A stretch of DNA of 64,000 nt from Cyclonatronum proteinivorum (GTDB lineage Bacteria; Bacteroidota; Rhodothermia; Balneolales; Cyclonatronaceae), in the NCBI RefSeq assembly GCF_003353065.1, contig NZ_CP027806.1:3182501-3246500 (forward strand), written 5' to 3'. The position numbers and the translations under genes were made by a program. Of the stretch, positions 1 to 64,000 are shown one piece after another. Positions within the stretch are counted from its first letter, which is position 1. The number at the start of each line of letters is the position of its first letter. The notes under the pieces were generated by a model that ran no database searches, was not told the DNA's origin, and saw only the letters and a program-made list of their open reading frames with translations.

Positions 1-14
1 GAGATTTGGTCATT

Positions 15-60
15 TTTCAGTATGTCAGTGTTGCAGTATGTCAGTGTGTCAAGGGGCACC
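15..60 (+). repeat. Partial copy of the CAGTATGTCAGT dispersed repeat
   Basis: A doubled CAGTATGTCAGTG word followed by GTGTCAAGGGG marks the start of the dispersed repeat family seen at 1434, 2178, 2957, 4196 and 4816. Only the leading part is present before the 176-bp array begins. Confidence 0.7.
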
Positions 61-1440
61 GGGGCTTCATCATCAGATCCTTCGGCTTCGCTCAGGATGA
101 CAACGGCACCTTCTGCGAAACCCGGCGCGGCTGGCCGCGCTGTTTTACCTTGAGGCGACCCTGTCATCCTGAGCGCAGCGCAGCGGAGTCGAAGGATCTC
201 GTTGTAATGGGCTCCATACCCTCATCACCAGATCCTTCGGCTACGCCTTCACTTCGTTTCGGCTTCGCTCAGGATTACAATGGCACTTGTACAACACCCG
301 GCGCGGCAAGCCGCGCCGTTTGAACAGCGGCGACCCTGTCATCCTGTGCGCAGCGCAGCGGAGTCGAAGGATCTCGTGGTAATGGGCTCCATACCCTCAT
401 CACCAGATCCTTCGACTACACCTTCACTTCGTTCAGGCTTCGCTCAGGATGACAACGGCATTTCTGTGAAACCCGGCGCGGCAGGCCGCGCCGTTTGAAC
501 AGCGGCGACCCTGTCATCCTGAGCGCAGCGCAGCGGAGTCGAAGGATCTCGTTGTATAAGGGCACCCAGCCCTCATCACCAGATCCTTCGGCTACGCCTT
601 CACTTCGTTTCGGCTTCGCTCAGGATGACAAAGACATTTCTGCAAAGCCCGGCGCGGCAAGCCGCGCCGTTTGAACAGCGGCGACCCTGTCATCCTGAGC
701 GCAGCGCAGCGGAGTCGAAGGATCTCGTTGTAAAGGGCACCCAGCCCTCATCATCAGATCCTTCGACTACGCCTTCACTTCGTTTCGGCTACGCTCAGGA
801 TGACAACGGCACTTGTGCAACACCCGGCGCGGCAGGCCGCGCCGTTTGAACCCGCGGCGAACCTGTCATCCTGAGCGCAGCGCAGCGGAATCGAAGGATC
901 TCGTTGTAAAGGGCACCGAGCCCTCATCACCAGATCCTTCGGCTACGTCTTTACTTCGTTTCGGCTACGCTCAGGATGACAACGGCACTTGTACAACACC
1001 CGGCGCGGCAAGCCGCGCCGTTTGAACCCGCGGCGACCCTGTCATCCTGAGCGCAGCGCAGCGGAGTCGAAGGATCTCGTTGTAAAGGGCACCGAGCCCT
1101 CATCATCAGATCCTTCGGCTACGTCTTTACTTCGTTTCGGCTACGCTCAGGATGACAACGGCACTTGTACAACACCCGGCGCGGCAAGCCGCGCCGTTTG
1201 AACCCGCGGCGAACCTGTCATCCTGAGCGCAGCGCAGCGGAGTCGAAGGATCTCGTGGTAATGGGCTCCATACCCTCATCACCAGATCCTTCGACTACGC
1301 CTTCGCTACGCTTCGGCTTCGCTCAGGATGACAAGGGCACTTCCGCAAAACCCGGCGCGGCCAGCCGCGCCGTTTGAACCCGCGGCGAACCTGTCATCCT
1401 GAGCGGAGCGCAGCGGAGTCGAAGGATCTAATCAGTATGT
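60..1440. repeat. Tandem array of ~176-bp palindromic repeat units (8 copies)
   Basis: The motif CTGTCATCCTG begins at 161, 337, 511, 688, 863, 1039, 1215 and 1391, giving a period of 174-177 bp. Each unit has an arm reading TCATCCTGAGCGCAGCG, a second arm reading CTTCGCTCAGGATGACA in the opposite orientation, and a short perfect palindrome (GGCGCGGC-AA-GCCGCGCC). Each unit can therefore fold into several hairpins. All frames through it give the known spurious peptide containing CHPERSAAESKDL, so no gene is called. A single diverged unit lies at about 5158-5330, and half-units occur near 7660-7830, 40270-40420, 41110-41260, 41960-42110 and 61370-61480. Confidence 0.9.
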
Positions 1441-1640
1441 CAGTGCTACAGTATGTCAGTGTGCCAAGGGTATGCGCTTCATACACAGCTTATTCCCTTT
1501 GCGTTCTTCGCGTTATCCTTCGCGTCCTTTGCGTTAAAATTCGGGAGATAGAATCAGCTAAGGAGTTTAAACGCGAAAGGCTCGAAGAAAGCACGAAGGT
1601 TTTATGGGCAGCTTTCACTCTGTGTTATTCTCATTAAAAT
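1434..1640 (+). repeat. CAGTATGTCAGT dispersed repeat, copy 1
   Basis: The copy starts with two CAGTATGTCAGTG-like words. It continues with a pyrimidine-rich arm (CCCTTTGCGTTCTTCGCGTT and following) and, after GGAATCAGCT-like sequence, a complementary purine-rich arm (TTTAAACGCGAAGG and following). The two arms can pair into a long imperfect hairpin. It lies immediately downstream of the ParE-like toxin gene, which is on the minus strand. Confidence 0.75.
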
Positions 1641-1653
1641 ACTGTATTTGAAA

Positions 1654-1944
1654 TCAGATTCTGTCCTTCCAATAAAAGGGCTTTCGATGAAGATGATAGA
1701 TAGCAACTACCAAAATTTCATCCTTTCTGATTTGATATACAACACCGTAAGGAAATTTGTGAACCAGGCATCTTCTCGTTCGTACTGTAAATACAGGCCA
1801 TGCTTTGGGGTTTGACTTGATTCTTTTAAAGGTTATCAGAATTTCATTCAAAAATTCATCCCCTAAACCAGTCACCTGCAATTCATACCAGGAAATTCCC
1901 TCATCAAGCTCAAGTTCAGCAGGTTTTAGTAATCGTAACTCCAC
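1654..1944 (-). CDS. RelE/ParE-family toxin
   Basis: This 96-aa protein has the size and layout of the RelE/ParE toxin superfamily: an N-terminal helical hairpin (ELELDEGISWYELQVTGLGDEF, residues about 10-31), then a beta-sheet core with the motifs RRCLVHKFPYGVVYQI (about 57-72) and ILVVAIYHLHRKPFYW (about 77-92). In ParE members the family poisons gyrase, and in RelE members it cleaves mRNA. The fold alone does not tell which applies here, although the F-PY-V-Y pattern and the terminal HxxRxPxYW are more ParE-like. It sits 6 bp downstream of an antitoxin-like gene in the same orientation, the usual antitoxin-first order, so the two probably form one bicistronic unit. It is flanked on both sides by copies of a dispersed repeat. 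The family call is fairly secure; the cellular target is unknown. Confidence 0.85.
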   Translation of the reverse strand: MELRLLKPAELELDEGISWYELQVTGLGDEFLNEILITFKRIKSNPKAWPVFTVRTRRCLVHKFPYGVVYQIRKDEILVVAIYHLHRKPFYWKDRI

Positions 1945-1950
1945 GAAGGG

Positions 1951-2166
1951 TTACTTTTTATATTTGGCTATAGCTTCCTGAACCGAAACAGACAATAATT
2001 TCCCATCATCATAAGCATCAATACGATTTTCTGCAACGTTTTTCCAGAGCGTATCAATAACCGGATCGGGTGAATCAAGGCTTCGGATAAGGTCTTCAAT
2101 CAATGCTGACTTTTCATGAAGAGGTAAAACCAAGGCTTCTTTTAAGAGCTTTTCTTTGCTTGTCAT
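1951..2166 (-). CDS. Addiction-module antitoxin (unstable antitoxin family)
   Basis: This 71-aa acidic, mostly helical protein opens with KLLKEALVLPLHEKSALIEDLIRSL. That pattern is typical of the short addiction-module proteins (PF09720-like) paired with ParE/RelE toxins, and the C-terminal half carries the toxin-wrapping segment. The family neutralises its toxin by direct binding and usually autoregulates the operon. It lies upstream of the ParE-like gene with a 6-bp gap on the same strand. A dispersed repeat (2178-2345) begins only about 10 bp upstream of its start codon, so the promoter must lie within or beyond that repeat. Confidence in the pairing is high because of order, spacing and size. 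Confidence 0.82.
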   Translation of the reverse strand: MTSKEKLLKEALVLPLHEKSALIEDLIRSLDSPDPVIDTLWKNVAENRIDAYDDGKLLSVSVQEAIAKYKK

Positions 2167-2177
2167 GTAGGCGGTGT

Positions 2178-2345
2178 ATTTTTCAGTATGTCAGTGCTGC
2201 AGTATGTCAGTGTGTCAAGGGTGTAGCTTTAATATGTAGTTACATACCCTTTGCGCTCTTCGCGTAATCCTTCGCATCCTTTGCATTCAAATTCGGGAGT
2301 TGCAATCAGCTTGTGAATTTTTTCCAAGCTTGGAAGTTTTAGTCG
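2178..2345 (+). repeat. CAGTATGTCAGT dispersed repeat, copy 2
   Basis: Same organisation as the copy at 1434-1640: doubled CAGTATGTCAGTG words, then a CTTTGCGCTCTTCGCG arm and ATTCGGGAGTTGCAATCAGC. The second purine-rich arm is shortened. It lies between the ParE/antitoxin pair and the PIN/antitoxin pair. Confidence 0.75.
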
Positions 2346-2372
2346 CGTATGAAACGGACTTACGCAGAGAGA

Positions 2373-2747
2373 TTATTGTTCTTCATAAAAAATAATGTTT
2401 GCTTTCTTCACTTTTTTAAAATCTGTATCTGCTGTAATCAGAGGTATTTTCAAACTATTTGCGGTAGCCAATATAATTGCATCAGGTAATTTTAGTTTTT
2501 CATTTCTTCTGAGTGAAATAGCTTCTTTTTTAATAGTTGTATCAAGATTAATGATGGTACAAATTTCCAAAAACTCTTCCGTTTTATTCAGTTCTTCATC
2601 ACTTAGTTCTGAGTATCCAAGAAGCTCAATTTCGGTAATTATTGAAATGATTAGGTTACGTCCTTCAAATAACGGAATAAGCGTTTCGTCCCCGTTCAGG
2701 AAATATAGAATGACATTGGTATCAAGCAATAAGCTATTTCCACTCAT
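2373..2747 (-). CDS. PIN-domain toxin (VapC-like)
   Basis: The protein is about 124 aa from the chosen start (MSGNSLLLDTN). PIN-domain acidic residues are visible: Asp9 in LLLDTN, Glu41 in TEIELL, the Asp of KLPDAIILATA, and the Asp of ITADTDF. These residues coordinate the metal ions in VapC-type ribonucleases, which cleave tRNA or rRNA. The ORF is open a further eight codons upstream, but the ATG at 2747 is preferred because it places LLLDTN at the N-terminus as in the family. It also overlaps the end of the upstream antitoxin ORF by 14 bp, a typical translationally coupled arrangement. The substrate RNA cannot be read from sequence. Confidence 0.88.
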   Translation of the reverse strand: MSGNSLLLDTNVILYFLNGDETLIPLFEGRNLIISIITEIELLGYSELSDEELNKTEEFLEICTIINLDTTIKKEAISLRRNEKLKLPDAIILATANSLKIPLITADTDFKKVKKANIIFYEEQ

Positions 2748-2901
2748 CCCGCCACTCTTTTTGTAACGCAACCGGATGTTTTTTAAGCGTAATCACACCA
2801 CAAAACGATCGAATATCTCTTCTTGAAGAACCCTGTATGTGCTCCAAATACTTTTTTTTAATAGTCTTAGCGGAAGAACCTTTTTTAATGACAGTTGCCA
2901 T
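2734..2901 (-). CDS. Small antitoxin paired with the PIN toxin (55 aa)
   Basis: A short minus-strand ORF runs from an ATG at 2901 to a TAG at 2736-2734. It encodes 55 residues beginning MATVIKKGSSAKTIKKKYLE and ending ALQKEWRDEWK. The lysine-rich start and the segment CGVITLKKHPVALQKEWRDEW resemble the short antitoxins that precede PIN toxins in Bacteroidota-type genomes (established pattern, recalled rather than searched). The reading frame ends 14 bp inside the PIN gene: the sequence ATGAGTGGAAATAG holds both the toxin start and the antitoxin stop. Its size is below usual gene-finder cut-offs. Confidence comes from the coupling, the composition and the missing antitoxin for an otherwise orphan VapC. 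Confidence 0.78.
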   Translation of the reverse strand: MATVIKKGSSAKTIKKKYLEHIQGSSRRDIRSFCGVITLKKHPVALQKEWRDEWK

Positions 2902-2956
2902 GTAATTATTCTGTAATTGTACGCTTAAATACGTTACGATTAAGTAGGTTTAGAAA

Positions 2957-3300
2957 ATCAGTATGTTAGTGCTGCACTATGTCAGTGTGTCAAGTCAAGG
3001 GTATAGCTGTAATATTCACGAACATACCCTTTGCGTTCTTCGCGTGATCCTTCGCGTCCTTTGTGTTAAAATTCGGGAGGTGGAATCAGCTTAGGAGTTT
3101 AAACGCGAAGGGCACGAAGAAGGCGCGAAGGGCGCGACGTTAAATTAAATTGCACCAAAACCTTATTTTGCGTCCCCCTCTCCCGAAAAAATTGCCTTAG
3201 TAAGGCAGAAAAACTTCTTCGGGAGAGGGGCCAGGGGTGAGGGGTGAGGGGAAAATCAGTATGGCGGTGTGTAAGAAGGGGTACCGGAGGCTAATCACCA
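2957..3300 (+). repeat. CAGTATGTCAGT dispersed repeat, copy 3 (long form), filling the 2902-3336 gap
   Basis: Long form of the repeat. After the two hairpin arms (CCCTTTGCGTTCTTCGCG and TTTAAACGCGAAGGGC), it continues into a second module at 3174-3230. That module has CCCTCTCCCGAA pairing with TTCGGGAGAGGG and an inner hairpin TGCCTTAGTAAGGCA. The tail reads GGCCAGGGGTGAGGGG and then CAGTATGGCGGTGTG. No gene is seen between the antitoxin start at 2901 and the nucleotidyltransferase stop at 3337. Confidence 0.75.
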
Positions 3301-3336
3301 GACCCTTCAACTACAGCTTCCCCATCGCCTGTTATT

Positions 3337-3813
3337 TCATTTTCGGGTGAGGTATTCAATATCATCAAGATCTTTATTCCGACCTGCTGCTTTCTTGTTT
3401 TTGATGAGAGCTTTGATGGAAATGATATTTAGCATGATGGTTTCCGAACCGTACTGTATTTGTTCAAAGGCACTGCCATCAGCCGCCTCTTCATAAGTAA
3501 TACCGCTTAGGCTGTTAAGCAGGTCTATCCGGTTTGGCGGGTAGCCGAACTGAATTACGCATCCCGGCTCAGCAAGGATATCCGGTGCCGGAATGCCGGG
3601 TATTTTACCTCCCCAAAACTCCTGAAGGGCATCAAATATCTTCTGCACATTTTCCTTGCTGTTCCTGAAAAACAAGTCAATGTCACCGGTTAGCCTCGGG
3701 TATCCGTAGTAAATCACAGCTTCACCGCCTGCTATCACGTATTCAGCCTTATGCTTCTGAAAGAGCAGCAGCAGCTCACAAGTATCATCAGAAAACTGCA
3801 GGGACTTAATCAT
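3337..3813 (-). CDS. DUF6036-type nucleotidyltransferase (MNT/AbiEii-like toxin candidate)
   Basis: The 158-aa protein carries a nucleotidyltransferase signature: Gly29-Gly30 in YVIAGGEAVIYYG, followed by TGDIDLFF with Asp44 and Asp46 as the DxD metal-binding pair. A third acidic position may lie in NRIDLLNSL. The C-terminal helical part ends with KNKKAAGRNKDLDDIEYL, typical of DUF6036/AbiEii-like proteins where a KxxAxRxKDxxDI motif closes the domain. Some members of this superfamily are toxins that add nucleotides to tRNA or AMP groups to proteins. Function here is not proven. A 66-aa gene of a family often found beside such nucleotidyltransferases lies 68 bp upstream on the same strand. 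Confidence 0.8.
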   Translation of the reverse strand: MIKSLQFSDDTCELLLLFQKHKAEYVIAGGEAVIYYGYPRLTGDIDLFFRNSKENVQKIFDALQEFWGGKIPGIPAPDILAEPGCVIQFGYPPNRIDLLNSLSGITYEEAADGSAFEQIQYGSETIMLNIISIKALIKNKKAAGRNKDLDDIEYLTRK

Positions 3814-3881
3814 GCTTCGATAACGTGTTCCGCATATCCTGACCTCAAAAGCAATAGCGAAAGCAATAAATAGTAATTAAA

Positions 3882-4082
3882 TCAGACTTCTTTTAAGGAA
3901 GGCCTCTGCACCACAACATGCCCTGTTTCCCGCACATCCGGGCAATTTGCTCCATAAACCTTCATCTTAAGCGCTCGTGCAATTTTCTGCCGCTCGTAAG
4001 GTGTCATGTCCGTAAGCTGCTGAATGTCATAATCCCTTGCGTCCTTATGGTTACGGGCTATGTTGACTTTTAGCTTACGCAT
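3882..4082 (-). CDS. Small partner protein of the DUF6036 nucleotidyltransferase
   Basis: This 66-aa protein reads MRKLKVNIARNHKDARDYDI, then LTDMTPYERQKIARALKMKVYG. The D-x(n)-L-T-x-M-T-P-x-E-R pattern matches short proteins commonly encoded directly upstream of DUF6036 nucleotidyltransferases (recalled pattern, not searched). It is proposed as the antitoxin or regulator of that pair. The order (small gene first, same strand, 68-bp gap) fits a bicistron. No DNA-binding motif is obvious. Upstream of it the dispersed repeat resumes at about 4196. Confidence 0.65.
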   Translation of the reverse strand: MRKLKVNIARNHKDARDYDIQQLTDMTPYERQKIARALKMKVYGANCPDVRETGHVVVQRPSLKEV

Positions 4083-4195
4083 ATTGTAGTGGATGGGACT
4101 TAATTTTGATTGCGGCCTAAGCAGGTGTTATTATGTGCTGTTTGTGTGCAAATTTATCGGCTTTGCACAGTGTGTTAAAGGTAAAGCGCAAATAT

Positions 4196-4365
4196 CCATC
4201 CACATGCCCTTTGCGTTCTTCGAGTTCTTTCTGTTAAAATTCGGAAGTTGGAATCAGCTTAGGAGTTTAAAAGCGAAGGACACGAAGAAGGCGCGAAGGT
4301 CGCGACGTAAAAAACAGTATGTCAGTGCTGTAGTATGTCAGTGTGTCAAGGGTATCGATGCCTTG
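4196..4365 (+). repeat. CAGTATGTCAGT dispersed repeat, copy 4 (permuted)
   Basis: Here the hairpin arms (CCCTTTGCGTTCTTCGAG and TTTAAAAGCGAAGGACACG) come first, and the CAGTATGTCAGTGCTG words follow at about 4316-4350. The junction is therefore permuted relative to other copies, as expected for repeats arranged head-to-tail. It occupies the gap between the nucleotidyltransferase pair and the DUF2283/DUF4258 pair. Confidence 0.7.
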
Positions 4366-4374
4366 ATCACCAGC

Positions 4375-4569
4375 TCATTCAAGCTCATATACTACGCTTC
4401 CGGGCTTACCGATTTTTTGTGAGGCATGAAGTACTTCAATGCCTACTAAATTTCCATCTTTATCATAATCAATTACGATACCAGGCTTATCTTCATCACT
4501 TTCCGATATTTCAGCATCTGAGAAGCGCAAATAAATAGCATCGGCCTCTTTGTCAAATTTAATGATCAT
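4375..4569 (-). CDS. DUF2283 family protein
   Basis: This 64-aa protein begins MIIKFDKEADAIYLRFSDAE and continues with GIVIDYDKDGNLVGIEVLHAS. The D-x-E-x-D-A-x-Y-x-R-F and D-x-D-x-x-G-x-x-V-G-I-E-V/I-L patterns define the DUF2283 family (PF10049). DUF2283 proteins are small beta-rich proteins often encoded with DUF4258 proteins, an arrangement like type II toxin-antitoxin systems. Here it overlaps the upstream DUF4258 gene by 11 bp on the same strand. Family assignment is secure; the biochemical role is unknown. Confidence 0.88.
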   Translation of the reverse strand: MIIKFDKEADAIYLRFSDAEISESDEDKPGIVIDYDKDGNLVGIEVLHASQKIGKPGSVVYELE

Positions 4570-4810
4570 ACTTATTAACTTTTGAAGTCCTGTATGCTGT
4601 GATAATCAATTTTGGCTCCTTACACACATTAACGAATACTCGAATCAAATACGAATTACCTTTTTGGACGTCTAACTTCTGAAAAATACGTACACAATTT
4701 GACTCCTCAATTATCGTATCGGGAGTTTGAAGAACTTCGAGTACTAATTCCTTCTGAATACCTCTTGCACTTAATCGTTCTATAGCATGTTTTGAGAATT
4801 GCAGGGCCAA
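4559..4810 (-). CDS. DUF4258 domain protein (toxin-like partner of DUF2283)
   Basis: This 83-aa protein starts MALQFSKHAIERLSARGIQK, and the HAxxRxxxRGI motif is the hallmark of DUF4258 (PF14076). The core continues with VLEVLQTPDTI and ends in a strand-rich segment SYLIRVFVN...LIITAYRTSKVNKY. The family has a RelE-like size and layout and is suspected to be toxin-like, but this is unproven. The gene overlaps DUF2283 by 11 bp, indicating translational coupling. A dispersed repeat begins within 10 bp upstream of its start. Confidence 0.85.
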   Translation of the reverse strand: MALQFSKHAIERLSARGIQKELVLEVLQTPDTIIEESNCVRIFQKLDVQKGNSYLIRVFVNVCKEPKLIITAYRTSKVNKYDH

Positions 4811-5344
4811 GGCAAGTCAGTATGTCAGTGCTGCAGTATGTCAGTGTATCAAGGGGTACGCGCTAAATTTCAGCAAAACACCCTTTGCGTTCTTCGCGTT
4901 ATCCTTCGCGCCCTTTGCGTTAAAAATCAGGTGTTGGAATCAGCTTATGAATTTATTAACCGCCTGGGAGTTTAAACGCGAAGGTCGCGAAGAAGGCGCG
5001 AAGGACGCGAAGTTAAGTCAGATTGGACCGAAACTTCATTTTAGCGTCCCCCTCTCCCGAAAAAATGCCGTAGTAAGGTAAAAAAACTTTTTCGGGAGAG
5101 GGGCCAGGGGTGAGGGGAAAATCAGTATGTCAGTTTTGCAGTATGTCAGTATGTCAAGGGTTTCGATGCCTTCATCACCAGATCCTTCGACTACGCCTTC
5201 ACTTCGTTCAGGCTTCGCTCAGGATGGCAGCGGCACTTCGGCAAAACCCGCCGCGGCCAGCCACGCCTTTTGAACCCGCGGCGAACCTGTCATCCTGAGC
5301 GGAGCGCAGCGGAGTCGAAGGGTCTCGATGTGTAAGGGGCGTGC
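4811..5344 (+). repeat. CAGTATGTCAGT dispersed repeat, copy 5 (long form), plus one 176-bp-type unit
   Basis: From 4816 to about 5170 this is the long form of the dispersed repeat: CAGTATGTCAGTG words, two complementary arms (CTTTGCGTTCTTCGCGTT and TTTAAACGCGAAGGTCGCG), and the hairpin CCCCTCTCCCGAA/TTCGGGAGAGGGG at 5048-5103, then CAGTATGTCAGT again. From about 5158 to 5330 it runs into a single diverged unit of the array seen at 60-1440. No gene is seen. Confidence 0.75.
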
Positions 5345-6640
5345 TCAAAGCCGCTTATCAACTGCTTCATCCGGTAGGAAGCCTTTGACGTCGTACACAA
5401 CCTTGTTGTCTGATTTGGTTACGTTCAGGCTGCGGAATTTGTCGTGACTTACGGCGAGGATGACGGCCGCGTACTGACTGAGGTCGGGTTCCTGCGTGTG
5501 CAGGATGTCGATGCCGTATTCGTGCTGCACCTCTTCCGGGTCGGCCCAGGGGTCGTACACGTCGACTTCCATGTCATAGGTTTTGAGCTCATGATAGATG
5601 TCGATGGCGCGTGTATTGCGGATGTCGGGGCAGTTTTCCTTGAAGGTGATACCGAGCAGCAGCACCTTGCTTTCGAGGACTTTGATGTCCTTGCGCATCA
5701 TGCACTTGATGACCTCGGTTGCCACGTACTTGCCCATGCTGTCGTTCATGCGGCGACCGGCAAGGATGATTTCCGGATGATAGCCGACTTCCTGCGCTTT
5801 CTGCGCAAGGTAGTAGGGGTCAACGCCAATGCAGTGTCCGCCTACGAGGCCGGGACGAAACGGCAGGAAGTTCCACTTGGTCCCCGCGGCCTCAAGCACG
5901 GCATAAGTATCGATATCAAGCAGATTGAAAATCTTGGCGAGCTCGTTCACAAAGGCGATGTTGATATCCCGCTGCGCATTTTCGATCACCTTGGCCGCTT
6001 CCGCAACTTTGATGGTCGGCGCAAGATGCGTACCGGCGGTAATAACTTCCCGGTACAGGGCATCAACAAAGGCACCGGCTTCGGGGGTTGAACCGGAGGT
6101 CACCTTCAGAATTTTAGTTACCGTGTGCTCCTTATCTCCCGGATTAATCCGCTCGGGGCTGTAGCCCACGAAAAAGTCTTCGTTAAATGTGAGTCCGGAC
6201 ACCTGCTCAAGCACCGGCACGCACTCATCCTCGGTCACGCCGGGATACACGGTTGATTCATAAATCACCACATCCCCCTTCTTCAGCACGGCACCGCAGG
6301 TCTCGGAAGCCTTGATGAGGGGCGTCAGTACGGGGCGATTGTGCTTGTCCGTTGGCGTAGGCACGGTCACGATGAAGACATTGCAGTCCTTCAGGTCTTC
6401 GGACTGCGTCGTATTGTGCAGGAAGTTTCCTTCGCCGGAAGCTGCGCCCCCTTTCAGGACGGACTGAAGGATGTCATCTTCCACCTCAAGGGTCCGGTCG
6501 GTGCCGCTGTTGAGTTCTTCAACGCGCTTGGTGTTAATATCAAACCCAACAGTCGGGTATTTTCTTGCGAATTCAACCGCAAGGGGAAGCCCCACATATC
6601 CGAGGCCGATGATGGCGATTTTAAGGTTGTCGAAAGTCAT
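5345..6640 (-). CDS. UDP-N-acetylhexosamine 6-dehydrogenase (TviB/WbpA-like nucleotide-sugar dehydrogenase)
   Basis: This 431-aa enzyme oxidises the C6 hydroxyl of a UDP-hexosamine to a carboxylate using two NAD+. It opens with the Rossmann motif KIAIIGLGYVGLPLAVEFA and carries the catalytic-cysteine segment LVGGHCIGVDPYYLA. The C-terminal domain has LLLGITFKENCPDIRNT. TFKENCPDIRN is characteristic of the TviB/WbpA/WbpO group acting on UDP-GlcNAc or UDP-GalNAc, rather than of UDP-glucose dehydrogenase. The start at 6640 is chosen because the Rossmann strand follows at once; the ORF is open upstream to 6754 but that extension has no family match. The gene is alone on its strand. It probably supplies a uronic-acid amino sugar to the polysaccharide locus at 15.8-39 kb, with which it shares a leader element (6711-6782). 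Confidence 0.92.
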   Translation of the reverse strand: MTFDNLKIAIIGLGYVGLPLAVEFARKYPTVGFDINTKRVEELNSGTDRTLEVEDDILQSVLKGGAASGEGNFLHNTTQSEDLKDCNVFIVTVPTPTDKHNRPVLTPLIKASETCGAVLKKGDVVIYESTVYPGVTEDECVPVLEQVSGLTFNEDFFVGYSPERINPGDKEHTVTKILKVTSGSTPEAGAFVDALYREVITAGTHLAPTIKVAEAAKVIENAQRDINIAFVNELAKIFNLLDIDTYAVLEAAGTKWNFLPFRPGLVGGHCIGVDPYYLAQKAQEVGYHPEIILAGRRMNDSMGKYVATEVIKCMMRKDIKVLESKVLLLGITFKENCPDIRNTRAIDIYHELKTYDMEVDVYDPWADPEEVQHEYGIDILHTQEPDLSQYAAVILAVSHDKFRSLNVTKSDNKVVYDVKGFLPDEAVDKRL

Positions 6641-7430
6641 TACGAATGAATAGGTGAGTATGGAGCACGAGGGACTAAGCATGTCCCCCAAAAAAAATTT
6701 ATGACTACTTCCTGACGCAGCTTCGCTATCGTGAGTCCCAAAACCGGGCTTCATGTGCAGGAAACGGCATTAAAAAAATCAGAAATACGCTCTGATCAGG
6801 ATGATGAAAAGGGCTTATTCCCCGGAAAAAAGACGGACGCCACCCGGGGATTTGGGGGGCTTGGGGTGGTATTGGGCAGCATTGTATGCCCATGCAAAGA
6901 GAAGCTGCCATTCGGGCAGGCCTCAAAAGCGGAACCAAATTTATGTTGCTGCATGACGGCTCGTCCGGACCTGTAGTCTGATTTTGTCATCATTGAAAGC
7001 GAAACAGGTAAACAGGGGAATGCAACGGCAAAACTGAATGCCTGATGAAGCGATAAATTCCGTTGGACTGCATGCCGAATTTAGTATTTGAAGAGATGTA
7101 ATAAGCCTGTAGCGGTTAAGTGAGCTAAGGCCTTTTTATCAATTCCAAATTAGTGAGTAAAAATCTTACTCACAAATCTTTTTACGGGTCAATGGTCTTC
7201 ACAGGGTGATTTTTTCGTCAAAACCTGATTTGAAGCACAAAACAGGAATGATATCAAATGTAAAATCAGACTGGAAGCGATTTTTTGGGGATTTGGGATG
7301 AGGTGGTTTGCGGCTGTGATTCTATTCCAAAAAACAAAAACGGGTCATCATGTATTGGTTGAGCGGAGGCGGAGGGGCAGTGATAGCGGAGGCGAAGGAA
7401 CTGGTGATTGGGTTTGGGAGGTGAACATCT
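6641..7430. other. Intergenic region upstream of the nucleotide-sugar dehydrogenase
   Basis: No convincing gene is seen. The part nearest the dehydrogenase holds the leader element described separately (6711-6782). Further right there is an A/T-rich stretch with ATTAGTGAGTAAAAATC around 7150. A similar GTGAGTAAGAATATTGCTC word occurs near 15010. From about 7430 the repeat block begins. Confidence 0.6.
6711..6782 (-). promoter_or_regulatory. Leader element shared with the polysaccharide operon, copy A
   Basis: Read on the minus strand, this segment matches 15423-15493 on the plus strand. The strongest part has two identical blocks: GGGACTCACGATAGCGAAGC extended to 22 bp, and TGAAGCCCGGTT. About 40 of 43 positions match in the core. 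Outer matches are CTGATTT at one end and GTCAGG at the other. It lies about 70-140 bp upstream of the dehydrogenase start and points toward that gene. CCC/GGG pairing inside AGTCCC...CCGGGCT can form a small hairpin. The nature of the element (promoter, leader RNA or antitermination site) is inferred. Confidence 0.6.
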
Positions 7431-8895
7431 GCCTCGGCGTCTGCGGTCTGCCATCCCATTCTTTGCGTACCTTCCCAACACCGCGAGCCATGGCCTTTCG
7501 GGGCGTGCCGGGGGTTCGTGCCCGTCACACCCCGCCCGTTCGCTGCGCTCACCCGGGCACCCCTCTCAAGAGGGGAATTTTGCGCTTTCTTCGCCGTCGC
7601 TATATTGTTGTCTCCCTTCGTTTTACATTCTCCGATCAAACCCGCGGTCTGCGGTCTTTAATCCCACGAGATCCTTCGACTCCGCTGCGCTCCGCTCAGG
7701 ATGACAGGGGCGCAGGGGTACAAACGGCGCGGCTGGCCGCGCCGGGATTTTAGGAAGTGCAACTGTCATCCTGAGCGGAGGTGAAGCGCAGCGGAGCCGG
7801 AGTCGAAGGATCTGGTATTTTAGCTTAGAATCTCAAAATCTACCCCACGGCGTCATCTCGAACAGTGGAAAATGGCAACGCAGCAATGAAAGACGAGACA
7901 ATACGAGCTATATCGGCAGTCGGTCAAAGTATCATGTGAGAGATCCCCTTCGGCAGACCTGTCTGGTAATTCATAAAAGCGCAGGATAAAACCGAAGGCC
8001 ATCGCCATTGGGGCGTACTCCAGTGAAGGAGATCCCTCACATGCCGCTCTTTCAGGCATTGGGGTGCGACCGTTTTCTGCGGCTTCGATGTCATCGTGCC
8101 ACATGGGACGTGTTCGGGATGACCGTGTCGGGGGATTGGGTGAATAGACAGGGTCAGGGGCGGCTTGGAGGTTGATTTCACAAAATCCTGTTTATCCTGT
8201 AATCCTAAAAAAACTGTTCAAAACACAAGGAGGCGGGGAAAGGCTGTATGGGTAGATTTTGTCTTCCCCCGCGGTCTGCCGTTTGCGGTCCCGTTCTCCG
8301 CGTACCTTCCCGACACCGTGAGCCATGGCCTTTCGGGGCGTGCCGGGGGTTCGTGCCCGTCACACCCCGCCCGTTCGCTGCGCTCACCCGGGCACCCCTC
8401 TCGAGAGGGGAGTTTTGCGCGTTCTTCGCAGTCCTAATACTGCTGTCCATCCGTCTGCGGTCTGCGGTCTGCCGTCCCATTCTCCGTGTACCTTCCCGAC
8501 ACCGCGAGCCATGGCCTTTCGGGACGTGCCGGGGGGCGTGCCCGTCACACCCCGCCCGTTCGCTGCGCTCACCGGGGCACCCCTCTCGAGAGGGGAATTT
8601 TGCGCGTTCTTCGCTGTAGCTATATTGCTGTTTATCATTGATTTACGTTTTCCGTTCAAACCCGCGGTCTGCGGTTTGCCGTCTGCCGTCTCATCACATT
8701 CCGTTCTCCGCGTACCTTCCCGACACCGCGAGCCATGGCCTTTCGGGGCGTGCCGGGGGTTCATGCCCGTCACACCCCGCCCGTTCGCTGCGCTCACCCG
8801 GGCACCCCTCTCGAGAGAGGGATTTTTCGCGTTCTTCACTGTAGCTATATTGCTGTTTCCCCTCTGTCCTCTGTCCTCCGTCCTCCGTCCAAACA
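7430..8895. repeat. Left repeat block, inverted relative to 39.3-42.6 kb
   Basis: Four copies of a unit of about 130 bp lie near 7455-7600, 8290-8430, 8480-8615 and 8705-8845. The unit contains CCATGGCCTTTCGGG, GTGCCCGTCACACCCCGCCC, GTTCGCTGCGCTCACC and CCCCTCTCGAGAGGGG. Between the first two lies a longer module (about 7745-8185) with GTCATCTCGAAC and GGAGATCCCTCACATGCC. Both recur on the opposite strand at 39.4-42.6 kb. Units are linked by short runs of CTGCGGTCTGCGGT or CTGTCCTCCGTCC. The open frames are repetitive, present in all six frames and without protein features, so no gene is called. Confidence 0.85.
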
Positions 8896-9001
8896 GAACC
8901 TTCTGCTCCACTGTGCTAAAGCCGTGGGTGTGCTGCTGGATTGGATTGGATTGGATTGATTTCGTTTTCTTTGGTATTATGCATTCAACTGCTTAAACAA
9001 G

Positions 9002-9040
9002 AACAGCCCGGCTTGCTGCAGCAGACCGGGCTGTTGTTTA
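9002..9040 (-). terminator. Intrinsic terminator of the DUF6266 gene
   Basis: AACAGCCCGG (9002-9011) pairs with CCGGGCTGTT (9026-9035) across a 14-base loop. On the minus strand the stem is followed by a T-rich run. It lies about 75 bp beyond the stop codon of the DUF6266 gene. Confidence 0.75.
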
Positions 9041-9113
9041 GGTGAATGTTAAAGGCTCAGGTGTTGAGACCTAAGCTGCGCAAATCGCTGGTGCTGCCAT
9101 CACCGGTATAGGA

Positions 9114-9896
9114 TTAAGATCCGGACCCATCATCCTGATCGTTACCGTTTCCGGATGATGGCGCGCCATTTCCATCGGCATCGCCATCGCCATCGCTGTT
9201 GCTCTCATCCTCACCATTGGCAGGGCTGCCGCTGACAGCGAGCTTGCCGAGGTAAAGCGAGTCAGAACTGATGCGCTCATCTGCGTCATCACTCCGGCGA
9301 AAGGCGAGCCATGCGTGAACGCCGGAAGGATCTTCTGTGAAGGCTTCCGGTAGCTGTAGCATGGCCGTGCCGCTTTCACGTGTTGCGGCTGAAACGTCAA
9401 ACAAGGCCTGATCTGTAGCTGTATGGTACAACAGCACCATCGCCAGATCACCCGCAAGGGCATTGTTCTGACCACTGTTGTCTATCCAGCTGAAGACCGC
9501 CTGTCCGTTTTCCGTGTCAAGGGTGACACTGCTTCCGCTGTGTGCCGGCCCTTGCAGGCTCCCCATTGCAAACCGTATGTTCGGCCAATGGAGCACCTGA
9601 GCCGGAAAGTCTCCGGTGATACCAAAGCGGATGTTGTACGACATCATGGCGTTGGCAGCCGTGAAACGGTCCGAGCTCCGGATTTCAAACCCAGCCTGAA
9701 TAAACGGACGGGCTTGTCGTATCAGTTTAGCAATTAACTGAAAGCGCTCGCGCTGCGCCTGTTGTTTGGGCGTGCGCGGATTACGTACTTCCGAGGGCAC
9801 AGCGCGCATAACGCTGATTCCTCTCCAGGTCGTACCAACAACGGTACCGACCTTGCCAGTGAAGCGGCCTAAGATGCCGCGTTTATATGTTGCCAT
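9114..9896 (-). CDS. DUF6266 family protein with acidic low-complexity tail
   Basis: This 260-aa protein begins MATYKRGILGRFTGKVGTVV, with GTTWRGISVMR and the segment NPRTPKQQAQRERFQLI after it. The GxFxGKVGxVVGxxWRG and T-x-x-Q-x-x-Q-R patterns are typical of the DUF6266 family, common in Bacteroidota-type genomes and of unknown function. No signal peptide or membrane segment is visible. From about residue 222 the sequence turns into an Asp/Gly/Ser/Asn-rich tail (DESNSDGDGDADGNG and similar), resembling acidic linkers or calcium-binding repeats without a strict motif. The gene stands alone with its own terminator at 9002-9040. Family call fairly secure, function unknown. Confidence 0.8.
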   Translation of the reverse strand: MATYKRGILGRFTGKVGTVVGTTWRGISVMRAVPSEVRNPRTPKQQAQRERFQLIAKLIRQARPFIQAGFEIRSSDRFTAANAMMSYNIRFGITGDFPAQVLHWPNIRFAMGSLQGPAHSGSSVTLDTENGQAVFSWIDNSGQNNALAGDLAMVLLYHTATDQALFDVSAATRESGTAMLQLPEAFTEDPSGVHAWLAFRRSDDADERISSDSLYLGKLAVSGSPANGEDESNSDGDGDADGNGAPSSGNGNDQDDGSGS

Positions 9897-11108
9897 GTTT
9901 AATAAGGTTTTGGTTCATGGCAGACCGCACTTTGCGGCCTTTCAACGCTTCCAAATTACGGTCGTCCTGCCCTCTTGAAAAGCCCCTGAAGGGCACTAAG
10001 AGCCAAACTGCCGGGTTTTGCCGGGTTTTCCGGAAGAATTTTTGTCAGAGCGTCCTTTTTTCAGATTTTACCCCTAAAAGGTATTGTTAGTAGGTGGGGT
10101 TATGCAGAGAGTGGTACGTCATTTTTTTGAGGGTTGTCGGAGAAATTTTCGCAGCTCTGGCTTTATGGACGGCGTCGCAGGTCATCGTTCACGAAACTTC
10201 CGGGACGTTTTTTTGCCCGCATGAGGCGGATAACAAACCGGGCGCAAGCTCCTGCACTCATTTTGTGCCAAGACGCTCCGTTGCTGTACCTTGGGTCTTC
10301 ACTGGCTTTTGATGGTTCTTTTGCTGTTTCCGTCTGCATGATTAACACTCAAAAGGAATTATTGGCTAAATGAGTTTAAATACAGCTTAGTGAATAATGC
10401 GGCTTGAACCCGCCTGGACAAACGACAGCCGGCCGATCCGCGTCTGAATCATCATGCACAGGGCCCGTGTATCTGTTCACTGCGCGGTTACTTTGCCGGA
10501 TGTCTCCATAATTTCCTGTTCAGTCTTTCGGTTCTGTGAGTAATGGAATGGGGACATACACCCTTCTGTAAAAGGGTAGGATGAGTCAGATGAAAGCGGT
10601 CCTCCGCCTTTTGGAATTCCGTTGTAGCACTCAGGACAGGATGGCTTTTTTGTGCATTTTCCCTTTACCAGTTCTGATAGCAGTGTGTCGTGAACCCCTG
10701 CGGTTTAAATTTGTGGAGCATTCCCGGAGCAATCACGGAGCATTCTTGGAGCAATCACGGGCTTAAATCGGGCTGAAAAAACATCATTTTGTATGGAAAT
10801 TCCGGCTTTTTAAGTTTGGAAAACAGGCAACTGACTAAACACCCTGATGGACGTCCTTTGTATGCATGCCACAAAGCTGTGGGGACAATCTGTGTATAAC
10901 TTGTCTATTTGCGTGAAGAGAATGCTTCATTATTAGAAAAGTAATAATTGACCAGTATGGATATATATAGCTGCAGACAGCATATAGTTCGTCGATGTGT
11001 ATAATTTGTGGGAAAATAATTACGGTTTTATGAGATTCTGTTGGTATCTTCAGATGTGAAAGTCATATCTTTAAGCATCATTCCAAACAGCAAACTGTAC
11101 AGGCTAAG
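9897..11108. other. 1.2-kb intergenic region without convincing genes
   Basis: Short open frames exist but none has protein features. Visible structure: a degenerate terminal-inverted-repeat element at 10341-10405; a tandem duplication at 10714-10759 in which GGAGCATTC and GGAGCAATCAC alternate twice; and an A/T-rich stretch at 10880-11010 with two copies of TGTGTATAA (10891-10899 and 10996-11004), the complement of the DnaA-box-like word TTATACACA. Confidence 0.6.
10341..10405 (+). repeat. Degenerate internally deleted copy of the GTGAATAATGCGGG element
   Basis: ATTATTGGCTAAATGAG and CAGCTTAGTGAATAATGCGG resemble the A/T-rich end and the terminal repeat of the elements at 12145, 14665, 33523 and 45481. 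Only about 65 bp remain. The middle is missing and the left terminus is poor. Confidence 0.5.
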
Positions 11109-12062
11109 TTGGACTGTGCACCTTATTCATCATCAGTCAGGAGGCGCGCGCACTTTTTGAGACAAAGTTATGTAGGATTTCTTTTCAGCACCCTGCATCC
11201 TGAAGCTGTTCCTGACAGCTTGTTACGTAATGCAGCGGAAAGTTGTACAGCTTTCGGTCTTATGTATGATGACGGGGGCAGCCTGCTGCGTGATTATACT
11301 GATCGTAACCGTTCAGTTGCAGCAGCATTTCCCGGGTTTGTTGCAGATGCCATTCAGGGTTACGAAGATGTGCATTCGGACGACGCTTTTAGCAGTGTAT
11401 ATGAGGTGATCCTGCAGAAGCTGCCGCAGGGAGCAGGTATCGCCTACCATCAGTTTATTGCGGAAGAGACAGCGATGCTTTGGCGGCAATTCAAAGCGTA
11501 TGCCTGGGACGGGTCAAAGCCTGAGGCAGCAAACACAGTTCAGCTGAAACTGTTGTATGGGTTTGTTACTGACTACACCATACGCGCTTCGACTGAGCTC
11601 CGCAATTTGTCTCAACTCCCTTGCGGCGTTCCGTCTGCAGTGCATGGGGAAACCGATCGGTTTGAACTTGCATGCTTTGTGTTTCATTGCCTGCAGCAGC
11701 ACCTCTTTACCCTGCTTTTTGCCCTGCAAAACTACCTTACCCTGCGCTTCAGGGAGGGTAAACCGGATTGGATGAAGCCGGTGCCCGAACTGTATCAGCA
11801 ACTGACCGGCAGACCTTTCAGAAAAGACATACTTTTCAAAGATAAAAATGCCGTTTGTACTTTTTCGGGGTGTACGCATGAATATGTGCTGCTCTCCGAA
11901 ATCGTTGCGCCGTTTTTTACACCAACAGCAAAGCCTTCCCAAAAACAAGATTATTTCAGGAAAATGAAGATTCCCGTTATTGCCCGCAGCCGGGAAACGA
12001 TTTACGTCAGGCAATGTGACCTTCGCAGGCTTGAGCAGAACCTGTTGCTGCTGAGACAGTGA
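11109..12062 (+). CDS. Unrecognised 317-aa protein upstream of the Argonaute gene
   Basis: I do not recognise this protein. It appears soluble, with no signal peptide or clear membrane span, and largely helical. The C-terminal part is basic (YFRKMKIPVIARSRETIYVRQCDLRRLEQN). A histidine/cysteine-containing segment (NAVCTFSGCTHEYVLLSEI) lies near residues 247-265, but no zinc-binding or nuclease motif is clear. The listed start is a TTG; the first in-frame ATG (MYDDGG) is about residue 52, so the true start is uncertain. Base composition resembles its neighbours. It is the gene nearest to the Argonaute, same strand, separated by 402 bp that contain a small repeat element. A link as an Argonaute-associated effector or cofactor is possible but rests only on position. 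Confidence 0.6.
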   Translation: MDCAPYSSSVRRRAHFLRQSYVGFLFSTLHPEAVPDSLLRNAAESCTAFGLMYDDGGSLLRDYTDRNRSVAAAFPGFVADAIQGYEDVHSDDAFSSVYEVILQKLPQGAGIAYHQFIAEETAMLWRQFKAYAWDGSKPEAANTVQLKLLYGFVTDYTIRASTELRNLSQLPCGVPSAVHGETDRFELACFVFHCLQQHLFTLLFALQNYLTLRFREGKPDWMKPVPELYQQLTGRPFRKDILFKDKNAVCTFSGCTHEYVLLSEIVAPFFTPTAKPSQKQDYFRKMKIPVIARSRETIYVRQCDLRRLEQNLLLLRQ

Positions 12063-12464
12063 ATCGTTCCTTTTTTTGATTTGAATGACCCCGGACTCAT
12101 CCCATTCGCATGCATTTATCCCTCATCGCTTTGCCCATCCCGGATAACCCTTACACGAACGCAGCCAGCGGGGAAATTTCGCTGCGCGGGAATCGCTTCG
12201 CTCGGTACGCAGTCTTTGCACCACACTCAAATTTGGGCTACCGGTGTATTTAGCTAAACCAAATTTAAACATATATTTAGCAAATAAATCCTGTTTAATT
12301 GTGAATAATGCGGGTTAGCTTTAGGATACACGCCCGCTGCTTATTCGGCGGGCAGGGCTTATGATACGGGATTTTTATTGTAGTGCTGCACATCTTAGCT
12401 TTAGTCAGCAAAGGGTAACCTTTGCTGCATTTCACCAAACCGATAACGCAACAAAAGATAATAC
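12063..12464. other. Intergenic region between the unknown gene and the Argonaute gene
   Basis: It is largely filled by the terminal-inverted-repeat element at 12145-12317. The last 150 bp before the Argonaute start contain GGGTAACCTTTGCTG near 12415, which could be part of a promoter, but the match to the Bacteroidota -7 box is imperfect. Confidence 0.5.
12145..12317 (-). mobile_element. Small terminal-inverted-repeat element (MITE-like), upstream of the Argonaute gene
   Basis: The right end is GTGAATAATGCGGGTTA (12301-12317). The left end is a shortened TAACCC...TTACAC (from 12145), which fits the complement of the right end with a few bases lost. Inside are GGGAATCGCTTCGCTCGG, CAAATTTGGGCTACCGGTG and an A/T-rich AAATAAATCCTGTTTAATT. 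The same internal words occur in the copies at 14665, 33523 and 45481. It has no coding capacity. Confidence 0.7.
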
Positions 12465-14624
12465 ATGAAATTTGACCTTGAATGCGAGTCAATAAGTAAT
12501 GTTACAAATGTACAGAAATCCACCGCGCAGTCACAAAAAAGGCAGCGGCCGGTCATGTACATCAACCTGCTCAGCCTGAAAATGCCTGAGCTAAAGAACG
12601 TTTCATTTAGGGTGTACAGTGAGCAGGACGCGCTAAACCGTCGGGTCGCGCTTGGGCCGCAGCTCACGGGTGACCGTAAGCAGCTTACATGGTACACTGC
12701 CTTTGAGGAAACGGATGGCAGCAGTGCCGAAACCCTGGCGGTAGATTTCAGCAGTCAGCCGGGTATCTTGCAGCGCTATTACCTGTTTCATTTGGAAAAA
12801 TATGCGCGCGAGCTGCAAATGCTGACCCGTCGTTCTGATTTTGGGGCGCTTGAGGTGTGGGTTCCGCAAAAAAGCAGGCCTGAAGACTTTACTCAGCCTG
12901 TCCGCTTCTTCGGGTTTAGTTTGCGCATTGTTCGGTCGCAGCCTGATGGAAAGTACCGGTTGCGGGTCGGCTATCTCAGGGAGATGCGGCTGCTGCAGCA
13001 ACCGCTCAGCAGCATGACCAAACACAAACATAAGATACGGGAGGTCGTCTTTCGGCAGCAGCTTCTTAAGCTGAAAAGTGCAGAAAAGTGGCTCCCGGCA
13101 GACGCATCTGAGCTTTTTCCGGTAGTCAGCCCTGCGCTCACCGGTTTGCCCGGTCTTCGCCTGACCGCTCCTGCCCGGCAGAGGACCTACGGGAGAAAGC
13201 ACGCATTGGTGCTTGTAAAGGGGTTTGTGAAAAAGTATCTCCGCAGTCCGGCCTTCAGGCAGGCTTTCCCTTATCTGGATCAGCGTAATAAAAGTGCTTT
13301 TGCACGGGTACAGACCTCTGATCTGATCCATTTAAATGATACGGTGCATGCGCTTGAAACAGGGCGCGGTGCTATCACAACACATGCTGATTTAAATGCG
13401 GTGCTTCAGCAGAAGGGCCCGTATTTGGGCATACGGAAGCCGGTGCTGCACTATCTTATTGTACATGCGGTACATGATGAAGGGGCATGTAAAAAGCTCC
13501 GCTTTTTTATTGAAAATCAGCTGAGCACCTTCATGAAGCAGTCTTTTCGCTGCGAGGGTACCCTTGCTTTCCAAATGGATAAAGCATTGGTTCCGCAGCT
13601 CAAAGAGGGGCTTCAGGCGCTGTATCGCAGGGGGATAAAGCCTGATCTGGTGTGGTATGTTTCTCCCTGGGGTCCGCACGAAGAAGATCCGGTCCGGCGC
13701 GTGATTTACCATCAGTTTAAGCAGTTTATGACCGGACAGCAGCTGCCGTCACAGGTTATCCGCTCGGCCTCCGTTAACGGGAGTATGCCTTACTACAGCT
13801 GCAACCTCGGTATTAAACTGTGGTTTAAACTGCACGGCATCCCGTGGCTTGCCGCGGAACGTGAAAAAGATCAGCTGGTGATGGGGCTGAACATGTACCG
13901 GGCTAAAGGCGCTGGGCAAGGCTGGACGGCCGGCGTCCTGTGCATGTCAGAAGCGGAAAACATCCTGCGGATTGGGGCAGAGCGGGCAGACCATCCCGAA
14001 GACCTGGTTCAGGTTGTGGCGCATGCGCTGCAGCGTATGCGGGAAGAGCTGCTCAAAAGCAGTACCCGTGCGATTGTGGTGCACTACTACAAGCCCCTGA
14101 ACCGGCATGAGGCCGCGCAAATCCGGAAGCTGCTTGATGCGTTTTGCCGGCAGACCGGTAAGGAGGTGCTCATTTATATTGCTGGTATCAGTGATGCAAC
14201 CTACGGAGAGCATCTCATCTGGCGTGAACAGCCCGGTGAGCCGGGGGACAAACCCCTGATATCCGGTCTGAATCCGGCTGAAGCGGTGCGTGTTGGGGAT
14301 GATGTATGGCTGCTGTGCACGCATACGCGCAAAAATTACAAGACCCGTGCTTCTCAGCCCAACCTTTTGCGGGTTCAGCTGGAAAAAGTTCAGGGCGGCG
14401 CTGCAGCGGACGCGGCATCGCGTCAGCGCATAGACGAGCCGGAAAGCATAGGTATCCTTGCGCAGATTCTTCGGTTTACGCTGCTGAACTGGAAATCCGT
14501 GCTGCCCGGACGTATCCCGCTCACCCTGCGCTTAACGGGCTATATGGCCCGTCATCATGCACAACTTCCCGGGGGCGGTGGCTTTTCCAACCGCTATGCG
14601 GCCAACGGAATTGTCAATCTCTGA
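12465..14624 (+). CDS. Long prokaryotic Argonaute (PIWI protein), slicer residues not conserved
   Basis: This 719-aa protein is recognised as a prokaryotic Argonaute by its C-terminal half. The MID region (about 325-445) contains VIYHQFKQF (Tyr415, Lys419) and LPSQVI (Gln430). The PIWI start has NLGIKLWFKLHGIPWLA (447-463, Lys455). Tyr-Lys-Gln-Lys fits the pocket that holds a 5'-phosphorylated guide. PIWI continues with LVMGLNMYR (471-479), AIVVHYYKPLNRHE (536-549) and ILRFTLLNWKSVLPGRIPLTL (668-688). In active Argonautes the first and third of these carry catalytic Asp; here the positions are Asn476 and Tyr542, so target slicing is probably lost. The N-terminal half (INLLSLKMPELKNVSFRVY, then a diverged N/PAZ region) fits a long, inactive (long-B-like) Argonaute. 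Such proteins use a guide to sense invaders and act through a partner effector. An alternative start is Met31 (12555). It is flanked by two small inverted-repeat elements. Confidence 0.85.
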   Translation: MKFDLECESISNVTNVQKSTAQSQKRQRPVMYINLLSLKMPELKNVSFRVYSEQDALNRRVALGPQLTGDRKQLTWYTAFEETDGSSAETLAVDFSSQPGILQRYYLFHLEKYARELQMLTRRSDFGALEVWVPQKSRPEDFTQPVRFFGFSLRIVRSQPDGKYRLRVGYLREMRLLQQPLSSMTKHKHKIREVVFRQQLLKLKSAEKWLPADASELFPVVSPALTGLPGLRLTAPARQRTYGRKHALVLVKGFVKKYLRSPAFRQAFPYLDQRNKSAFARVQTSDLIHLNDTVHALETGRGAITTHADLNAVLQQKGPYLGIRKPVLHYLIVHAVHDEGACKKLRFFIENQLSTFMKQSFRCEGTLAFQMDKALVPQLKEGLQALYRRGIKPDLVWYVSPWGPHEEDPVRRVIYHQFKQFMTGQQLPSQVIRSASVNGSMPYYSCNLGIKLWFKLHGIPWLAAEREKDQLVMGLNMYRAKGAGQGWTAGVLCMSEAENILRIGAERADHPEDLVQVVAHALQRMREELLKSSTRAIVVHYYKPLNRHEAAQIRKLLDAFCRQTGKEVLIYIAGISDATYGEHLIWREQPGEPGDKPLISGLNPAEAVRVGDDVWLLCTHTRKNYKTRASQPNLLRVQLEKVQGGAAADAASRQRIDEPESIGILAQILRFTLLNWKSVLPGRIPLTLRLTGYMARHHAQLPGGGGFSNRYAANGIVNL

Positions 14625-14664
14625 CGATAGCCGTTTTTGCAAATCCGCATGGTTCACAACAGCC

Positions 14665-14923
14665 TAACCCGCATTATTCACCAAGAAATTTTCATGCTGT
14701 CAAGGCGAAGCTTAAAACTCAGCGGAAAGGTACCTAAGTACCCTGAGCATGAGTTTTAAGCTTCAACGCCGCCAGCGGGGAAATTTCGCTGCGCGGGAAT
14801 CGCTTCGCTCGGTGCGCAGTTACTAAACCATACTCAGTTTTGGGCTAACGATGTTTTTCGCTAAGACAAATTTAAACTAACACTTAACTAAAAAATCTTG
14901 TTTAGTTGTGAATAATGCGGGTA
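14665..14923 (-). mobile_element. Small terminal-inverted-repeat element (MITE-like), downstream of the Argonaute gene
   Basis: The ends are TAACCCGCATTATTCAC (14665-14681) and GTGAATAATGCGGG (from 14908), an almost perfect 16-17 bp inverted repeat. The interior has GGGAATCGCTTCGCTCGGTG and an A/T-rich right part, as in the copy at 12145. It also carries an extra hairpin: AAGCTTAAAACTCA pairs with a TGAGTTTTAAGCTT arm about 30 bp on. It begins 41 bp after the Argonaute stop codon and lies in the same orientation as the upstream copy. Confidence 0.8.
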
Positions 14924-15422
14924 AAAAGCTGCTGATAAATCATGCGGGTTAAAAACGCATTATAGCCGTTTGGGGCACAATGGTGCGGCTACCTGATTCT
15001 TAATATATGTTTGTGAGTAAGAATATTGCTCATTAAATTACCGACTTACCAATTTATCACCCAAAAAAATTCTTCAGCTTTCGTGATTCTCCGGATTTTA
15101 TGATTGCTAAGCCCCTGCACATGCGCCATAATCGAAAATTTTACTACGATTTATGACAATAATCAGACGGATATCAGCATGCATCTTATGTGATGCGGGG
15201 GATGAACAGAATCAGGATGAGGGGATTGAGGCATACATAAGCAAAATTGAAATAGGCATACGTCTGCTGCTCCGGAATGGCATTCGGATGATACAAAAAG
15301 TACCCTTCCATCTTTTCCAGGCGGCGCGACAGCTCCCCGTGATGACGGAATCTCACCTGATACCTGTGGAAAGGGTGCGTCTTTTTGCTGTCAGCAAAGC
15401 ATAGTCGGACATAATCAGAAAG

Positions 15423-15493
15423 CTGATTTCTTACTGCCTTTTAAACCATGTGAAGCCCGGTTACGGGACTCACGATAGCGAAGCTGTGTCAGG
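15423..15493 (+). promoter_or_regulatory. Leader element shared with the nucleotide-sugar dehydrogenase, copy B
   Basis: This is the plus-strand counterpart of 6711-6782. It holds CTGATTT, then TGAAGCCCGGTTACGGGACT, then CACGATAGCGAAGCTG and GTCAGG. It lies about 280-350 bp upstream of the first gene of the polysaccharide locus and points toward it, so it has the same orientation to its gene as copy A has to the dehydrogenase. ACGATAGCG loosely recalls the ops/JUMPstart core of enterobacterial capsule operons (GCGGTAGCG). That similarity is short and may be coincidental. Confidence 0.6.
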
Positions 15494-15769
15494 GTTACGG
15501 CACTTGTTTACAGCTTCGGGCAGTCGTTCGTGATGCGTATTTGTTGATATGTTTACCTGCAGCCTCAGAAACTTCAGCATGCGGTGCAGTCTGAAAGCTT
15601 TCAAATCTAAGCTACGGCTTTAGTAAACCTTGTTATGAGAAAAAATATCCCGGGAAACCCTGCACGGTAAAGCAGCTGATTAGTATGACCATAACAGCTT
15701 ATTTCTTACATGAAATTTGGACCGTTGAATGAAGTATAATCAATAAAAATGCACCCAAGTGTTATTTCT

Positions 15770-16816
15770 ATGAAAATTGCAATACATCAGAATAAAAAAG
15801 TTTATGATCACTCCACGCAATGGATGTATGAGTGGATCAGGTATTGTGAGGAAAATAAGCTTACTTATGAAATTGTGGATGCCTACGCCAACGGGTTTTT
15901 GGAGAAAATCCGCGGTTTCGATGTCTTTTTGTGGTCTTTTAGCAACTACTCCCTGCAGGATATGCAGTTTGCACGCAGCATCTTACATGCGGCATCCGAA
16001 GCCGGCGTGCGTGTTTTTCCCGATTTTAGTACGGGCTGGCATTTTGATGATAAAATTGCCGAATACTACTGGCTGCAGGCGGCGCATGCGCCGGTACCTG
16101 AATCGTGGGTGTTTTATACCCGGGAGGACGCGCTGCTGTGGGCTTCGCAGGAAGCCAACTGGCCGGTGGTTGCCAAGCTCAAAACCGGCTCCGGTTCCAA
16201 TAATGTTAAGATGATCCGCTCAGCCGGACAGGCGAAATCTTACATCAACCGCATGTTTTCCCGGGGGTTTCGGAATGTGCCCGGGGTGCTGTTCAAAACC
16301 GCCTCCAACGTTAAATCCTCGCGAAACTGGGAAACCGTTGTGAAACGCTTTAAGCGCATACCCGACTTTATTGGAACCTGGCAGCGGGCACGTATGCTGC
16401 CCAAAGAGCGGGGCTATGTGCTCTTTCAGGAGTTTATCCCCAATGATGGCTATGATCTGAAAGTGGCGGTCGTAGGTGACAAGCTTTCTTTTTTTGCCCG
16501 TCACATCCGCAAAGGTGATTTCAGGGCTTCCGGTGGTGCTGATTTCTACTATGACCAAAGCCTGATGACCGATCAGATTCGCGAAACCGCTTTTGAAGTT
16601 GCACAGCAGCTGCGCTTTCAGTCGATGGGATTTGACTTTGTGGTTGATAAGCAAACCGGACAGGGGAAAATCATCGAGATGAGCTACGGTTTTTCCTGGC
16701 AGGCCCTGCTTGGCGCGGGCGGCTACTGGGATCGTGAACATAACTGGCACGATGAACCGTTAAATGCGCCTGTAGAGGCGCTGAAGAACCTGATTCAGGC
16801 CGGAGATCAGGCGTGA
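15770..16816 (+). CDS. ATP-grasp family protein, first gene of the polysaccharide locus
   Basis: The 348-aa protein (from MKIAIHQNKK) has the ATP-grasp layout: an N-terminal pre-ATP-grasp fold, the ATP-binding strand-loop VVAKLKTGSGSNNVKMI (about 135-150), VLFQEFIPNDGYDLKVAVVGDKL (about 218-240), and the metal-binding end FDFVVDKQTGQGKIIEMSYGF. ATP-grasp enzymes ligate a carboxylate to an amine or thiol through an acyl-phosphate. In capsule loci such proteins may add amino acids to uronic acids, but the substrate here is unknown. The ORF is open seven codons upstream (ATG at 15749). MKIAIHQ is preferred because it starts the first beta strand. The gene overlaps the next by 4 bp (ATGA), so it opens the operon. 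Confidence 0.82.
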   Translation: MKIAIHQNKKVYDHSTQWMYEWIRYCEENKLTYEIVDAYANGFLEKIRGFDVFLWSFSNYSLQDMQFARSILHAASEAGVRVFPDFSTGWHFDDKIAEYYWLQAAHAPVPESWVFYTREDALLWASQEANWPVVAKLKTGSGSNNVKMIRSAGQAKSYINRMFSRGFRNVPGVLFKTASNVKSSRNWETVVKRFKRIPDFIGTWQRARMLPKERGYVLFQEFIPNDGYDLKVAVVGDKLSFFARHIRKGDFRASGGADFYYDQSLMTDQIRETAFEVAQQLRFQSMGFDFVVDKQTGQGKIIEMSYGFSWQALLGAGGYWDREHNWHDEPLNAPVEALKNLIQAGDQA

Positions 16817-17916
16817 AGATTGCGCTGCTCGGGGATCTGGCCTTCACCGGTGTCTATGATCTGACAACGCATGATGACGCGGCAGTGCGCCTGCAACCGC
16901 TTGCGGGCTATCTTTCAGGCTTTGACTGCGTGCTCGCCAACCTGGAAAGTCCGCTCACAGACCTGCGAACTACGCGCATGCCGAAGTCGATTCACCTCAA
17001 AAGTCCGGTACAGAATGTATCCCTGCTCAAGCAGCTGGGGGTCACAGCGGTGAGTCTGGCAAACAATCATATGTTTGACTTCGGCAAAAAAGGCTGTCAG
17101 CAAACCATTGCTGCCCTGGAGTCCGCAGGCATTGGCTGGTACGGACTGGGCGGGGAGCGTTTCCTTTTCACAGATCCGGTCAGCGGCAGTCGTATTTCCG
17201 CAAGCGGGTTTTGCTGTTTCACAACGCACGGTCTCGGATACGGTCCCGATGCAGGTAGCAGACCGGGAAAGATGGATGTACTGAGCCGGGCCAATCTGGA
17301 AAACCGCTTAAAAGCTGATGCGGCTGAAGGCGCCTTAAGCATACTGTCGGTACACTGGGGGAAAGAGCACACCAATTATCCCAACTTTGAACACCTGCAG
17401 CTTGCAAAGACGCTTATGGCGGAAGCCGAACGCCCTTTTGTGATTCATGGCCACCATCCGCACGTGCTGCAGGGTGTTCTGCGCCAACACGACAGCCTGT
17501 GTGCCTTCAGCCTGGGCAATGCGGTTTTTGGTGATGTGACCTCCCTTGACGGCAAGCGTGTGCTGCGCCAAAATGCTGAAAACCGAAAATCTGTCCTGTT
17601 GGAGCTGCATCTTGCGGAGGGCAGGCTGGTGCAGACCAAACTGACCGGCTACGAAGATCAGCCGGAGGGCATGCGTTTTACTGAAACCGTTGCGGATGAG
17701 GTGGAAAGCTATTCTGATTTTGACCGCCTGCCTGCAACCCCCGAAGCCTGGGAAGCCATGCGCCGGGCGCAGTATGAGCAGGTCATTCTGGAAAAATTTG
17801 GTGCCCGTACGTTTAGCTGGTACCTCAGTAAGCTGACCTATGACGCGCTGCTTAATAAGGTGCTCGCAGCATACCGGAAGTACAGATACCGGCGCCTGAG
17901 CCGCAGGACAGCGTAG
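16813..17916 (+). CDS. CapA family protein (metallophosphatase-like fold)
   Basis: This 367-aa protein has the PGA_cap/CapA signature: MKIALLGDLAFTG at the start, CVLANLESPLTD (about 39-50), VSLANNHMFDFGKKG (about 80-94), SVHWGKEHTNYP (about 178-189) and FVIHGHHPHVLQGV (about 213-226). These Asp, Asn and His residues form the metal site of calcineurin-like phosphoesterases. CapA proteins act in poly-gamma-glutamate capsule synthesis in Bacillus, and homologues are common in exopolysaccharide loci, where the reaction is unknown. It has no signal peptide, so it is probably cytoplasmic. It overlaps the ATP-grasp gene by 4 bp, and the two may work together on a peptide- or amino-acid-substituted sugar. 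Confidence 0.87.
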   Translation: MKIALLGDLAFTGVYDLTTHDDAAVRLQPLAGYLSGFDCVLANLESPLTDLRTTRMPKSIHLKSPVQNVSLLKQLGVTAVSLANNHMFDFGKKGCQQTIAALESAGIGWYGLGGERFLFTDPVSGSRISASGFCCFTTHGLGYGPDAGSRPGKMDVLSRANLENRLKADAAEGALSILSVHWGKEHTNYPNFEHLQLAKTLMAEAERPFVIHGHHPHVLQGVLRQHDSLCAFSLGNAVFGDVTSLDGKRVLRQNAENRKSVLLELHLAEGRLVQTKLTGYEDQPEGMRFTETVADEVESYSDFDRLPATPEAWEAMRRAQYEQVILEKFGARTFSWYLSKLTYDALLNKVLAAYRKYRYRRLSRRTA

Positions 17917-17987
17917 CCCAGCGCTTTGTTAGTGATGAACAGCCCGCTGTACGTGCACAGCCGGCATAGCAAGCAGCAGGCTGAAAG

Positions 17988-19481
17988 GTGACTAAAAAGG
18001 ATACACCCGCTTCATACGGGGAACCGGAATCCGGGCTAAAGCATAAAGCTGCCCGGGGAGGTGTTATCATGATGGGGTCAAAAGCCGTCATGATTGTCCT
18101 GCACCTCACCTTTACCATTGTTCTGGCGCGGCTGCTTACGCCTGAGGACTTCGGTATTGTTGCTATGGTTGCCGTGTTTACGGTTTTTGCTGAAATCCTG
18201 AAAGATGCGGGACTTTCAGCAGCCGCAATACAGCGTAAAACGCTGACGGAAGCACAGCAGTCAAACCTGTACTGGCTCAATCTGTTACTCGGCGGCCTCC
18301 TCACGCTGCTGGTTGCGGCCTCTGCACCGCTGATCGCATGGTTCTACGGGCGGCCCGAACTGATCGCAGTGACTTTAGCACTGTCTCTTAGTTTTACCAT
18401 CAATGCAGCTGCCGTACAGCACAGGGCGGCCCTGTCCCGGGCACTTCGTTTTGGTCCCAAAGCAGCAGCGGAAGCCGGTGGCATGGCACTAAAGCTGATC
18501 GTAGCTGTAATCCTGGCGCTTTACGGTTTCGGATACTGGGCGCTGGTCTGGGCTACGCTTGCAGGCCTGGTGATGGCTTCGCTGGTTGTTATACGCTACG
18601 CCCCGCTCCGCATCGGGCTTCCCCGTCGCGGAGCGGGCACACTCAGCTTTGTCCGTTTCGGGGCCAATGTTACGCTGTTTAATTTTGCGAACTACTTCCA
18701 CCGGAACCTGGACAATCTGCTGATCGGGCGGATAAGCGGCGCGGAGGCCCTTGGTCATTATTCGCAGGCCTATGCGCTGGTGATGTACCCTGTATCAGCC
18801 ATCAGGGCGCCGGTTAGCGCGGTTGCGCTGCCTGTTCTAAGCCGTCTTCAGGATAAGCCTGATCAGTTCAGGGCCTATTACCTGAACATGGTGCGGGTCA
18901 TCGGCATGCTATCGGTTCCGATCCTCATGTTTGCTGCAGTTAGCGGTGAAGTGCTGATTGCCCTGCTTCTGGGGCCGGGCTGGGAAAAGGCATCCGTTTT
19001 ATTTTCCATCCTGTGCCTCGCTGCAATCATTCAGCCGGCAGCAACCATGCGGGGGATGACCCTGCTGGCCCTGGGGAAATCGGGCCGTTATGCAAAATGG
19101 GGAAGCTGGCATGCCCTTGCGATGGCCTGTTTTTTTTGCATTGGTATCTGGTGGGGCGCCGAAGGCGTCGCCTGGGCCTATGTGGCGGGAACCTATCTCA
19201 TCCTGTATCCATCCCTGATGTACGTGTTTCGGGATACGCCGGTGCAGCCCTCCGGATTTATAAAAGCAATTTTGCCCGTTTTAAGTGTTAGCCTGGCGGC
19301 TGCAGGCCTGTTGGTTTTTATTCGCAGCTATGACTTTCTGCCTGAAGCGGACCTTTTAAGGACAGGCGCTGAACTGCTGATTTTTATGGCCATGGTATAC
19401 CCTGTTTTGCTCGCCTTTCGTCCGCAGGACCGCGCTTTTCTGCTGCAGATTATGGCACAGTTTTTTAGCCGTAAAGGATAA
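17988..19481 (+). CDS. Polysaccharide flippase (MOP/Wzx family), first copy
   Basis: A 497-aa integral membrane protein with many hydrophobic segments. It opens with GGVIMMGSKAVMIVLHLTFTIVLARLLTPEDFGIVAMV, the N-terminal signature of lipopolysaccharide/teichoic-acid flippases of the MOP superfamily (WzxC-like). The segments FNFANYFHRNLDNLLIGRISGAEALGHYSQAY and AVALPVLSRLQD are also typical. It would move undecaprenyl-linked repeat units across the inner membrane. It starts 71 bp after capA, and the nitroreductase-like gene follows after 5 bp. A second flippase lies at 34031-35305. The start listed is a GTG (17988). Confidence 0.9.
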   Translation: MTKKDTPASYGEPESGLKHKAARGGVIMMGSKAVMIVLHLTFTIVLARLLTPEDFGIVAMVAVFTVFAEILKDAGLSAAAIQRKTLTEAQQSNLYWLNLLLGGLLTLLVAASAPLIAWFYGRPELIAVTLALSLSFTINAAAVQHRAALSRALRFGPKAAAEAGGMALKLIVAVILALYGFGYWALVWATLAGLVMASLVVIRYAPLRIGLPRRGAGTLSFVRFGANVTLFNFANYFHRNLDNLLIGRISGAEALGHYSQAYALVMYPVSAIRAPVSAVALPVLSRLQDKPDQFRAYYLNMVRVIGMLSVPILMFAAVSGEVLIALLLGPGWEKASVLFSILCLAAIIQPAATMRGMTLLALGKSGRYAKWGSWHALAMACFFCIGIWWGAEGVAWAYVAGTYLILYPSLMYVFRDTPVQPSGFIKAILPVLSVSLAAAGLLVFIRSYDFLPEADLLRTGAELLIFMAMVYPVLLAFRPQDRAFLLQIMAQFFSRKG

Positions 19482-19486
19482 TTCCA

Positions 19487-20533
19487 TTGATAGTACGCCT
19501 GCTCAGACCCTTGTTCAAAACCGTTGACCGTTTCCTGATCAGATGGTGCAGCCGCAGCCTGATCGGATCAAGGCTGTACTACACTTTTTTCAGTAACGCC
19601 TTTGCCGCACAGCAGCAAGCTGTACTGAAAGGGCGGGCGACTTTCAATACGCCCGAAACCATTGGCAGGCTGCACTCAAGCGCAAACCTGAGGCGAAATA
19701 TTCACCGCCTCGAAAAAGGTCTTGCGATGAAAGGGCGGCGGGAAGTGTTTGCAGCTTCCTACATTCAGCAGACGGTCCGGGAATACAAGGAATATGCGGC
19801 TGCCGGCTTTGAAACCGCTGAAAGGCTCTGGGCGCAGGAAGTCCTTGATACCTATTTTGAGGCAGTCTCTCACAGCGATCCCGTGGCGCAGGCGTTTGCC
19901 CTGTACCGGACAGTGCTCCGCACCGAAGCCGGACACCGCACCTTTTCTTTTAATCCGCAGTGTGCGCCCTACGCCTTTGAGGTGATTCGTGACGCGGAAG
20001 TCTCTTTCGAAGACTTTCAGCAGCTGTGCGAAAAGCGAAGGTCTGTACGCTGGTTTCTGCCCCGCAGTGTTCCGGATGAAGCGGTACAAAAGCTTGTATC
20101 AACCGCCCTTTTGGCGCCTTCAGCCTGTAACCGACAGCCCTTTCGGTTTATCTGTGCACGCGAGCGCGCAGCTGCAGTTGCGGCCTGTGCGGCAGGCACA
20201 ACAGGATATGTTCATCAGCTGCCGGCGGTTTTGGTCGTTGCGGGCGACTATGCCAACTACGGACATGAGCGGGATAAGAACCTGATATATATTGATGCTT
20301 CCCTTGCTGCCATGCAGCTTATGCTGGCGGCCCCAACGCTGGGACTTGCAAGCTGCCCGATCAACTGGGCCGAGGATCCGGCCGCCGAATCGCGTATCCG
20401 CAAGCTTATTGATTTGAAAGATTCTGAGCGGATTATCATGCTGATAGCGCTCGGTTACCCTGAGCCCGGGGGCATGATTCCCTATTCCCAAAAAAAACAA
20501 GCGGCTCAGGTATTAACGTATGCAGACGACTGA
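19487..20533 (+). CDS. Nitroreductase-family flavoprotein in the polysaccharide operon
   Basis: The C-terminal half of this 348-aa protein is a nitroreductase-like domain: CEKRRSVRWF (about 182-191), LLAPSACNRQPFRFIC (about 207-222), and DASLAAMQLMLAAPTLGLASCPINW (about 265-289). These match the FMN-binding pattern. The N-terminal 170 residues carry NIHRLEKGLAMKGRREVF, a segment seen in nitroreductase-like proteins of capsule clusters. The substrate is unknown; oxidation or reduction of a sugar precursor is a guess. The start is a TTG five bp after the flippase stop, and no ATG is available near the N-terminus. Confidence 0.85.
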   Translation: MIVRLLRPLFKTVDRFLIRWCSRSLIGSRLYYTFFSNAFAAQQQAVLKGRATFNTPETIGRLHSSANLRRNIHRLEKGLAMKGRREVFAASYIQQTVREYKEYAAAGFETAERLWAQEVLDTYFEAVSHSDPVAQAFALYRTVLRTEAGHRTFSFNPQCAPYAFEVIRDAEVSFEDFQQLCEKRRSVRWFLPRSVPDEAVQKLVSTALLAPSACNRQPFRFICARERAAAVAACAAGTTGYVHQLPAVLVVAGDYANYGHERDKNLIYIDASLAAMQLMLAAPTLGLASCPINWAEDPAAESRIRKLIDLKDSERIIMLIALGYPEPGGMIPYSQKKQAAQVLTYADD

Positions 20534-20548
20534 GCAACAATAAAAGCT

Positions 20549-21724
20549 GTGCAAACCCCACTCCTCATAGAAATCAGAGGGGCTAACTTTATGAACAAAG
20601 GAGCTCAGCTGATGCTGATTGAAACCGTGCGTCAGCTGGGTAAGCGTATCCCGGACGCGGGATTTTGCGCTCCTATGCCCTTTCGCAGGCGGGCGGCTGA
20701 CCTGCCCCGATTTCGTGCGCTGGGGATGGGGGTGATACCCTTCCTGTCCAAGTGGAAGTTCCGTGCCGAAATTCCGGGGGTGTTTTTGTCTGTGCTTTCA
20801 GGCAAGGATGTAATGCATACGCGCAGGAAAGTTGCGCTGATAGCAGATATTTCCGGCTATGCGCTAAGCGACAAATGGGGCATATTACCGGCAAAGCGGC
20901 TTGGAAAAGCTGCGAAAGCGGTAATCAGCAGAGGGGGGCAGTTGCTGCTGTTGCCACAGGCGCTGGGACCTTTTGAAGATGAAAAGGTTCGGCGCGCCTG
21001 TCTCAGGGTGTTTGAGCAGGCCGGGCTCATCATGCCCCGCGACGCGGTTTCTGAGGCTGCTTTGCGAGCACTGTTTCCGCAATCGGATAAAATCCGGCCC
21101 TATCCTGATTTTACCGCCCTGGCAGAAGCCGTTCATGATCCCGCCTATTCATCGTATGCCGGCGGCTTTTGTATTGTGCCCAACTGCCGCATGCTGGATA
21201 AAGTCCCGCCCGCAGAAGCTGCGCATTATCTTGGATTTCTGCAGCAGAGCATAGCCGCAGCTCAGGCGCTGGCATGCAGACCGTTTTTTCTGATTCATGA
21301 AGGGGAGGGAGACCGGCGCATTGCGGAACAGCTCAATGCGGGTCTGGCACAGCCGCTGGATATTGTAGCACACAGCGATCCGCGGGTACTGAAAGGCGTT
21401 TTGGGGCAGAGCTATGCCGTTGTCTCAAGCCGGTACCATGCTGTTATCGGTGCACTGAGTCAGGGCGTGCCCTGCCTGAGCACTTCCTGGAGCCACAAAT
21501 ATGAGGCCCTTGCCGAAGCTTACGGCTGTCCGGAGCTGGTACTGCGCAGCTTTGCCGATGAAACCCTCAACCGGGATGCCCTGAGACGGATCAGCGACAG
21601 CGATTCAAACAAAGCCTACCGGCAGCAATTACTGCCAAGGGCTGATGCTGTAAAACAGCAGGCCGTGCAGATGTGGGATGAAGCAGCCCGATGGATTTTG
21701 GATAGCCTGAAACAAAAAAACTGA
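20549..21724 (+). CDS. Polysaccharide pyruvyl transferase family protein
   Basis: This 391-aa protein starts with a GTG and shows the PF04230 pattern: IRGANFMNKGAQLMLIETV at the N-terminus (family NxGAxAM...), LLLLPQALGPFED (about 131-143), AGLIMPRDAVSE (about 155-166), and the C-terminal SSRYHAVIGALSQGVPCLSTSWSHKYEAL (about 292-320). The family transfers a ketal pyruvate from phosphoenolpyruvate to a sugar, adding negative charge to the polymer; some members are glycosyltransferase-like. It lies 15 bp after the nitroreductase gene and abuts the next gene without a gap. Confidence 0.88.
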   Translation: MQTPLLIEIRGANFMNKGAQLMLIETVRQLGKRIPDAGFCAPMPFRRRAADLPRFRALGMGVIPFLSKWKFRAEIPGVFLSVLSGKDVMHTRRKVALIADISGYALSDKWGILPAKRLGKAAKAVISRGGQLLLLPQALGPFEDEKVRRACLRVFEQAGLIMPRDAVSEAALRALFPQSDKIRPYPDFTALAEAVHDPAYSSYAGGFCIVPNCRMLDKVPPAEAAHYLGFLQQSIAAAQALACRPFFLIHEGEGDRRIAEQLNAGLAQPLDIVAHSDPRVLKGVLGQSYAVVSSRYHAVIGALSQGVPCLSTSWSHKYEALAEAYGCPELVLRSFADETLNRDALRRISDSDSNKAYRQQLLPRADAVKQQAVQMWDEAARWILDSLKQKN

Positions 21725-22663
21725 ATGACAAGAGCGCAGCTGTACATTGCGGTAATGTCCTATGAAATGGGCATTTTACTCCGAAACTGTCTTACATCAA
21801 TAGAGAAACATGCACCGGGTATCGCGCTCGCTATTTATGATGACGGGAGCCGCGGTCCGGAAACCAAAGAAGTATTGGATGAATATGCTTCCAAAATCCC
21901 GGTTTATGTTAATAACTGGCGGGACGGGCAGAGCGCAGATCCCCTTGGCGGGCATATAAAAGTTGGCGGGCTGTGGACAAATATGCAGCGCGCCTTCAGG
22001 CATGCGCGGGCTGCGGGATTTTCCTACATTATGTTTGTGCAGGATGATATGCAGGTTGTCGGTCCGCTGGACGATACTTTTTTTGCTGAACACCGTGCGA
22101 TATGGGCCGACCGGCCTGATATTGTGCAAATCAGGATTAGCTACTACCGCAATCCGCTGGTTGACCCGACCCATGATCCTGTCAGGAACCGCATTTGCGC
22201 CAGCGGACGCTACTACATGGCTGAGCCTGTGCCGCAGGGGCTGAACGCAACCGGTATTGTTTCCATCGACCGTTTGCACCGTGCCGGCTACGCCTGGGAA
22301 AAAGGCGAGCATCTGAACAACCGGAAATCCGCAGCGCAGGGCATGTACAGCGTTTTTCCCAAAACGCCCCTCATTCCGCAGCTGCCGTATCCTCCGGTTG
22401 TTAAGGATCGTTTGCCCCGCTTTAAGCGATGGCTCAACCATATCTCTGATATGATCTTCCTGGTGGGCTTTCATCCATATGCTGATCTCAGCCCGGCACA
22501 AATCAGCGCACTGCGTAATCGTGACCCGGAGGAGCGGCCTGTAGGGGAAGTCTTTCTTACACCGCGTAAGCCCGTCAAACTGTACCGGCCCTGGTGCTAT
22601 GAAAACTCGTACGCCCATCTGATGGTTGCTTTTAAACGCGCTTTTTCATCCGCTAAACCTTAA
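21725..22663 (+). CDS. Glycosyltransferase (GT-A fold, family 2-like)
   Basis: The 312-aa protein begins with IAVMSYEMGILLRNCLTSI and has AIYDDGSRGPETKEVL (about 37-52), typical of the nucleotide-sugar binding part of GT2 enzymes. FVQDDMQVVGP (about 107-117) supplies the metal-binding acidic motif, and ATGIVSIDRL lies in the acceptor part. No membrane segment is evident. It probably adds one sugar to the lipid-linked repeat unit on the cytoplasmic side. It starts directly at the stop codon of the pyruvyl transferase gene. The 243-bp gap after it holds no convincing gene. Confidence 0.78.
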   Translation: MTRAQLYIAVMSYEMGILLRNCLTSIEKHAPGIALAIYDDGSRGPETKEVLDEYASKIPVYVNNWRDGQSADPLGGHIKVGGLWTNMQRAFRHARAAGFSYIMFVQDDMQVVGPLDDTFFAEHRAIWADRPDIVQIRISYYRNPLVDPTHDPVRNRICASGRYYMAEPVPQGLNATGIVSIDRLHRAGYAWEKGEHLNNRKSAAQGMYSVFPKTPLIPQLPYPPVVKDRLPRFKRWLNHISDMIFLVGFHPYADLSPAQISALRNRDPEERPVGEVFLTPRKPVKLYRPWCYENSYAHLMVAFKRAFSSAKP

Positions 22664-22906
22664 TTCGCCGTATTCATAGCTACCCCAAACCTGTTGCGTA
22701 TTTCACTTTTGATATCGTCCTTTCATAAAAAAGCAGACCGCTTCCGCTTACTTAGAGCGCGTGCATTGCAGTCTGCTTCGGCTGACTGTGCTCAGACGGT
22801 TAAAGCCTGTGCCTGGTATGCAGGTATGCTGTTACCGATTGCCTCAGCTTCGCACTGTCAACCGCAACCGCTGATGCTGCCCAAGGCGGTATAGAAGATT
22901 GTTTTT

Positions 22907-24037
22907 TTGAAAAAAATCTACCTCACCACAGATTACGAGATATTCGGCAACGGCAGCGGCTGTATTGAGCGCTGTGTGACCGCGCCGGCTGCGCAGATGA
23001 TGAAGGTTGCGGAGCGGCATGGAGCCCGTATGACGTTTTTTGTGGATGTGCTTGAATTTATAGCCTTTGAAAAAGCCCTGGAACAAGGGTTCTGCAGCGC
23101 CAATATAGCTGCTGTTGCTCAGGTGCGCGAACAGCTGCAGGAAGCTGTCAGCCGGGGTCATGATGTGCAGCTGCATTTGCATCCGCAATGGCTGGATGCG
23201 GCCTGGTGTCCGGAAAAGGGCTGGCAGCTCAACATGGCGTACTGGCGCATTGGCGGGCTTGATCAAAAAATCGGCTACACCCGCCTCGCCGAAATGGTAC
23301 AGCAGGCAACCGACTGGCTCAATGGTCTGCTCAAAACAGCAGATGCAGGCTACGCATGCCGGTCGTTTCGGGCCGGGGCCTGGTGTATTCAGCCGGAAGA
23401 AGCGGTGCTGCGTGCGCTCCGGCAGGCCGGTATTTTTCTGGATACGACCGTAGCACCCGGCAGCCGCACGGCCGGTGAACTAACCTTTTTTGATTTCACG
23501 GAGGCTCCGGCAGATCAGTGGCGCGGCTGGCCTGTTGCAGACACCGTTACCCGTCCTGAAGCGGAAGGCGCAATGTACGAGCTACCCATTTTTACAGCGA
23601 TTCTGCCTTTTCGGCTGCGTGCCCTGAAAAAGCTGAGCCGCCATCCGGTTTTGGCTCCTCAAGGTTGTATAGGTGACTTTGTTGGTGAGCGGCAGCCCCA
23701 AAAAAAAGGATCTGTCCAAAGGGCGGTGAACATGGCTTTGGGTGTCCTCCAAAACAAGGCTACCCAGTTTGACTTTTGCTCGCTCAGCCGCGCGGAAACC
23801 GATTTTATGCTGGCAAAGGCCGCAGCTGTCCGCTCTGCCGGTTCCGGCATCGTGCCCATTGTCACGATCTCGCATCCGAAAGCTTTCGGAAATCCGGAGC
23901 AGCTGGCCTACCTGCTGCGCGCGGCTGAAACCTACGATACGATTACGCTCGACCGTACGGATGAGCCTTCGCTTTGGCGGTCCGCAAGCCTGCGGGAACT
24001 TCATCAAAATACCGGATATGCTGCTGCGTCACATTAA
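22907..24037 (+). CDS. Polysaccharide deacetylase-like protein (WalW-type)
   Basis: This 376-aa protein begins MKKIYLTTDYEIFGNGSGC. TTDYE supplies the Asp of a NodB-type site and GHDVQLHLHPQWLD (about 83-96) the paired histidines. CRSFRAGAWCIQPEE (about 153-167) matches the RxGxW motif of polysaccharide deacetylases. The family removes N- or O-acetyl groups from glycans; the non-secreted WalW-type members in surface-polysaccharide loci are of unknown substrate. No signal peptide is seen, so it may act on a lipid-linked intermediate. The start is a TTG. The gene overlaps the heparinase-like gene by 20 bp. Confidence 0.82.
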   Translation: MKKIYLTTDYEIFGNGSGCIERCVTAPAAQMMKVAERHGARMTFFVDVLEFIAFEKALEQGFCSANIAAVAQVREQLQEAVSRGHDVQLHLHPQWLDAAWCPEKGWQLNMAYWRIGGLDQKIGYTRLAEMVQQATDWLNGLLKTADAGYACRSFRAGAWCIQPEEAVLRALRQAGIFLDTTVAPGSRTAGELTFFDFTEAPADQWRGWPVADTVTRPEAEGAMYELPIFTAILPFRLRALKKLSRHPVLAPQGCIGDFVGERQPQKKGSVQRAVNMALGVLQNKATQFDFCSLSRAETDFMLAKAAAVRSAGSGIVPIVTISHPKAFGNPEQLAYLLRAAETYDTITLDRTDEPSLWRSASLRELHQNTGYAAASH

Positions 24038-26084
24038 GCGCGCCATTGCGCATCCGACGGACTTACTTCGGGTACTGATGCGGGAGAAGCACAAACGCAT
24101 AGGCCATCTGCGCTGCAGCTACACCGTGCTGCCTGGCCGAAGCGCTGAAACGCTGCTGGGAGAAAATCCCCTTCAGAACGTCACATTGCCTGAATCGACG
24201 GTTCCGAAAGCCTATACTCAGGCCCTTATACAGCATCAGTTCACTATTTTGGGCAGCGGGACGCAGCAACAGCGGTACGGTATGCCCTGTCAGGGTTTTG
24301 AAGACTTTCAGTATGAAAGCGCCGCGGATATTCCTTCGCCGGAAATGCAGGTAAATCCAAGCAACCGGAAACGCGCTGCTTATGTGCGGCAGCTGATTGC
24401 GGATGATACCTACGAGCCCATTGACTGGCAGCTTGATTTCCGCAGCGGCTACCGGTGGCGCGCGTCACAAAATGCCAAGACCATACCGATTGTAAGCGGA
24501 AAAGGCTACGATATCAAAGTGCCCTGGGAACTGGCACGGCTGCAGCATTTGCCGGCTATGCTGCTTCAGGACGCCCCCGACAAGCTGAAAAGCAGACAGG
24601 AAGCGGTACATCAGCTGCTGGATTTTATTGCCGCCAACCCACCCGGATTCGGCGTCAACTGGGTTTCTACGATGGATGTTGCCATTCGGGCAGCCAATAT
24701 GGTGCTTAGCCTGTGGCTTATCGAAAAAGACGGAACGCTTCTCCCGGAGCCAGTCCGGAAAGTGATCGCCTGCTCCCTTGTTGATCACGGCAAGTGGGTC
24801 AAAGCCTTCCCGCTGCTGCAAAAAGGACGCGGGAACAATCACCTGCTGTCTGACTATGCCGGGATGGCTTTTATTGCACGGGCGCTGCACGGCTATGCAG
24901 CTGCGCCGAAGTGGCAGCAATGGGCGCTGGAAGGACTGCTGACACACTGCGGCTATCAGTTTAACGCAGACGGGTCCAATTTTGAAGGTTCTGTCAATTA
25001 TCACCGGCTTTCCACGGAAATTGTGGTGTGGGGGCTTGCGGCGCTTTCTCCCCGCATGGTGCACACCGACACCCGCTTTACCGGCCTGGTTTCCAAACTG
25101 GCCCGGGCCTCAGAGATTCTTCGTACGCTAAGGCGGCCCGATGGCTGCCTGCCTTCGTTTGGAGAAACCGACAGCGGACGCTTCTTCAACCTGAATCCCC
25201 GGCTGGTTGCCTTAGACCGGGAGACGACCTCCGGTGTGCTGCTGAAACCGCAGATGCAGGATTTTATGTCGGACACACAGTGGCTTGAGGCCAAAAATGA
25301 TCCGGCGGAAACCCTTGCGGTCAGTGAAGCCCTGCTGTTCGGATACCGGCAGGGGCCTGCTGCTGCGATCATAGCCGCCCTTATGCAGAGCGAAGCTCTT
25401 CTTCCGGATCAAAAAGCGTGCTACGCCGGATTTGAAACTGTTTCTCCTGTAGAAGAATCATCGGCGGAACCGCTCCCGCTCTACCCGCAGCAGGAATGGA
25501 AAATCAGCGAAGACTGCACCGGTACGGCCCTGAGCTGCGTGAAGTGCAGCGGGCTTGGACTTATCCTGATACGGGGGCGGGATCTTTGGCTGCTCGTACG
25601 GCTGCCTATGCAAAGCCCCGAGGCCATGGTGCATCAGGAATATGATGCGCTTGCCTTCGAGCTCTGGGCTGAGGGCGAGCTCCTTGTTCCGGAACCCGGA
25701 ACCTATGTATATACCCCGCATCCCTCCCTCCGTAAGCAGTACAAATCCGCTGCTGCACACGGATTGCCTCCTTTTGATGTGTCTGATGACGCGGCGCTTT
25801 GGGATAAAGGAGGCAACATCAGGCGGCGGCAGACAGGGCATTTCAGATGGGAGCAGCGGGCGGAGGAGATTCGTCTGTACCTTGACCTGCCTGAAGCGCC
25901 CGGGCTTACGCCGCCTCTGCAGCGATGCTTTCGTTTCACCGAAGGCACACTACAGGTATCCGGAAGCTGGGAAACCGGCGCGAAGACGGAAGCTGCAACG
26001 CCTGCCCGGGCTTACGGCGAGCTGGCCAAAGCCACCAAATGGCTTGATTTCCGGCAGCTTGAAAAGCTGTCCCGCGCGTACTGA
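24018..26084 (+). CDS. Heparinase II/III family protein
   Basis: The protein is 688 aa from MLLRHIKRAIAHPTDLLRVL. The frame is open further upstream, but that part lies inside the deacetylase gene and has no protein character, so the ATG at 24018 is chosen. The N-terminal alpha/alpha toroid has WRASQNAKTIPIVSGKGYDIKVPWELARLQHL-like sequence and GRGNNHLLSDYAGMAFI, with NADGSNFEGSVNYHRLSTEIVVWGL after it (about 315-340). The C-terminal beta-sandwich contains ALSCVKCSGLGLILIRGRDLWLLV and MVHQEYDALAFELWAEGELLVPEPGTYVY (heparinase C-domain). Enzymes of this fold cleave uronic-acid polysaccharides by elimination. In capsule loci they may edit or release the polymer. No signal peptide is apparent. 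Confidence 0.87.
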   Translation: MLLRHIKRAIAHPTDLLRVLMREKHKRIGHLRCSYTVLPGRSAETLLGENPLQNVTLPESTVPKAYTQALIQHQFTILGSGTQQQRYGMPCQGFEDFQYESAADIPSPEMQVNPSNRKRAAYVRQLIADDTYEPIDWQLDFRSGYRWRASQNAKTIPIVSGKGYDIKVPWELARLQHLPAMLLQDAPDKLKSRQEAVHQLLDFIAANPPGFGVNWVSTMDVAIRAANMVLSLWLIEKDGTLLPEPVRKVIACSLVDHGKWVKAFPLLQKGRGNNHLLSDYAGMAFIARALHGYAAAPKWQQWALEGLLTHCGYQFNADGSNFEGSVNYHRLSTEIVVWGLAALSPRMVHTDTRFTGLVSKLARASEILRTLRRPDGCLPSFGETDSGRFFNLNPRLVALDRETTSGVLLKPQMQDFMSDTQWLEAKNDPAETLAVSEALLFGYRQGPAAAIIAALMQSEALLPDQKACYAGFETVSPVEESSAEPLPLYPQQEWKISEDCTGTALSCVKCSGLGLILIRGRDLWLLVRLPMQSPEAMVHQEYDALAFELWAEGELLVPEPGTYVYTPHPSLRKQYKSAAAHGLPPFDVSDDAALWDKGGNIRRRQTGHFRWEQRAEEIRLYLDLPEAPGLTPPLQRCFRFTEGTLQVSGSWETGAKTEAATPARAYGELAKATKWLDFRQLEKLSRAY

Positions 26085-26457
26085 GGCGGTATGCAGAAGG
26101 CATACTTTTCAGCTTTGGGAAGTAGGATCCGCCTGAACCGTCCTGCTCCCAATCGAACGGATGTTCTTTTGTTATTACCTGGCTGATATTCGTAGTTTAG
26201 CGGGCAGGTCTGAACGTCACAAAACGAGGGTATGAAGTGCCTCCAACACGCATCCCGGACTTCATGCTCATCTGCTTCTGTCAGTACCAAATAAGGATGC
26301 GAATCATCAGGATACTCATCTTAGGTACCTTACTTTTCGGCCTTTATTTGGCACCATTGCTTTGGTTCATGCGGTATCATTTGCTCTGCACGAATATTCT
26401 GCTGTCACTCAACGCTCATTTTTATAATAATCCCTATCTACGGCACTGATAAGCTGC
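26085..26457. other. 373-bp gap inside the polysaccharide locus
   Basis: No convincing gene. A short frame near 26237-26449 contains a hydrophobic stretch but has no recognisable family and lacks support. The gap may separate two transcription units of the locus. Confidence 0.45.
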
Positions 26458-27585
26458 ATGCGTACATCTACGATTAAAATGGTGATTATCACCAAAAACC
26501 TTGATACCGATGACCGGCTTATCAAAGAGGTTGAAACGATTGGGGCTCCGTCGGGGGATACCCGCGTGCTTGCGGTGGAGCGCGACCATCCGAAAGGGCG
26601 CAAGGGAGTGCTTGGTTCCGGTGCTGCCTTTCACAGCTGCAGCGACACTTTTCGTCCGCTGTTCCGGCCCGGTCGCGGCATTGTCTTCAAAGCAGGGGAG
26701 ACCCTTCTGAAATTTATGGTCCGCGATATTACGGACCGCCGGGATGTGCTCTGGATCCATGATCCGGCTTTGCTGCCGTATGTGCAGTGGGCGCTGCTGC
26801 TCCGGAAAGCCGGATGGGTGAAGAAAGTCATCTGGGATTTGCACGAGCTGCCGCCTGCGTCGCGGCTGCAGGGCCGCTGGATTGAGGTCACTCGGAAGGT
26901 ATTGCAGCAGCTGGATGTGGTTGTGGTAACCAATGCCTGGCGTCTGTCCTATATAGAAGAAAAATTGGGGGTTTCGCTGCCGCATGCCGTCATCCTGGAG
27001 AATTATCCTTCCCGGTGTGCCATAGAAAAACCTGTTGAGGCGCTGCCGGAAACGCTCAGCGACTGGCTGAAGGGCCGGGCGTATTTCATCCTGCAGGGCG
27101 GGGCGAGCGCTGACCGGCACTACCCGACCGTCGTAAAAGCCTGCATGGAGATGAATCTGCCGGTCGTTGTGGTAGGCAAGCCGGGTGAGGTTTACGATGA
27201 GAACCTGATATACAATACCGGCTGGATACCGCAGGAAGACGTCTATACCTATATTGATCACGCCGCGGGCAGCCTCATTTTTTATGATCAGCGTGACCCC
27301 AATGCCTGGTACTGCTCCCCCAACCGATTGTTTCAGGCCATTGGCAGAGGGTGCCCCGTGCTTACGGGGAATAATCCGCCTCTTAAGTCAGTAGTGGAAG
27401 AAAGCGGGGCCGGGGTAGCCGCTGATACGGACGGTGCTGATACTGCTGCGGTAAAGCAGGCGATCACGCAGTTTTTGAAGGCTCAGGAAACCTACAGACA
27501 GCGGGCTGCAGCATCCCGGCACAGGTATATATGGGAAGGGCAGACGCAAAAGCTCTCCGAACAGCTTGCAGGGCTTCGGGGCTAA
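26458..27585 (+). CDS. Glycosyltransferase (GT-B fold, family 4-like)
   Basis: A 375-aa protein with an N-terminal Rossmann-like strand (KMVIITKNLDTDDRLIKEV), VLWIHDPALLPYVQWALLLR and KVIWDLHELPP (about 122-132), typical of GT-B sugar transferases. The C-terminal domain has GRAYFILQGGASADRHYPTVVKAC and YCSPNRLFQAIGRGCPVLTG (about 289-308), which replaces the usual E-x7-E motif by SPNRLFQAIGRG as in several GT4-like enzymes. An alternative start lies seven codons in (MVIITK). It is followed after 20 bp by the polymerase-like gene. Confidence 0.78.
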   Translation: MRTSTIKMVIITKNLDTDDRLIKEVETIGAPSGDTRVLAVERDHPKGRKGVLGSGAAFHSCSDTFRPLFRPGRGIVFKAGETLLKFMVRDITDRRDVLWIHDPALLPYVQWALLLRKAGWVKKVIWDLHELPPASRLQGRWIEVTRKVLQQLDVVVVTNAWRLSYIEEKLGVSLPHAVILENYPSRCAIEKPVEALPETLSDWLKGRAYFILQGGASADRHYPTVVKACMEMNLPVVVVGKPGEVYDENLIYNTGWIPQEDVYTYIDHAAGSLIFYDQRDPNAWYCSPNRLFQAIGRGCPVLTGNNPPLKSVVEESGAGVAADTDGADTAAVKQAITQFLKAQETYRQRAAASRHRYIWEGQTQKLSEQLAGLRG

Positions 27586-27605
27586 TTTTTCAATCATAAT
27601 TTTTT

Positions 27606-28754
27606 ATGTCTAACCGGTATCGCAGCTTTAGCCTGCTGATCATTCTGATAACAGCCTTTTCGCTACGGGCTGTATTCAGTTTCATCAATGTTTTTTACGT
27701 GACCCTGCCACAGGGCGGGGCCGATGCACAGCGGTTCAACCGCATGGCGCTGGAAGTACTTGAAAACATGGATATGCTTACCCTCGAATTCTTCCTCACC
27801 GGGGGGACCAATGCCATCGTTTCTGTAGGGGCGGTTTTGTACAGCATCACGAGCCCGTCTATGTTTGTGATGGGCCTGTTTATGTCGGTACTGGGTACGC
27901 TTGTAGTTTATTATGTGTACAAGCTGGTTAAGGAAGTGACCGGCTCGAAAGGGGCGGGTTTGTCGGCAGCCGCCTTTACGGCGGTCTTCCCGCAGCTTAT
28001 TCTGCATTCAGCCCTGTTTTTGCGGGAAACGCCGGTAAACCTGGCTTTCCTGCTTGCCGTCTATTATGCGGTTCTCTACCTCAAACGCGGCTCTGTCATA
28101 AACCTCACCACTTCTTTCTTTGCCGCGCTGATCGCCATCATTTTTCACTCCGGCGTGGTTTCCTTCTTTATTGCCATCGTGCTGTACATATTTTTGTACC
28201 GTACGAAGGGGATAAAGCATGCCTGGATCAAAAACAGCTTTATCCTGCTGGTTACCCTTGGGTTTTTATTCTACCTCAACACAACCGGACTCGGGCTGCG
28301 CAATTTTGAAGGGGATCTGACCAATGTGGCAACGCAGTTTGAAGAACGGGAGCAACAGGGGGGCTACGGTGAATCGGCTTATCCTGAATGGTTGCGGTAT
28401 CAGGGAGAAGGCGGTGAGCTCTGGAAGTTGCCGCTGCGGGTTGTTGCTTTTGTGCTTTCCCCTGTCTTCCCCTATCACTTTTCGGAGCTGATTCACCTCT
28501 TAGGCTTTCTGGATGCCTTTCTGTACCTCTACCTGTTCGGATATCTTTTTGTGAACCGAAAAATCATACCCCGCAATCAGTCCTTGTATTTCATAGTGAT
28601 TGTCGTGCTGGTGTTTTATGTGTTTTTTTCGTTTGGGGTTTCCAATGCGGGTACCGCTATCCGGCACCGGGCAAAAGCAGCGCCCCTGCTTATCGCTGCG
28701 GTTTATATGGTCAGGTTTGCGAAAAAATTGCTCAGAAAACGGCGCACTACCTGA
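27606..28754 (+). CDS. Multi-membrane-span protein, candidate polysaccharide polymerase (Wzy-like)
   Basis: The 382-aa protein has about nine to eleven hydrophobic segments (for example LLIILITAFSLRAVFSF, MFVMGLFMSVLGTLVVYYVY, FFAALIAIIFHSGVVSFFIAIVLYIFLY, FIVIVVLVFYVFFSFGV). A large loop near 245-290 contains REQQGGYGESAYPEWLRY. This topology fits O-antigen/capsule polymerases (Wzy/EpsG-like) or GT-C-type transferases; sequence conservation in these groups is too low for certainty. A flippase-type locus needs a Wzy, and no other candidate is present in the locus. Confidence 0.65.
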   Translation: MSNRYRSFSLLIILITAFSLRAVFSFINVFYVTLPQGGADAQRFNRMALEVLENMDMLTLEFFLTGGTNAIVSVGAVLYSITSPSMFVMGLFMSVLGTLVVYYVYKLVKEVTGSKGAGLSAAAFTAVFPQLILHSALFLRETPVNLAFLLAVYYAVLYLKRGSVINLTTSFFAALIAIIFHSGVVSFFIAIVLYIFLYRTKGIKHAWIKNSFILLVTLGFLFYLNTTGLGLRNFEGDLTNVATQFEEREQQGGYGESAYPEWLRYQGEGGELWKLPLRVVAFVLSPVFPYHFSELIHLLGFLDAFLYLYLFGYLFVNRKIIPRNQSLYFIVIVVLVFYVFFSFGVSNAGTAIRHRAKAAPLLIAAVYMVRFAKKLLRKRRTT

Positions 28755-28805
28755 TGTTCAGATACCTTCGCCGCAATTTCCGGGGAATGACTTCCGCTTT
28801 TAGCC

Positions 28806-29939
28806 ATGCCGCATAAACCGATCCGGGTTCTTCATATCATCAATACCCTCAGCTATGGCGGAGCAGAAATTCTGCTTCGGGAAGGGCTGCGGGTCGCGGA
28901 CCGGTCCGAAGTTGAGCTGCATTTTGCAAGTCTGAATGATAAAAATGACCTGCTTCGCCCGGATTTAGCGGATTTGGGCGGCACGGTGACCTGCCTGGGA
29001 CTGGACCATCCCCGCTATTTTTTCCGGGCCTTCAGACGCGGACTTGCATACATCCGGACGCGTGATATCGATATCATTCATGCCCATTTGCCGGTTTCCG
29101 GATTTATGGCACGGCTACTGGGGCGGGTAAGCGGCAGGCCGGTGCTGTATACCGAGCACTCACTTCCCGCAGCCTACAGCCGGCCAATGCAGCTTATCAG
29201 CCGCATAAGCTGGGGATGGCAGCAGTACGTGACGGCCATTTCGGAGGATGTGGAAGCCGGGATTCATCAGCGGTATGGCAACAAAGTGCCGGTGCAGGTG
29301 ATCTGCAACAGCATCAATACCGCACGTATTGCCCCGCATCCGGAGGCGGGTGCGCGCATTCGGGCACAATACGGCATTCCCCCGGAAGCCCGCGTAGCGG
29401 GTACCATTGCTTCCCTGCGCAACAGTCCTGCCAAGCGCATGGATGTCTGGCTGCAGGCCGCTCAAAAAATTGCCGAAAAGGAACCCTCCGCAAGGTTTAT
29501 GATCGTTGGTGACGGTGACCGTCGACCGGCGCTGGAGGCGCTTGCCGCTTCCCTGGGGCTACAGGACCGTGTTGTTTTCACCGGAAATCAGGCGGATGTT
29601 GTGCCTTTCCTTAACGCCTTTGATGTCTTTCTGCTTTCGTCACAATATGAAGGTTTCGGCATAGTGCTGATAGAAGCCATGGCCTGCGGTATTCCCGTAT
29701 CGGCTACACAGGTGGCGGGCATCCGCAATATCATCACGCCGAATGAGACCGGTTTGCTTGCTGCCTTTGATGAAAGCGTTGCAGCCTCCTTGGCACAAAA
29801 TACCCTGCGGCTGTTCCGGGAACCGGCGCTTGCCCGCCGCCTTTCCAATAACGGGCGGCAGCGGGTCGAGCAGCAATACAGCATCCAAAACATGCAGCGG
29901 TCCTTTGAGGACATATACCGGAAGCTGCTGCATGACTGA
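28806..29939 (+). CDS. Glycosyltransferase family 4
   Basis: This 377-aa protein has the N-terminal RVLHIINTLSYGGAEILLREG, the GGAE loop of GT4 enzymes, IDIIHAHLPVSGFMARL, and VLYTEHSLP (about 115-123). The C-terminal Glycos_transf_1 domain has ARFMIVGDGDRRPALEALAASLGLQDRVVFTGNQADV (about 233-270) and SSQYEGFGIVLIEAMACGIPV (about 277-297) with the E-x7-E pair. It probably transfers a hexose or hexosamine to the growing lipid-linked unit in the cytoplasm. It is 51 bp downstream of the polymerase-like gene. Confidence 0.9.
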   Translation: MPHKPIRVLHIINTLSYGGAEILLREGLRVADRSEVELHFASLNDKNDLLRPDLADLGGTVTCLGLDHPRYFFRAFRRGLAYIRTRDIDIIHAHLPVSGFMARLLGRVSGRPVLYTEHSLPAAYSRPMQLISRISWGWQQYVTAISEDVEAGIHQRYGNKVPVQVICNSINTARIAPHPEAGARIRAQYGIPPEARVAGTIASLRNSPAKRMDVWLQAAQKIAEKEPSARFMIVGDGDRRPALEALAASLGLQDRVVFTGNQADVVPFLNAFDVFLLSSQYEGFGIVLIEAMACGIPVSATQVAGIRNIITPNETGLLAAFDESVAASLAQNTLRLFREPALARRLSNNGRQRVEQQYSIQNMQRSFEDIYRKLLHD

Positions 29940-30012
29940 AATCTTCAAAAATCTCTATTGTTTCATCCCTCGTATGCGCCTTATTAACGCCTGCTTTCTC
30001 AGGCCGTAGCTG

Positions 30013-31140
30013 ATGAAAAAAGTCCTTTTTATAGCGGCCAACGCCCGCTCGCTGATTGCAAACCGCGGCGACCTGATCCGGGAACTGACATCCCGCGGGC
30101 ATCAGGTTCATGCCCTGATACCGGATTACGATTTTCTGCCGGAAGTGGAAGAACTTGGCATTAGCTGGGAGTTGATTCACCTCAGCAGAACCGGTGCTGA
30201 TCCTTTTCGGGATTACCGCAGTTACCGCGAGCTGAAGCAAAAAATCAGGCAGTTTGGTCCAGACATCACCTATGGCTATTCCATAAAACCGGTCATCTAC
30301 GGTGCGCTTGCGGCCCGGGCCTGCGGTGTAGCGGTCCGTGCTTCAATGATTACGGGCATGGGGTATCTGTTTACGGGTAATACCCTCAAACAGCGGCTGC
30401 TGCGGATTGCAGGGGCGTGGCTCTACCGTCAGGCCATGAAAGCCTCGACGACCATCTATTTTCAGAATCCGGATGATGTAGCCCTGTTTAAAAGTTTAGA
30501 TATTATCCGAGCCAAAGAAGCATCCAAAATTGTGCGCACGAACGGTTCAGGCGTAAACATGGATCGTTTTTACGAAACGAGGCCGGTAAAGGAACCCGTT
30601 CGTTTTCTGGTTATTTCCCGGCTGCTGGAAGACAAAGGCATTCGCGAATTTGTACACGCTGCCCGGCTGCTGCATCATCGCTATCCCGAAGCGGCCTTTC
30701 AGGTTGTCGGCCCTCTTGACCTGAATCTGCCGCACGCCCTGCCCGAACGGGAGGTTGAAAGCTGGAAAGCGGAAGGACTGGTTGACTTCACCGGCGGGGT
30801 GAAGGATGTGCGGCCGTACATCGAAAGCTGTTCCGTGTATGTGCTGCCTTCCTACCGCGAAGGCACGCCCCGCTCGGTGCTGGAAGCGATGGCGATGAAG
30901 CGGGCCATTATTACGACCGACACACCCGGCTGCCGCGAAACCGTGGAGCAGGAGGTAAACGGATTTCTGGTGCCCGTTAAGTCATCCGAAGCCCTTGCCG
31001 CTGCAATGGAGCAGTTCCTGCAGCAGCCGCAGCTCATTGATCGCATGGCAGCCGAAAGCCTGCGTATATGCCGTGAGAAATATGATGTTACCAAGGTTAA
31101 TCAGACCATTCTCGAAGGTCTCAAGCTACATACCGATTAG
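30013..31140 (+). CDS. Glycosyltransferase family 4 (PglA/WbpT-like)
   Basis: This 375-aa protein begins MKKVLFIAANARSLIANRGDLI. It has GPDITYGYSIKPVIYGALAAR and ASMITGMGYLF (about 81-116), a pattern frequent in GT4 enzymes that act on undecaprenyl-diphosphate-linked N-acetylated sugars (PglA-like). The C-terminal domain has FLVISRLLEDKGIREFVHAARLL and VLPSYREGTPRSVLEAMAMKRAIITTD (about 277-303), with the conserved E-x7-E pair. It likely adds the second sugar after the initiating transferase encoded at 32866. It is 6 bp upstream of the deacetylase-like gene. Confidence 0.88.
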   Translation: MKKVLFIAANARSLIANRGDLIRELTSRGHQVHALIPDYDFLPEVEELGISWELIHLSRTGADPFRDYRSYRELKQKIRQFGPDITYGYSIKPVIYGALAARACGVAVRASMITGMGYLFTGNTLKQRLLRIAGAWLYRQAMKASTTIYFQNPDDVALFKSLDIIRAKEASKIVRTNGSGVNMDRFYETRPVKEPVRFLVISRLLEDKGIREFVHAARLLHHRYPEAAFQVVGPLDLNLPHALPEREVESWKAEGLVDFTGGVKDVRPYIESCSVYVLPSYREGTPRSVLEAMAMKRAIITTDTPGCRETVEQEVNGFLVPVKSSEALAAAMEQFLQQPQLIDRMAAESLRICREKYDVTKVNQTILEGLKLHTD

Positions 31141-31146
31141 AAGCAG

Positions 31147-31938
31147 ATGGAATTTACGTTCGAAGCCTACGAAACCGCCTTAAAAACCGCCTTATCCCGT
31201 TTTGAGCATATCCTCACGGCCATAGCCTTTGTATCGGCTGATGCCGGTGCGCTCGAAAACCGCAGCGTACTGATTCTCCGGCACGACTGTGAACGCGATC
31301 TCCGGAAAGCCCTTCGTATGGCTGAACTCGAGCAACGTTTGGGGATTTGTGCGACCTACTACATTCGGGTACACAGCGAATACTATAACCTGATGCAAGC
31401 GGAAGAACGGCAGCTTTTGCGGCAAATCGCTGACATGGGGCATGAAGTGAGCTTACACTACGAGCCGCAGTTTTATCACGGGGAACATCAGTCACTGATT
31501 GAAGGCATTGAGCGGGACCGCGCCGTACTCCGGGATATTCTGGGTCCGGACGCTGCACTTACAACCATGTCACCCCATCAGCCGACCCTGCGGACGCCCG
31601 ACTTTGAAGCGCTGGCGCGCAGCGGCATTGTGGATGTTTATACACATCCAAGGTTCAAAGACCTGTCCTACTATTCCGACAGCGGCATGAAGTGGCGGGA
31701 GAAAACGCTGCAGCAGGCGGCAGAAACGGAAGTACGGTGTCAGTTTCTCATTCATCCGGATTTCTGGAATACGGTGCACACCGACTGGTTCACCAATCTG
31801 GATCAGCGGGTGGAGGCCTGTATCGGGGCGCTTCAGCAAACAGCTGCACACGAAAAGGAAGTCTGCCGGAACTACCTGAAAAACCGGGCAGCGCATGACG
31901 CAGCCTTTAAAAGTAAGGTTGGAGCAAGCCGGGCATGA
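31147..31938 (+). CDS. Polysaccharide deacetylase-like protein (short type)
   Basis: The 263-aa protein carries SVLILRHDCERDLRKALRMAELE (about 40-62), in which RHDCE replaces the usual metal-binding TFDDG. GHEVSLHYEPQFYHG (about 98-112) supplies a single conserved histidine, and LTTMSPHQPTLRTPDFEAL follows. Such proteins occur in many O-antigen/capsule loci and resemble NodB deacetylases by fold, but their reaction is unproven. Its gene overlaps the formyltransferase-like gene by 4 bp, suggesting the two modify the same sugar. Confidence 0.75.
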   Translation: MEFTFEAYETALKTALSRFEHILTAIAFVSADAGALENRSVLILRHDCERDLRKALRMAELEQRLGICATYYIRVHSEYYNLMQAEERQLLRQIADMGHEVSLHYEPQFYHGEHQSLIEGIERDRAVLRDILGPDAALTTMSPHQPTLRTPDFEALARSGIVDVYTHPRFKDLSYYSDSGMKWREKTLQQAAETEVRCQFLIHPDFWNTVHTDWFTNLDQRVEACIGALQQTAAHEKEVCRNYLKNRAAHDAAFKSKVGASRA

Positions 31939-32861
31939 AAATCTGCTTTCTCTCCACACAGGCTTTTTCCGTAAATACCCTTGCGCACCTCTGTGCAAGC
32001 GGCAAACATGACATTGTTGTTTGCGGCATAGACCCAGACACGGCGGCCCGCGCAAAGGTTTCCGGCTATGCTGACTACGCACCGGAAGCCCATAAGCTGG
32101 GGCTGCCGTACTACGCGGTTCATGCCTTTAACCTCTCGGATGCGCGGGATACGGCCTTTTTTGAATCCTCGGCCTTTGACGTCATCGTAGCTCTGGGCTG
32201 GAACCGCCTCATTCCGGACCGGCTGATCGAAAGTACGCGCTACGGCGTAATCGGCTCGCATAGCAGCCCGCATGCGCTTCCGTTTGGCCGCGGACGCTCT
32301 CCGGTCGTATGGAGTATTGTGCTGGGCTTTGCCCAAATTACAAGTCAGCTCTTTCGTATTGATTCCGGGGTTGATACGGGGGAAGTGCTCGCGAGCCGGG
32401 TCATTCCGATTGGACCGGAAGACAGCACGCAGATCCTGTACTACAAAATCGCCCTGGGGCATGCCCTGATGCTGGAAGAAGCCCTTGAAAACCTTAAAGC
32501 GAAACGCTATCTGCCGGCCTCGGGTCTGCCGGATCTGGTCTTGCCCAAGCGCGGACCGGCCGACGCCAACATTGACTGGCGGCATGCTGCGCAGCGCATT
32601 CACGACCTCGTACGTGCCGTGAGCCCGCCGTTTCACGGGGCCTTTTTTGGCTTGGGGGGCAAAAAATATGTCCTCACCCGTTCCAAAGTCTGGGACGGTC
32701 TCTCCGCGTCCGGGAAACCGGGCGAGGTGATCGCGGGCTTTCCGGATGGTGCCGCGCTGGTTGCGACAGGTCAGGGCTGTTTGCTGCTGCTGGAACACAA
32801 CTGCGCGTTGCTCAAACGGGGCAGCATGCTCGAAAGCCTGATAACAGACACCAAAGCTTAA
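31935..32861 (+). CDS. Formyltransferase-fold protein (sugar N-formyltransferase candidate)
   Basis: This 308-aa protein has the order of Fmt/ArnA-type formyltransferases: MKICFLSTQAFSVNTLAHL, FDVIVALGWNRLIPDRLIE (about 81-99), the active-site region YGVIGSHSSPHALPFGRGRS (103-122), and DSGVDTGEVLASRVIPIGPED (143-163). The C-terminal OB-like part has GGKKYVLTRSKVWDG. These enzymes move a formyl group from N10-formyl-THF to the amine of a nucleotide-linked amino sugar. The catalytic Asp is present (Asp147) but the Asn-x-His triad element is altered (see findings). With an aminotransferase at 44.1 kb, an N-formylated amino sugar in the polymer is plausible. Confidence 0.8.
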   Translation: MKICFLSTQAFSVNTLAHLCASGKHDIVVCGIDPDTAARAKVSGYADYAPEAHKLGLPYYAVHAFNLSDARDTAFFESSAFDVIVALGWNRLIPDRLIESTRYGVIGSHSSPHALPFGRGRSPVVWSIVLGFAQITSQLFRIDSGVDTGEVLASRVIPIGPEDSTQILYYKIALGHALMLEEALENLKAKRYLPASGLPDLVLPKRGPADANIDWRHAAQRIHDLVRAVSPPFHGAFFGLGGKKYVLTRSKVWDGLSASGKPGEVIAGFPDGAALVATGQGCLLLLEHNCALLKRGSMLESLITDTKA

Positions 32862-32865
32862 CAGG

Positions 32866-33525
32866 GTGAAAGACCGTTTAAAACGCACCTTCGACCTCCT
32901 CTCCGCAAGTGCCGTCTTGCTGATCGTATCGCCCCTTATGGCCTGTATCGCCCTGTGGATCAAACTGGATAGTACGGGCCCCGTGCTGTTTCGTCAGCAG
33001 CGGATAGGCAGGGCACAGAACCCCTTTGAGGTGCTTAAATTCAGGACGATGGTTAACCGTAAGCCGGAAGAAATTGATCAGTTCGCCGAGGCCGTAGTGT
33101 CCGGTGAAGCAGACAGCCGGGTGACCCGCGCCGGACGCTTCTTACGCAGAACCTCTCTGGATGAGCTCCCGCAGCTTTGGAATATTGTACGGGGAGACAT
33201 GTCAGTGGTCGGGCCGCGGCCCATCATCCCCGAGCAGCTTGCCGCCATTCGCGCGGAATACCTTTCGCGTTTTGAGGTAAAGCCCGGATTAACCGGTCTT
33301 TCACAAATCCGGGGGCGCCGCGACCTGGACTGGATTTTATGGCTTGAAGCCGACTGTGAATACGCGGCCCGCTATGGGTTCTGGTATGATTTGGGCATCA
33401 TCCTCAAAACCGTTAAGGTGGTTTTTACCGGGTACGGACTCTACTCCGAAGGAAAAGGCAGAAACTGGCGTGAATTTGTGGTAAGCGGTCAGCCGGCAAC
33501 AGGAGACCGTGCGGAAAGGCCATAA
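32866..33525 (+). CDS. Initiating phosphoglycosyl transferase (bacterial sugar transferase, PglC/WcaJ-like)
   Basis: A 219-aa protein with one N-terminal membrane-embedded helix ([22 protein letters not shown]), then the bacterial sugar transferase domain: KFRTM (58-62), [24 protein letters not shown] (97-120) with the catalytic Asp99-Glu100 pair, and [16 protein letters not shown]. The short length, without the multi-span N-terminal region of WbaP/WcaJ, matches monotopic PglC-type enzymes. These attach a sugar-1-phosphate to undecaprenyl phosphate at the inner membrane, starting the repeat unit. The start is a GTG, 4 bp after the preceding gene. The stop codon TAA coincides with the first bases of a small repeat element. 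Confidence 0.93.
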
Positions 33526-33833
33526 TGTACCTTATTCACAATTAAACAGATTTTATTTGCTACATGTAAGTTTAAGTTTGGCTTAGTGAAAAACACCGGT
33601 AGCCCAAATTTGCGTGTGGTGCAGAGGCTGTGCACCGGGCGAAGCGATTCCCGCGAAGTGTACCGGGTGTAGCGATTCCCACGAAGTGCACCGAGCGAAG
33701 CGATTCCCGCGTAGTGTACCGAGCGTAGCGATTCCCACGAAGTTCACCGAGCGAAGCGATTCCCGCGCAGCGAAATCTCCCTGCCAACTACGCCTTGGCA
33801 GCAAGAAAACTTCCTGGTGAATAATGCCGGTTA
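33523..33833 (+). mobile_element. Small terminal-inverted-repeat element with internal 24-25 bp tandem repeats
   Basis: The left end is degenerate (TAA...CTTATTCAC, to 33539) and the right end is GTGAATAATGCCGGTTA (33817-33833). The A/T-rich part (ATTAAACAGATTTTATTTGC) is on the left, opposite to the copies at 12145 and 14665. Inside, a unit containing ACCGAGCGAAGCGATTCCC is repeated about five times between 33640 and 33770 with alternating CGCG/CACG. The first three bases are also the stop codon of the sugar transferase gene. The sequence after it up to 34030 holds no gene. Confidence 0.72.
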
Positions 33834-34030
33834 AGCCTGCCGAAACAGAAGGGTAAAAAAGCCGCTTTTTAAGAATCAGGCAGGACCGGTTTCACTTTAG
33901 GTTCGACATTTAGGGTATGAAGTAGAAGCAACAACCATCCCTCTTCGGGCGGAATGGCCGTAGCCGGTACAGACAAAAATATCCGCCTGTGATATTGTCG
34001 CAATAACATTAAAACGACTGACAAGACAGA

Positions 34031-35305
34031 TTGAAAAAAGGACTGTATGTGATTGTGCTGAAATCAGTTTACTCCGCATTAGGTGTGCTGATTTCCGTGG
34101 TATTGGCCCGGGCGCTGGAGCCTGAAGGATTTGGGATTTATGCCTACTTTTTTGCCATAGCAACGACCTGCGCGGTATTTGCACAGGCCGGACTTCCCGA
34201 CCTTATGATACGCGAAAGCGCGCGCTGGCATACGCAGCAAGCCTGGGGCAGGCTCAGGGGACTGCTGCGCGGCTATAATTTCGTGGTCGTCGTTTTGTCC
34301 ATGCTTATGACCCTGTTGCTGCTGCTGCTGCATGTTACAGGAGCCCTGCAGGTATCGGAAGGGCAAACGGGCGTCTATCTGCTGTCGCTGCTGCTCATCC
34401 CGACGGTAGCCCTGTCCGGACTGCGGGCGGCTGCGCTGAAAGGGCTGGGACATATATTTAAGGGGCTGTTTCCCGACTATATCATCAAGTCGGTTTTGTT
34501 TCTGCTCCTGATGGGGATTGTTTGGGTGAGCGGGGCAGGCGGGGCTTTCACGCCGGCAGATGCCATGCTGCTCTACGTCATAGCAGCGCTCTCTGCGTAC
34601 CTGATTGGCGCGTATTTCCTCTTTAGGGAGCTGCCTGCAGCAGTACGGACTGTACAGGCGGTATACACGCCCAAAGCGTGGTTTAAAAGCGCGGTGCCGG
34701 TTGCTGTTTCTGACGGCATGAGTGTGCTGCATGTCAATATGGGCATCTTCCTGGTCGGTGCCCTGCTCTCAGCGGAAGATGTAGGCATTTTCAAGGTCGC
34801 CCTGCAGGCAAGTCTGTTTGCAGCTTTTGCCCTGAGCGGCATCAAGCTTTACCTTGCGCCGCGGTCGGCAAAACTGATCAGCGAAAATAAGCTGCCCGAA
34901 CTGCAGGCTCTCGCGGTAAAGAGCGCCCGACTGGTCTTTTTGGCCTCCCTGCTGATCATTGCGGGTTTATGGCTGCTGGGACAATTCCTGCTGGGGCTGG
35001 TGTATGGGGAAGCTTATCTCCCGGCTTTTGTTCCCCTGCTTATCCTGGCAGCGGGACAAAGTATCGGGGCCTATTTTGGTGCTTCCGCAGATATTCTGAT
35101 GATGGCAGGCTTTGAGAAATACATTGCCTGGGTGAAGGCTCTCGCGGTGCTCCTGAGTTTCGTGCTCGCCCTGCTCCTCATCCCTGCCGGCGGCATTGTT
35201 GGGGCTGCCCTTGCAAGTGCGCTCTCCTATGCCCTGTGGTGTCTGGCATTGGGAATACTGGTGCGCATAAAGGTGGGCATACGGGTAAGTGCCTTTGGTA
35301 TATAG
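34031..35305 (+). CDS. Polysaccharide flippase (MOP/Wzx family), second copy
   Basis: The 424-aa membrane protein has KSVYSALGVLISVVLARALEPEGFGIYAYFFAIATTCAVF at its start, the N-terminal motif of polysaccharide synthesis/flippase proteins, and about twelve hydrophobic segments. LSAEDVGIFKVALQASLFAAFAL is the second-half counterpart. It moves lipid-linked oligosaccharide across the inner membrane. The start is a TTG. It is separated from the sugar transferase by a repeat element, so it may have its own promoter. Two divergent flippases suggest two polymers, or separate transport of a side unit. Confidence 0.9.
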   Translation: MKKGLYVIVLKSVYSALGVLISVVLARALEPEGFGIYAYFFAIATTCAVFAQAGLPDLMIRESARWHTQQAWGRLRGLLRGYNFVVVVLSMLMTLLLLLLHVTGALQVSEGQTGVYLLSLLLIPTVALSGLRAAALKGLGHIFKGLFPDYIIKSVLFLLLMGIVWVSGAGGAFTPADAMLLYVIAALSAYLIGAYFLFRELPAAVRTVQAVYTPKAWFKSAVPVAVSDGMSVLHVNMGIFLVGALLSAEDVGIFKVALQASLFAAFALSGIKLYLAPRSAKLISENKLPELQALAVKSARLVFLASLLIIAGLWLLGQFLLGLVYGEAYLPAFVPLLILAAGQSIGAYFGASADILMMAGFEKYIAWVKALAVLLSFVLALLLIPAGGIVGAALASALSYALWCLALGILVRIKVGIRVSAFGI

Positions 35306-35842
35306 GGATGGTTCAGCCGTGATGGCCCCGGGTTCGTACAATTATATAAATAGGGTAACCATGATTATTCAGAACCCACATTATCTGCTGTCCGGTACGA
35401 CAAATCCATCCGAAAAAGGGCGAGGGTAAAGGCTGCACATATTCTTTGTGCGGAGCGGTGTAGCTGAAAACGCCTGCTATACATACTGAAGCCCCTTTCG
35501 TGCGGGTTTATTCGCTTTTGCTCCGCCTGTAAAATAACTTAACGGACAGTCAGGGTGCTTACGTACCGGTCATACGCTTAGTTAAGCGTGCAGGTAATTT
35601 TTTATATTTTCAAGACAAAGGGCTGTATAGGACACCGTATATTATGCTTTGTAATAGAATGACTTATGCGTGGGGTGATGTACGACACAAACTTTTTTTT
35701 GCACCCTGATTCTGATTTATCGTGTGAAGCTTGGCTGACAATTTCGTACCTTTGAGGCCAAAATGCCCGCATGTTTGTAAGCGGTAAGCCATTTGCTGTA
35801 TTTATAATGATGCTCATATTACGGAAGACTCTGATCATTTAG
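35306..35842. other. 537-bp intergenic region upstream of the aldolase gene
   Basis: No convincing gene. Apart from an A/T-rich stretch around 35590-35650 nothing stands out. A promoter for the downstream genes is expected here but cannot be assigned with confidence. Confidence 0.5.
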
Positions 35843-36676
35843 ATGATATTTAAATATATAACCAATAAACCTGAACTCGCGAATTTTGCGGTTGGCTGTG
35901 GTGTGAACCGCATATTCGTAGATATGGAATATGTGGGCAAAGACAGGCGGCAGGGACATTTGAACGCACACCGCGCAACGCATACGATTGAAGATATTCA
36001 GCTTATGCGGGAGGCGATACCCGATACGGAGCTGATGGTGCGCGTGAATCCGGTCTATCCCGGAACACAAAATGAAGTGAACGGCGCTATTGAAGCAGGC
36101 GCTGATGTGATTATGCTGCCCATGTTTACGACAGCCGAGGAAGTCGGCTATGTCGCGGATCTCATAGACGGACGTGCGCGTTTTTGTCCGCTGCTCGAAA
36201 CCCCGCAGGCCCTGGTGCGACTCGATGAAATACTTGAGCATCATGCCCGTATTGATGAAATGCATGTCGGCCTCAACGACCTGCACCTGGGATTAGGCCT
36301 CACCTTTATGTTTGAGGTGCTGACGGGCGGGCTTGTTGAACTGGCCGCGGATAAGATCAAGGCCAAAGGCATCCGCTTCGGTTTTGGCGGTATTGCGCGG
36401 ATCGGGCAGGGTGCCGTTGCGGCAGAGCTGGTTTTGGGGGAACATGTACGGCTCGGGTCTGAAATGGTGATTTTATCCCGGACTTTTCACAAAAACTCCT
36501 CGCAGGTGCGGGAACTGGTGCAGCGGGTGAATATGAAAGAGGAAATTGATAAGCTCAAAAACTGCATCAACAGCTTCAAAGAAGCCCCCTATGAAACCCT
36601 GCTGGAAAACAAAGCGCGGCTCACGCATGCGGTGCGACAGCAGGTAGCCGAATTTCAGCGCGAAAAACAGTACTGA
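35843..36676 (+). CDS. HpcH/HpaI aldolase/citrate lyase family protein
   Basis: The 277-aa TIM-barrel protein has RIFVDMEYVGKDRRQGHLNAH (about 24-44), ELMVRVNP (about 65-72), GAIEAGADVIMLPMF (about 82-96), FCPLLETPQAL (about 113-123) and EMHVGLNDLHLGLGL (about 138-152). These match the arginine, metal-binding Glu and Asp positions of class II pyruvate aldolases. The family cleaves or forms C-C bonds with pyruvate or phosphoenolpyruvate. In this setting it might make or break a ketosugar acid, but the substrate is unknown. The last 60 residues form a charged helical extension (NMKEEIDKLKNCINSFKEAP) beyond the usual barrel. Confidence 0.85.
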   Translation: MIFKYITNKPELANFAVGCGVNRIFVDMEYVGKDRRQGHLNAHRATHTIEDIQLMREAIPDTELMVRVNPVYPGTQNEVNGAIEAGADVIMLPMFTTAEEVGYVADLIDGRARFCPLLETPQALVRLDEILEHHARIDEMHVGLNDLHLGLGLTFMFEVLTGGLVELAADKIKAKGIRFGFGGIARIGQGAVAAELVLGEHVRLGSEMVILSRTFHKNSSQVRELVQRVNMKEEIDKLKNCINSFKEAPYETLLENKARLTHAVRQQVAEFQREKQY

Positions 36677-37034
36677 CGGATCCCCGCAATGTGGCACCGA
36701 TTGTAAATCGAGCCCTTTAGGTTGGTTCGAAATCATCCGCAGTATAATCCTCTAAGCTGTACAGGTGCTGCTTTAATCAAACGGAACCTGTTGTTTATGG
36801 GTATGTTGCGGGAATCCGCTACACCCCATCCCAATCCAACCCATTACCAAACTATTTGATCCGGCTCCAAGATCGCTGATGAAGGCACCCCGTTTCGATC
36901 TGTCGTGCTTCCATTCGTAAACCCATAGTGGTACAGCGCAGTTTTTTCTTTTTATATATCCACCGGCTCAACATCTACCCGAACCCATCCGAATCTGAAA
37001 TATTTATCATCACAGCAACTTACGGAGTCTGCCC
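36677..37034. other. 358-bp gap, nothing seen
   Basis: No gene, repeat element or hairpin of note is visible between the aldolase and the 2-hydroxyacid dehydrogenase genes. Confidence 0.5.
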
Positions 37035-37952
37035 GTGTCTGAGAACGCCTTGTTTCTGCAAAAGCCGGAGCTGCTGCCCGCGCAACTGCCGCAGCTGAAA
37101 GCCCTCTTTGGGGAATTCCTGCCGCAGTACACCCCTTTCTTTGCAGGCCGTGCCGCGGAAGTTCCGACCGAGGTGCACTTTTCCCTGCTCATCAGCCCCT
37201 ATTTGCCGTTACTGCCGGAAGTGATGCGCCGCATACCCAAACCCGCACAGCTGCATTTCACAAGTTCGGGTACAGATTTCCTGCCGCAGCTCCGCGAAGA
37301 AGCAGACCTCGACGGGATTCGCATTACGGCTTCTGCCGGCGTCAACGCGGTCAGCATAGCAGAGCACGCCCTGGGGTGTATGCTCACCTTCGCAAAAAAC
37401 CTGCACCTGTACCGCGATCAGCAGCAGCAGCGGCTGTGGAAACGCTACTGGCATCAGGAAATCCGGGGACAGCACGTCTGCATCATCGGGATGGGACACA
37501 TCGGCCGTGCACTTGCCGAACGCTGCCGCGCGATGGGCATGCAGGTCACCGGCTGTGTGCGAAGTCCGCGTGAGGAACCGCTGACCGATCAGCTCATCCT
37601 GTTCGAAGCGCTCGAAACCGCGCTGCCTGCCTTTGATTATGTGGTACTCTCACTACCGCTTACGCAGCACACCCGCGGGTTTTTCGGGCAAGCGTTGCTG
37701 ACCCAGATGAAACCTGAAAGCGTGCTCATCAATGTGGCGCGGGGTGCTTTGCTGGATGAGGAAGCACTCACCGAAACCCTGCAGCAAAAGAAAATTAAAG
37801 GCGCGGCACTCGATGTTTTTTCGGAGGAACCGCTGCCCGACACCCATCCGTTCTGGGCTCTGTCCAATCTGCTGCTTACCCCGCACGTTGCCGGAACGAC
37901 ACAGCACTATATGCGGAATATGTTTGAAATCCTGGCCCGTCAACTGCCATAA
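37035..37952 (+). CDS. D-isomer-specific 2-hydroxyacid dehydrogenase
   Basis: The 305-aa protein has the NAD-binding core of the family: VCIIGMGHIGRALAERCRAMGMQV (about 151-174), FDYVVLSLPLTQHTRGFFG, SVLINVARGALLDEEAL (about 231-247) with the catalytic Arg, LDVFSEEPLPDTHPFW with the Glu, and LLTPHVAGTT with the His. It interconverts a 2-keto acid and a D-2-hydroxy acid with NAD(P)H. The N-terminal catalytic lobe (about 1-100) is divergent, so the substrate cannot be predicted. The start is a GTG. The nucleotidyltransferase gene follows after 5 bp. Confidence 0.88.
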   Translation: MSENALFLQKPELLPAQLPQLKALFGEFLPQYTPFFAGRAAEVPTEVHFSLLISPYLPLLPEVMRRIPKPAQLHFTSSGTDFLPQLREEADLDGIRITASAGVNAVSIAEHALGCMLTFAKNLHLYRDQQQQRLWKRYWHQEIRGQHVCIIGMGHIGRALAERCRAMGMQVTGCVRSPREEPLTDQLILFEALETALPAFDYVVLSLPLTQHTRGFFGQALLTQMKPESVLINVARGALLDEEALTETLQQKKIKGAALDVFSEEPLPDTHPFWALSNLLLTPHVAGTTQHYMRNMFEILARQLP

Positions 37953-37957
37953 CGCCC

Positions 37958-39301
37958 TTGCTCTCCTACTACGCCGCCATTCTTACCGGACTTGTTGAAG
38001 CCCTCTTTTCGTTTCATTTTGAGGGACGACGACCGGATGAGCCGCTCCGGCTTTGCTTAGGCAGGTCAGGAAATGAGGCTGAAACTGAAGATGGAGCTGA
38101 AGGGGATGCTGAAAGTGACGTTGACCGCGGCTATGCGCTGCTGCATGATATCTTCATCAAAAACGGCACGGCGGGCATGGTCGCTACAGCGCTTGAGCAC
38201 GGGCTGCTGGTTTTGGAAGGGGAGGAAGCCCTCATCACCCGCTTTCGCCGGGATTTGAACTATTTCTCCGGCTATTCCCGCTTCCGTGCCCTGCGTACAC
38301 AGGTTGTGCAGGAATTTCTGGAAGCTGAGCTTCAGCGAATTTCCTGTCCCTATGTCATCCTGAAGGGACTTGCCATGAAGGCCCTCGGATATTATCCGGA
38401 AGCCTGGCTGCGGCTTTCCTCTGATATTGATTTGCTGGTAGAAAAAAAGCGGGTTTATGAGGTAGGAAATGCGATGCTGCGGGCAGGTTTTGTTCTGAAT
38501 GAAAACCGCATGCTCAACTTTGTCGATTACAGCTGGCAGCGCAATGCGGAGGCTTTCGTGTTTACCAAAGATCAGGTAAGCGTAGAAGTCCATCACTCCC
38601 CGCACAACAACGCCTATCTGAAATGGGAGGACGCACATATTTGGGGTCAGCTGCCGCTGCCGGGTGGCACGCAGGACCCGGCCGTGCTATACGCGATGGA
38701 AAACGGCCGCTATGCCTTTGTGCCGGAACTGCTGCTGCTGCACTTGCTGACGCATTATTTCAAGCATATTCTGGGTGTTTACAGGAGTGAAGAGTCCCCG
38801 GGACATAAGTTTATTTGGGTGATAGATGTCTATGCCATCCTACGGCACGAGGAGCGCCCCTTAGACTGGAAGCGGCTAAAAGCTTTGGCGAAGGGACCAT
38901 TCAACTGCTATGAACTCTGCCTGTTTGTGCTGGGCCTCGCCTGCAGCTTTTTTCCTTCGGTACGCACCCGCATCCCGGCAGACATACGCAGAGATATCGC
39001 CGCACTTCAGGAACAGGATGCCGCCGCCTTTGGCCTAACAGAAGCGGATTATCTGCACCTTGTGTGCCCCGACGCCGCAGATAATGAAGCCATGATGCGA
39101 AAAATGGAAGCCTATCCCCTCAGGCAGTTTTCGCCCATGCAAAAACGCCTCTACAAACTCACCAACCTGCTCCCCCCGCCCCGCGCCCTGCAGGTTCAGT
39201 ACCCGTATGCCGGAAAAATGCGGCTGCCCCTGCTCTACGCCAAAAACGCAAAACACTTCATGCTGCAGCGCCTCCGGAAGAAAGAGGAGGGAGACAGCTG
39301 A
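37958..39301 (+). CDS. Nucleotidyltransferase-family protein (NTP_transf_5)
   Basis: The 447-aa protein has the PF14907-type signature YVILKGLAMKALGYYPEAWLRLSSDIDLLV (about 133-161), with the G-x(n)-S-D-I-D metal-binding motif (SSDIDLL), and VSVEVHHSPHN downstream. Such proteins are common in capsule and peptide-modification clusters; the substrate is unknown. A low-complexity acidic stretch (NEAETEDGAEGDAESD, about 39-54) near the N-terminus is unusual. The start is a TTG. The gene ends at the edge of the right repeat block, and its last codons precede runs of CCGCAGACCGCAGACC. Confidence 0.82.
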   Translation: MLSYYAAILTGLVEALFSFHFEGRRPDEPLRLCLGRSGNEAETEDGAEGDAESDVDRGYALLHDIFIKNGTAGMVATALEHGLLVLEGEEALITRFRRDLNYFSGYSRFRALRTQVVQEFLEAELQRISCPYVILKGLAMKALGYYPEAWLRLSSDIDLLVEKKRVYEVGNAMLRAGFVLNENRMLNFVDYSWQRNAEAFVFTKDQVSVEVHHSPHNNAYLKWEDAHIWGQLPLPGGTQDPAVLYAMENGRYAFVPELLLLHLLTHYFKHILGVYRSEESPGHKFIWVIDVYAILRHEERPLDWKRLKALAKGPFNCYELCLFVLGLACSFFPSVRTRIPADIRRDIAALQEQDAAAFGLTEADYLHLVCPDAADNEAMMRKMEAYPLRQFSPMQKRLYKLTNLLPPPRALQVQYPYAGKMRLPLLYAKNAKHFMLQRLRKKEEGDS

Positions 39302-42300
39302 GTGTTTTGACCGCAGACCGCAGACCGCTGACCGCAGACCGCAGACCGCGGGTTTGGACGGAGGACCGAGGACGGGGGACGGAAGACGGAAGACGTAAGA
39401 CAATGGGAAACAGCAATATAGCGACGGCGAAGAACGCGCAAAATTCCCCTCTCGAGAGGGGTGCCCGGGTGAGCGCAGCGAACGGGCGGGGTGTGACGGG
39501 CACGAACCCCCGGCACGCCCCGAAAGGCCATGGCTCGCGATTTGGGGAAGGTACGCGAGGAATGGGACCGCAGTCGGCAGACCGCAGACCGCGGGTTTGG
39601 ACGGAGGACCGAGGACGGGGGACGGAAGACGGAGGGAAGGGGCATAATAAGCACTGCGAAGAACGCGCAAAATTCCCCTCTCGAGAGGGGTGCCCCGGTG
39701 AGCGCAGCGAACGGGCGGGGTGTGACGGGCACGCCCCCCGGCACGTCCCGAAAGGCCATGGCTCGCGGTGTCGGGAAGGTACACGGAGAACGGGACCGCA
39801 AACCGCAGACCGCGGGGAAGACGAAATCTATACAGATTGCCTTTCCCCGCCTCCTCGCGTTTTGAACGGGATTTTTAGGATTACAGGATAAACAGGATTC
39901 TGCGAAATCAACCTCAAAGCCGCCCCTGACCTTTGTATCTACACAATCCCCGACACGGTCATCCCGAACACGTCTCATGTGGCACGATGACATCGAAGCC
40001 GCAGAAAACGGTCGCACCCCAATGCCTGAAAGAGCGGCATGTGAGGGATCTCCTTCACTGGAGTACGCCCCGATGGCGATGGGCCTCAGCTTTATCCTGC
40101 GCTTTTATGAATTACCGGACAGGTCTGCCGAAGGGGATCTCTCACATGATACTTTGACCGACTGCCGATATAGCTCGTATTGTCTCGTCTTTCATTGCTG
40201 CGTTGCCATTTTCCACTGTTCGAGATGACGCCGTGGGGTAGATTTTGAGATTCTAAGCTAAAATACCAGATCCTTCGACTCCGGCTCCGCTGCGCTTCAC
40301 CTCCGCTCAGGATGACAGTTGCACTTCCTAAAATCCCGGCGCGGCCAGCCGCGCCGTTTGTCCCCACGCGTCCCTGTCATCCTGAGCGGAGCGCAGCGGA
40401 GTCGAAGGATCTCGTGGGATTAAAGACCGCAGACCGCAGACCGCGGGTTTAAACGCAGAACGTAAAACAATGGAAGACAGTAACATAGCGATGGCGAAGA
40501 ACACGCAAAATTCCCCTCTTGATACGGGTGCCCGGGTGAGCGCAGCGAACGGGCGGGGTGTGACGGGCACGAACCCCCGGCACGCCCCGAAAGGCCATGG
40601 CTCACGGTGTCGGGAAGGTACGCGGAGAACGGGACCGCAAACGGCAGACCGCGGGGGAAGACAAAATCTACCCATACAGCCTTTCCCCGCCTCCTTGCGT
40701 TTTGAACAGGATTTTTAGGACTGTAGGATTATAGGATAAACAGGATTTTGTGAAATCAACCTCCAAGACGCCCCTGACCCTGTCTATTCACCCAATCCCC
40801 CGACACGGTCATCCCGAACACGTCTCATGTGGCACGGTGACATCGAAGCCGCAGAAAACGGTCGCACCCCTATGCCTGACAGGGCGGCATGTGAGGGATC
40901 TCCTTCGCTGGAATACGCCCCAATGGCGATGGCCTTCGGTTTTATCCTGCGCTTTTATGAATTACCAGACAGGTCTGCCGAAGGGGATCTCTCACATGAT
41001 ACTTTGACCGACTGCCGATATAGCTCGTATTGTCTCGGCTTTCATTGCTGCGTTGCCATTTTCCACTGTTCGAGATGACGCCGTGGGGTAGATTTTGAGA
41101 TTCTAAGCTAAAATACCAGATCCTTCGACTCCGGCTCCGCTGCGCTTCACCTCCGCTCAGGATGACAGTTGCACTTCCTAAAATCCCGGCGCGGCCAGCC
41201 GCGCCGTTTGTCCCCACGCGTCCCTGTCATCCTGAGCGGAGCGCAGCGGAGTCGAAGGATCTCGTGGGATTAAAGACCGCAGACCGCAGACCGCGGGTTT
41301 AAACGCAGAACGTAAAACAATGGAAGACAGTAACATAGCGATGGCGAAGAACACGCAAAATTCCCCTCTTGATACGGGTGCCCGGGTGAGCGCAGCGAAC
41401 GGGCGGGGTGTGACGGGCACGAACCCCCGGCACGCCCCGAAAGGCCATGGCTCACGGTGTCGGGAAGGTACGCGGAGAACGGGACCGCAAACGGCAGACC
41501 GCGGGGGAAGACAAAATCTACCCATACAGCCTTTCCCCGCCTCCTTGTGTTTTGAACAGTTTTTTTAGGATTACAGGATAAACAGGATTTTGTGAAATCA
41601 ACCTCCAAGCCGCCCCTGACCCTGTCTATTCACCCAATCCCCCGACACGGTCATCCCGAACACGTCCCATGTGGCACGATGACATCGAAGCCGCAGAAAA
41701 CGGTCGCACCCCAATGCCTGAAAGAGCGGCATGTGAGGGATCTCCTTCACTGGAGTACGCCCCAATGGCGATGGGCCTCAGCTTTATCCTGCGCTTTTAT
41801 GAATTACCGGACAGGTCTGCCGAAGGGGATCTCTCACATGATACTTTGACCGACTGCCGATATAGCTCGTATTGTCTCGGCTTTCATTGCTGCGTTGCCA
41901 TTTTCCACTGTTCGAGATGACGCCGTGGGGTAGATTTTGAGATTCTAAGCTAAAATACCAGATCCTTCGACTCCGGCTCCGCTGCGCTTCACCTCCGCTC
42001 AGGATAACAGTTGCACTTCCTAAAATCCCGGCGCGGCCAGCCGCGCCGTTTGTCCCCACGCGTCCCTGTCATCCTGAGCGAAGCGCAGCGGAGTCGAAGG
42101 ATCTCGTGGGATTAAAGACCGCAGACCGCAGACCGCGGGTTTAAACGCAGAACGTAAAACAATGGAAGACAGTAACATAGCGATGGCGAAGAACACGCAA
42201 AATTCCCCTCTTGATACGGGTGCCCGGGTGAGCGCAGCGAACGGGCGGGGTGTGACGGGCACGAACCCCCGACACGTCCCGAAAGGCCATGGCTCGCGGT

Positions 42301-42807
42301 GTCGGGAAGGTACACGGAGAACGGGACCGCAAACGGCAGACCGCGGGGAAGACGAAATCTACCCATACAGCCTTTCCCCGCCTCCTTGTGTTTTGAACAG
42401 TTTTTTTAGGATTACAGGATAAACAGGATTTTGTGAAATCAACCTCCAAGACGCCCCTGACCCTGTCTATTCACCCAATCCCCCGACACGGTCATCCCGA
42501 ACACGTCCCATGTGGCACGATGACATCGAAGCCGCAGAAAACGGTCGCACCCTAATGCCTGAAAGAGCGGCATGTGAGGGATCTCCTTCACTGGAGTACG
42601 CCCCAATGGCGGATGTCCCTCGGTTTTCCTGCTCGTTGAAGAATCTACAGAAAGTCCTGCTGCCCTAAGAAATCTCACACATGATACGTTGTCCGGCTGC
42701 CGAAGCAGAATATGTGGTTCGGGGTTTCGAATTCTGCGTTGTCATCCCCAGTAGTTTAGCATACCGCCTTTTTTCTTGACTCCTGCAAACAGCCAATCCT
42801 TCCAAAC
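39302..42807. repeat. Right repeat block with 842-847 bp tandem units
   Basis: Landmark AAATCAACCTCCAAG occurs at about 39902 (variant), 40749, 41591 and 42433, giving units of 847, 842 and 842 bp and a fourth partial unit ending near 42606. Each unit contains the palindromic unit of about 130 bp (CCCCTCTYGAGAGGGG-like, GGGCGGGGTGTGACGGGCAC, CGAAAGGCCATGGCTC), a half-unit of the 1-1.4 kb array (CAGATCCTTCGACTCC/GGAGTCGAAGGATC) and a module starting GGCACGATGACATCGAAGCC. Short runs of GCAGACCGCAGACCGCGG and GGAGGACCGAGGACGG link units. The same modules lie inverted at 7430-8895. Frames through the block are repetitive and overlapping on both strands; no gene is called. The last 200 bp before mltG hold nothing recognisable. 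Confidence 0.85.
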
Positions 42808-43863
42808 CTACTGCGCGGTTTGCTGTCTTTCCCGTTCCCTTGCCTGTCGGTCCTGTTCACGGAGCCAGCGGCGCCATTCCGCTACCGCCCGCTGATGTTC
42901 GGCATAGGTGCGCGTAAACCGGTGAAACCCTTCCGGAGTGGCAACCATGAATAGGTAAGCATGGTCTTCAGGCTGTAATGCTGCCCGAATAGCGCTCATG
43001 GCGGGGTTGGTGATGGGCCCGGGTGGTAATCCGTTAATCACATAAGTATTATAAGGATGCTGAAAGCGGTAATCGGCAACCCGAAGCCTTCCGCGTCTGC
43101 CGAGGGCATAGTTGACCGTTGGATCTGCCTGCAGGCGCATACGCCGGTTCAGTCGATTGGTGTATAATCCGGCAATGGTGGGTTTTTCCACCGCATGCAT
43201 GGCTTCCAGCTCAACAATGGAAGCAAGGGTAAGAATCTGCTCAAGATCCAGCCGATGTGCTTCGATCAGATCGGCAAGCGGTGCCGTTGCACGGTCAAAC
43301 TCGCTGATCATTCTGCGTACAAAGGCTTCGGGACCGGTTGTCCAGAAAATTTCGTAGGTGTTGGGAAGCATCCGGCCAAACAGCTGATGCGGCTGCAGCT
43401 GAAGCTCTTCCTGAATAAACAGCGTATCCTGCATAACGCTTCGAAGGGCATCCGCGTCGAAACGCAGCTGATTCGATACCCGGCGGTAAAACATTTCGTA
43501 AGTCTGTCCGGCATGAATCACGACGCGTACCGGGTCTTCTTCTCCCCTGTTAATACGACCAAGCAGCGCATCATAGCCTGAGGCACCATCCAGCACGTAA
43601 CGACCTGGGCGGAACGTGCGGTAACGGCGGCGGTCTGCCACCCAGCTGAGCTCATTTTCATCAAAGCGCACCCCTGCCAGGCGCAGGGATTCGGTCAGCT
43701 CTGTCAGATCCTGCTGCTCGTACAACAGAATGACGGCTTGCTGCTCTGCTTCTGTCACGAATGCGTCCGATTTATTAAAGCGATTTTGCCGCTCAAACCA
43801 GCTCAGCAAAAATGACAGAGCCGCTAAGAAAAAGAGAAGGGGTACAAAAATGCGTAACTGCAT
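42808..43863 (-). CDS. mltG: Endolytic murein transglycosylase MltG
   Basis: The 351-aa protein has an N-terminal membrane anchor (IFVPLLFFLAALSFLLSW, 5-22), a LysM-like region, and the YceG catalytic domain: LPNTYEIFWTTGPEAF (166-181), LASIVELEAMHAVEKPTIAGLY (213-234) with Glu218 as the catalytic residue, MRLQADPTVNYALG (242-255) and INGLPPGPITNPAMSAIRAAL. MltG cleaves nascent peptidoglycan and limits glycan-strand length at the outer face of the inner membrane. The C-terminus is extended by a basic, Arg/Gln-rich tail. It is a single gene, 243 bp from the DegT aminotransferase gene and on the same strand. Confidence 0.95.
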   Translation of the reverse strand: MQLRIFVPLLFFLAALSFLLSWFERQNRFNKSDAFVTEAEQQAVILLYEQQDLTELTESLRLAGVRFDENELSWVADRRRYRTFRPGRYVLDGASGYDALLGRINRGEEDPVRVVIHAGQTYEMFYRRVSNQLRFDADALRSVMQDTLFIQEELQLQPHQLFGRMLPNTYEIFWTTGPEAFVRRMISEFDRATAPLADLIEAHRLDLEQILTLASIVELEAMHAVEKPTIAGLYTNRLNRRMRLQADPTVNYALGRRGRLRVADYRFQHPYNTYVINGLPPGPITNPAMSAIRAALQPEDHAYLFMVATPEGFHRFTRTYAEHQRAVAEWRRWLREQDRQARERERQQTAQ

Positions 43864-44106
43864 GAATAGTATCAGAATATTTCGCTTCAGAAAATCAGGA
43901 ACAATTGGTCTGTTTCAGCAACAAACCTTCATTCTTAAAAGATAAGTTTCTTTTTCCAAAAAATTCGCTTACCCGGTTGGAAGGCCAGGGGTGAAACGCG
44001 ACGGTTAAGGCCATCCCCAACTGTACGAATGAACAATTGGCAGCAGTCCGAAAAGCGAGCCTGCTTAATTTCACCACCCTGCGGGTTCTGCGGCTTTGTT
44101 TCCGGT

Positions 44107-45276
44107 TTACCCAAGCAGGGCTTTTTTCAGCGCAGCTACTACCTGTTCCTGCGTATTCATGGTCATAAGCGGCCAAAGGGGTAACGAGAAGACTTCGCTG
44201 GCAAACTGTTCACTCACCGGCATTGACGGGTATTGCCCGCTGTAAACAGGTAGCTGATGCAGGGGCACAGGATAATACACCATACAGTTAACCCCGAGGA
44301 CCTTCAGCCGGGCGACGAGTTCATCGCGGGTTATGCGTGCGCTGTTCTTTTGAAGCCTGACCGTGTACTGATGGAAAACGTGTCCCGGTACGATTTCAGG
44401 CAGAACAAGCCGCTCAGGACTCAGACCTTCCTGCTTGAGCATCATGTCATAGAGCTGCGCAGCTGTCCGCCGTCCGTTATTCCAACGGTCAACATGCGGC
44501 AGTTTTACGTTTAGCACGGCCGCCTGAATGGTGTCAAGGCGGGAATTATAGCCTATAAGCTGATTATAATATTTTTTTTCAGCACCATGTACGTGCAGCT
44601 TTCGTGCAATCGCGGCAAGGCTGTCACTGTTGGTCGTAATCAGGCCGCCGTCACCAAAAGCGCCAAGGTTTTTTGAGGGAAAGAATGAAAATGCGCCCAT
44701 ATCTCCAAGAGCTCCGGTTTTGAGGCCGGCTGCCTTTTCGCGGGTAGCTGCTTCACAGGTGCAACCGGCACACTGAGCCTGATAGGTTGCCCCAAATGAC
44801 TGCGCACAATCTTCCAGCACAGCGAGCTTGTGCTTTTGGGCTATCTCCAGAATTTGCCCCATATTTGCCGGTCGGCCGTATAAATGTACCGGAATGATGG
44901 CCTTTGTACGTGGGGTGATGCGGGCTTCTACTTTTGCAGGGTCAATATTAAAGGTTTTCTCATCCACGTCGGCGAAAACAACTTCAGCACCCAGCACAGA
45001 TACGGACTCTGCGCTGGCAAAAAATGAAAAAGGTGTCGTAATCACTTCGTCTCCCGGACCTATCCCAAGCGCGCGCAGCGATATTACAAGTGCATCAGTG
45101 CCTGAATTAACCCCTATGGCATGTTTCACACCAAGATAGGAAGCAACCTGCCTTTCAAAATCCCTGACTTCCGGCCCGTTTATAAACCGGGCTTCCTTAA
45201 GGACCCGATAGATCTCCTTTTCAATTTCGAATTTAATCTCATCAATTTCAGGTGCTAAATCTAATGGGGGAATCAT
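44107..45276 (-). CDS. DegT/DnrJ/EryC1-family sugar aminotransferase
   Basis: A 389-aa PLP enzyme: IGVNSGTDALVISLRALGIGPGDEVITTPFSFFASAESV (54-92), IIPVHLYGRPANM, LEDCAQSFGATY (154-165), and FSFFPSKNLGAFGDGG (196-211) with the PLP lysine Lys202. The family transaminates nucleotide-linked ketosugars to amino sugars; together with the dehydrogenase at 5.3 kb a WbpE-like role (3-keto-UDP-GlcNAcA) is possible. An insertion of about 20 residues (166-186) with three cysteines (CAGCTC) precedes the PLP lysine and is unusual. The gene is on the strand opposite to the polysaccharide locus but lies next to the Wzc gene. Confidence 0.92.
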   Translation of the reverse strand: MIPPLDLAPEIDEIKFEIEKEIYRVLKEARFINGPEVRDFERQVASYLGVKHAIGVNSGTDALVISLRALGIGPGDEVITTPFSFFASAESVSVLGAEVVFADVDEKTFNIDPAKVEARITPRTKAIIPVHLYGRPANMGQILEIAQKHKLAVLEDCAQSFGATYQAQCAGCTCEAATREKAAGLKTGALGDMGAFSFFPSKNLGAFGDGGLITTNSDSLAAIARKLHVHGAEKKYYNQLIGYNSRLDTIQAAVLNVKLPHVDRWNNGRRTAAQLYDMMLKQEGLSPERLVLPEIVPGHVFHQYTVRLQKNSARITRDELVARLKVLGVNCMVYYPVPLHQLPVYSGQYPSMPVSEQFASEVFSLPLWPLMTMNTQEQVVAALKKALLG

Positions 45277-46009
45277 ATTATTTGAGCGATTGGTGCGGAT
45301 GATTTCAATTTTTGTGATCAGACCGGCTAACGTTGTCCGTTTGCCGCCCTATGTCTTTCGATTGTAAAATGCATGATTTGTGAAGCAAACTCAAATGAAG
45401 TTACGAACAGTCAGGCACACTTTAACGCGCTGTATCTGCCGCTTTCGTATGTTCCAATGCTAAAATCTACGATTCAGATCTAACCCGCATTATTCACAAT
45501 TAAACAGAATTTATTTGCTAAATGTAAGTTTAATTAAGACTTAGTGAAAAAAAGCGGTAGCCCAAATTTGGGTGTGGTTTAAAGACTGCGCACCGAGCGA
45601 AGCGATTCCCACGAAGTGAATAATGCGGGCTAAGAATAGGGCTTGTGACCGCTGAACAACTGAAGATGGCAGCCCCGACAGCGTAGATGTCAGGCACACA
45701 TTGGAAGGCTATGCCAAAACCACAATAGCGCCAGACATTGCTAAAAAAAGCACAAAGCGACATCCAAGGGGCAATTTTTTCCGAGCCAAATTACCGCGGG
45801 GACTATTTTATCAGCGGTAATAAATACCTGGAAGTGCTCGTATTGAAGAGCTAACCGACTTGTTAAGGATTTGAATTATCTGATGATTCTTTCAATTTCG
45901 TTTCTGATTAGTTGCAGGAAACCCTTAAATTAACCAATTACCTACAGCGTGCATATTGGCCCGGTTATAGGAACACTCACAATTAGCAAAAACATAGTAT
46001 TATCCGTAT
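45277..46009. other. 733-bp intergenic region between the aminotransferase and Wzc genes
   Basis: The two flanking genes are divergent, so promoters for both must lie here. It contains the small inverted-repeat element at 45481-45632. No gene is seen. Confidence 0.55.
45481..45632 (+). mobile_element. Small terminal-inverted-repeat element (152 bp, best-preserved ends)
   Basis: The ends are TAACCCGCATTATTCAC (45481-45497) and GTGAATAATGCGGGCTA (45616-45632), 16 of 17 positions complementary. The interior has AATTAAACAGAATTTATTTGC, CGGTAGCCCAAATTTGGGTG (with a perfect CCCAAATTTGGG palindrome) and CACCGAGCGAAGCGATTCCC. It has no coding capacity, so it is non-autonomous if mobile. The orientation matches the copy at 33523. 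Confidence 0.8.
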
Positions 46010-48406
46010 ATGGAACTCGAAAACAACGAAAGGCGAAAGTCAATGCGCTCCAATGGTGCTTCTGAAGATCCCTTCAATCCGGGCGCAATACCCGGCGAGG
46101 AAGACGATCAGAATGATCCATTTGACCCGCAACTGATTCTTTACTCTCTATGGGATGGGAAATGGATTATTCTCGCCTGTGTTGTGATACTTGGTGCCTT
46201 AGGTTACTATTATACACAAACACTCCCCAACCAATACCGAACAACTGGTCTGTTTCTAATTGAAAATCAACGTGCCGACCGTGGGCTGAATCTTTTTGAA
46301 TTTACCCGCGCCCGTAATCTGACCTGGGACGAAGTCGGAACAGAAATGCAGTTCATCGTTAACTCACACGAGCTCGCCGAAAACGTTGGGCGGCGTCTCA
46401 TTCAGGAGCTGGTAAATCCGGTTACCGGTGATACCCTACCCATGCTACGCCAAAATGGCCTTGGGTTTATGCCGGAAGAACAGGTGCTGCAGCGGCTTGC
46501 ACGACGGCTACCGAACCGTATCTCCCTGCATCAAATTGATCAGATGAATCTCGTTGAAATCCGCACAACGAGCTTTGACCCTCAGGAAGCTGCATTTATC
46601 GCCAATTTTTACATTGAGGAATATCGCATTCTTGATGAAACGATTACCCGCTCCAACCTCACGAGTGCAGCATCTTACCTTGAGCAGCTCGAAGAACGTA
46701 ACACCATGACGTTGGGCGAGCAGGACGAACAAATTCGCATGTTTCTCGATTCTGACTGGACACTCATAACCGATGAACAAGGGACAGCGGCAGCGCAGGA
46801 ACTTCGCGGTCTATTCCGGGAAGCTGAAGAGCTTCGTTTCCGCAAAGTAGCTGTTTCTGACTTTCTCGACCGTCTGCGCGAAGAAAAAGACATGGTACTG
46901 AACATGCTCTATGATGGCGCAACCGATAACGACATGGAACTTGTTAACGCGTTTGAGCAGGCCATCCTGGATTTGCGCTTACAAGCCGAATCCTTCTACA
47001 TCGAACAACCGCAGCTTCGCACCAACCCCGAGGGGAACAGCGTACTTTCTCAAATCCTGCGCAGAATCGACTATCTTGAAGGCCTCCGCGATGAGCGTCT
47101 TGAATCTCAGCGGGACCGCGTAAGAGACCGACAGGGCCTCGATCAGGCTTCCCTTGCGAGTTACCTGACTGACATCCGCTCTGAGATTAGGAGTAATGAA
47201 GCACGGCTTGTTGACATGCAACTTCGGGAAGACTTTATTGCAGAGCGCGTCGATGACATTCAGTCAGACATGAGCTCCATTATGGAAAGAAGTGCAGAGC
47301 TGCAAAGGCTTCGCAGGAATCAGGTGATTAGTGAAGAGCTTTACTTAAATCTGCTTAAGCGACTGCAGGAAACACAAATTGCCATTCAGTCAGAAGTAAG
47401 CCGGGTTCGTGAAATCCGTGCGGCAAGCGTGCCGTCAAGTCCTTTCAGCCCTAACCGCTTACGCAATTATATCCTGAGCCTGATTCTCGGTTTTGGCCTT
47501 GGTGCTGGTATCGTATTACTGCGCAACCTGCTTGATGACCTGATTCATGACCCGGGTCAGCTCCGTAATGCCGGCTTCAACGTTATCGGGGTTATTCCAG
47601 ATTTCACAGACTACATCAATACACACTTTAAAAACACTGAACGGCTTCCTATTCGTGGCCGCAGTGTAGATGTAAACCTGATTTCTCTTATTGACCCCAT
47701 TTCAGCAGGTGCTGAAGCTTACCGCAGGCTGCGCACAAGTATCGAATTCAGCAATGCTGACCGTGAATACCAAACACTCGTAGTAACAAGCTCCAAGCCT
47801 GGTGAAGGAAAGAGTCTGACAAGTATCAACCTCGCCCTCACCTATGCGCAGTTTGGCAAGCGCACCCTCGTCATCGACTGTGACCTTCGTAAGCCAACCA
47901 TCCACAAAAAGCTGGGGCTTGATAAGTCGCCGGGGCTGACGGATATTCTTTTTGACAAAGATACCCTCGAAAACTGTCTGATTGACGCAAGTACGGATAA
48001 TTTCTTTGTTATCACGGCTGGTAACAGTATTCCCAACCCTGCTGAAACAATGGGATCCAAGCGTATGCAGGAACTTCTCAGCTCGCTCAAGAAAGAGTTT
48101 GATATCATCATTCTGGATACGCCGCCCCTGCTTGTTGTATCTGACGCTATGCCGCTTGCTGTTGCAACCGATGCAACCGTTTTGGTATCTAAGATGGATG
48201 AAACTGAGCTGTCTATCCTGAAGGAAACCCGTCAGGATCTGCGAAACCTTGGTGTTAATATTGCAGGCAGTGTGCTTAACGCCTACGATACCAACAGCGT
48301 TAAATCGTACTATAAATATAATTATAAGTACAACTACAAGTATAAGTACGACTACGCCTACAAGGACTACAAGCTTGACTACACAGATCAGCCGGATCAG
48401 AAATAA
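46010..48406 (+). CDS. Polysaccharide co-polymerase with BY-kinase domain (Wzc-like tyrosine autokinase)
   Basis: The 798-aa protein has a first membrane span (WIILACVVILGALGYYY, about 51-67), a long periplasmic coiled-coil region, a second span (YILSLILGFGLGAGIVLL, about 485-502), and a cytoplasmic kinase: Walker A SSKPGEGKSLTS (about 593-604), Walker A' LVIDCDLRKP (about 621-630) and Walker B IIILDTPPLLVVSD (about 700-713). The tail (about 765-790) is a cluster of tyrosines (repeats of YKYNYKY), the autophosphorylation site. It controls chain length and export of capsule polymers together with an outer-membrane exporter. The gene faces away from the DegT gene. A terminator follows (48419-48456). 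Confidence 0.95.
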   Translation: MELENNERRKSMRSNGASEDPFNPGAIPGEEDDQNDPFDPQLILYSLWDGKWIILACVVILGALGYYYTQTLPNQYRTTGLFLIENQRADRGLNLFEFTRARNLTWDEVGTEMQFIVNSHELAENVGRRLIQELVNPVTGDTLPMLRQNGLGFMPEEQVLQRLARRLPNRISLHQIDQMNLVEIRTTSFDPQEAAFIANFYIEEYRILDETITRSNLTSAASYLEQLEERNTMTLGEQDEQIRMFLDSDWTLITDEQGTAAAQELRGLFREAEELRFRKVAVSDFLDRLREEKDMVLNMLYDGATDNDMELVNAFEQAILDLRLQAESFYIEQPQLRTNPEGNSVLSQILRRIDYLEGLRDERLESQRDRVRDRQGLDQASLASYLTDIRSEIRSNEARLVDMQLREDFIAERVDDIQSDMSSIMERSAELQRLRRNQVISEELYLNLLKRLQETQIAIQSEVSRVREIRAASVPSSPFSPNRLRNYILSLILGFGLGAGIVLLRNLLDDLIHDPGQLRNAGFNVIGVIPDFTDYINTHFKNTERLPIRGRSVDVNLISLIDPISAGAEAYRRLRTSIEFSNADREYQTLVVTSSKPGEGKSLTSINLALTYAQFGKRTLVIDCDLRKPTIHKKLGLDKSPGLTDILFDKDTLENCLIDASTDNFFVITAGNSIPNPAETMGSKRMQELLSSLKKEFDIIILDTPPLLVVSDAMPLAVATDATVLVSKMDETELSILKETRQDLRNLGVNIAGSVLNAYDTNSVKSYYKYNYKYNYKYKYDYAYKDYKLDYTDQPDQK

Positions 48407-48418
48407 CCGATTTCGAAA

Positions 48419-48456
48419 GGCACAAAAAGGTGAGCCCGTTCTCACCTTTTTTGTGC
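48419..48456 (+). terminator. Intrinsic terminator downstream of the Wzc-like gene
   Basis: CACAAAAAAGGTGAG-like sequence pairs with CTCACCTTTTTTGTG around a short CCCGTT loop (stem arms 48421-48434 and 48441-48455). The arm ends in a T run. It is symmetric and could act on both strands. Confidence 0.85.
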
Positions 48457-48542
48457 TGCTTTTCAGCTGTTTTGATAGCTATACATAATCGCTTATCATC
48501 TTTTTTTAGCCTATATCCTATTCTGAACTCACACTTTTATTC

Positions 48543-49115
48543 ATGAAGCACGTAACTCTTATTTTAACTCCTTTCAGAACTGCTCTCATACTCTCTCTGA
48601 GTCTATTTCTGTTTTTTGCTCAGCAGGCCGACGCCCAAACTATGGGTCGGCAGGGCAGCAGCCTGACGCAGCTCTATTCCGTTTCTGAGCAAATGCCTAA
48701 TCACTTCCGTTTCGTACGTACCGGTGAACCCAGCATTACAGTTGTAGTCATTGGCTCGGTTGTGCGCCCCGGTACTTATGAAGTGCGGGAAGGCACTGAC
48801 ATGAATGAGCTCATGCTTTATACAGGCGGGCCAGCTGCAATTGGTGCCCGTACGCGCCGGATTACGCCGGACGTCAATTTCTTCTTAAGCCGCACCATGG
48901 AAGGCGAAGGTCGTCGCATCATCTTCGAAACAACCTTCGAGGCCTACACTACAGAGTTTGTAGATTTTCCTGTCATGCAGGATTTTGATGTCGTCATCGT
49001 AGAAACGGATCCCGTACCTACACAGCTGTGGCGGGAAATTTTATCGCTTACATCACAGATTCTCAGTATCATCGCTTCCATTGCTGTAATTGTCTGGCGA
49101 TTCAGAAGGTTCTAA
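48543..49115 (+). CDS. Short SLBB-domain protein of the polysaccharide export system
   Basis: The 190-aa protein has a signal peptide (ALILSLSLFLFFAQQADAQ, cleavage likely after ADA). It then has one SLBB-like beta-grasp domain: SITVVVIGSVVRPGTYEVREGTDMNELMLYTGGP (about 64-97), followed by a segment up to DFDVVIVETDPVP. It ends with a membrane helix (ILSLTSQILSIIASIAVIVWRF, about 165-186). SLBB domains occur in Wza-type outer-membrane exporters, but the N-terminal polysaccharide-export domain is missing here. It may be an accessory periplasmic protein anchored in the inner membrane by the C-terminal helix. It follows the Wzc-like gene on the same strand and has its own terminator. Confidence 0.82.
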   Translation: MKHVTLILTPFRTALILSLSLFLFFAQQADAQTMGRQGSSLTQLYSVSEQMPNHFRFVRTGEPSITVVVIGSVVRPGTYEVREGTDMNELMLYTGGPAAIGARTRRITPDVNFFLSRTMEGEGRRIIFETTFEAYTTEFVDFPVMQDFDVVIVETDPVPTQLWREILSLTSQILSIIASIAVIVWRFRRF

Positions 49116-49132
49116 ATTTGTTTTGTACTCTT

Positions 49133-49167
49133 AAAAAGCAGTCTGTACCCACAGGCTGCTTTTTTTA
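49133..49167 (+). terminator. Intrinsic terminator downstream of the SLBB gene
   Basis: AAAAAGCAG (49133-49141) pairs with CTGCTTTTT (49156-49164), followed by more T residues. It lies 18 bp after the stop codon. Confidence 0.85.
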
Positions 49168-49349
49168 TGCCCTTCAATTAACCAACACAGGCTCCGGCCT
49201 CTTTTGCGTCACAAAAAACGACCTGTCAGAAAACAGCGGATGCGAAAAAAATACTGCGCAGAATTTTTACACAGACACAGTAAGCCTGAACATTTCTGTC
49301 CAATAGAACTACACTCGCATACTTATAGGCCTGCGCATTGGCAGAAAGA

Positions 49350-49388
49350 CAAAACGGTCCGGATACCTCAATACATCAGACCGTTTTG
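49350..49388 (-). terminator. Intrinsic terminator of the DNA polymerase I gene
   Basis: CAAAACGGTC (49350-49359) pairs with GACCGTTTTG (49379-49388) around a 19-base loop. On the minus strand the stem is followed by TCTTTC. It lies about 60 bp beyond the polA stop codon. The rest of 49168-49446 holds nothing else. Confidence 0.75.
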
Positions 49389-49446
49389 CAAATCATGATA
49401 GTCTTTTTACCGGTTCAACATTGTGCGTATGCGTGTATAGATTGCC

Positions 49447-52287
49447 TCAGTGCGCCTCCAGCCAGTTTGATGCAACACCGGCATCGGCTTTCACCGGGAC
49501 TTTCAGCGTCATGGCTTTTTCCATTTCTTCACGAATGAGTTGTACGCTTTCAGCCGCCTTATCTTTTGGCACTTCAAAGAGTAATTCATCATGTACCTGC
49601 AGCAGCATCAGGCATTCCGGCAAATCACGCTCAAGGCGGGCCTGCAGCTGCACCATTGCTACTTTGATGAGATCTGCTGCTGTACCCTGAATCGGCATAT
49701 TGATCGCTGTCCGCTCTGCAAATGAACGCATATTCGGATTGGAAGAGCGAATTTCCGGAATGTAGCGCCTGCGGCCGAGCAGGGTTGTGACATAGCCGTG
49801 TTCACGCGCAAAGGCTGTCGTTTCCTTGATGTAGTTACGAATGCCCGGAAAACGCTCAAAATAAGCATCAATAATGGTCTTGGCTTCCGTGCGGTCAATG
49901 CCCAGCCGCTGCGCAAGTCCAAACGCACTCACGCCGTAAGGGATGCCAAAATTCACTTCTTTTGCTTTCCGCCGCATATCCCTGTCAACCTCTGTGATAG
50001 CGGACAAACCGAAAATTTCCATGGCCGTGCGGGCGTGAATATCCTGATCATCGCGGAAAGCCTGTACCATGGCTTCATCTTCGGAAACAGAAGCAATCAC
50101 GCGAAGCTCAATCTGCGAATAATCTGCCGCAATCAGCACCTTACCTTCTCCAGCAATAAATGCCTTGCGGATCTCCCGGCCGCGCTCAGTCCGGACCGGA
50201 ATATTCTGCAGATTGGGGTTGGAGGATGATAAACGTCCCGTTGCGGCAACCTGCTGATTCAGGCTTGTATGAATTCGTCCCGTTTCCGGATGAATCAATT
50301 TGGGCAGCGCATCCGCGTAGGTTGATTTGAGTTTACTAAGCGAGCGATAATCCAGCACAAGTGCGGGTAACTTGTGTCCGAACGCTGCCAGGTCGGTCAG
50401 GATTTGCTCATTGGTTGAATATTTCCCGGTTTTGGTTTTCTTGCCGGATGGCAGCCCAAGTTTTTCGAACAAAATATCACCCAGCTGTGCCGGGGAATTG
50501 ATGTTGAATTCCTCTCCTGCTTCTGCATAAATCTGCTGCTGTAGCTGCTTCATATCATCACCCAGCTGCGCAGAAAAATTGCTCAGCATCTCCGTATCAA
50601 GCTGTATCCCGTTCATTTCAAGCTCCCCAAGCACCCGCACCAGGGGAAACTCAACCGATTCTGCGATCTCAGTCAGACCATCCTCATTAAGTTTTTGCTG
50701 CAGCACCTCAAAAAGTTGTAAGGTAATGTCAGCGTCTTCACAGGCATAGGGCATGACCTCATCAACCGGAATATCCCGCATGCTTTTTTGCTGTTTACCC
50801 TTACCTATGAGAGTTTCGATTGAGACGGGTTCATAGTTCAGGTAGCGTCGGCTGAGCTCATCCATGCTCAGTTTTTGGTTGGAGTCGATGAGGTAGGCCG
50901 CAATCATGGTATCGAAAACGGGACCTTTCAGCGCCATCCCATGCCGGCGCAGCACAATATAATCGTACTTGTAATTCTGGGCGATTTTCAGGGCGCTATT
51001 GCCAAATACAGGCGTAAGCTTCTCCTGAATCAGTTCCGGTGAAAGGCCTTCTGCTTCACCGGCTGCATCATTTACAGGAATGTAGAAAGCTTCTTTCTTC
51101 CTGACAGAAAAGGCCAGGCCGACGAGGGAAGCAAGCATGGGTTCGGATGCCGTTGTTTCGGTATCAAAGCAAAAGTGTGATGAGGCCGAGAGCGTGTTTA
51201 TAAGCTCATCAAGCGCTTCGGGCGTGTCAATCAGCCGGTAGTTAGCCTTCTCCGTTTCAAGATTCTTAAGGCTTTCTGAAGCGGAAGCTTCAGCGGCCTG
51301 ATGACCGCTGCCAAACAAATCCCCCTGTCCCTGCTGCTGATCTTTACGAAGGGCCGAAGCCGATTTCCTGACACCTTCATCCTGCAAACCATCCCCCTGC
51401 TCTGCCATGGCCTTTCCGAATTTCCGGCTAAGGGTTCTGAACTCCATCCGGCCAAAAAAATCAGACAGTTCTGAAGACTCCGGGCCTTCCCATTTCAGTT
51501 CCTCCCAGCTTACTGTATCGGGCACGTCCGTATCAATGATGATCATTTTTTTGGAAAGCAGCGCCTGCTCTGCATGCTGCGTCAGGCCTTCCCGTGCACG
51601 TTTGGCCTTCATACCCGGTGCAGCTTCAATCGCGGCTTCAAGGCTGCCGTACTCCTTGATGAGCTTAGGAGCCCCTTTTTTTCCGATACCAGGCACCCCC
51701 GGAATGTTATCCGAAGTATCTCCTATCACCGCAAGTACATCAATCACTTTCTCCGGGGGCACGCCAAAATAGTCCACAACTCCGTCCGGATCGATGATTT
51801 GGAAGCCGTCGCCGTTGTTCAGGGGTTTGTACATACGAACGTTATTTGTAACAAGCTGCATGAAATCCTTATCGGGCGTTACCATAAATACTTCGGCACC
51901 ATCCAATCCTGCCCGCTGTGCAAGGGTTCCGATAATGTCATCCGCTTCATACCCATCCTTCTCCAGATTCTGAAAGCCAAAATGGCGCACCATTTCCTTC
52001 ATCAGGGGAATGGTTTGGCGCAGCTCGTCCGGCTGCGGCGGGCGGTTGGCTTTGTAGGCCGCATCCATTTCATGCCGAAAGGTTGGGGCATGCGTATCCC
52101 AGGCAACCGCAATATGGGTAGGCTTTTCGGATTCAAGCAGCTTCACCAGCGTATTTGCAAAGCCCATGAGCGAACCGGTAGGTACGCCTTCTGAATTCCT
52201 GAGGTTGGTATTAATAAAAGCGAAATAGGAGCGGTATGCCAGCGCATGCCCATCGATTAAAAATAACTTTTTGTTTTTTTGAGACAT
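49447..52287 (-). CDS. polA: DNA polymerase I
   Basis: A 946-aa PolA with three domains. The 5'-3' exonuclease starts FLIDGHALAYRSYFAF and contains GDTSDNIPGVPGIGKKGAPKLI. The 3'-5' exonuclease keeps its acidic sites: FCFDTETT, NYKYDY and YACEDADIT, so proofreading should be intact. The polymerase has motif A DYSQIELRV, motif B RRKAKEVNFGIPYGVS and motif C LLQVHDELLFEVP. It fills repair gaps and removes Okazaki primers. A spacer of about 60 residues between the two nuclease domains (around 295-350) is rich in Gln/Ser/Ala. It stands alone on the minus strand. Confidence 0.97.
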   Translation of the reverse strand: MSQKNKKLFLIDGHALAYRSYFAFINTNLRNSEGVPTGSLMGFANTLVKLLESEKPTHIAVAWDTHAPTFRHEMDAAYKANRPPQPDELRQTIPLMKEMVRHFGFQNLEKDGYEADDIIGTLAQRAGLDGAEVFMVTPDKDFMQLVTNNVRMYKPLNNGDGFQIIDPDGVVDYFGVPPEKVIDVLAVIGDTSDNIPGVPGIGKKGAPKLIKEYGSLEAAIEAAPGMKAKRAREGLTQHAEQALLSKKMIIIDTDVPDTVSWEELKWEGPESSELSDFFGRMEFRTLSRKFGKAMAEQGDGLQDEGVRKSASALRKDQQQGQGDLFGSGHQAAEASASESLKNLETEKANYRLIDTPEALDELINTLSASSHFCFDTETTASEPMLASLVGLAFSVRKKEAFYIPVNDAAGEAEGLSPELIQEKLTPVFGNSALKIAQNYKYDYIVLRRHGMALKGPVFDTMIAAYLIDSNQKLSMDELSRRYLNYEPVSIETLIGKGKQQKSMRDIPVDEVMPYACEDADITLQLFEVLQQKLNEDGLTEIAESVEFPLVRVLGELEMNGIQLDTEMLSNFSAQLGDDMKQLQQQIYAEAGEEFNINSPAQLGDILFEKLGLPSGKKTKTGKYSTNEQILTDLAAFGHKLPALVLDYRSLSKLKSTYADALPKLIHPETGRIHTSLNQQVAATGRLSSSNPNLQNIPVRTERGREIRKAFIAGEGKVLIAADYSQIELRVIASVSEDEAMVQAFRDDQDIHARTAMEIFGLSAITEVDRDMRRKAKEVNFGIPYGVSAFGLAQRLGIDRTEAKTIIDAYFERFPGIRNYIKETTAFAREHGYVTTLLGRRRYIPEIRSSNPNMRSFAERTAINMPIQGTAADLIKVAMVQLQARLERDLPECLMLLQVHDELLFEVPKDKAAESVQLIREEMEKAMTLKVPVKADAGVASNWLEAH

Positions 52288-52528
52288 AAAAAATGGAGAA
52301 TTGTTTTATTTTAATTCTGCTCAAGATAGGCTTCTGTTACAAAAGCACAAAGCATATCGCCTGCCTTAACGTTGTGTATATTTAAAAATAACCGCAGGTC
52401 AGCTGCTTTTGTCATCAGTCATATACGGCAAACTCAAACGGGGAATCATGATATGTTACCCGGATTGCCTGATCACATCGTATGGTCGGGTTTAGTAGAA
52501 TTAAAATTGCTTTATTGAGGACATTTTA

Positions 52529-53380
52529 TTGGTTAAACGATATACTGTAGGCCGGGCAGCGGTATCGGCCGTAAATCTTAGTGTTGTTCTTGACATCTGT
52601 CAGCAGCTTGCTGCACGCGGACCGCTGGGCTATATTTGCCTTACAACCGCAACACAAATGCACAAGGCCCAGCAGGATGAGAGCTTAAACAAACTCCTGT
52701 CAGATTCATTCCTGACGTTATGCAGCAGCAAGACCATAGCATTAACAGGGCAAAGGCAGGGCTTCAGACACTGCGGCGCCGTGGACCCTGTTATGCTCAT
52801 GCACAGTTTATTCCTGACATCCGCCATGCAAGGTCAGAGCCATTATTTTTACGGCGCGGACGCAAAGCAAATGCGACAGCTCAAGGACTACGTAAAAAAC
52901 TCTTATATGGCCATCCGGATTGCGGGCACAACCGTGATCAGCGGAGACAGTACGACCGAAGATATCAAAACACTCGCCAAAACGCTGAACGAGCTGAAAC
53001 CAGCCTTTTTCTGGTGCGGACTCCCCTCACCCCAACAGGAATCTCTGCTTGCAAGCCTGCAGCCGCAGCTCACCCATACAAGCTGTATTGGCGTTGGCTC
53101 TGCATTTCAAGCGCTTGCGGAGGCCGGGATTGTGCTTCCGGACCCCGGCAAACGTACCCTGCCGGGTAAAAGCAGGTTTCTGGCCCTGCGCAGGTCTGTC
53201 ACAACGGATAAACTTCCGGTTCCTGTTATGCTTTGGCTGCTGAAACTTCGGCTCAAAACCTTATTTTCGGGTAAAACCAAGGGCCGTGAGAGGCGCAAGC
53301 ACTCATCGCGTGCAAACAGCCGTAACAGCGGCAGCGGCAGTAGCCGCTCTCGCACACTTAGCCGAAAGCCGAAACGCTAA
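52529..53380 (+). CDS. Divergent WecB/TagA/CpsF-family glycosyltransferase (GT26-like)
   Basis: The 283-aa protein keeps the GT26 layout: YICLTTATQMHKAQQDESL (about 35-53), SHYFYGADAKQMRQLKDYV (about 107-125), FFWCGLPSPQQESLLASL (about 165-182; family GxPxQE) and CIGVGSAFQALAEAG (about 191-205). GT26 enzymes add N-acetylmannosamine or a similar sugar to a polyprenyl-linked acceptor. The usual DG dyad after the first helix is replaced by CSSKTIAL, so activity is uncertain. The C-terminus (about 245-283) is a basic Arg/Ser-rich tail (RERRKHSSRANSRN...). The start is a TTG. It may belong to the polysaccharide pathway. Confidence 0.72.
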   Translation: MVKRYTVGRAAVSAVNLSVVLDICQQLAARGPLGYICLTTATQMHKAQQDESLNKLLSDSFLTLCSSKTIALTGQRQGFRHCGAVDPVMLMHSLFLTSAMQGQSHYFYGADAKQMRQLKDYVKNSYMAIRIAGTTVISGDSTTEDIKTLAKTLNELKPAFFWCGLPSPQQESLLASLQPQLTHTSCIGVGSAFQALAEAGIVLPDPGKRTLPGKSRFLALRRSVTTDKLPVPVMLWLLKLRLKTLFSGKTKGRERRKHSSRANSRNSGSGSSRSRTLSRKPKR

Positions 53381-53752
53381 CCTGAAGCGCGAACAAATGT
53401 TTTCATATCAGAAAACAGAAGCGATACGGGCTGAAAGTTATGGGGTACTTCTTTTAAGATTTTCACACTTTATGCAGCCTTTGTTTACCTTTCTCAGTCC
53501 GCTTATGTCGCATTATTTCAGCTTAACCCGGGCAAGCTGATTACGTACCACAGCTCATCAGCCGAAGAACTTTGTTTTTGGGCATGCATTATCGGTATGC
53601 GTACCTTATGTATCCGTATGAAGCACGTTAAGATATGCGCACAGATTAAAACTAACCGTAATGTGTACTGTCATTAAGGCAAATTTTTTGTGCAACATGC
53701 GGACTGTATTGAGTCCACGCCTAATAATTCCGTTATTTCAGCCTGCGATTTT
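53381..53752. other. 372-bp intergenic region
   Basis: No gene or repeat recognised. The frame of the downstream phosphatase is open back to a GTG at 53690, but that extension has no family character. Confidence 0.45.
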
Positions 53753-54919
53753 ATGAGCCTGCCCAACGAATCAAAATCAGCCCTGTCCCAAACCAAAAGT
53801 CTGTATCGCACCTATACAACCGGTATGAGCCGGGCGCAATTCGAGCGCGATTTTCAGACAGACAGCAAAAGGCTGAAGGCACTTTACCGGGAAGCCCTTG
53901 GAGATGTCATTAACCCGGAGACCGGTCAGGAAATCGGCTTTTTTGAGAAATCAGGGCGGCTCACAAGCGCGCTGACCAAGCGGATGAACCCTACGAGACG
54001 CCTTGTTTTTGGGGCAAGTATTGCAGGCTTTGCGAGCACCTTTGTTTTTTCCGGCCTGTTTTTCACCGTGCTGCTCCCCCTTTCCTTTACCGCAATGGCT
54101 ACACTGCTGCTGCTTGAACTGCTTGAAAAGTTTGATGTGAAGGAAGAAATAGACCTCGCTAAAGATATTCAGATCAGCCTGCTCCCATCTCCGGCGCTCA
54201 CTATAAATGGGCTTAAAATAAACTCTTTCGCCAACACGGCAAGCGATGTCGGCGGGGATTATGTTGATGTGATTGAAACAGAAGCCGGGGTTTACTACAT
54301 CATAGCGGATGTTTCAGGAAAGGGACTTTCGGCCTCACTCTATATGGTGCGCTTTCAGGCACTTGTGCACCTGCTGATTCGCAAACTGAACCCAAGTCCT
54401 AAACAGCTTTTTCTGGAGCTGAATGACTACATCAAATCTTATCGCACGGATAAAACTTTCATCACGGCCTGCGCTGCTTTTTTCCCAAAGGATAAAAACA
54501 CCTTTACTTACGTTCGGGCCGGTCATAATCCGCCGGTTCTGTATCATGGTGATACCGACAGTACCGAGCTGCTACAAACCCCGGGCTTTGCACTCGGCAT
54601 GACGCGCACGAACCGGCTCGAAAACTTTCTGCAGGAAAGTGAAATTGAGCTTAAGCCCGAAGATTCGGTGCTGTTTTATACCGATGGCGTTAATGAAGCC
54701 CGGAACCTGAGCGGGGAAGAGTTTGGCCTGGAACGGCTTCGCGCCCTCATGGATATTTACGGATCACTTGAGCCTTCAACCATTGTGGGCAAAATTCAGT
54801 CATCGGTCGAAAATTTTATCGGTGACATGCCAACAGTTGATGACATCACCTACAGCTGTATTAAAAGAAATCCCGTAAAAAAGAGCACCGCACCACAAGA
54901 GGCCGAAATTGTAGAATAA
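53753..54919 (+). CDS. SpoIIE/RsbU-type PP2C serine phosphatase with membrane segments
   Basis: From the ATG at 53753 the protein is 388 aa. After a helical N-terminus there are two adjacent hydrophobic segments (RLVFGASIAGFASTFVFSGLFFTVLLPLSF... LLLLELL, about 82-125). The PP2C-type domain follows: AKDIQISLLPSP, NTASDVGGDYVDVIE (Asp-Gly-Gly-Asp), IIADVSGKGLSASLYMV, VRAGHNPPVLY, LFYTDGVNEARN and VDDITYSCI. These acidic residues bind the two metal ions. RsbU/SpoIIE phosphatases dephosphorylate anti-sigma-factor antagonists. No partner gene (STAS or anti-sigma kinase) is in the window, so its target is unknown. Confidence 0.9.
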   Translation: MSLPNESKSALSQTKSLYRTYTTGMSRAQFERDFQTDSKRLKALYREALGDVINPETGQEIGFFEKSGRLTSALTKRMNPTRRLVFGASIAGFASTFVFSGLFFTVLLPLSFTAMATLLLLELLEKFDVKEEIDLAKDIQISLLPSPALTINGLKINSFANTASDVGGDYVDVIETEAGVYYIIADVSGKGLSASLYMVRFQALVHLLIRKLNPSPKQLFLELNDYIKSYRTDKTFITACAAFFPKDKNTFTYVRAGHNPPVLYHGDTDSTELLQTPGFALGMTRTNRLENFLQESEIELKPEDSVLFYTDGVNEARNLSGEEFGLERLRALMDIYGSLEPSTIVGKIQSSVENFIGDMPTVDDITYSCIKRNPVKKSTAPQEAEIVE

Positions 54920-55121
54920 GCCGGGAAATCAGCATAATAGTATTACGCCTGTAATCGACAAGTGCTGTTTATCGTTGGAGAACTTGTTGTTTTGACTCGG
55001 GCATTCTTTTGGTAAAACAGCCTGAGCTGATTGTATCACAAGAAAGTGATTCAGGTCACACTTTGAACACCCCTTTCCGAAAGATCCGGAATCTTCCTCC
55101 TTTATGCTGAGTGAGCAAGCA

Positions 55122-55174
55122 TAAAAAAAACGGACAACCCCAAGTGCTGATTTCAACAGCATTCGGATTGCCCG
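55122..55174 (-). terminator. Intrinsic terminator of clpB
   Basis: On the minus strand, CGGGCAATCC (from 55174) pairs imperfectly with GGTTGTCCG (ending 55131), with a nested AATGCTG/CAGCACT hairpin inside. Eight T residues follow. It lies about 45 bp after the clpB stop codon. Confidence 0.75.
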
Positions 55175-55219
55175 CTTTTGCGTTACTCCGGATAATTGTC
55201 CAGTTGGCTTAGCCCGGCC

Positions 55220-57853
55220 TTACTCGACCCAGGCCTCCACATCTTCAATGACTTCCGCGAATTCGAGTCCGTCGCGGGTTTTGCTCAGGTGCACGTCGAA
55301 GACGGCCTTTTCCTCGCCGCTGCGGCGGATGAGCAGCTTCGCGAGCTCGTTCACGACTTCCTTCTGAATCAGGCGCTTGAGGGGGCGCGCGCCGAAGGTC
55401 GGGTCGTAGCCACGTGCCGCGAGCCAGTCCTTCACGCTGTTGGGCACCCGAAGCTCGACACCGTTGCGCTGCAACAGCTTGTGTACGCGCCCGAGTTGAA
55501 TATCCACCACCTTGCGCAGGTGATCGCGACCCAGCGGATGGAACACAATCACGTCATCAATGCGGTTCAGGAACTCCGGACGTATCGTCTGCTTGAGCTG
55601 CGCGTAGAGCTCGTTTTGCAGGCGCTCGTACTCGCTTTCATCGAGCTCGCCGCCTTTTTGCTCAATCCGCTGCTGAATCAGGTGCGAACCGATGTTGCTC
55701 GTCATGATGATGATGGTGTTCGTGAAGTTCACGGTCACGCCCTTGTTGTCGGTCAGGCGGCCCTCATCGAGCACCTGCAGGAGCACGTTGAAGACATCAG
55801 CATGCGCTTTTTCGATTTCATCTAACAGCACTACCGAGTAGGGCTTGCGGCGCACGGCCTCGGTGAGCTGACCGCCTTCGTCGTAGCCCACATAGCCCGG
55901 AGGCGCCCCGATGAGGCGGCTCACGCTGTGCCGTTCCATGTACTCGCTCATGTCGATGCGTACCATCGCGTTCTCGTCGTCGAAGAGGTAATCGGCAAGG
56001 CTGCGCGCAAGCTCGGTCTTGCCCACGCCGGTTGAGCCGAGGAAGATGAACGAACCGACCGGTCGCCCTTCATCCTGCAGTCCGGAACGCGAGCGCCGCA
56101 CCGCATTTGAGACCGCCTCGATCGCCGGATCCTGCCCGATCACGCGTTTGTGCAGGTGTTCCTCCATCATGATGAGCTTCTGCCGCTCGCTTTGCAGCAT
56201 GCGGCTCACGGGGATGCCCGTCCAGCGGCTGACAATGTCGGCGATTTCTTCAGCATCGACTTCCTCCTTGAGCATGGCCTTGTCTTTTTGCTGCACCGCA
56301 AGCTGTTCTTTGGTCAGCTGCAAATCCCGCTCAAGCTGTGTGACCGTGCCGTAGCGGAGCTCGGCTACTTTCTCGTAGTTGCCCGCACGTTCGGCGCGCT
56401 CGGCCTCAAGCTTCGCGGTTTCGACGGCCTGCTTCAGCTCCTGCGTTTTTTTGATCAGCTCGCGCTCGGCGGACCAGTGCGCTTTCAGGCTGTTCTGCTT
56501 CTCGTTCAGGGCCGCAAGCTCACGGGCGATGGCTTCGAGCTTCGCGGTGTCGTTTTCGCGTTTGATGGCTTCCCGCTCAATCTCGAGCTGACGAATCTGA
56601 CGCTCAATGCTGTCGAGCTCCTCGGGCAGCGAATCAATTTGGATGCGCAGCCGCGAGGCCGCCTCATCAATCAGGTCAATCGCCTTATCGGGCAGGAAAC
56701 GGTCCGAAATGTAGCGGTGCGAAAGCTCCGCCGCCGAAATAATGGCCGCGTCGGTGATCCGCACCCCGTGATGCAGCTCGTAGCGCTCCTTGAGGCCCCG
56801 CAGGATGGAAATCGTATCCTCCGGGCTCGGCTCACCCACAAACACCGTTTGCAGACGCCGTTCAAGCGCCTTGTCTTTTTCGATGAACTTCCGGTACTCG
56901 CTCAGGGTCGTTGCCCCGATCGCGCGCAGCTCGCCCCGCGCAAGAGCCGGCTTCAGGATGTTGGCCGCATCCATCGCGCCCTCAGAGGCGCCCGCGCCCA
57001 CAAGCGTGTGGATTTCATCAATAAACAGGATGATCTCCCCGGCGGCTTCGGTCACTTCCTTCACCACCGCTTTGAGGCGGTCTTCGAACTCCCCGCGGTA
57101 CTTCGCGCCGGCAATGAGCGCGCCCATATCAAGGGAGAAAATCCGCTTGCTCTTGAGGTCCTCGGGCACGTCGCCGGTCACAATCCGCAGCGCGATACCT
57201 TCCGCGATGGCGGTTTTACCCACGCCCGGCTCGCCAATCAGCACGGGATTGTTCTTCGTCCGTCGGTTTAGAATCTGCATCACCCGCCGGATTTCCTGAT
57301 CGCGGCCAATCACCGGATCAAGCTTGTTGCGCTCGGCCAGCTCGTTCAGGTCGCGCGTGTACTTCTGCAGCGACTGATACCGGCTTTCCGCATTCGGGTC
57401 GTCCACCCGATTGCTGCCGCGCACCTCCTTGAGCACGTTCATCACCTGATCCTTGGTCAGGCCCTGATCCTTCAGCAGCCGCGAGGCCGTGAAATTGTGC
57501 TCCATAATCCCGAGCAGGATGTGCTCCGAGCTGATATAATCATCACCCATTTTGGACGCCAACTTCGCCGCCGTATCGAGCAGCGCCTTGGTGTCGTTGC
57601 CGGGATACTGACCCGAAACCGAGGCGCCCTTCACGGTCGGCAGTTTCGCAAGATGCTCGCCCAGCTTTTGGATCACATAATTCGGGTCAATACCCGCCTT
57701 CTTGAGCAGCGTGAGGCTCAAACCCTCCTTATCATCGAGCAGGGCCGCGAGAATATGCTCCGGCTCCACCGCCTGCTGCTGACGGTCCGCCGCTTTCTGA
57801 AACGCCGCCTGCAGCGCCTCTTGTGCCTTGATGGTAAACTTATTGAGATTCAT
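55220..57853 (-). CDS. clpB: ATP-dependent chaperone ClpB
   Basis: The 877-aa protein has the ClpB order: the N-domain ([19 protein letters not shown], then [10 protein letters not shown]), D1 AAA+ with [13 protein letters not shown] and VLFIDE-type Walker B ([15 protein letters not shown]), and a long coiled-coil M-domain (about 400-530). D2 has [36 protein letters not shown] and [11 protein letters not shown]. ClpB with DnaK dissolves protein aggregates after heat stress. All Walker residues are present. Start and length fit the family. A 7-bp tandem repeat lies about 200 bp upstream. Confidence 0.97.
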
Positions 57854-58679
57854 TTTCTTCAGATAGTCTTAAAAATAGAATGTTTTTCTTTCGGGAAGTT
57901 CATTTCCAAATCCATTCCAACACCGCCACTGTGCCGAATTTACACGCCACCTGCCAACAACACCCAAACACTCCCCAAACGTGTCAGCCACTCACCTCTT
58001 CCCCCTGCCATTTATCCTCCGAAGCTGACCAAACGTCTGTAAGTGCAACAAAATCCGGCTGGGGACAGGGGACAGAGGATAGAGGACAGAGGACAGAGGA
58101 CAGAGGACAGAGGACAGAGGACAGAGGACAGAGGACAGAGGACAGAGGACAGAGGATAGAAAACTAATCTCCGTTTTCGTTCTCACAAACAAAAAAATAA
58201 ACAGGTCATCGTATGTTAGTTGAGAGGCAAGGATCAGCTGTTTTGGATAAGACACCTACAATCTTAACTTGTACGCAAATCTGAAGGTGAAATCACGTTG
58301 GCACCCTGTTTTCTGTCATCTCGAACGCTTCTCATTTGGTGGGAGCCCATCGAAGCCGCGGCTGCTGAACAAGCACGGGATTTGTGATTGCTACAATAAT
58401 GCTATCCCTTCGGGATTGTGGGACGTAGATCCGGATACCGGAAGCTGTATTTCGGCAATGCTCAGTTCACCCAAAGTCTGTGGCTTATTATTTAAACCAA
58501 TCAAGATTTACCGCATTACACCTTCGTACTGTTCCCAATTTTATGCGCACGTAAAAGGCATGGCGGTTGGTTCAGCAAAATGCCATCAACCCTGAAAGGG
58601 TGAAATGATTGTAGCAAAATGGAATCCGCAATGCATAAAACCCCGAAGGGGTGGCATTATAACCGCAGGGAATAATTTC

Positions 58680-58696
58680 ACCCCTTCGGGGTTTTT
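58680..58696 (+). terminator. Terminator-like hairpin with UUCG tetraloop
   Basis: ACCCC-TTCG-GGGGT followed by TTTTT fits an intrinsic terminator. No gene ends directly before it, so it may be part of a repeat family. Confidence 0.5.
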
Positions 58697-59361
58697 TATT
58701 GTTTGGGATGCGTAATTGCTACAATAATGCCATCCCTTCGGGATTGGGAAGAGCTGCTGTCGGATGCCCCAAACTCGCTCCTGTTATCCGATAAATCCTG
58801 TTCAACAAACAACGAGGCTGGAATAGCGCACTCCGCCCATTCCACCGCCAAGCTCCGTGAGCCAAATGGGTTCCAAGCATTCCCCGACTCCGTGCCCGTC
58901 ACACCCCGCCCCGTCAGCTTGTGGGCCGTTACTGATTTCGGGGATTTGTGTAGTTGCATGCCGCTGATGATGTCTTTCCCGGGGGCACCCCTCTCAAGAG
59001 GGGAATTACCACATCCCAAATAATAACAGTATTATAGCCCACAATAAAATCCCACTAAATCTCACCCGATCCCCAAAATCCGCGTTCCAACAACGCAGCA
59101 CCCTTCGCGCCCTTCGTGCCTCCTTTGCGCCCTTCGCGTTAAAATCTATCGAAGTCCACTATCCAATCCACGCCAATCCCACCAAACCCCCAAAACCCGC
59201 GTTCCAACAACGCCGTACGGCTTGGCGAGGGACCCTAAGCCATCCGGGCTCTGATGTTTTCCCGCCTCCGTGCCCGTCACACCCCAATTCAGCAGGATGT
59301 CAGGAAAAAAAACACATCATACCATTGTCCACATCCCCAATTATTTCAATATGTTACAAAA

Positions 59362-59391
59362 CACTGAAAAACTGACATACTGACATACTGA
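59362..59391 (-). repeat. Inverted partial copy of the CAGTATGTCAGT dispersed repeat
   Basis: Read on the minus strand, CAGTATGTCAGTATGTCAGT follows immediately after the TAG stop codon of the TPR protein. It is the only copy seen in the opposite orientation and 54 kb from the main cluster. Confidence 0.7.
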
Positions 59392-60975
59392 CTACCCCCG
59401 CACCTCCCTGATTTCCAAATAACGGTCCAATTTCACATCCTCCGCCCAGAACTCAATCAGATCAAACTCCTCTCCCGGTTCCCGCTTACGAAACAGCCCC
59501 AGCGCTTCGTCAAACCACACTATCGCCCTGTTAAGCTCGTGTTTTTTAAACCGAAAATCCTTCAGGTAATCAACACCAAAAAGCTTCTTAAAATGCAGCA
59601 CATACACCAGGTGATACATATTGAGAACCGACATCATGTCCGCCGGCAAATTTTTCGAAAAATCATTTTTATTAAATTCATAAATAAGATAATCAATCTT
59701 AGCCTTAAGGGTTATAAAAAGAAAAGGCCTGAACGTCTTATAGCGTTGGTATAAGGTTTCGTTGATAATTACGAACAGAGCTGTTTCCGTAACGGTTAGT
59801 TGCAGTAACCTTACAGCCGAAAACAGATTTTCCTCAAATTGATCTAAGTCACTTCTTCTTGCTTTTTTTGCAAAAAACTTCGTGAACCTACCAACATATT
59901 TGAACACCTTGTCAAGAGGTAAAGAAAACACCCTGTAGACCGAATCTTTCACGGCTGCCTCAGAAAACTCGAGGTGTATTAACTGAGACATCATCATATA
60001 TAAAGACGTGAATTTGCTGTCCATGTACCGGATAAGATGATAGTCCCTTCCATGAGCAGCTGCCCGCTCCAGTCCCGGCATAAATTCCGGGTTTTCTTCC
60101 TCATAAAGATCAAAACGTATATCAACACCAAGTTTTGATACCATCTCGTCCTTAATCTTGTCTGTAAAGTCATCCCAATCAACCCCCTCGCTATAGTTTT
60201 CGGCGCTCTTCGCAGCCATTTTTACAAGTACATCAGAATCAACAGGATCACGGTCAGGATCCTGACCAGACTTACGATACACATCAGCTTTTCGAAGTGC
60301 TTCAGTAATATTCATAAAACAGCTTAAATAATCCTTTTCAAAAAAATAATACAGACCCTTCATTTGGTATCCTAAATGATCATCAGGATCAATTTCAATC
60401 AGCTTTTCGATATACCCATAGGCCTCATCATGCCGATTGCATTGAAACAGATAAGCTGGGATGTGACGAAGCGGCAACGCATCATCAGGGTTTAAGCTAT
60501 GTGCCTTTATATAATAGTTGAGTGCCGTTTCAAAGTCCTTATTACCTTCTGCATAAGCATTTCCCGCAATGTGTAAAAATGATGTATTTTCCGGGTGCCA
60601 TTTCAAGCCATCATTCGCAACCTCGATACACAAATCAAATTTATCGGTAAGCGAGCACACAAAACATAACATGGCATAAGGCTCAATTTCCCAGGGCGTT
60701 TCTTCCACCATCTCCTTCAGGATCTGAATACAGGCTTCATAATCCTTTTTTTCAAATAATTCCGTTGCCAAACCATACTTTTCCTCATCAGATTCGGGGA
60801 ACTCACCTCCGAGGGTGAGGATGACGGATTGCTCCTCAAACACGAACGCCGGATGTTTTCCGGCCCGGCCAAAATAGGCTTCCATAGCCGCTTGCAAAGC
60901 CTGCCTATCCCCCTCGGTCACATCCGGAAATAACTGATAAATAAAATCATCCAGCGCGTGCGTAATCGTCTTCAT
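59392..60975 (-). CDS. TPR-repeat protein of unknown function
   Basis: The 527-aa protein has several tetratricopeptide-like helix pairs in the first half, for example EKYGLATELFEKKDYEACIQILKEM (about 65-89), LHIAGNAYAEGNKDFETALNYYIKAHSLNPDD (about 133-164), PAYLFQCNRHDEAYGYIEKLIEIDPDDHLGY (about 172-202) and GLYYFFEKDYLSCFMNITEAL. The second half is helical and charged without a recognised domain. TPR arrays mediate protein-protein contacts; no partner is evident. Codon use is more A/T-rich than that of neighbouring housekeeping genes, which may signal transfer. The stop codon touches a dispersed repeat. Confidence 0.8.
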   Translation of the reverse strand: MKTITHALDDFIYQLFPDVTEGDRQALQAAMEAYFGRAGKHPAFVFEEQSVILTLGGEFPESDEEKYGLATELFEKKDYEACIQILKEMVEETPWEIEPYAMLCFVCSLTDKFDLCIEVANDGLKWHPENTSFLHIAGNAYAEGNKDFETALNYYIKAHSLNPDDALPLRHIPAYLFQCNRHDEAYGYIEKLIEIDPDDHLGYQMKGLYYFFEKDYLSCFMNITEALRKADVYRKSGQDPDRDPVDSDVLVKMAAKSAENYSEGVDWDDFTDKIKDEMVSKLGVDIRFDLYEEENPEFMPGLERAAAHGRDYHLIRYMDSKFTSLYMMMSQLIHLEFSEAAVKDSVYRVFSLPLDKVFKYVGRFTKFFAKKARRSDLDQFEENLFSAVRLLQLTVTETALFVIINETLYQRYKTFRPFLFITLKAKIDYLIYEFNKNDFSKNLPADMMSVLNMYHLVYVLHFKKLFGVDYLKDFRFKKHELNRAIVWFDEALGLFRKREPGEEFDLIEFWAEDVKLDRYLEIREVRG

Positions 60976-61560
60976 GTTGAGATTGGTTCAGTGAAAAGTA
61001 AGAGTAAGAGTCAGAATAAGAACCCAAAATAGGGAATTGAAACCGGAATCAGCCCCGGACAAACACCAATCCACAAAAAAACCACGACTCCCGCCCCCCT
61101 GCTCATTCCGGCCTGTTTATTTTTTTGGGAAAACTCCGAGAGCATCAAGGTCAGCAGTGCGGTTTCCACACCCCCTTAATCGGTCTCACAGCCCCTTGCT
61201 TTTTGATTCAGGCGCTCCGGGACGATACCCGCCTCCGTGCCTGGGGGAGTTGCTTCTTTGCTTGTTTGGGGCTTCAGGCGTTGACTTAATTATCCTGTTC
61301 ATCCTGCAAGTCTAAAAATCCGCGTTCCAACAGCGACGTAGTACCCTTCGCGCCCTTCGTTCAGGATGACACACTCCCTTTGCGACAAACGGCGCGGCCC
61401 TCCGCGTCGGGTTTTCAGAATACCCCCCTGTCATCCTGAGCGCAGCGGAGGCGGAGTCGAATGATCTCCTTATTGAAGGCTACTACTACCAACAGTCCCG
61501 CAAAGTGAGGCATCCGGGTTTCGGGGTTTTTCGGGAGCTATTCGCGGCCTCTGCCTTTGG
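60976..61560. repeat. 585-bp intergenic region with repeat fragments
   Basis: From about 61310 to 61480 it holds fragments of the 176-bp unit (GTCATCCTGAGCGCAGCGGAG), the CCCTTCGCGCCCTTCG arm and a GGCGCGGC palindrome half. The left part contains nothing recognisable. Confidence 0.55.
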
Positions 61561-63297
61561 TCAGTACCCCACCGCCTGACCATCCGCGCGCGACTCGCTT
61601 CCGCCCACATATACGCCGAGCTCGTGATTGCGCAGGATGCCCTGAAAGCGGCCGTAGAAGCCGCCGCCGATTTCGACTTTGTGCCCCATCGCGCGCAGGG
61701 CTTCGACGATTGCAGGATCGATATCGCTTTCGAAGCGCACGAGGCCGCCGTCTTTGAGGTAGTCGCCCCAGGCTTCGGTGGGCTCGGTCGAGTTGGTGTG
61801 CAGCCAGCGGATGGCGTCGCTTGCTTCCTGCACGTTCATGCCGAAATCAATCATGTTGACCAAAATCTGCACATGACCCATCGGCTGAAATTCGCCGCCC
61901 ATCACGCCGAGGGTGAACCAGGGCTTGCCGTCTTTCATCACGAAGCCGGGGATGATGGTGTGAAAGGGCCGTTTGCCGGGCTCGTAAACATTGGGGTGTG
62001 CGGGATCGAGGGAGAACAGCTCGCCCCGGTTCTGGAAACTGAAGCCCGTGCCGGGCACCACAAAACCGGTGCCCATGCCACGGAAATTGCTCTGAATCAG
62101 GGAGACCATGTTGCCCTCGCGGTCAGCCGTTGTGAGAAAAATCGTACCGCCGTCGCGCAGGCCTTCGATGCCGCTCGTGACCCGCTCAAGGGCGCGGTCG
62201 CTGATGAGGGCGCGCCGCTCCGCCGCGTACTCTTTGCTGATGAGGCGCTCAAAGGGCAGATCGTTAAAATCGGGGTCGGAGTAAAATTTCGCGCGGTCTT
62301 CGAAGGCGAGCTTCTTGGCTTCGATCATCAGATGCAGCGCCTCCGGACTGTTGAAGCCCATTTCGGATAAGTCGTAGCCTTCCAGAATGTTGAGCATTTG
62401 CAGCACCGCGGTGCCCTGATTGTTTTGCCCGATCTGATGGACTTCGTAGCCGCGGTAGGTTGTGCTGAGGGTTTCGATCCATTCGGAGCGGTGCTGATCG
62501 AAATCTTCGAAGCGGAGATAGCCGCCGTGCTCACGCATGAAAGCGTCAATTTTGCGCGCGATTTCCCCGCGGTAGAACACATCGCGGCCCTGCTCGCCGA
62601 GCAGCCGGTAGGTATTGCCGAGGTCAGGATTCCGCATGATCTCCCCTTTTTCAGGACCGCGTCCGTCGATGGTGAAGGTCTCGATGAAGGCTCCGACGCG
62701 GTTGGCGAGGATGCGCGCACTGCGGCGCCAGGCGTCAGCGATGACCTCCGGCACAGGGAAACCGTTTTCCGCATAGTGCACAGAGGGCGCGAGGATGTCG
62801 GCCATCGGCAGGCTCCCGAAGCGCTCGTGCAGCTCGAACCAGCCGTCAATCGCGCCGGGCACGGAAACAGAGAGCAGAGATGAAGGCGGGATGCGGGTTT
62901 CTTCCATCGCCTCGAGTTCGGCCATAAGCTGCTCGTAGGAGAGCCCGAGGGGCGAGCGCCCGCTTGCGTTAATCGCGTAGAGCTGCTGCGATTCCTCGTG
63001 CCATAAAATCGCGAACAGGTCGCCGCCGATGCCGTTTCCGGTCGGCTCCATCAGTCCCATCGCAGCATTCGTTGCAATCGCCGCATCAATCGCGTTGCCG
63101 CCCTGCATCAGGATTTGCAGGCCGACCTGCGCCGCAAGGGGATGGCTCGTTGCGACCATGCCGTTTGCGGCAACAACTTCGCTGCGGGTTATAAAATGCT
63201 CGTTCAGGCGGTCAAACTGCGCATCGGCCGTTTCATTAAACATAAGGAGGAAAATGAGGGTGAGGAAAACAGACGAAATCAGGAAAAGTGTGCGCAT
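61561..63297 (-). CDS. ggt: Gamma-glutamyltransferase family protein (secreted)
   Basis: The 578-aa protein (from MRTLFLISSVFLTLIFLL) has a signal peptide ending near NETADA-Q, so it acts outside the cytoplasm. It shows the Ntn-hydrolase layout: MVATSHPLAAQVGLQILMQGGNAIDAAIA (about 46-74), GNGIGGDLFAILW, SVSVPGAIDGWF, and the processing site DGGTIFLTTADREGNMVSLIQSNF. In that site the Thr after GlyGly is the expected nucleophile of the small subunit. GMGTGFVVPGTGFSFQNRG and FTLGVMGGEFQPMGHVQ follow. It hydrolyses or transfers gamma-glutamyl groups, for example from glutathione. The frame is open five codons upstream (63312). It has no operon partner. Confidence 0.93.
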   Translation of the reverse strand: MRTLFLISSVFLTLIFLLMFNETADAQFDRLNEHFITRSEVVAANGMVATSHPLAAQVGLQILMQGGNAIDAAIATNAAMGLMEPTGNGIGGDLFAILWHEESQQLYAINASGRSPLGLSYEQLMAELEAMEETRIPPSSLLSVSVPGAIDGWFELHERFGSLPMADILAPSVHYAENGFPVPEVIADAWRRSARILANRVGAFIETFTIDGRGPEKGEIMRNPDLGNTYRLLGEQGRDVFYRGEIARKIDAFMREHGGYLRFEDFDQHRSEWIETLSTTYRGYEVHQIGQNNQGTAVLQMLNILEGYDLSEMGFNSPEALHLMIEAKKLAFEDRAKFYSDPDFNDLPFERLISKEYAAERRALISDRALERVTSGIEGLRDGGTIFLTTADREGNMVSLIQSNFRGMGTGFVVPGTGFSFQNRGELFSLDPAHPNVYEPGKRPFHTIIPGFVMKDGKPWFTLGVMGGEFQPMGHVQILVNMIDFGMNVQEASDAIRWLHTNSTEPTEAWGDYLKDGGLVRFESDIDPAIVEALRAMGHKVEIGGGFYGRFQGILRNHELGVYVGGSESRADGQAVGY

Positions 63298-63719
63298 AGC
63301 TTGCATGGGCATACCGTAAACTGTTGGTTATTTGTGTGATGCGAACAACAATAGCGCGCATCCTGTTTTAGCTCCGATAAGGTGAGGAATTGCGATGACT
63401 TTGGCAAGAAAGAAATGAACCCTCTGACCATATACCCATTCTTTTTCCTAAATCCGGGTTTTTGCGGGATTCACGGATATTCCGGCAGTATGTTAGCTAC
63501 CGGATACGATACGCCCCATATTCCTCAAAATGCTGTTGGCATTCAGACTCAGGATTGAGCCTTAAGCACAAAGCATAAAGACTTACCTGCTGTCTGTTGG
63601 ATGCAAAATTCCTCCGTCTTGACCCGCTTCCCTCAAATAAATGATCAGGTCAACTTTATAAAGTGTGCTCAGCATTAAGTTTTTTGAAGGCCGAACTTTC
63701 ACATTCTATTAGCCCGGTT
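63298..63719. other. 422-bp intergenic region, nothing seen
   Basis: No gene, repeat of the families above or terminator-like hairpin is recognised between the gamma-glutamyltransferase start and the DUF6132 gene. Confidence 0.5.
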
Positions 63720-63986
63720 TCAGTTGCTTTTTGGGTTATCAGATATTGAGGCATCCTGTGATTCATTTGACTTTGCACGTTCTCTGTTTTCGCGCCGTGC
63801 AGCAATGCTGTCCTTAACTATACTCCCGCCGAGGCCTCCCATTCCTAATCCGTAGAGCGTGCTTGTAGTCCAGTTTGAAGTAATAGCGCAGTTGCCGGTA
63901 TTACAGCCAATAAAGAACCAATAAGCAAAACCTGCAATACCACCTATCAGCAGGCCAGCTATGATAATCAGCAAATTTTTGTTCAT
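63720..63986 (-). CDS. DUF6132 family small membrane protein
   Basis: The 88-aa protein has one N-terminal membrane segment (LLIIIAGLLIGGIAGFAYWFFIG, 5-27), then CNTGNCAITSNWTTSTLYGLGMGGLGG (28-54) and a hydrophilic, charged tail. The pair of cysteines spaced as CxxxxC followed by ITSN and a second glycine-rich hydrophobic stretch is characteristic of DUF6132 proteins, widespread in Bacteroidota-type genomes and of unknown function. It stands alone near the window edge. Confidence 0.85.
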   Translation of the reverse strand: MNKNLLIIIAGLLIGGIAGFAYWFFIGCNTGNCAITSNWTTSTLYGLGMGGLGGSIVKDSIAARRENRERAKSNESQDASISDNPKSN

Positions 63987-64000
63987 AAACGTAGTTTTAT

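Follow-up and report, generated by a model that had tools for sequence, protein, structure and literature searches.

What could connect a nucleotide-sugar dehydrogenase gene with a distant polysaccharide operon in Cyclonatronum proteinivorum? In the window, i.e. the whole stretch of 64,000 nucleotides analysed here, both units are preceded by the same short element. We consider it likely that this element is a loading site for an antiterminator of the UpxY family that resembles the ops site of Escherichia coli, although all evidence is comparative and no binding, pausing or antitermination data are available.

Copies of the element and their surroundings

The original prediction, made from the sequence alone, had described a shared segment of about 70 bp, with a core matching at 40 of 43 positions, in the same orientation relative to the following gene. 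Both copies and their positions were confirmed (Table 1), and each lies on the strand of the next gene. The 43-bp core is identical at 40 of 43 positions (0 matches in 100 shuffles), and the longer alignment covers 72 bp at 82% identity (blastn, E 2e-15); the upstream flank CTGATTTNTTANTGCC is common to both copies. At up to three mismatches, the core occurred only at these two sites in the whole 4.29-Mb genome (labelled G000 in our genome comparison). A third, diverged copy was identified 2.4 Mb away at G000:C1:752965, so that a search for further copies, which had been proposed as a check, yielded one more. With three copies in 4.29 Mb, the element is not a REP-like dispersed repeat with many copies at unrelated sites in this genome, the outcome that would have spoken against the original prediction. 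The expectation that all copies precede envelope-polysaccharide genes failed for the third copy. It precedes an integron cassette array, and the element therefore marks long polycistronic units, not polysaccharide genes alone.

The CCC/GGG hairpin noted in the original prediction is not a conserved feature. Comparison across copies revealed GGGACTCAC and AGCGAAGCT-GTG as the conserved parts, and the conserved heart, TGKGACTSA-N-RGCGNAGCY-GTG, recurs across Bacteroidota. The block TGKGACT is located 5-6 bp further upstream of an ops-like 12-mer. Covariance-model scores were 50.8 bits (R1) and 44.1 bits (R2) for copy 1 and 52.7 bits (R1) and 47.4 bits (R2) for copy 2.

Table 1. Positions in the window of the element, its conserved parts and associated features
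Feature	Position	Strand	Remark
Element copy 1	6711..6782	(-)	core 6711-6753; NDP-sugar dehydrogenase starts ~70 bp further downstream
Element copy 2	15423..15493	(+)	core 15451-15493; first polysaccharide operon gene follows ~255 bp downstream
Copy 1, ops-like 12-mer AGCGAAGCTGCG	6716..6727	(-)	putative mini-hairpin AGC-GAA-GCT; pause-like GCG replaces the usual GTG
Copy 1, upstream block TGGGACT	6734..6740	(-)	conserved part
Copy 2, ops-like 12-mer AGCGAAGCTGTG	15477..15488	(+)	basis: sequence and consensus
Copy 2, upstream block CGGGACT	15464..15470	(+)	conserved part
TviB-like nucleotide-sugar dehydrogenase	5345..6640	(-)	proposed control by copy 1
Co-directional polysaccharide gene run	15749..39301	(+)	proposed control by copy 2
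Palindrome, candidate operator	7147..7176	(-)	~400 bp upstream of copy 1
Palindrome, candidate operator	15010..15039	(+)	~400 bp upstream of copy 2

The mechanical open reading frame of the dehydrogenase (5345-6754) opens at an in-frame ATG inside copy 1. A protein-coding reading of the element was nevertheless rejected, because copy 2 has ATGTGA at this place and the dehydrogenase start supported by homologues is 6640; automatic gene callers may possibly place this start too early. The polysaccharide run contains ATP-grasp, PGA_cap, Wzx-type flippase and pyruvyl transferase genes, the rest being known merely as open reading frames, and its extent as an operon was inferred from gene direction and is not proven.

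A shared part absent from the original prediction is the palindrome (TTTGTGAGTAAGATTTTTACTCACTAA type, 27-30 bp) upstream of each copy, which is found within G000 at these two sites alone. One weaker version is present in a polysaccharide locus of a congener (L119:1500-1525), upstream of a gene for a winged-HTH regulator. The palindrome is possibly the operator for that regulator family; no homologue of the congener's regulator was detected within the 64-kb window.

Distribution in Bacteroidota and link with NusG paralogues

The covariance analysis recovered the element family across relatives. At the order level, 36 of 126 genomes were matched with the first model and 42 of 126 with the refined one, and at the phylum level 113 of 392 Bacteroidota genomes (E<=0.01). 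A scan of 80 dehydrogenase loci from other Bacteroidota showed that the core precedes this gene in Algoriphagus, Litoribacter, Arenibacter and a Flavobacteriaceae MAG, and gave no match in shuffled sequence. The covariance model added Flavobacterium, Echinicola, Cyclobacterium, Saprospiraceae and a Chlorobiaceae MAG. All matches at E<0.2 in loci of tviB-type dehydrogenases (18/18) lay on the dehydrogenase strand, mostly upstream of this gene. Weak matches in the congeners G004 and G005 and in G083 (L004, L007, L098) were set aside as chance because they fall in coding-like sequence, with L098 reading as a TPR-type gene.

Genomes with the element mostly carry one or a few copies, positioned on the coding strand ahead of genes for polysaccharide export, dehydrogenases or chain-length determination. 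About 29 of 37 genome-wide matches precede an open reading frame for a polysaccharide, export, dehydrogenase, winged-HTH or NusG-like protein. This count was restricted to the first downstream frame of at least 100 aa and rests on Pfam/NCBIfam for most proteins, five Wzc/Wzz-like proteins and the winged-HTH proteins having been assigned by reading the sequence. Among the first downstream genes are dehydrogenases, SLBB/Poly_export, Wzc/Wzz-like, RmlA and FkbM genes, a winged-HTH regulator and UpxY itself. Other matches are followed by a transposase, a LacI regulator, HEPN/MNT toxin-antitoxin genes or unknowns, among others. Some copies precede other genes, in particular the multi-copy ones in G186 and G443. 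In G186 (L184-L191), at least 14 copies were observed in a repeated unit of ~520 bp, beside small and defence-like genes.

In congener G005, a weak palindrome match led to a polysaccharide locus carrying a homologue of the element between the genes for the winged-HTH regulator and a UDP-sugar dehydrogenase, thus keeping the order palindrome, regulator, element, dehydrogenase. A winged-HTH regulator of ~170-200 aa was seen to adjoin the element in many polysaccharide loci, namely L140, L142, L143, L145, L146, L148, L174, L175, L208 and L215; it had no Pfam match in the two loci tested (L140, L142), and the G005 protein has an apparent NTase-like tail.

The distribution of the element follows that of additional NusG-family genes. 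At least two such genes were present in 111 of the 113 element-positive genomes of the phylum and in 86 of 279 element-negative ones (Fisher p 7e-40). A second NusG-family gene was likewise found in 37/42 versus 10/84 genomes of the order (p 2e-17) and in 14/17 versus 1/75 Balneolaceae (p 8e-13). One of the two exceptions, G071, showed a paralogue-type NusG match only, presumably because its canonical gene escaped detection. Of the 195 genomes that have no more than one NusG-family gene, only 2 were matched, which gives an internal false-positive estimate of ~1%. The Fisher tests were not corrected for phylogeny, and it is possible that polysaccharide-rich genomes tend to carry both the element and an extra NusG gene. 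The phylum-wide count concerns extra NusG-family genes; a check against the UpxY cut-off is reported for G000, where the paralogue scored 137 bits for UpxY (NCBIfam cut-off 100) and 86 bits for RfaH (cut-off 144.5), so that by this test there is no cognate RfaH.

Linkage points in the same direction. In sixteen Balneolales genomes, element and paralogue gene share a strand and are 0.5-1.3 kb apart; the element comes first in 6 of them and directly after the gene in the other 10. This placement of upxY beside a target leader does not apply to G000, whose single UpxY-family gene lies near G000:C1 1,988,453, unlinked to the element copies and between a DnaJ-type and an isocitrate-dehydrogenase-like gene; the congeners likewise have a single paralogue outside their polysaccharide loci. 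The comparison thus shows that the element is conserved, in which orientation and gene contexts it occurs, and that it co-occurs and is linked with UpxY-type genes, and neither co-occurrence nor linkage depends on the refinement of the model.

An ops-like layout, its proposed role and other explanations

The original prediction had called part of the segment vaguely similar to the ops core. The 12-mer has the ops layout, which we regard as shown. In E. coli ops, GGCGGTAGCGTG, C3 and G8 close a hairpin in the non-template strand, and pausing is due to the TG dinucleotide at positions 11-12 (PMC5995543); the 12-mer has a C-loop-G hairpin arrangement and the terminal TG dinucleotide at the same positions, which agrees with the layout of a consensus pause. 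The element consensus, GGCGAAGCTGTG, is identical to ops at 7 of 12 positions and does not qualify as ops by sequence. It does meet the ops trait of lying on the coding strand ahead of long operons. The 76 aligned copies read R-GCG-N-AGC-Y-G-T-R, with A, G or T as the loop base (consensus in percent: G83 G C G N A G C T83 G75 T91 G63). The invariance of GCGNAGC in these copies was partly selected by pattern and model, the latter having been refined on its own matches.

Formation of the hairpin is inferred. C-G-closed GNA triloops are known as unusually stable DNA mini-hairpins, but this stability was not reproduced for all copies by the energy model used, and the computed DNA folding of isolated 12-15-mers was weak for several of them. 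Covariation beyond the two invariant base pairs was marginal, and RfaH residues contacting the bases are seemingly not kept in the UpxY protein, as judged by eye.

The enterobacterial pair of ops (the core of JUMPstart) and RfaH shares with our element the GGCG start, the layout of a C-loop-G mini-hairpin on the coding (non-template) strand, the terminal GTG with the pause dinucleotide, an identical GG...GTG register, the position in leaders of long polysaccharide operons and one unlinked NusG paralogue, which in our case would act in trans. In contrast, the loop consists of three bases (GNA) instead of four (GGTA), the 3' arm is offset by one position, and our element differs further in the additional block TGKGACTSA, in a protein of the UpxY family instead of RfaH and in its occurrence in Bacteroidota. 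The element was therefore not filed as ops, since sequence and protein family differ. Closer in protein family (NF033644) is the UpxY/UpxZ capsule system of Bacteroides (Chatzidaki-Livanis 2009/2010), which also acts at 5' leaders of polysaccharide operons. There, however, many locus-specific UpxYs are encoded in cis together with UpxZ inhibitors, whereas here one unlinked paralogue is combined with one shared consensus, which occurs at integrons too. LoaP of Bacillota, likewise a specialised NusG paralogue, also relies on a signal in the leader of long biosynthetic operons, but this signal is a different one, an RNA hairpin, in another phylum.

Bacteroides UpxY is reported to read the paused polymerase via the non-template strand and upstream duplex DNA (Saba et al. 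2024, doi 10.1038/s41467-024-55215-9), which is partly confirmed by the citation of upstream-duplex recognition in PMC12691694. The two conserved blocks of the element fit this mode of recognition, and we therefore read it as an UpxY loading site working like ops. RNA polymerase would pause at the 12-mer (R)GCGNAGC(Y)GTG within the transcribed leader, and the exposed non-template strand would fold into a GC-GNA-GC mini-hairpin. This would be recognised by the UpxY-family paralogue, probably together with the block TGKGACTSA, of which TGKGACT would sit in duplex DNA behind the bubble. The bound paralogue would keep the polymerase processive along the long operon, including integron cassette arrays. 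As a single unlinked UpxY-family gene would serve all three sites of G000 in trans, the polysaccharide operon would be switched on together with the distant dehydrogenase. The upstream palindromes may add control of initiation by a DNA-binding regulator, which is a guess. Pausing, protein binding, antitermination and co-regulation are all inferred from comparative evidence.

Other explanations of the element have to be considered. A structured leader RNA, i.e. a riboswitch or protein-binding hairpin serving as a post-transcription attenuator without any NusG paralogue, is in line with the folding of copy 2 as RNA into two hairpins (z -2.3) and with the paired cells and the covariation score, both of which beat nearly all shuffles (7/500 and 2/500, respectively). 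However, an Rfam search with the element found no described RNA family, for copy 2 not even at E 10; the 5' hairpin is kept in a few genomes only; and two of the three inner pairs never vary and hence provide no test. As the tight link with UpxY-type genes would also be left unexplained, we regard this explanation as unlikely. We are similarly doubtful about a promoter or transcription-factor operator common to polysaccharide units. The palindrome and the common flank upstream of both copies speak for it, but element and palindrome are spaced ~400 bp apart and the element alone is widespread. The promoter-only reading was rejected, since the 12-mer has a direction and is found again inside apparent operons, immediately behind upxY.

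Least convincing is the view that a mobile element or an integron end left the element behind as a relic, copied to these places without a regulatory role. In G000 (third copy) and in six further genomes of the Balneolales, the element does lie beside intI or its remains, and the repeated unit in G186 is compatible with such an origin. Beyond genus-level relatives, however, the copies share the short element alone, which precedes polysaccharide genes in distant genera and tracks UpxY-type genes; with only three copies in G000, a generic repeat or mobile end was rejected. The original prediction had proposed a common cis-regulator, either promoter, leader RNA or loading site for a NusG paralogue. 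This is supported, and the loading site is strongly favoured because of the recurrence before polysaccharide genes in distant genera, the co-occurrence and linkage with UpxY and the ops layout of the 12-mer.

In Bacteroides, it is already known that transcribed DNA recruits UpxY; to our knowledge, the signal has not been worked out beyond this genus. No prior description of a Bacteroidota ops was found in the literature searched, which did not include Saba et al. 2024. A consensus valid across the phylum, a layout with an unlinked paralogue as for RfaH, and the connection with integrons appear to be new. If the UpxY loading site is confirmed, a searchable consensus would mark likely targets of UpxY-type antiterminators across Bacteroidota, the operons controlled by a given paralogue would become predictable, and the element would show that the ops design was either reached by convergence or inherited from a common ancestor.

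Integron copies and further observations at the locus

The third G000 copy (C1:752950-753004, L096:7951-8005) is situated where a truncated integron integrase gene ends. A congener that has lost the integrase carries a copy next to the same attI-like sequence (L097:4131-4185). In five more Balneolales genomes the element is located 8-250 bp past the intI 3' end, directed through intI toward the cassettes. The arrangement thus occurs in seven genomes (G000, G003, G007, G010, G109, G110, G125; intI lost in G003), with the element antisense through intI at the associated loci (L096, L097, L204, L205, L206, L207, L209, L210). In G110, three near-identical attC-like hairpins separate cassettes of the toxin-antitoxin type. 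A strict attC pattern search found none, and the counts of a relaxed one failed to tell arrays from controls; attC sites were accordingly called from the near-identical arms at the boundaries of cassettes.

How distal cassette genes of integrons are expressed is a long-standing puzzle. A bolder reading, for and against which we see equally good grounds, is that Balneolales integrons took up an ops-like site at the intI 3' end, directed toward attI, and that an UpxY-type factor drives termination-resistant transcription of promoterless cassettes, the same factor running capsule-type operons and the cassette pool. If true, processive antitermination would be tied to integron cassette expression, a combination for which no earlier report was found in the literature searched.

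Between copies 1 and 2, a 719-aa open reading frame (window 12465-14624) has weak similarity to prokaryotic Argonaute (E 1e-5) and is flanked by direct repeats of 158 bp (12158-12315 and 14765-14922); related sequence is present at L112:7053-7159. Frame and repeats resemble a mobile module, which remains a mere possibility. A GC-rich repeat of 181 nt containing GGGCACCCCTCTCGAGAGGGG is present four times at 7432-8857 of the window, and one piece of it also occurs in L097.
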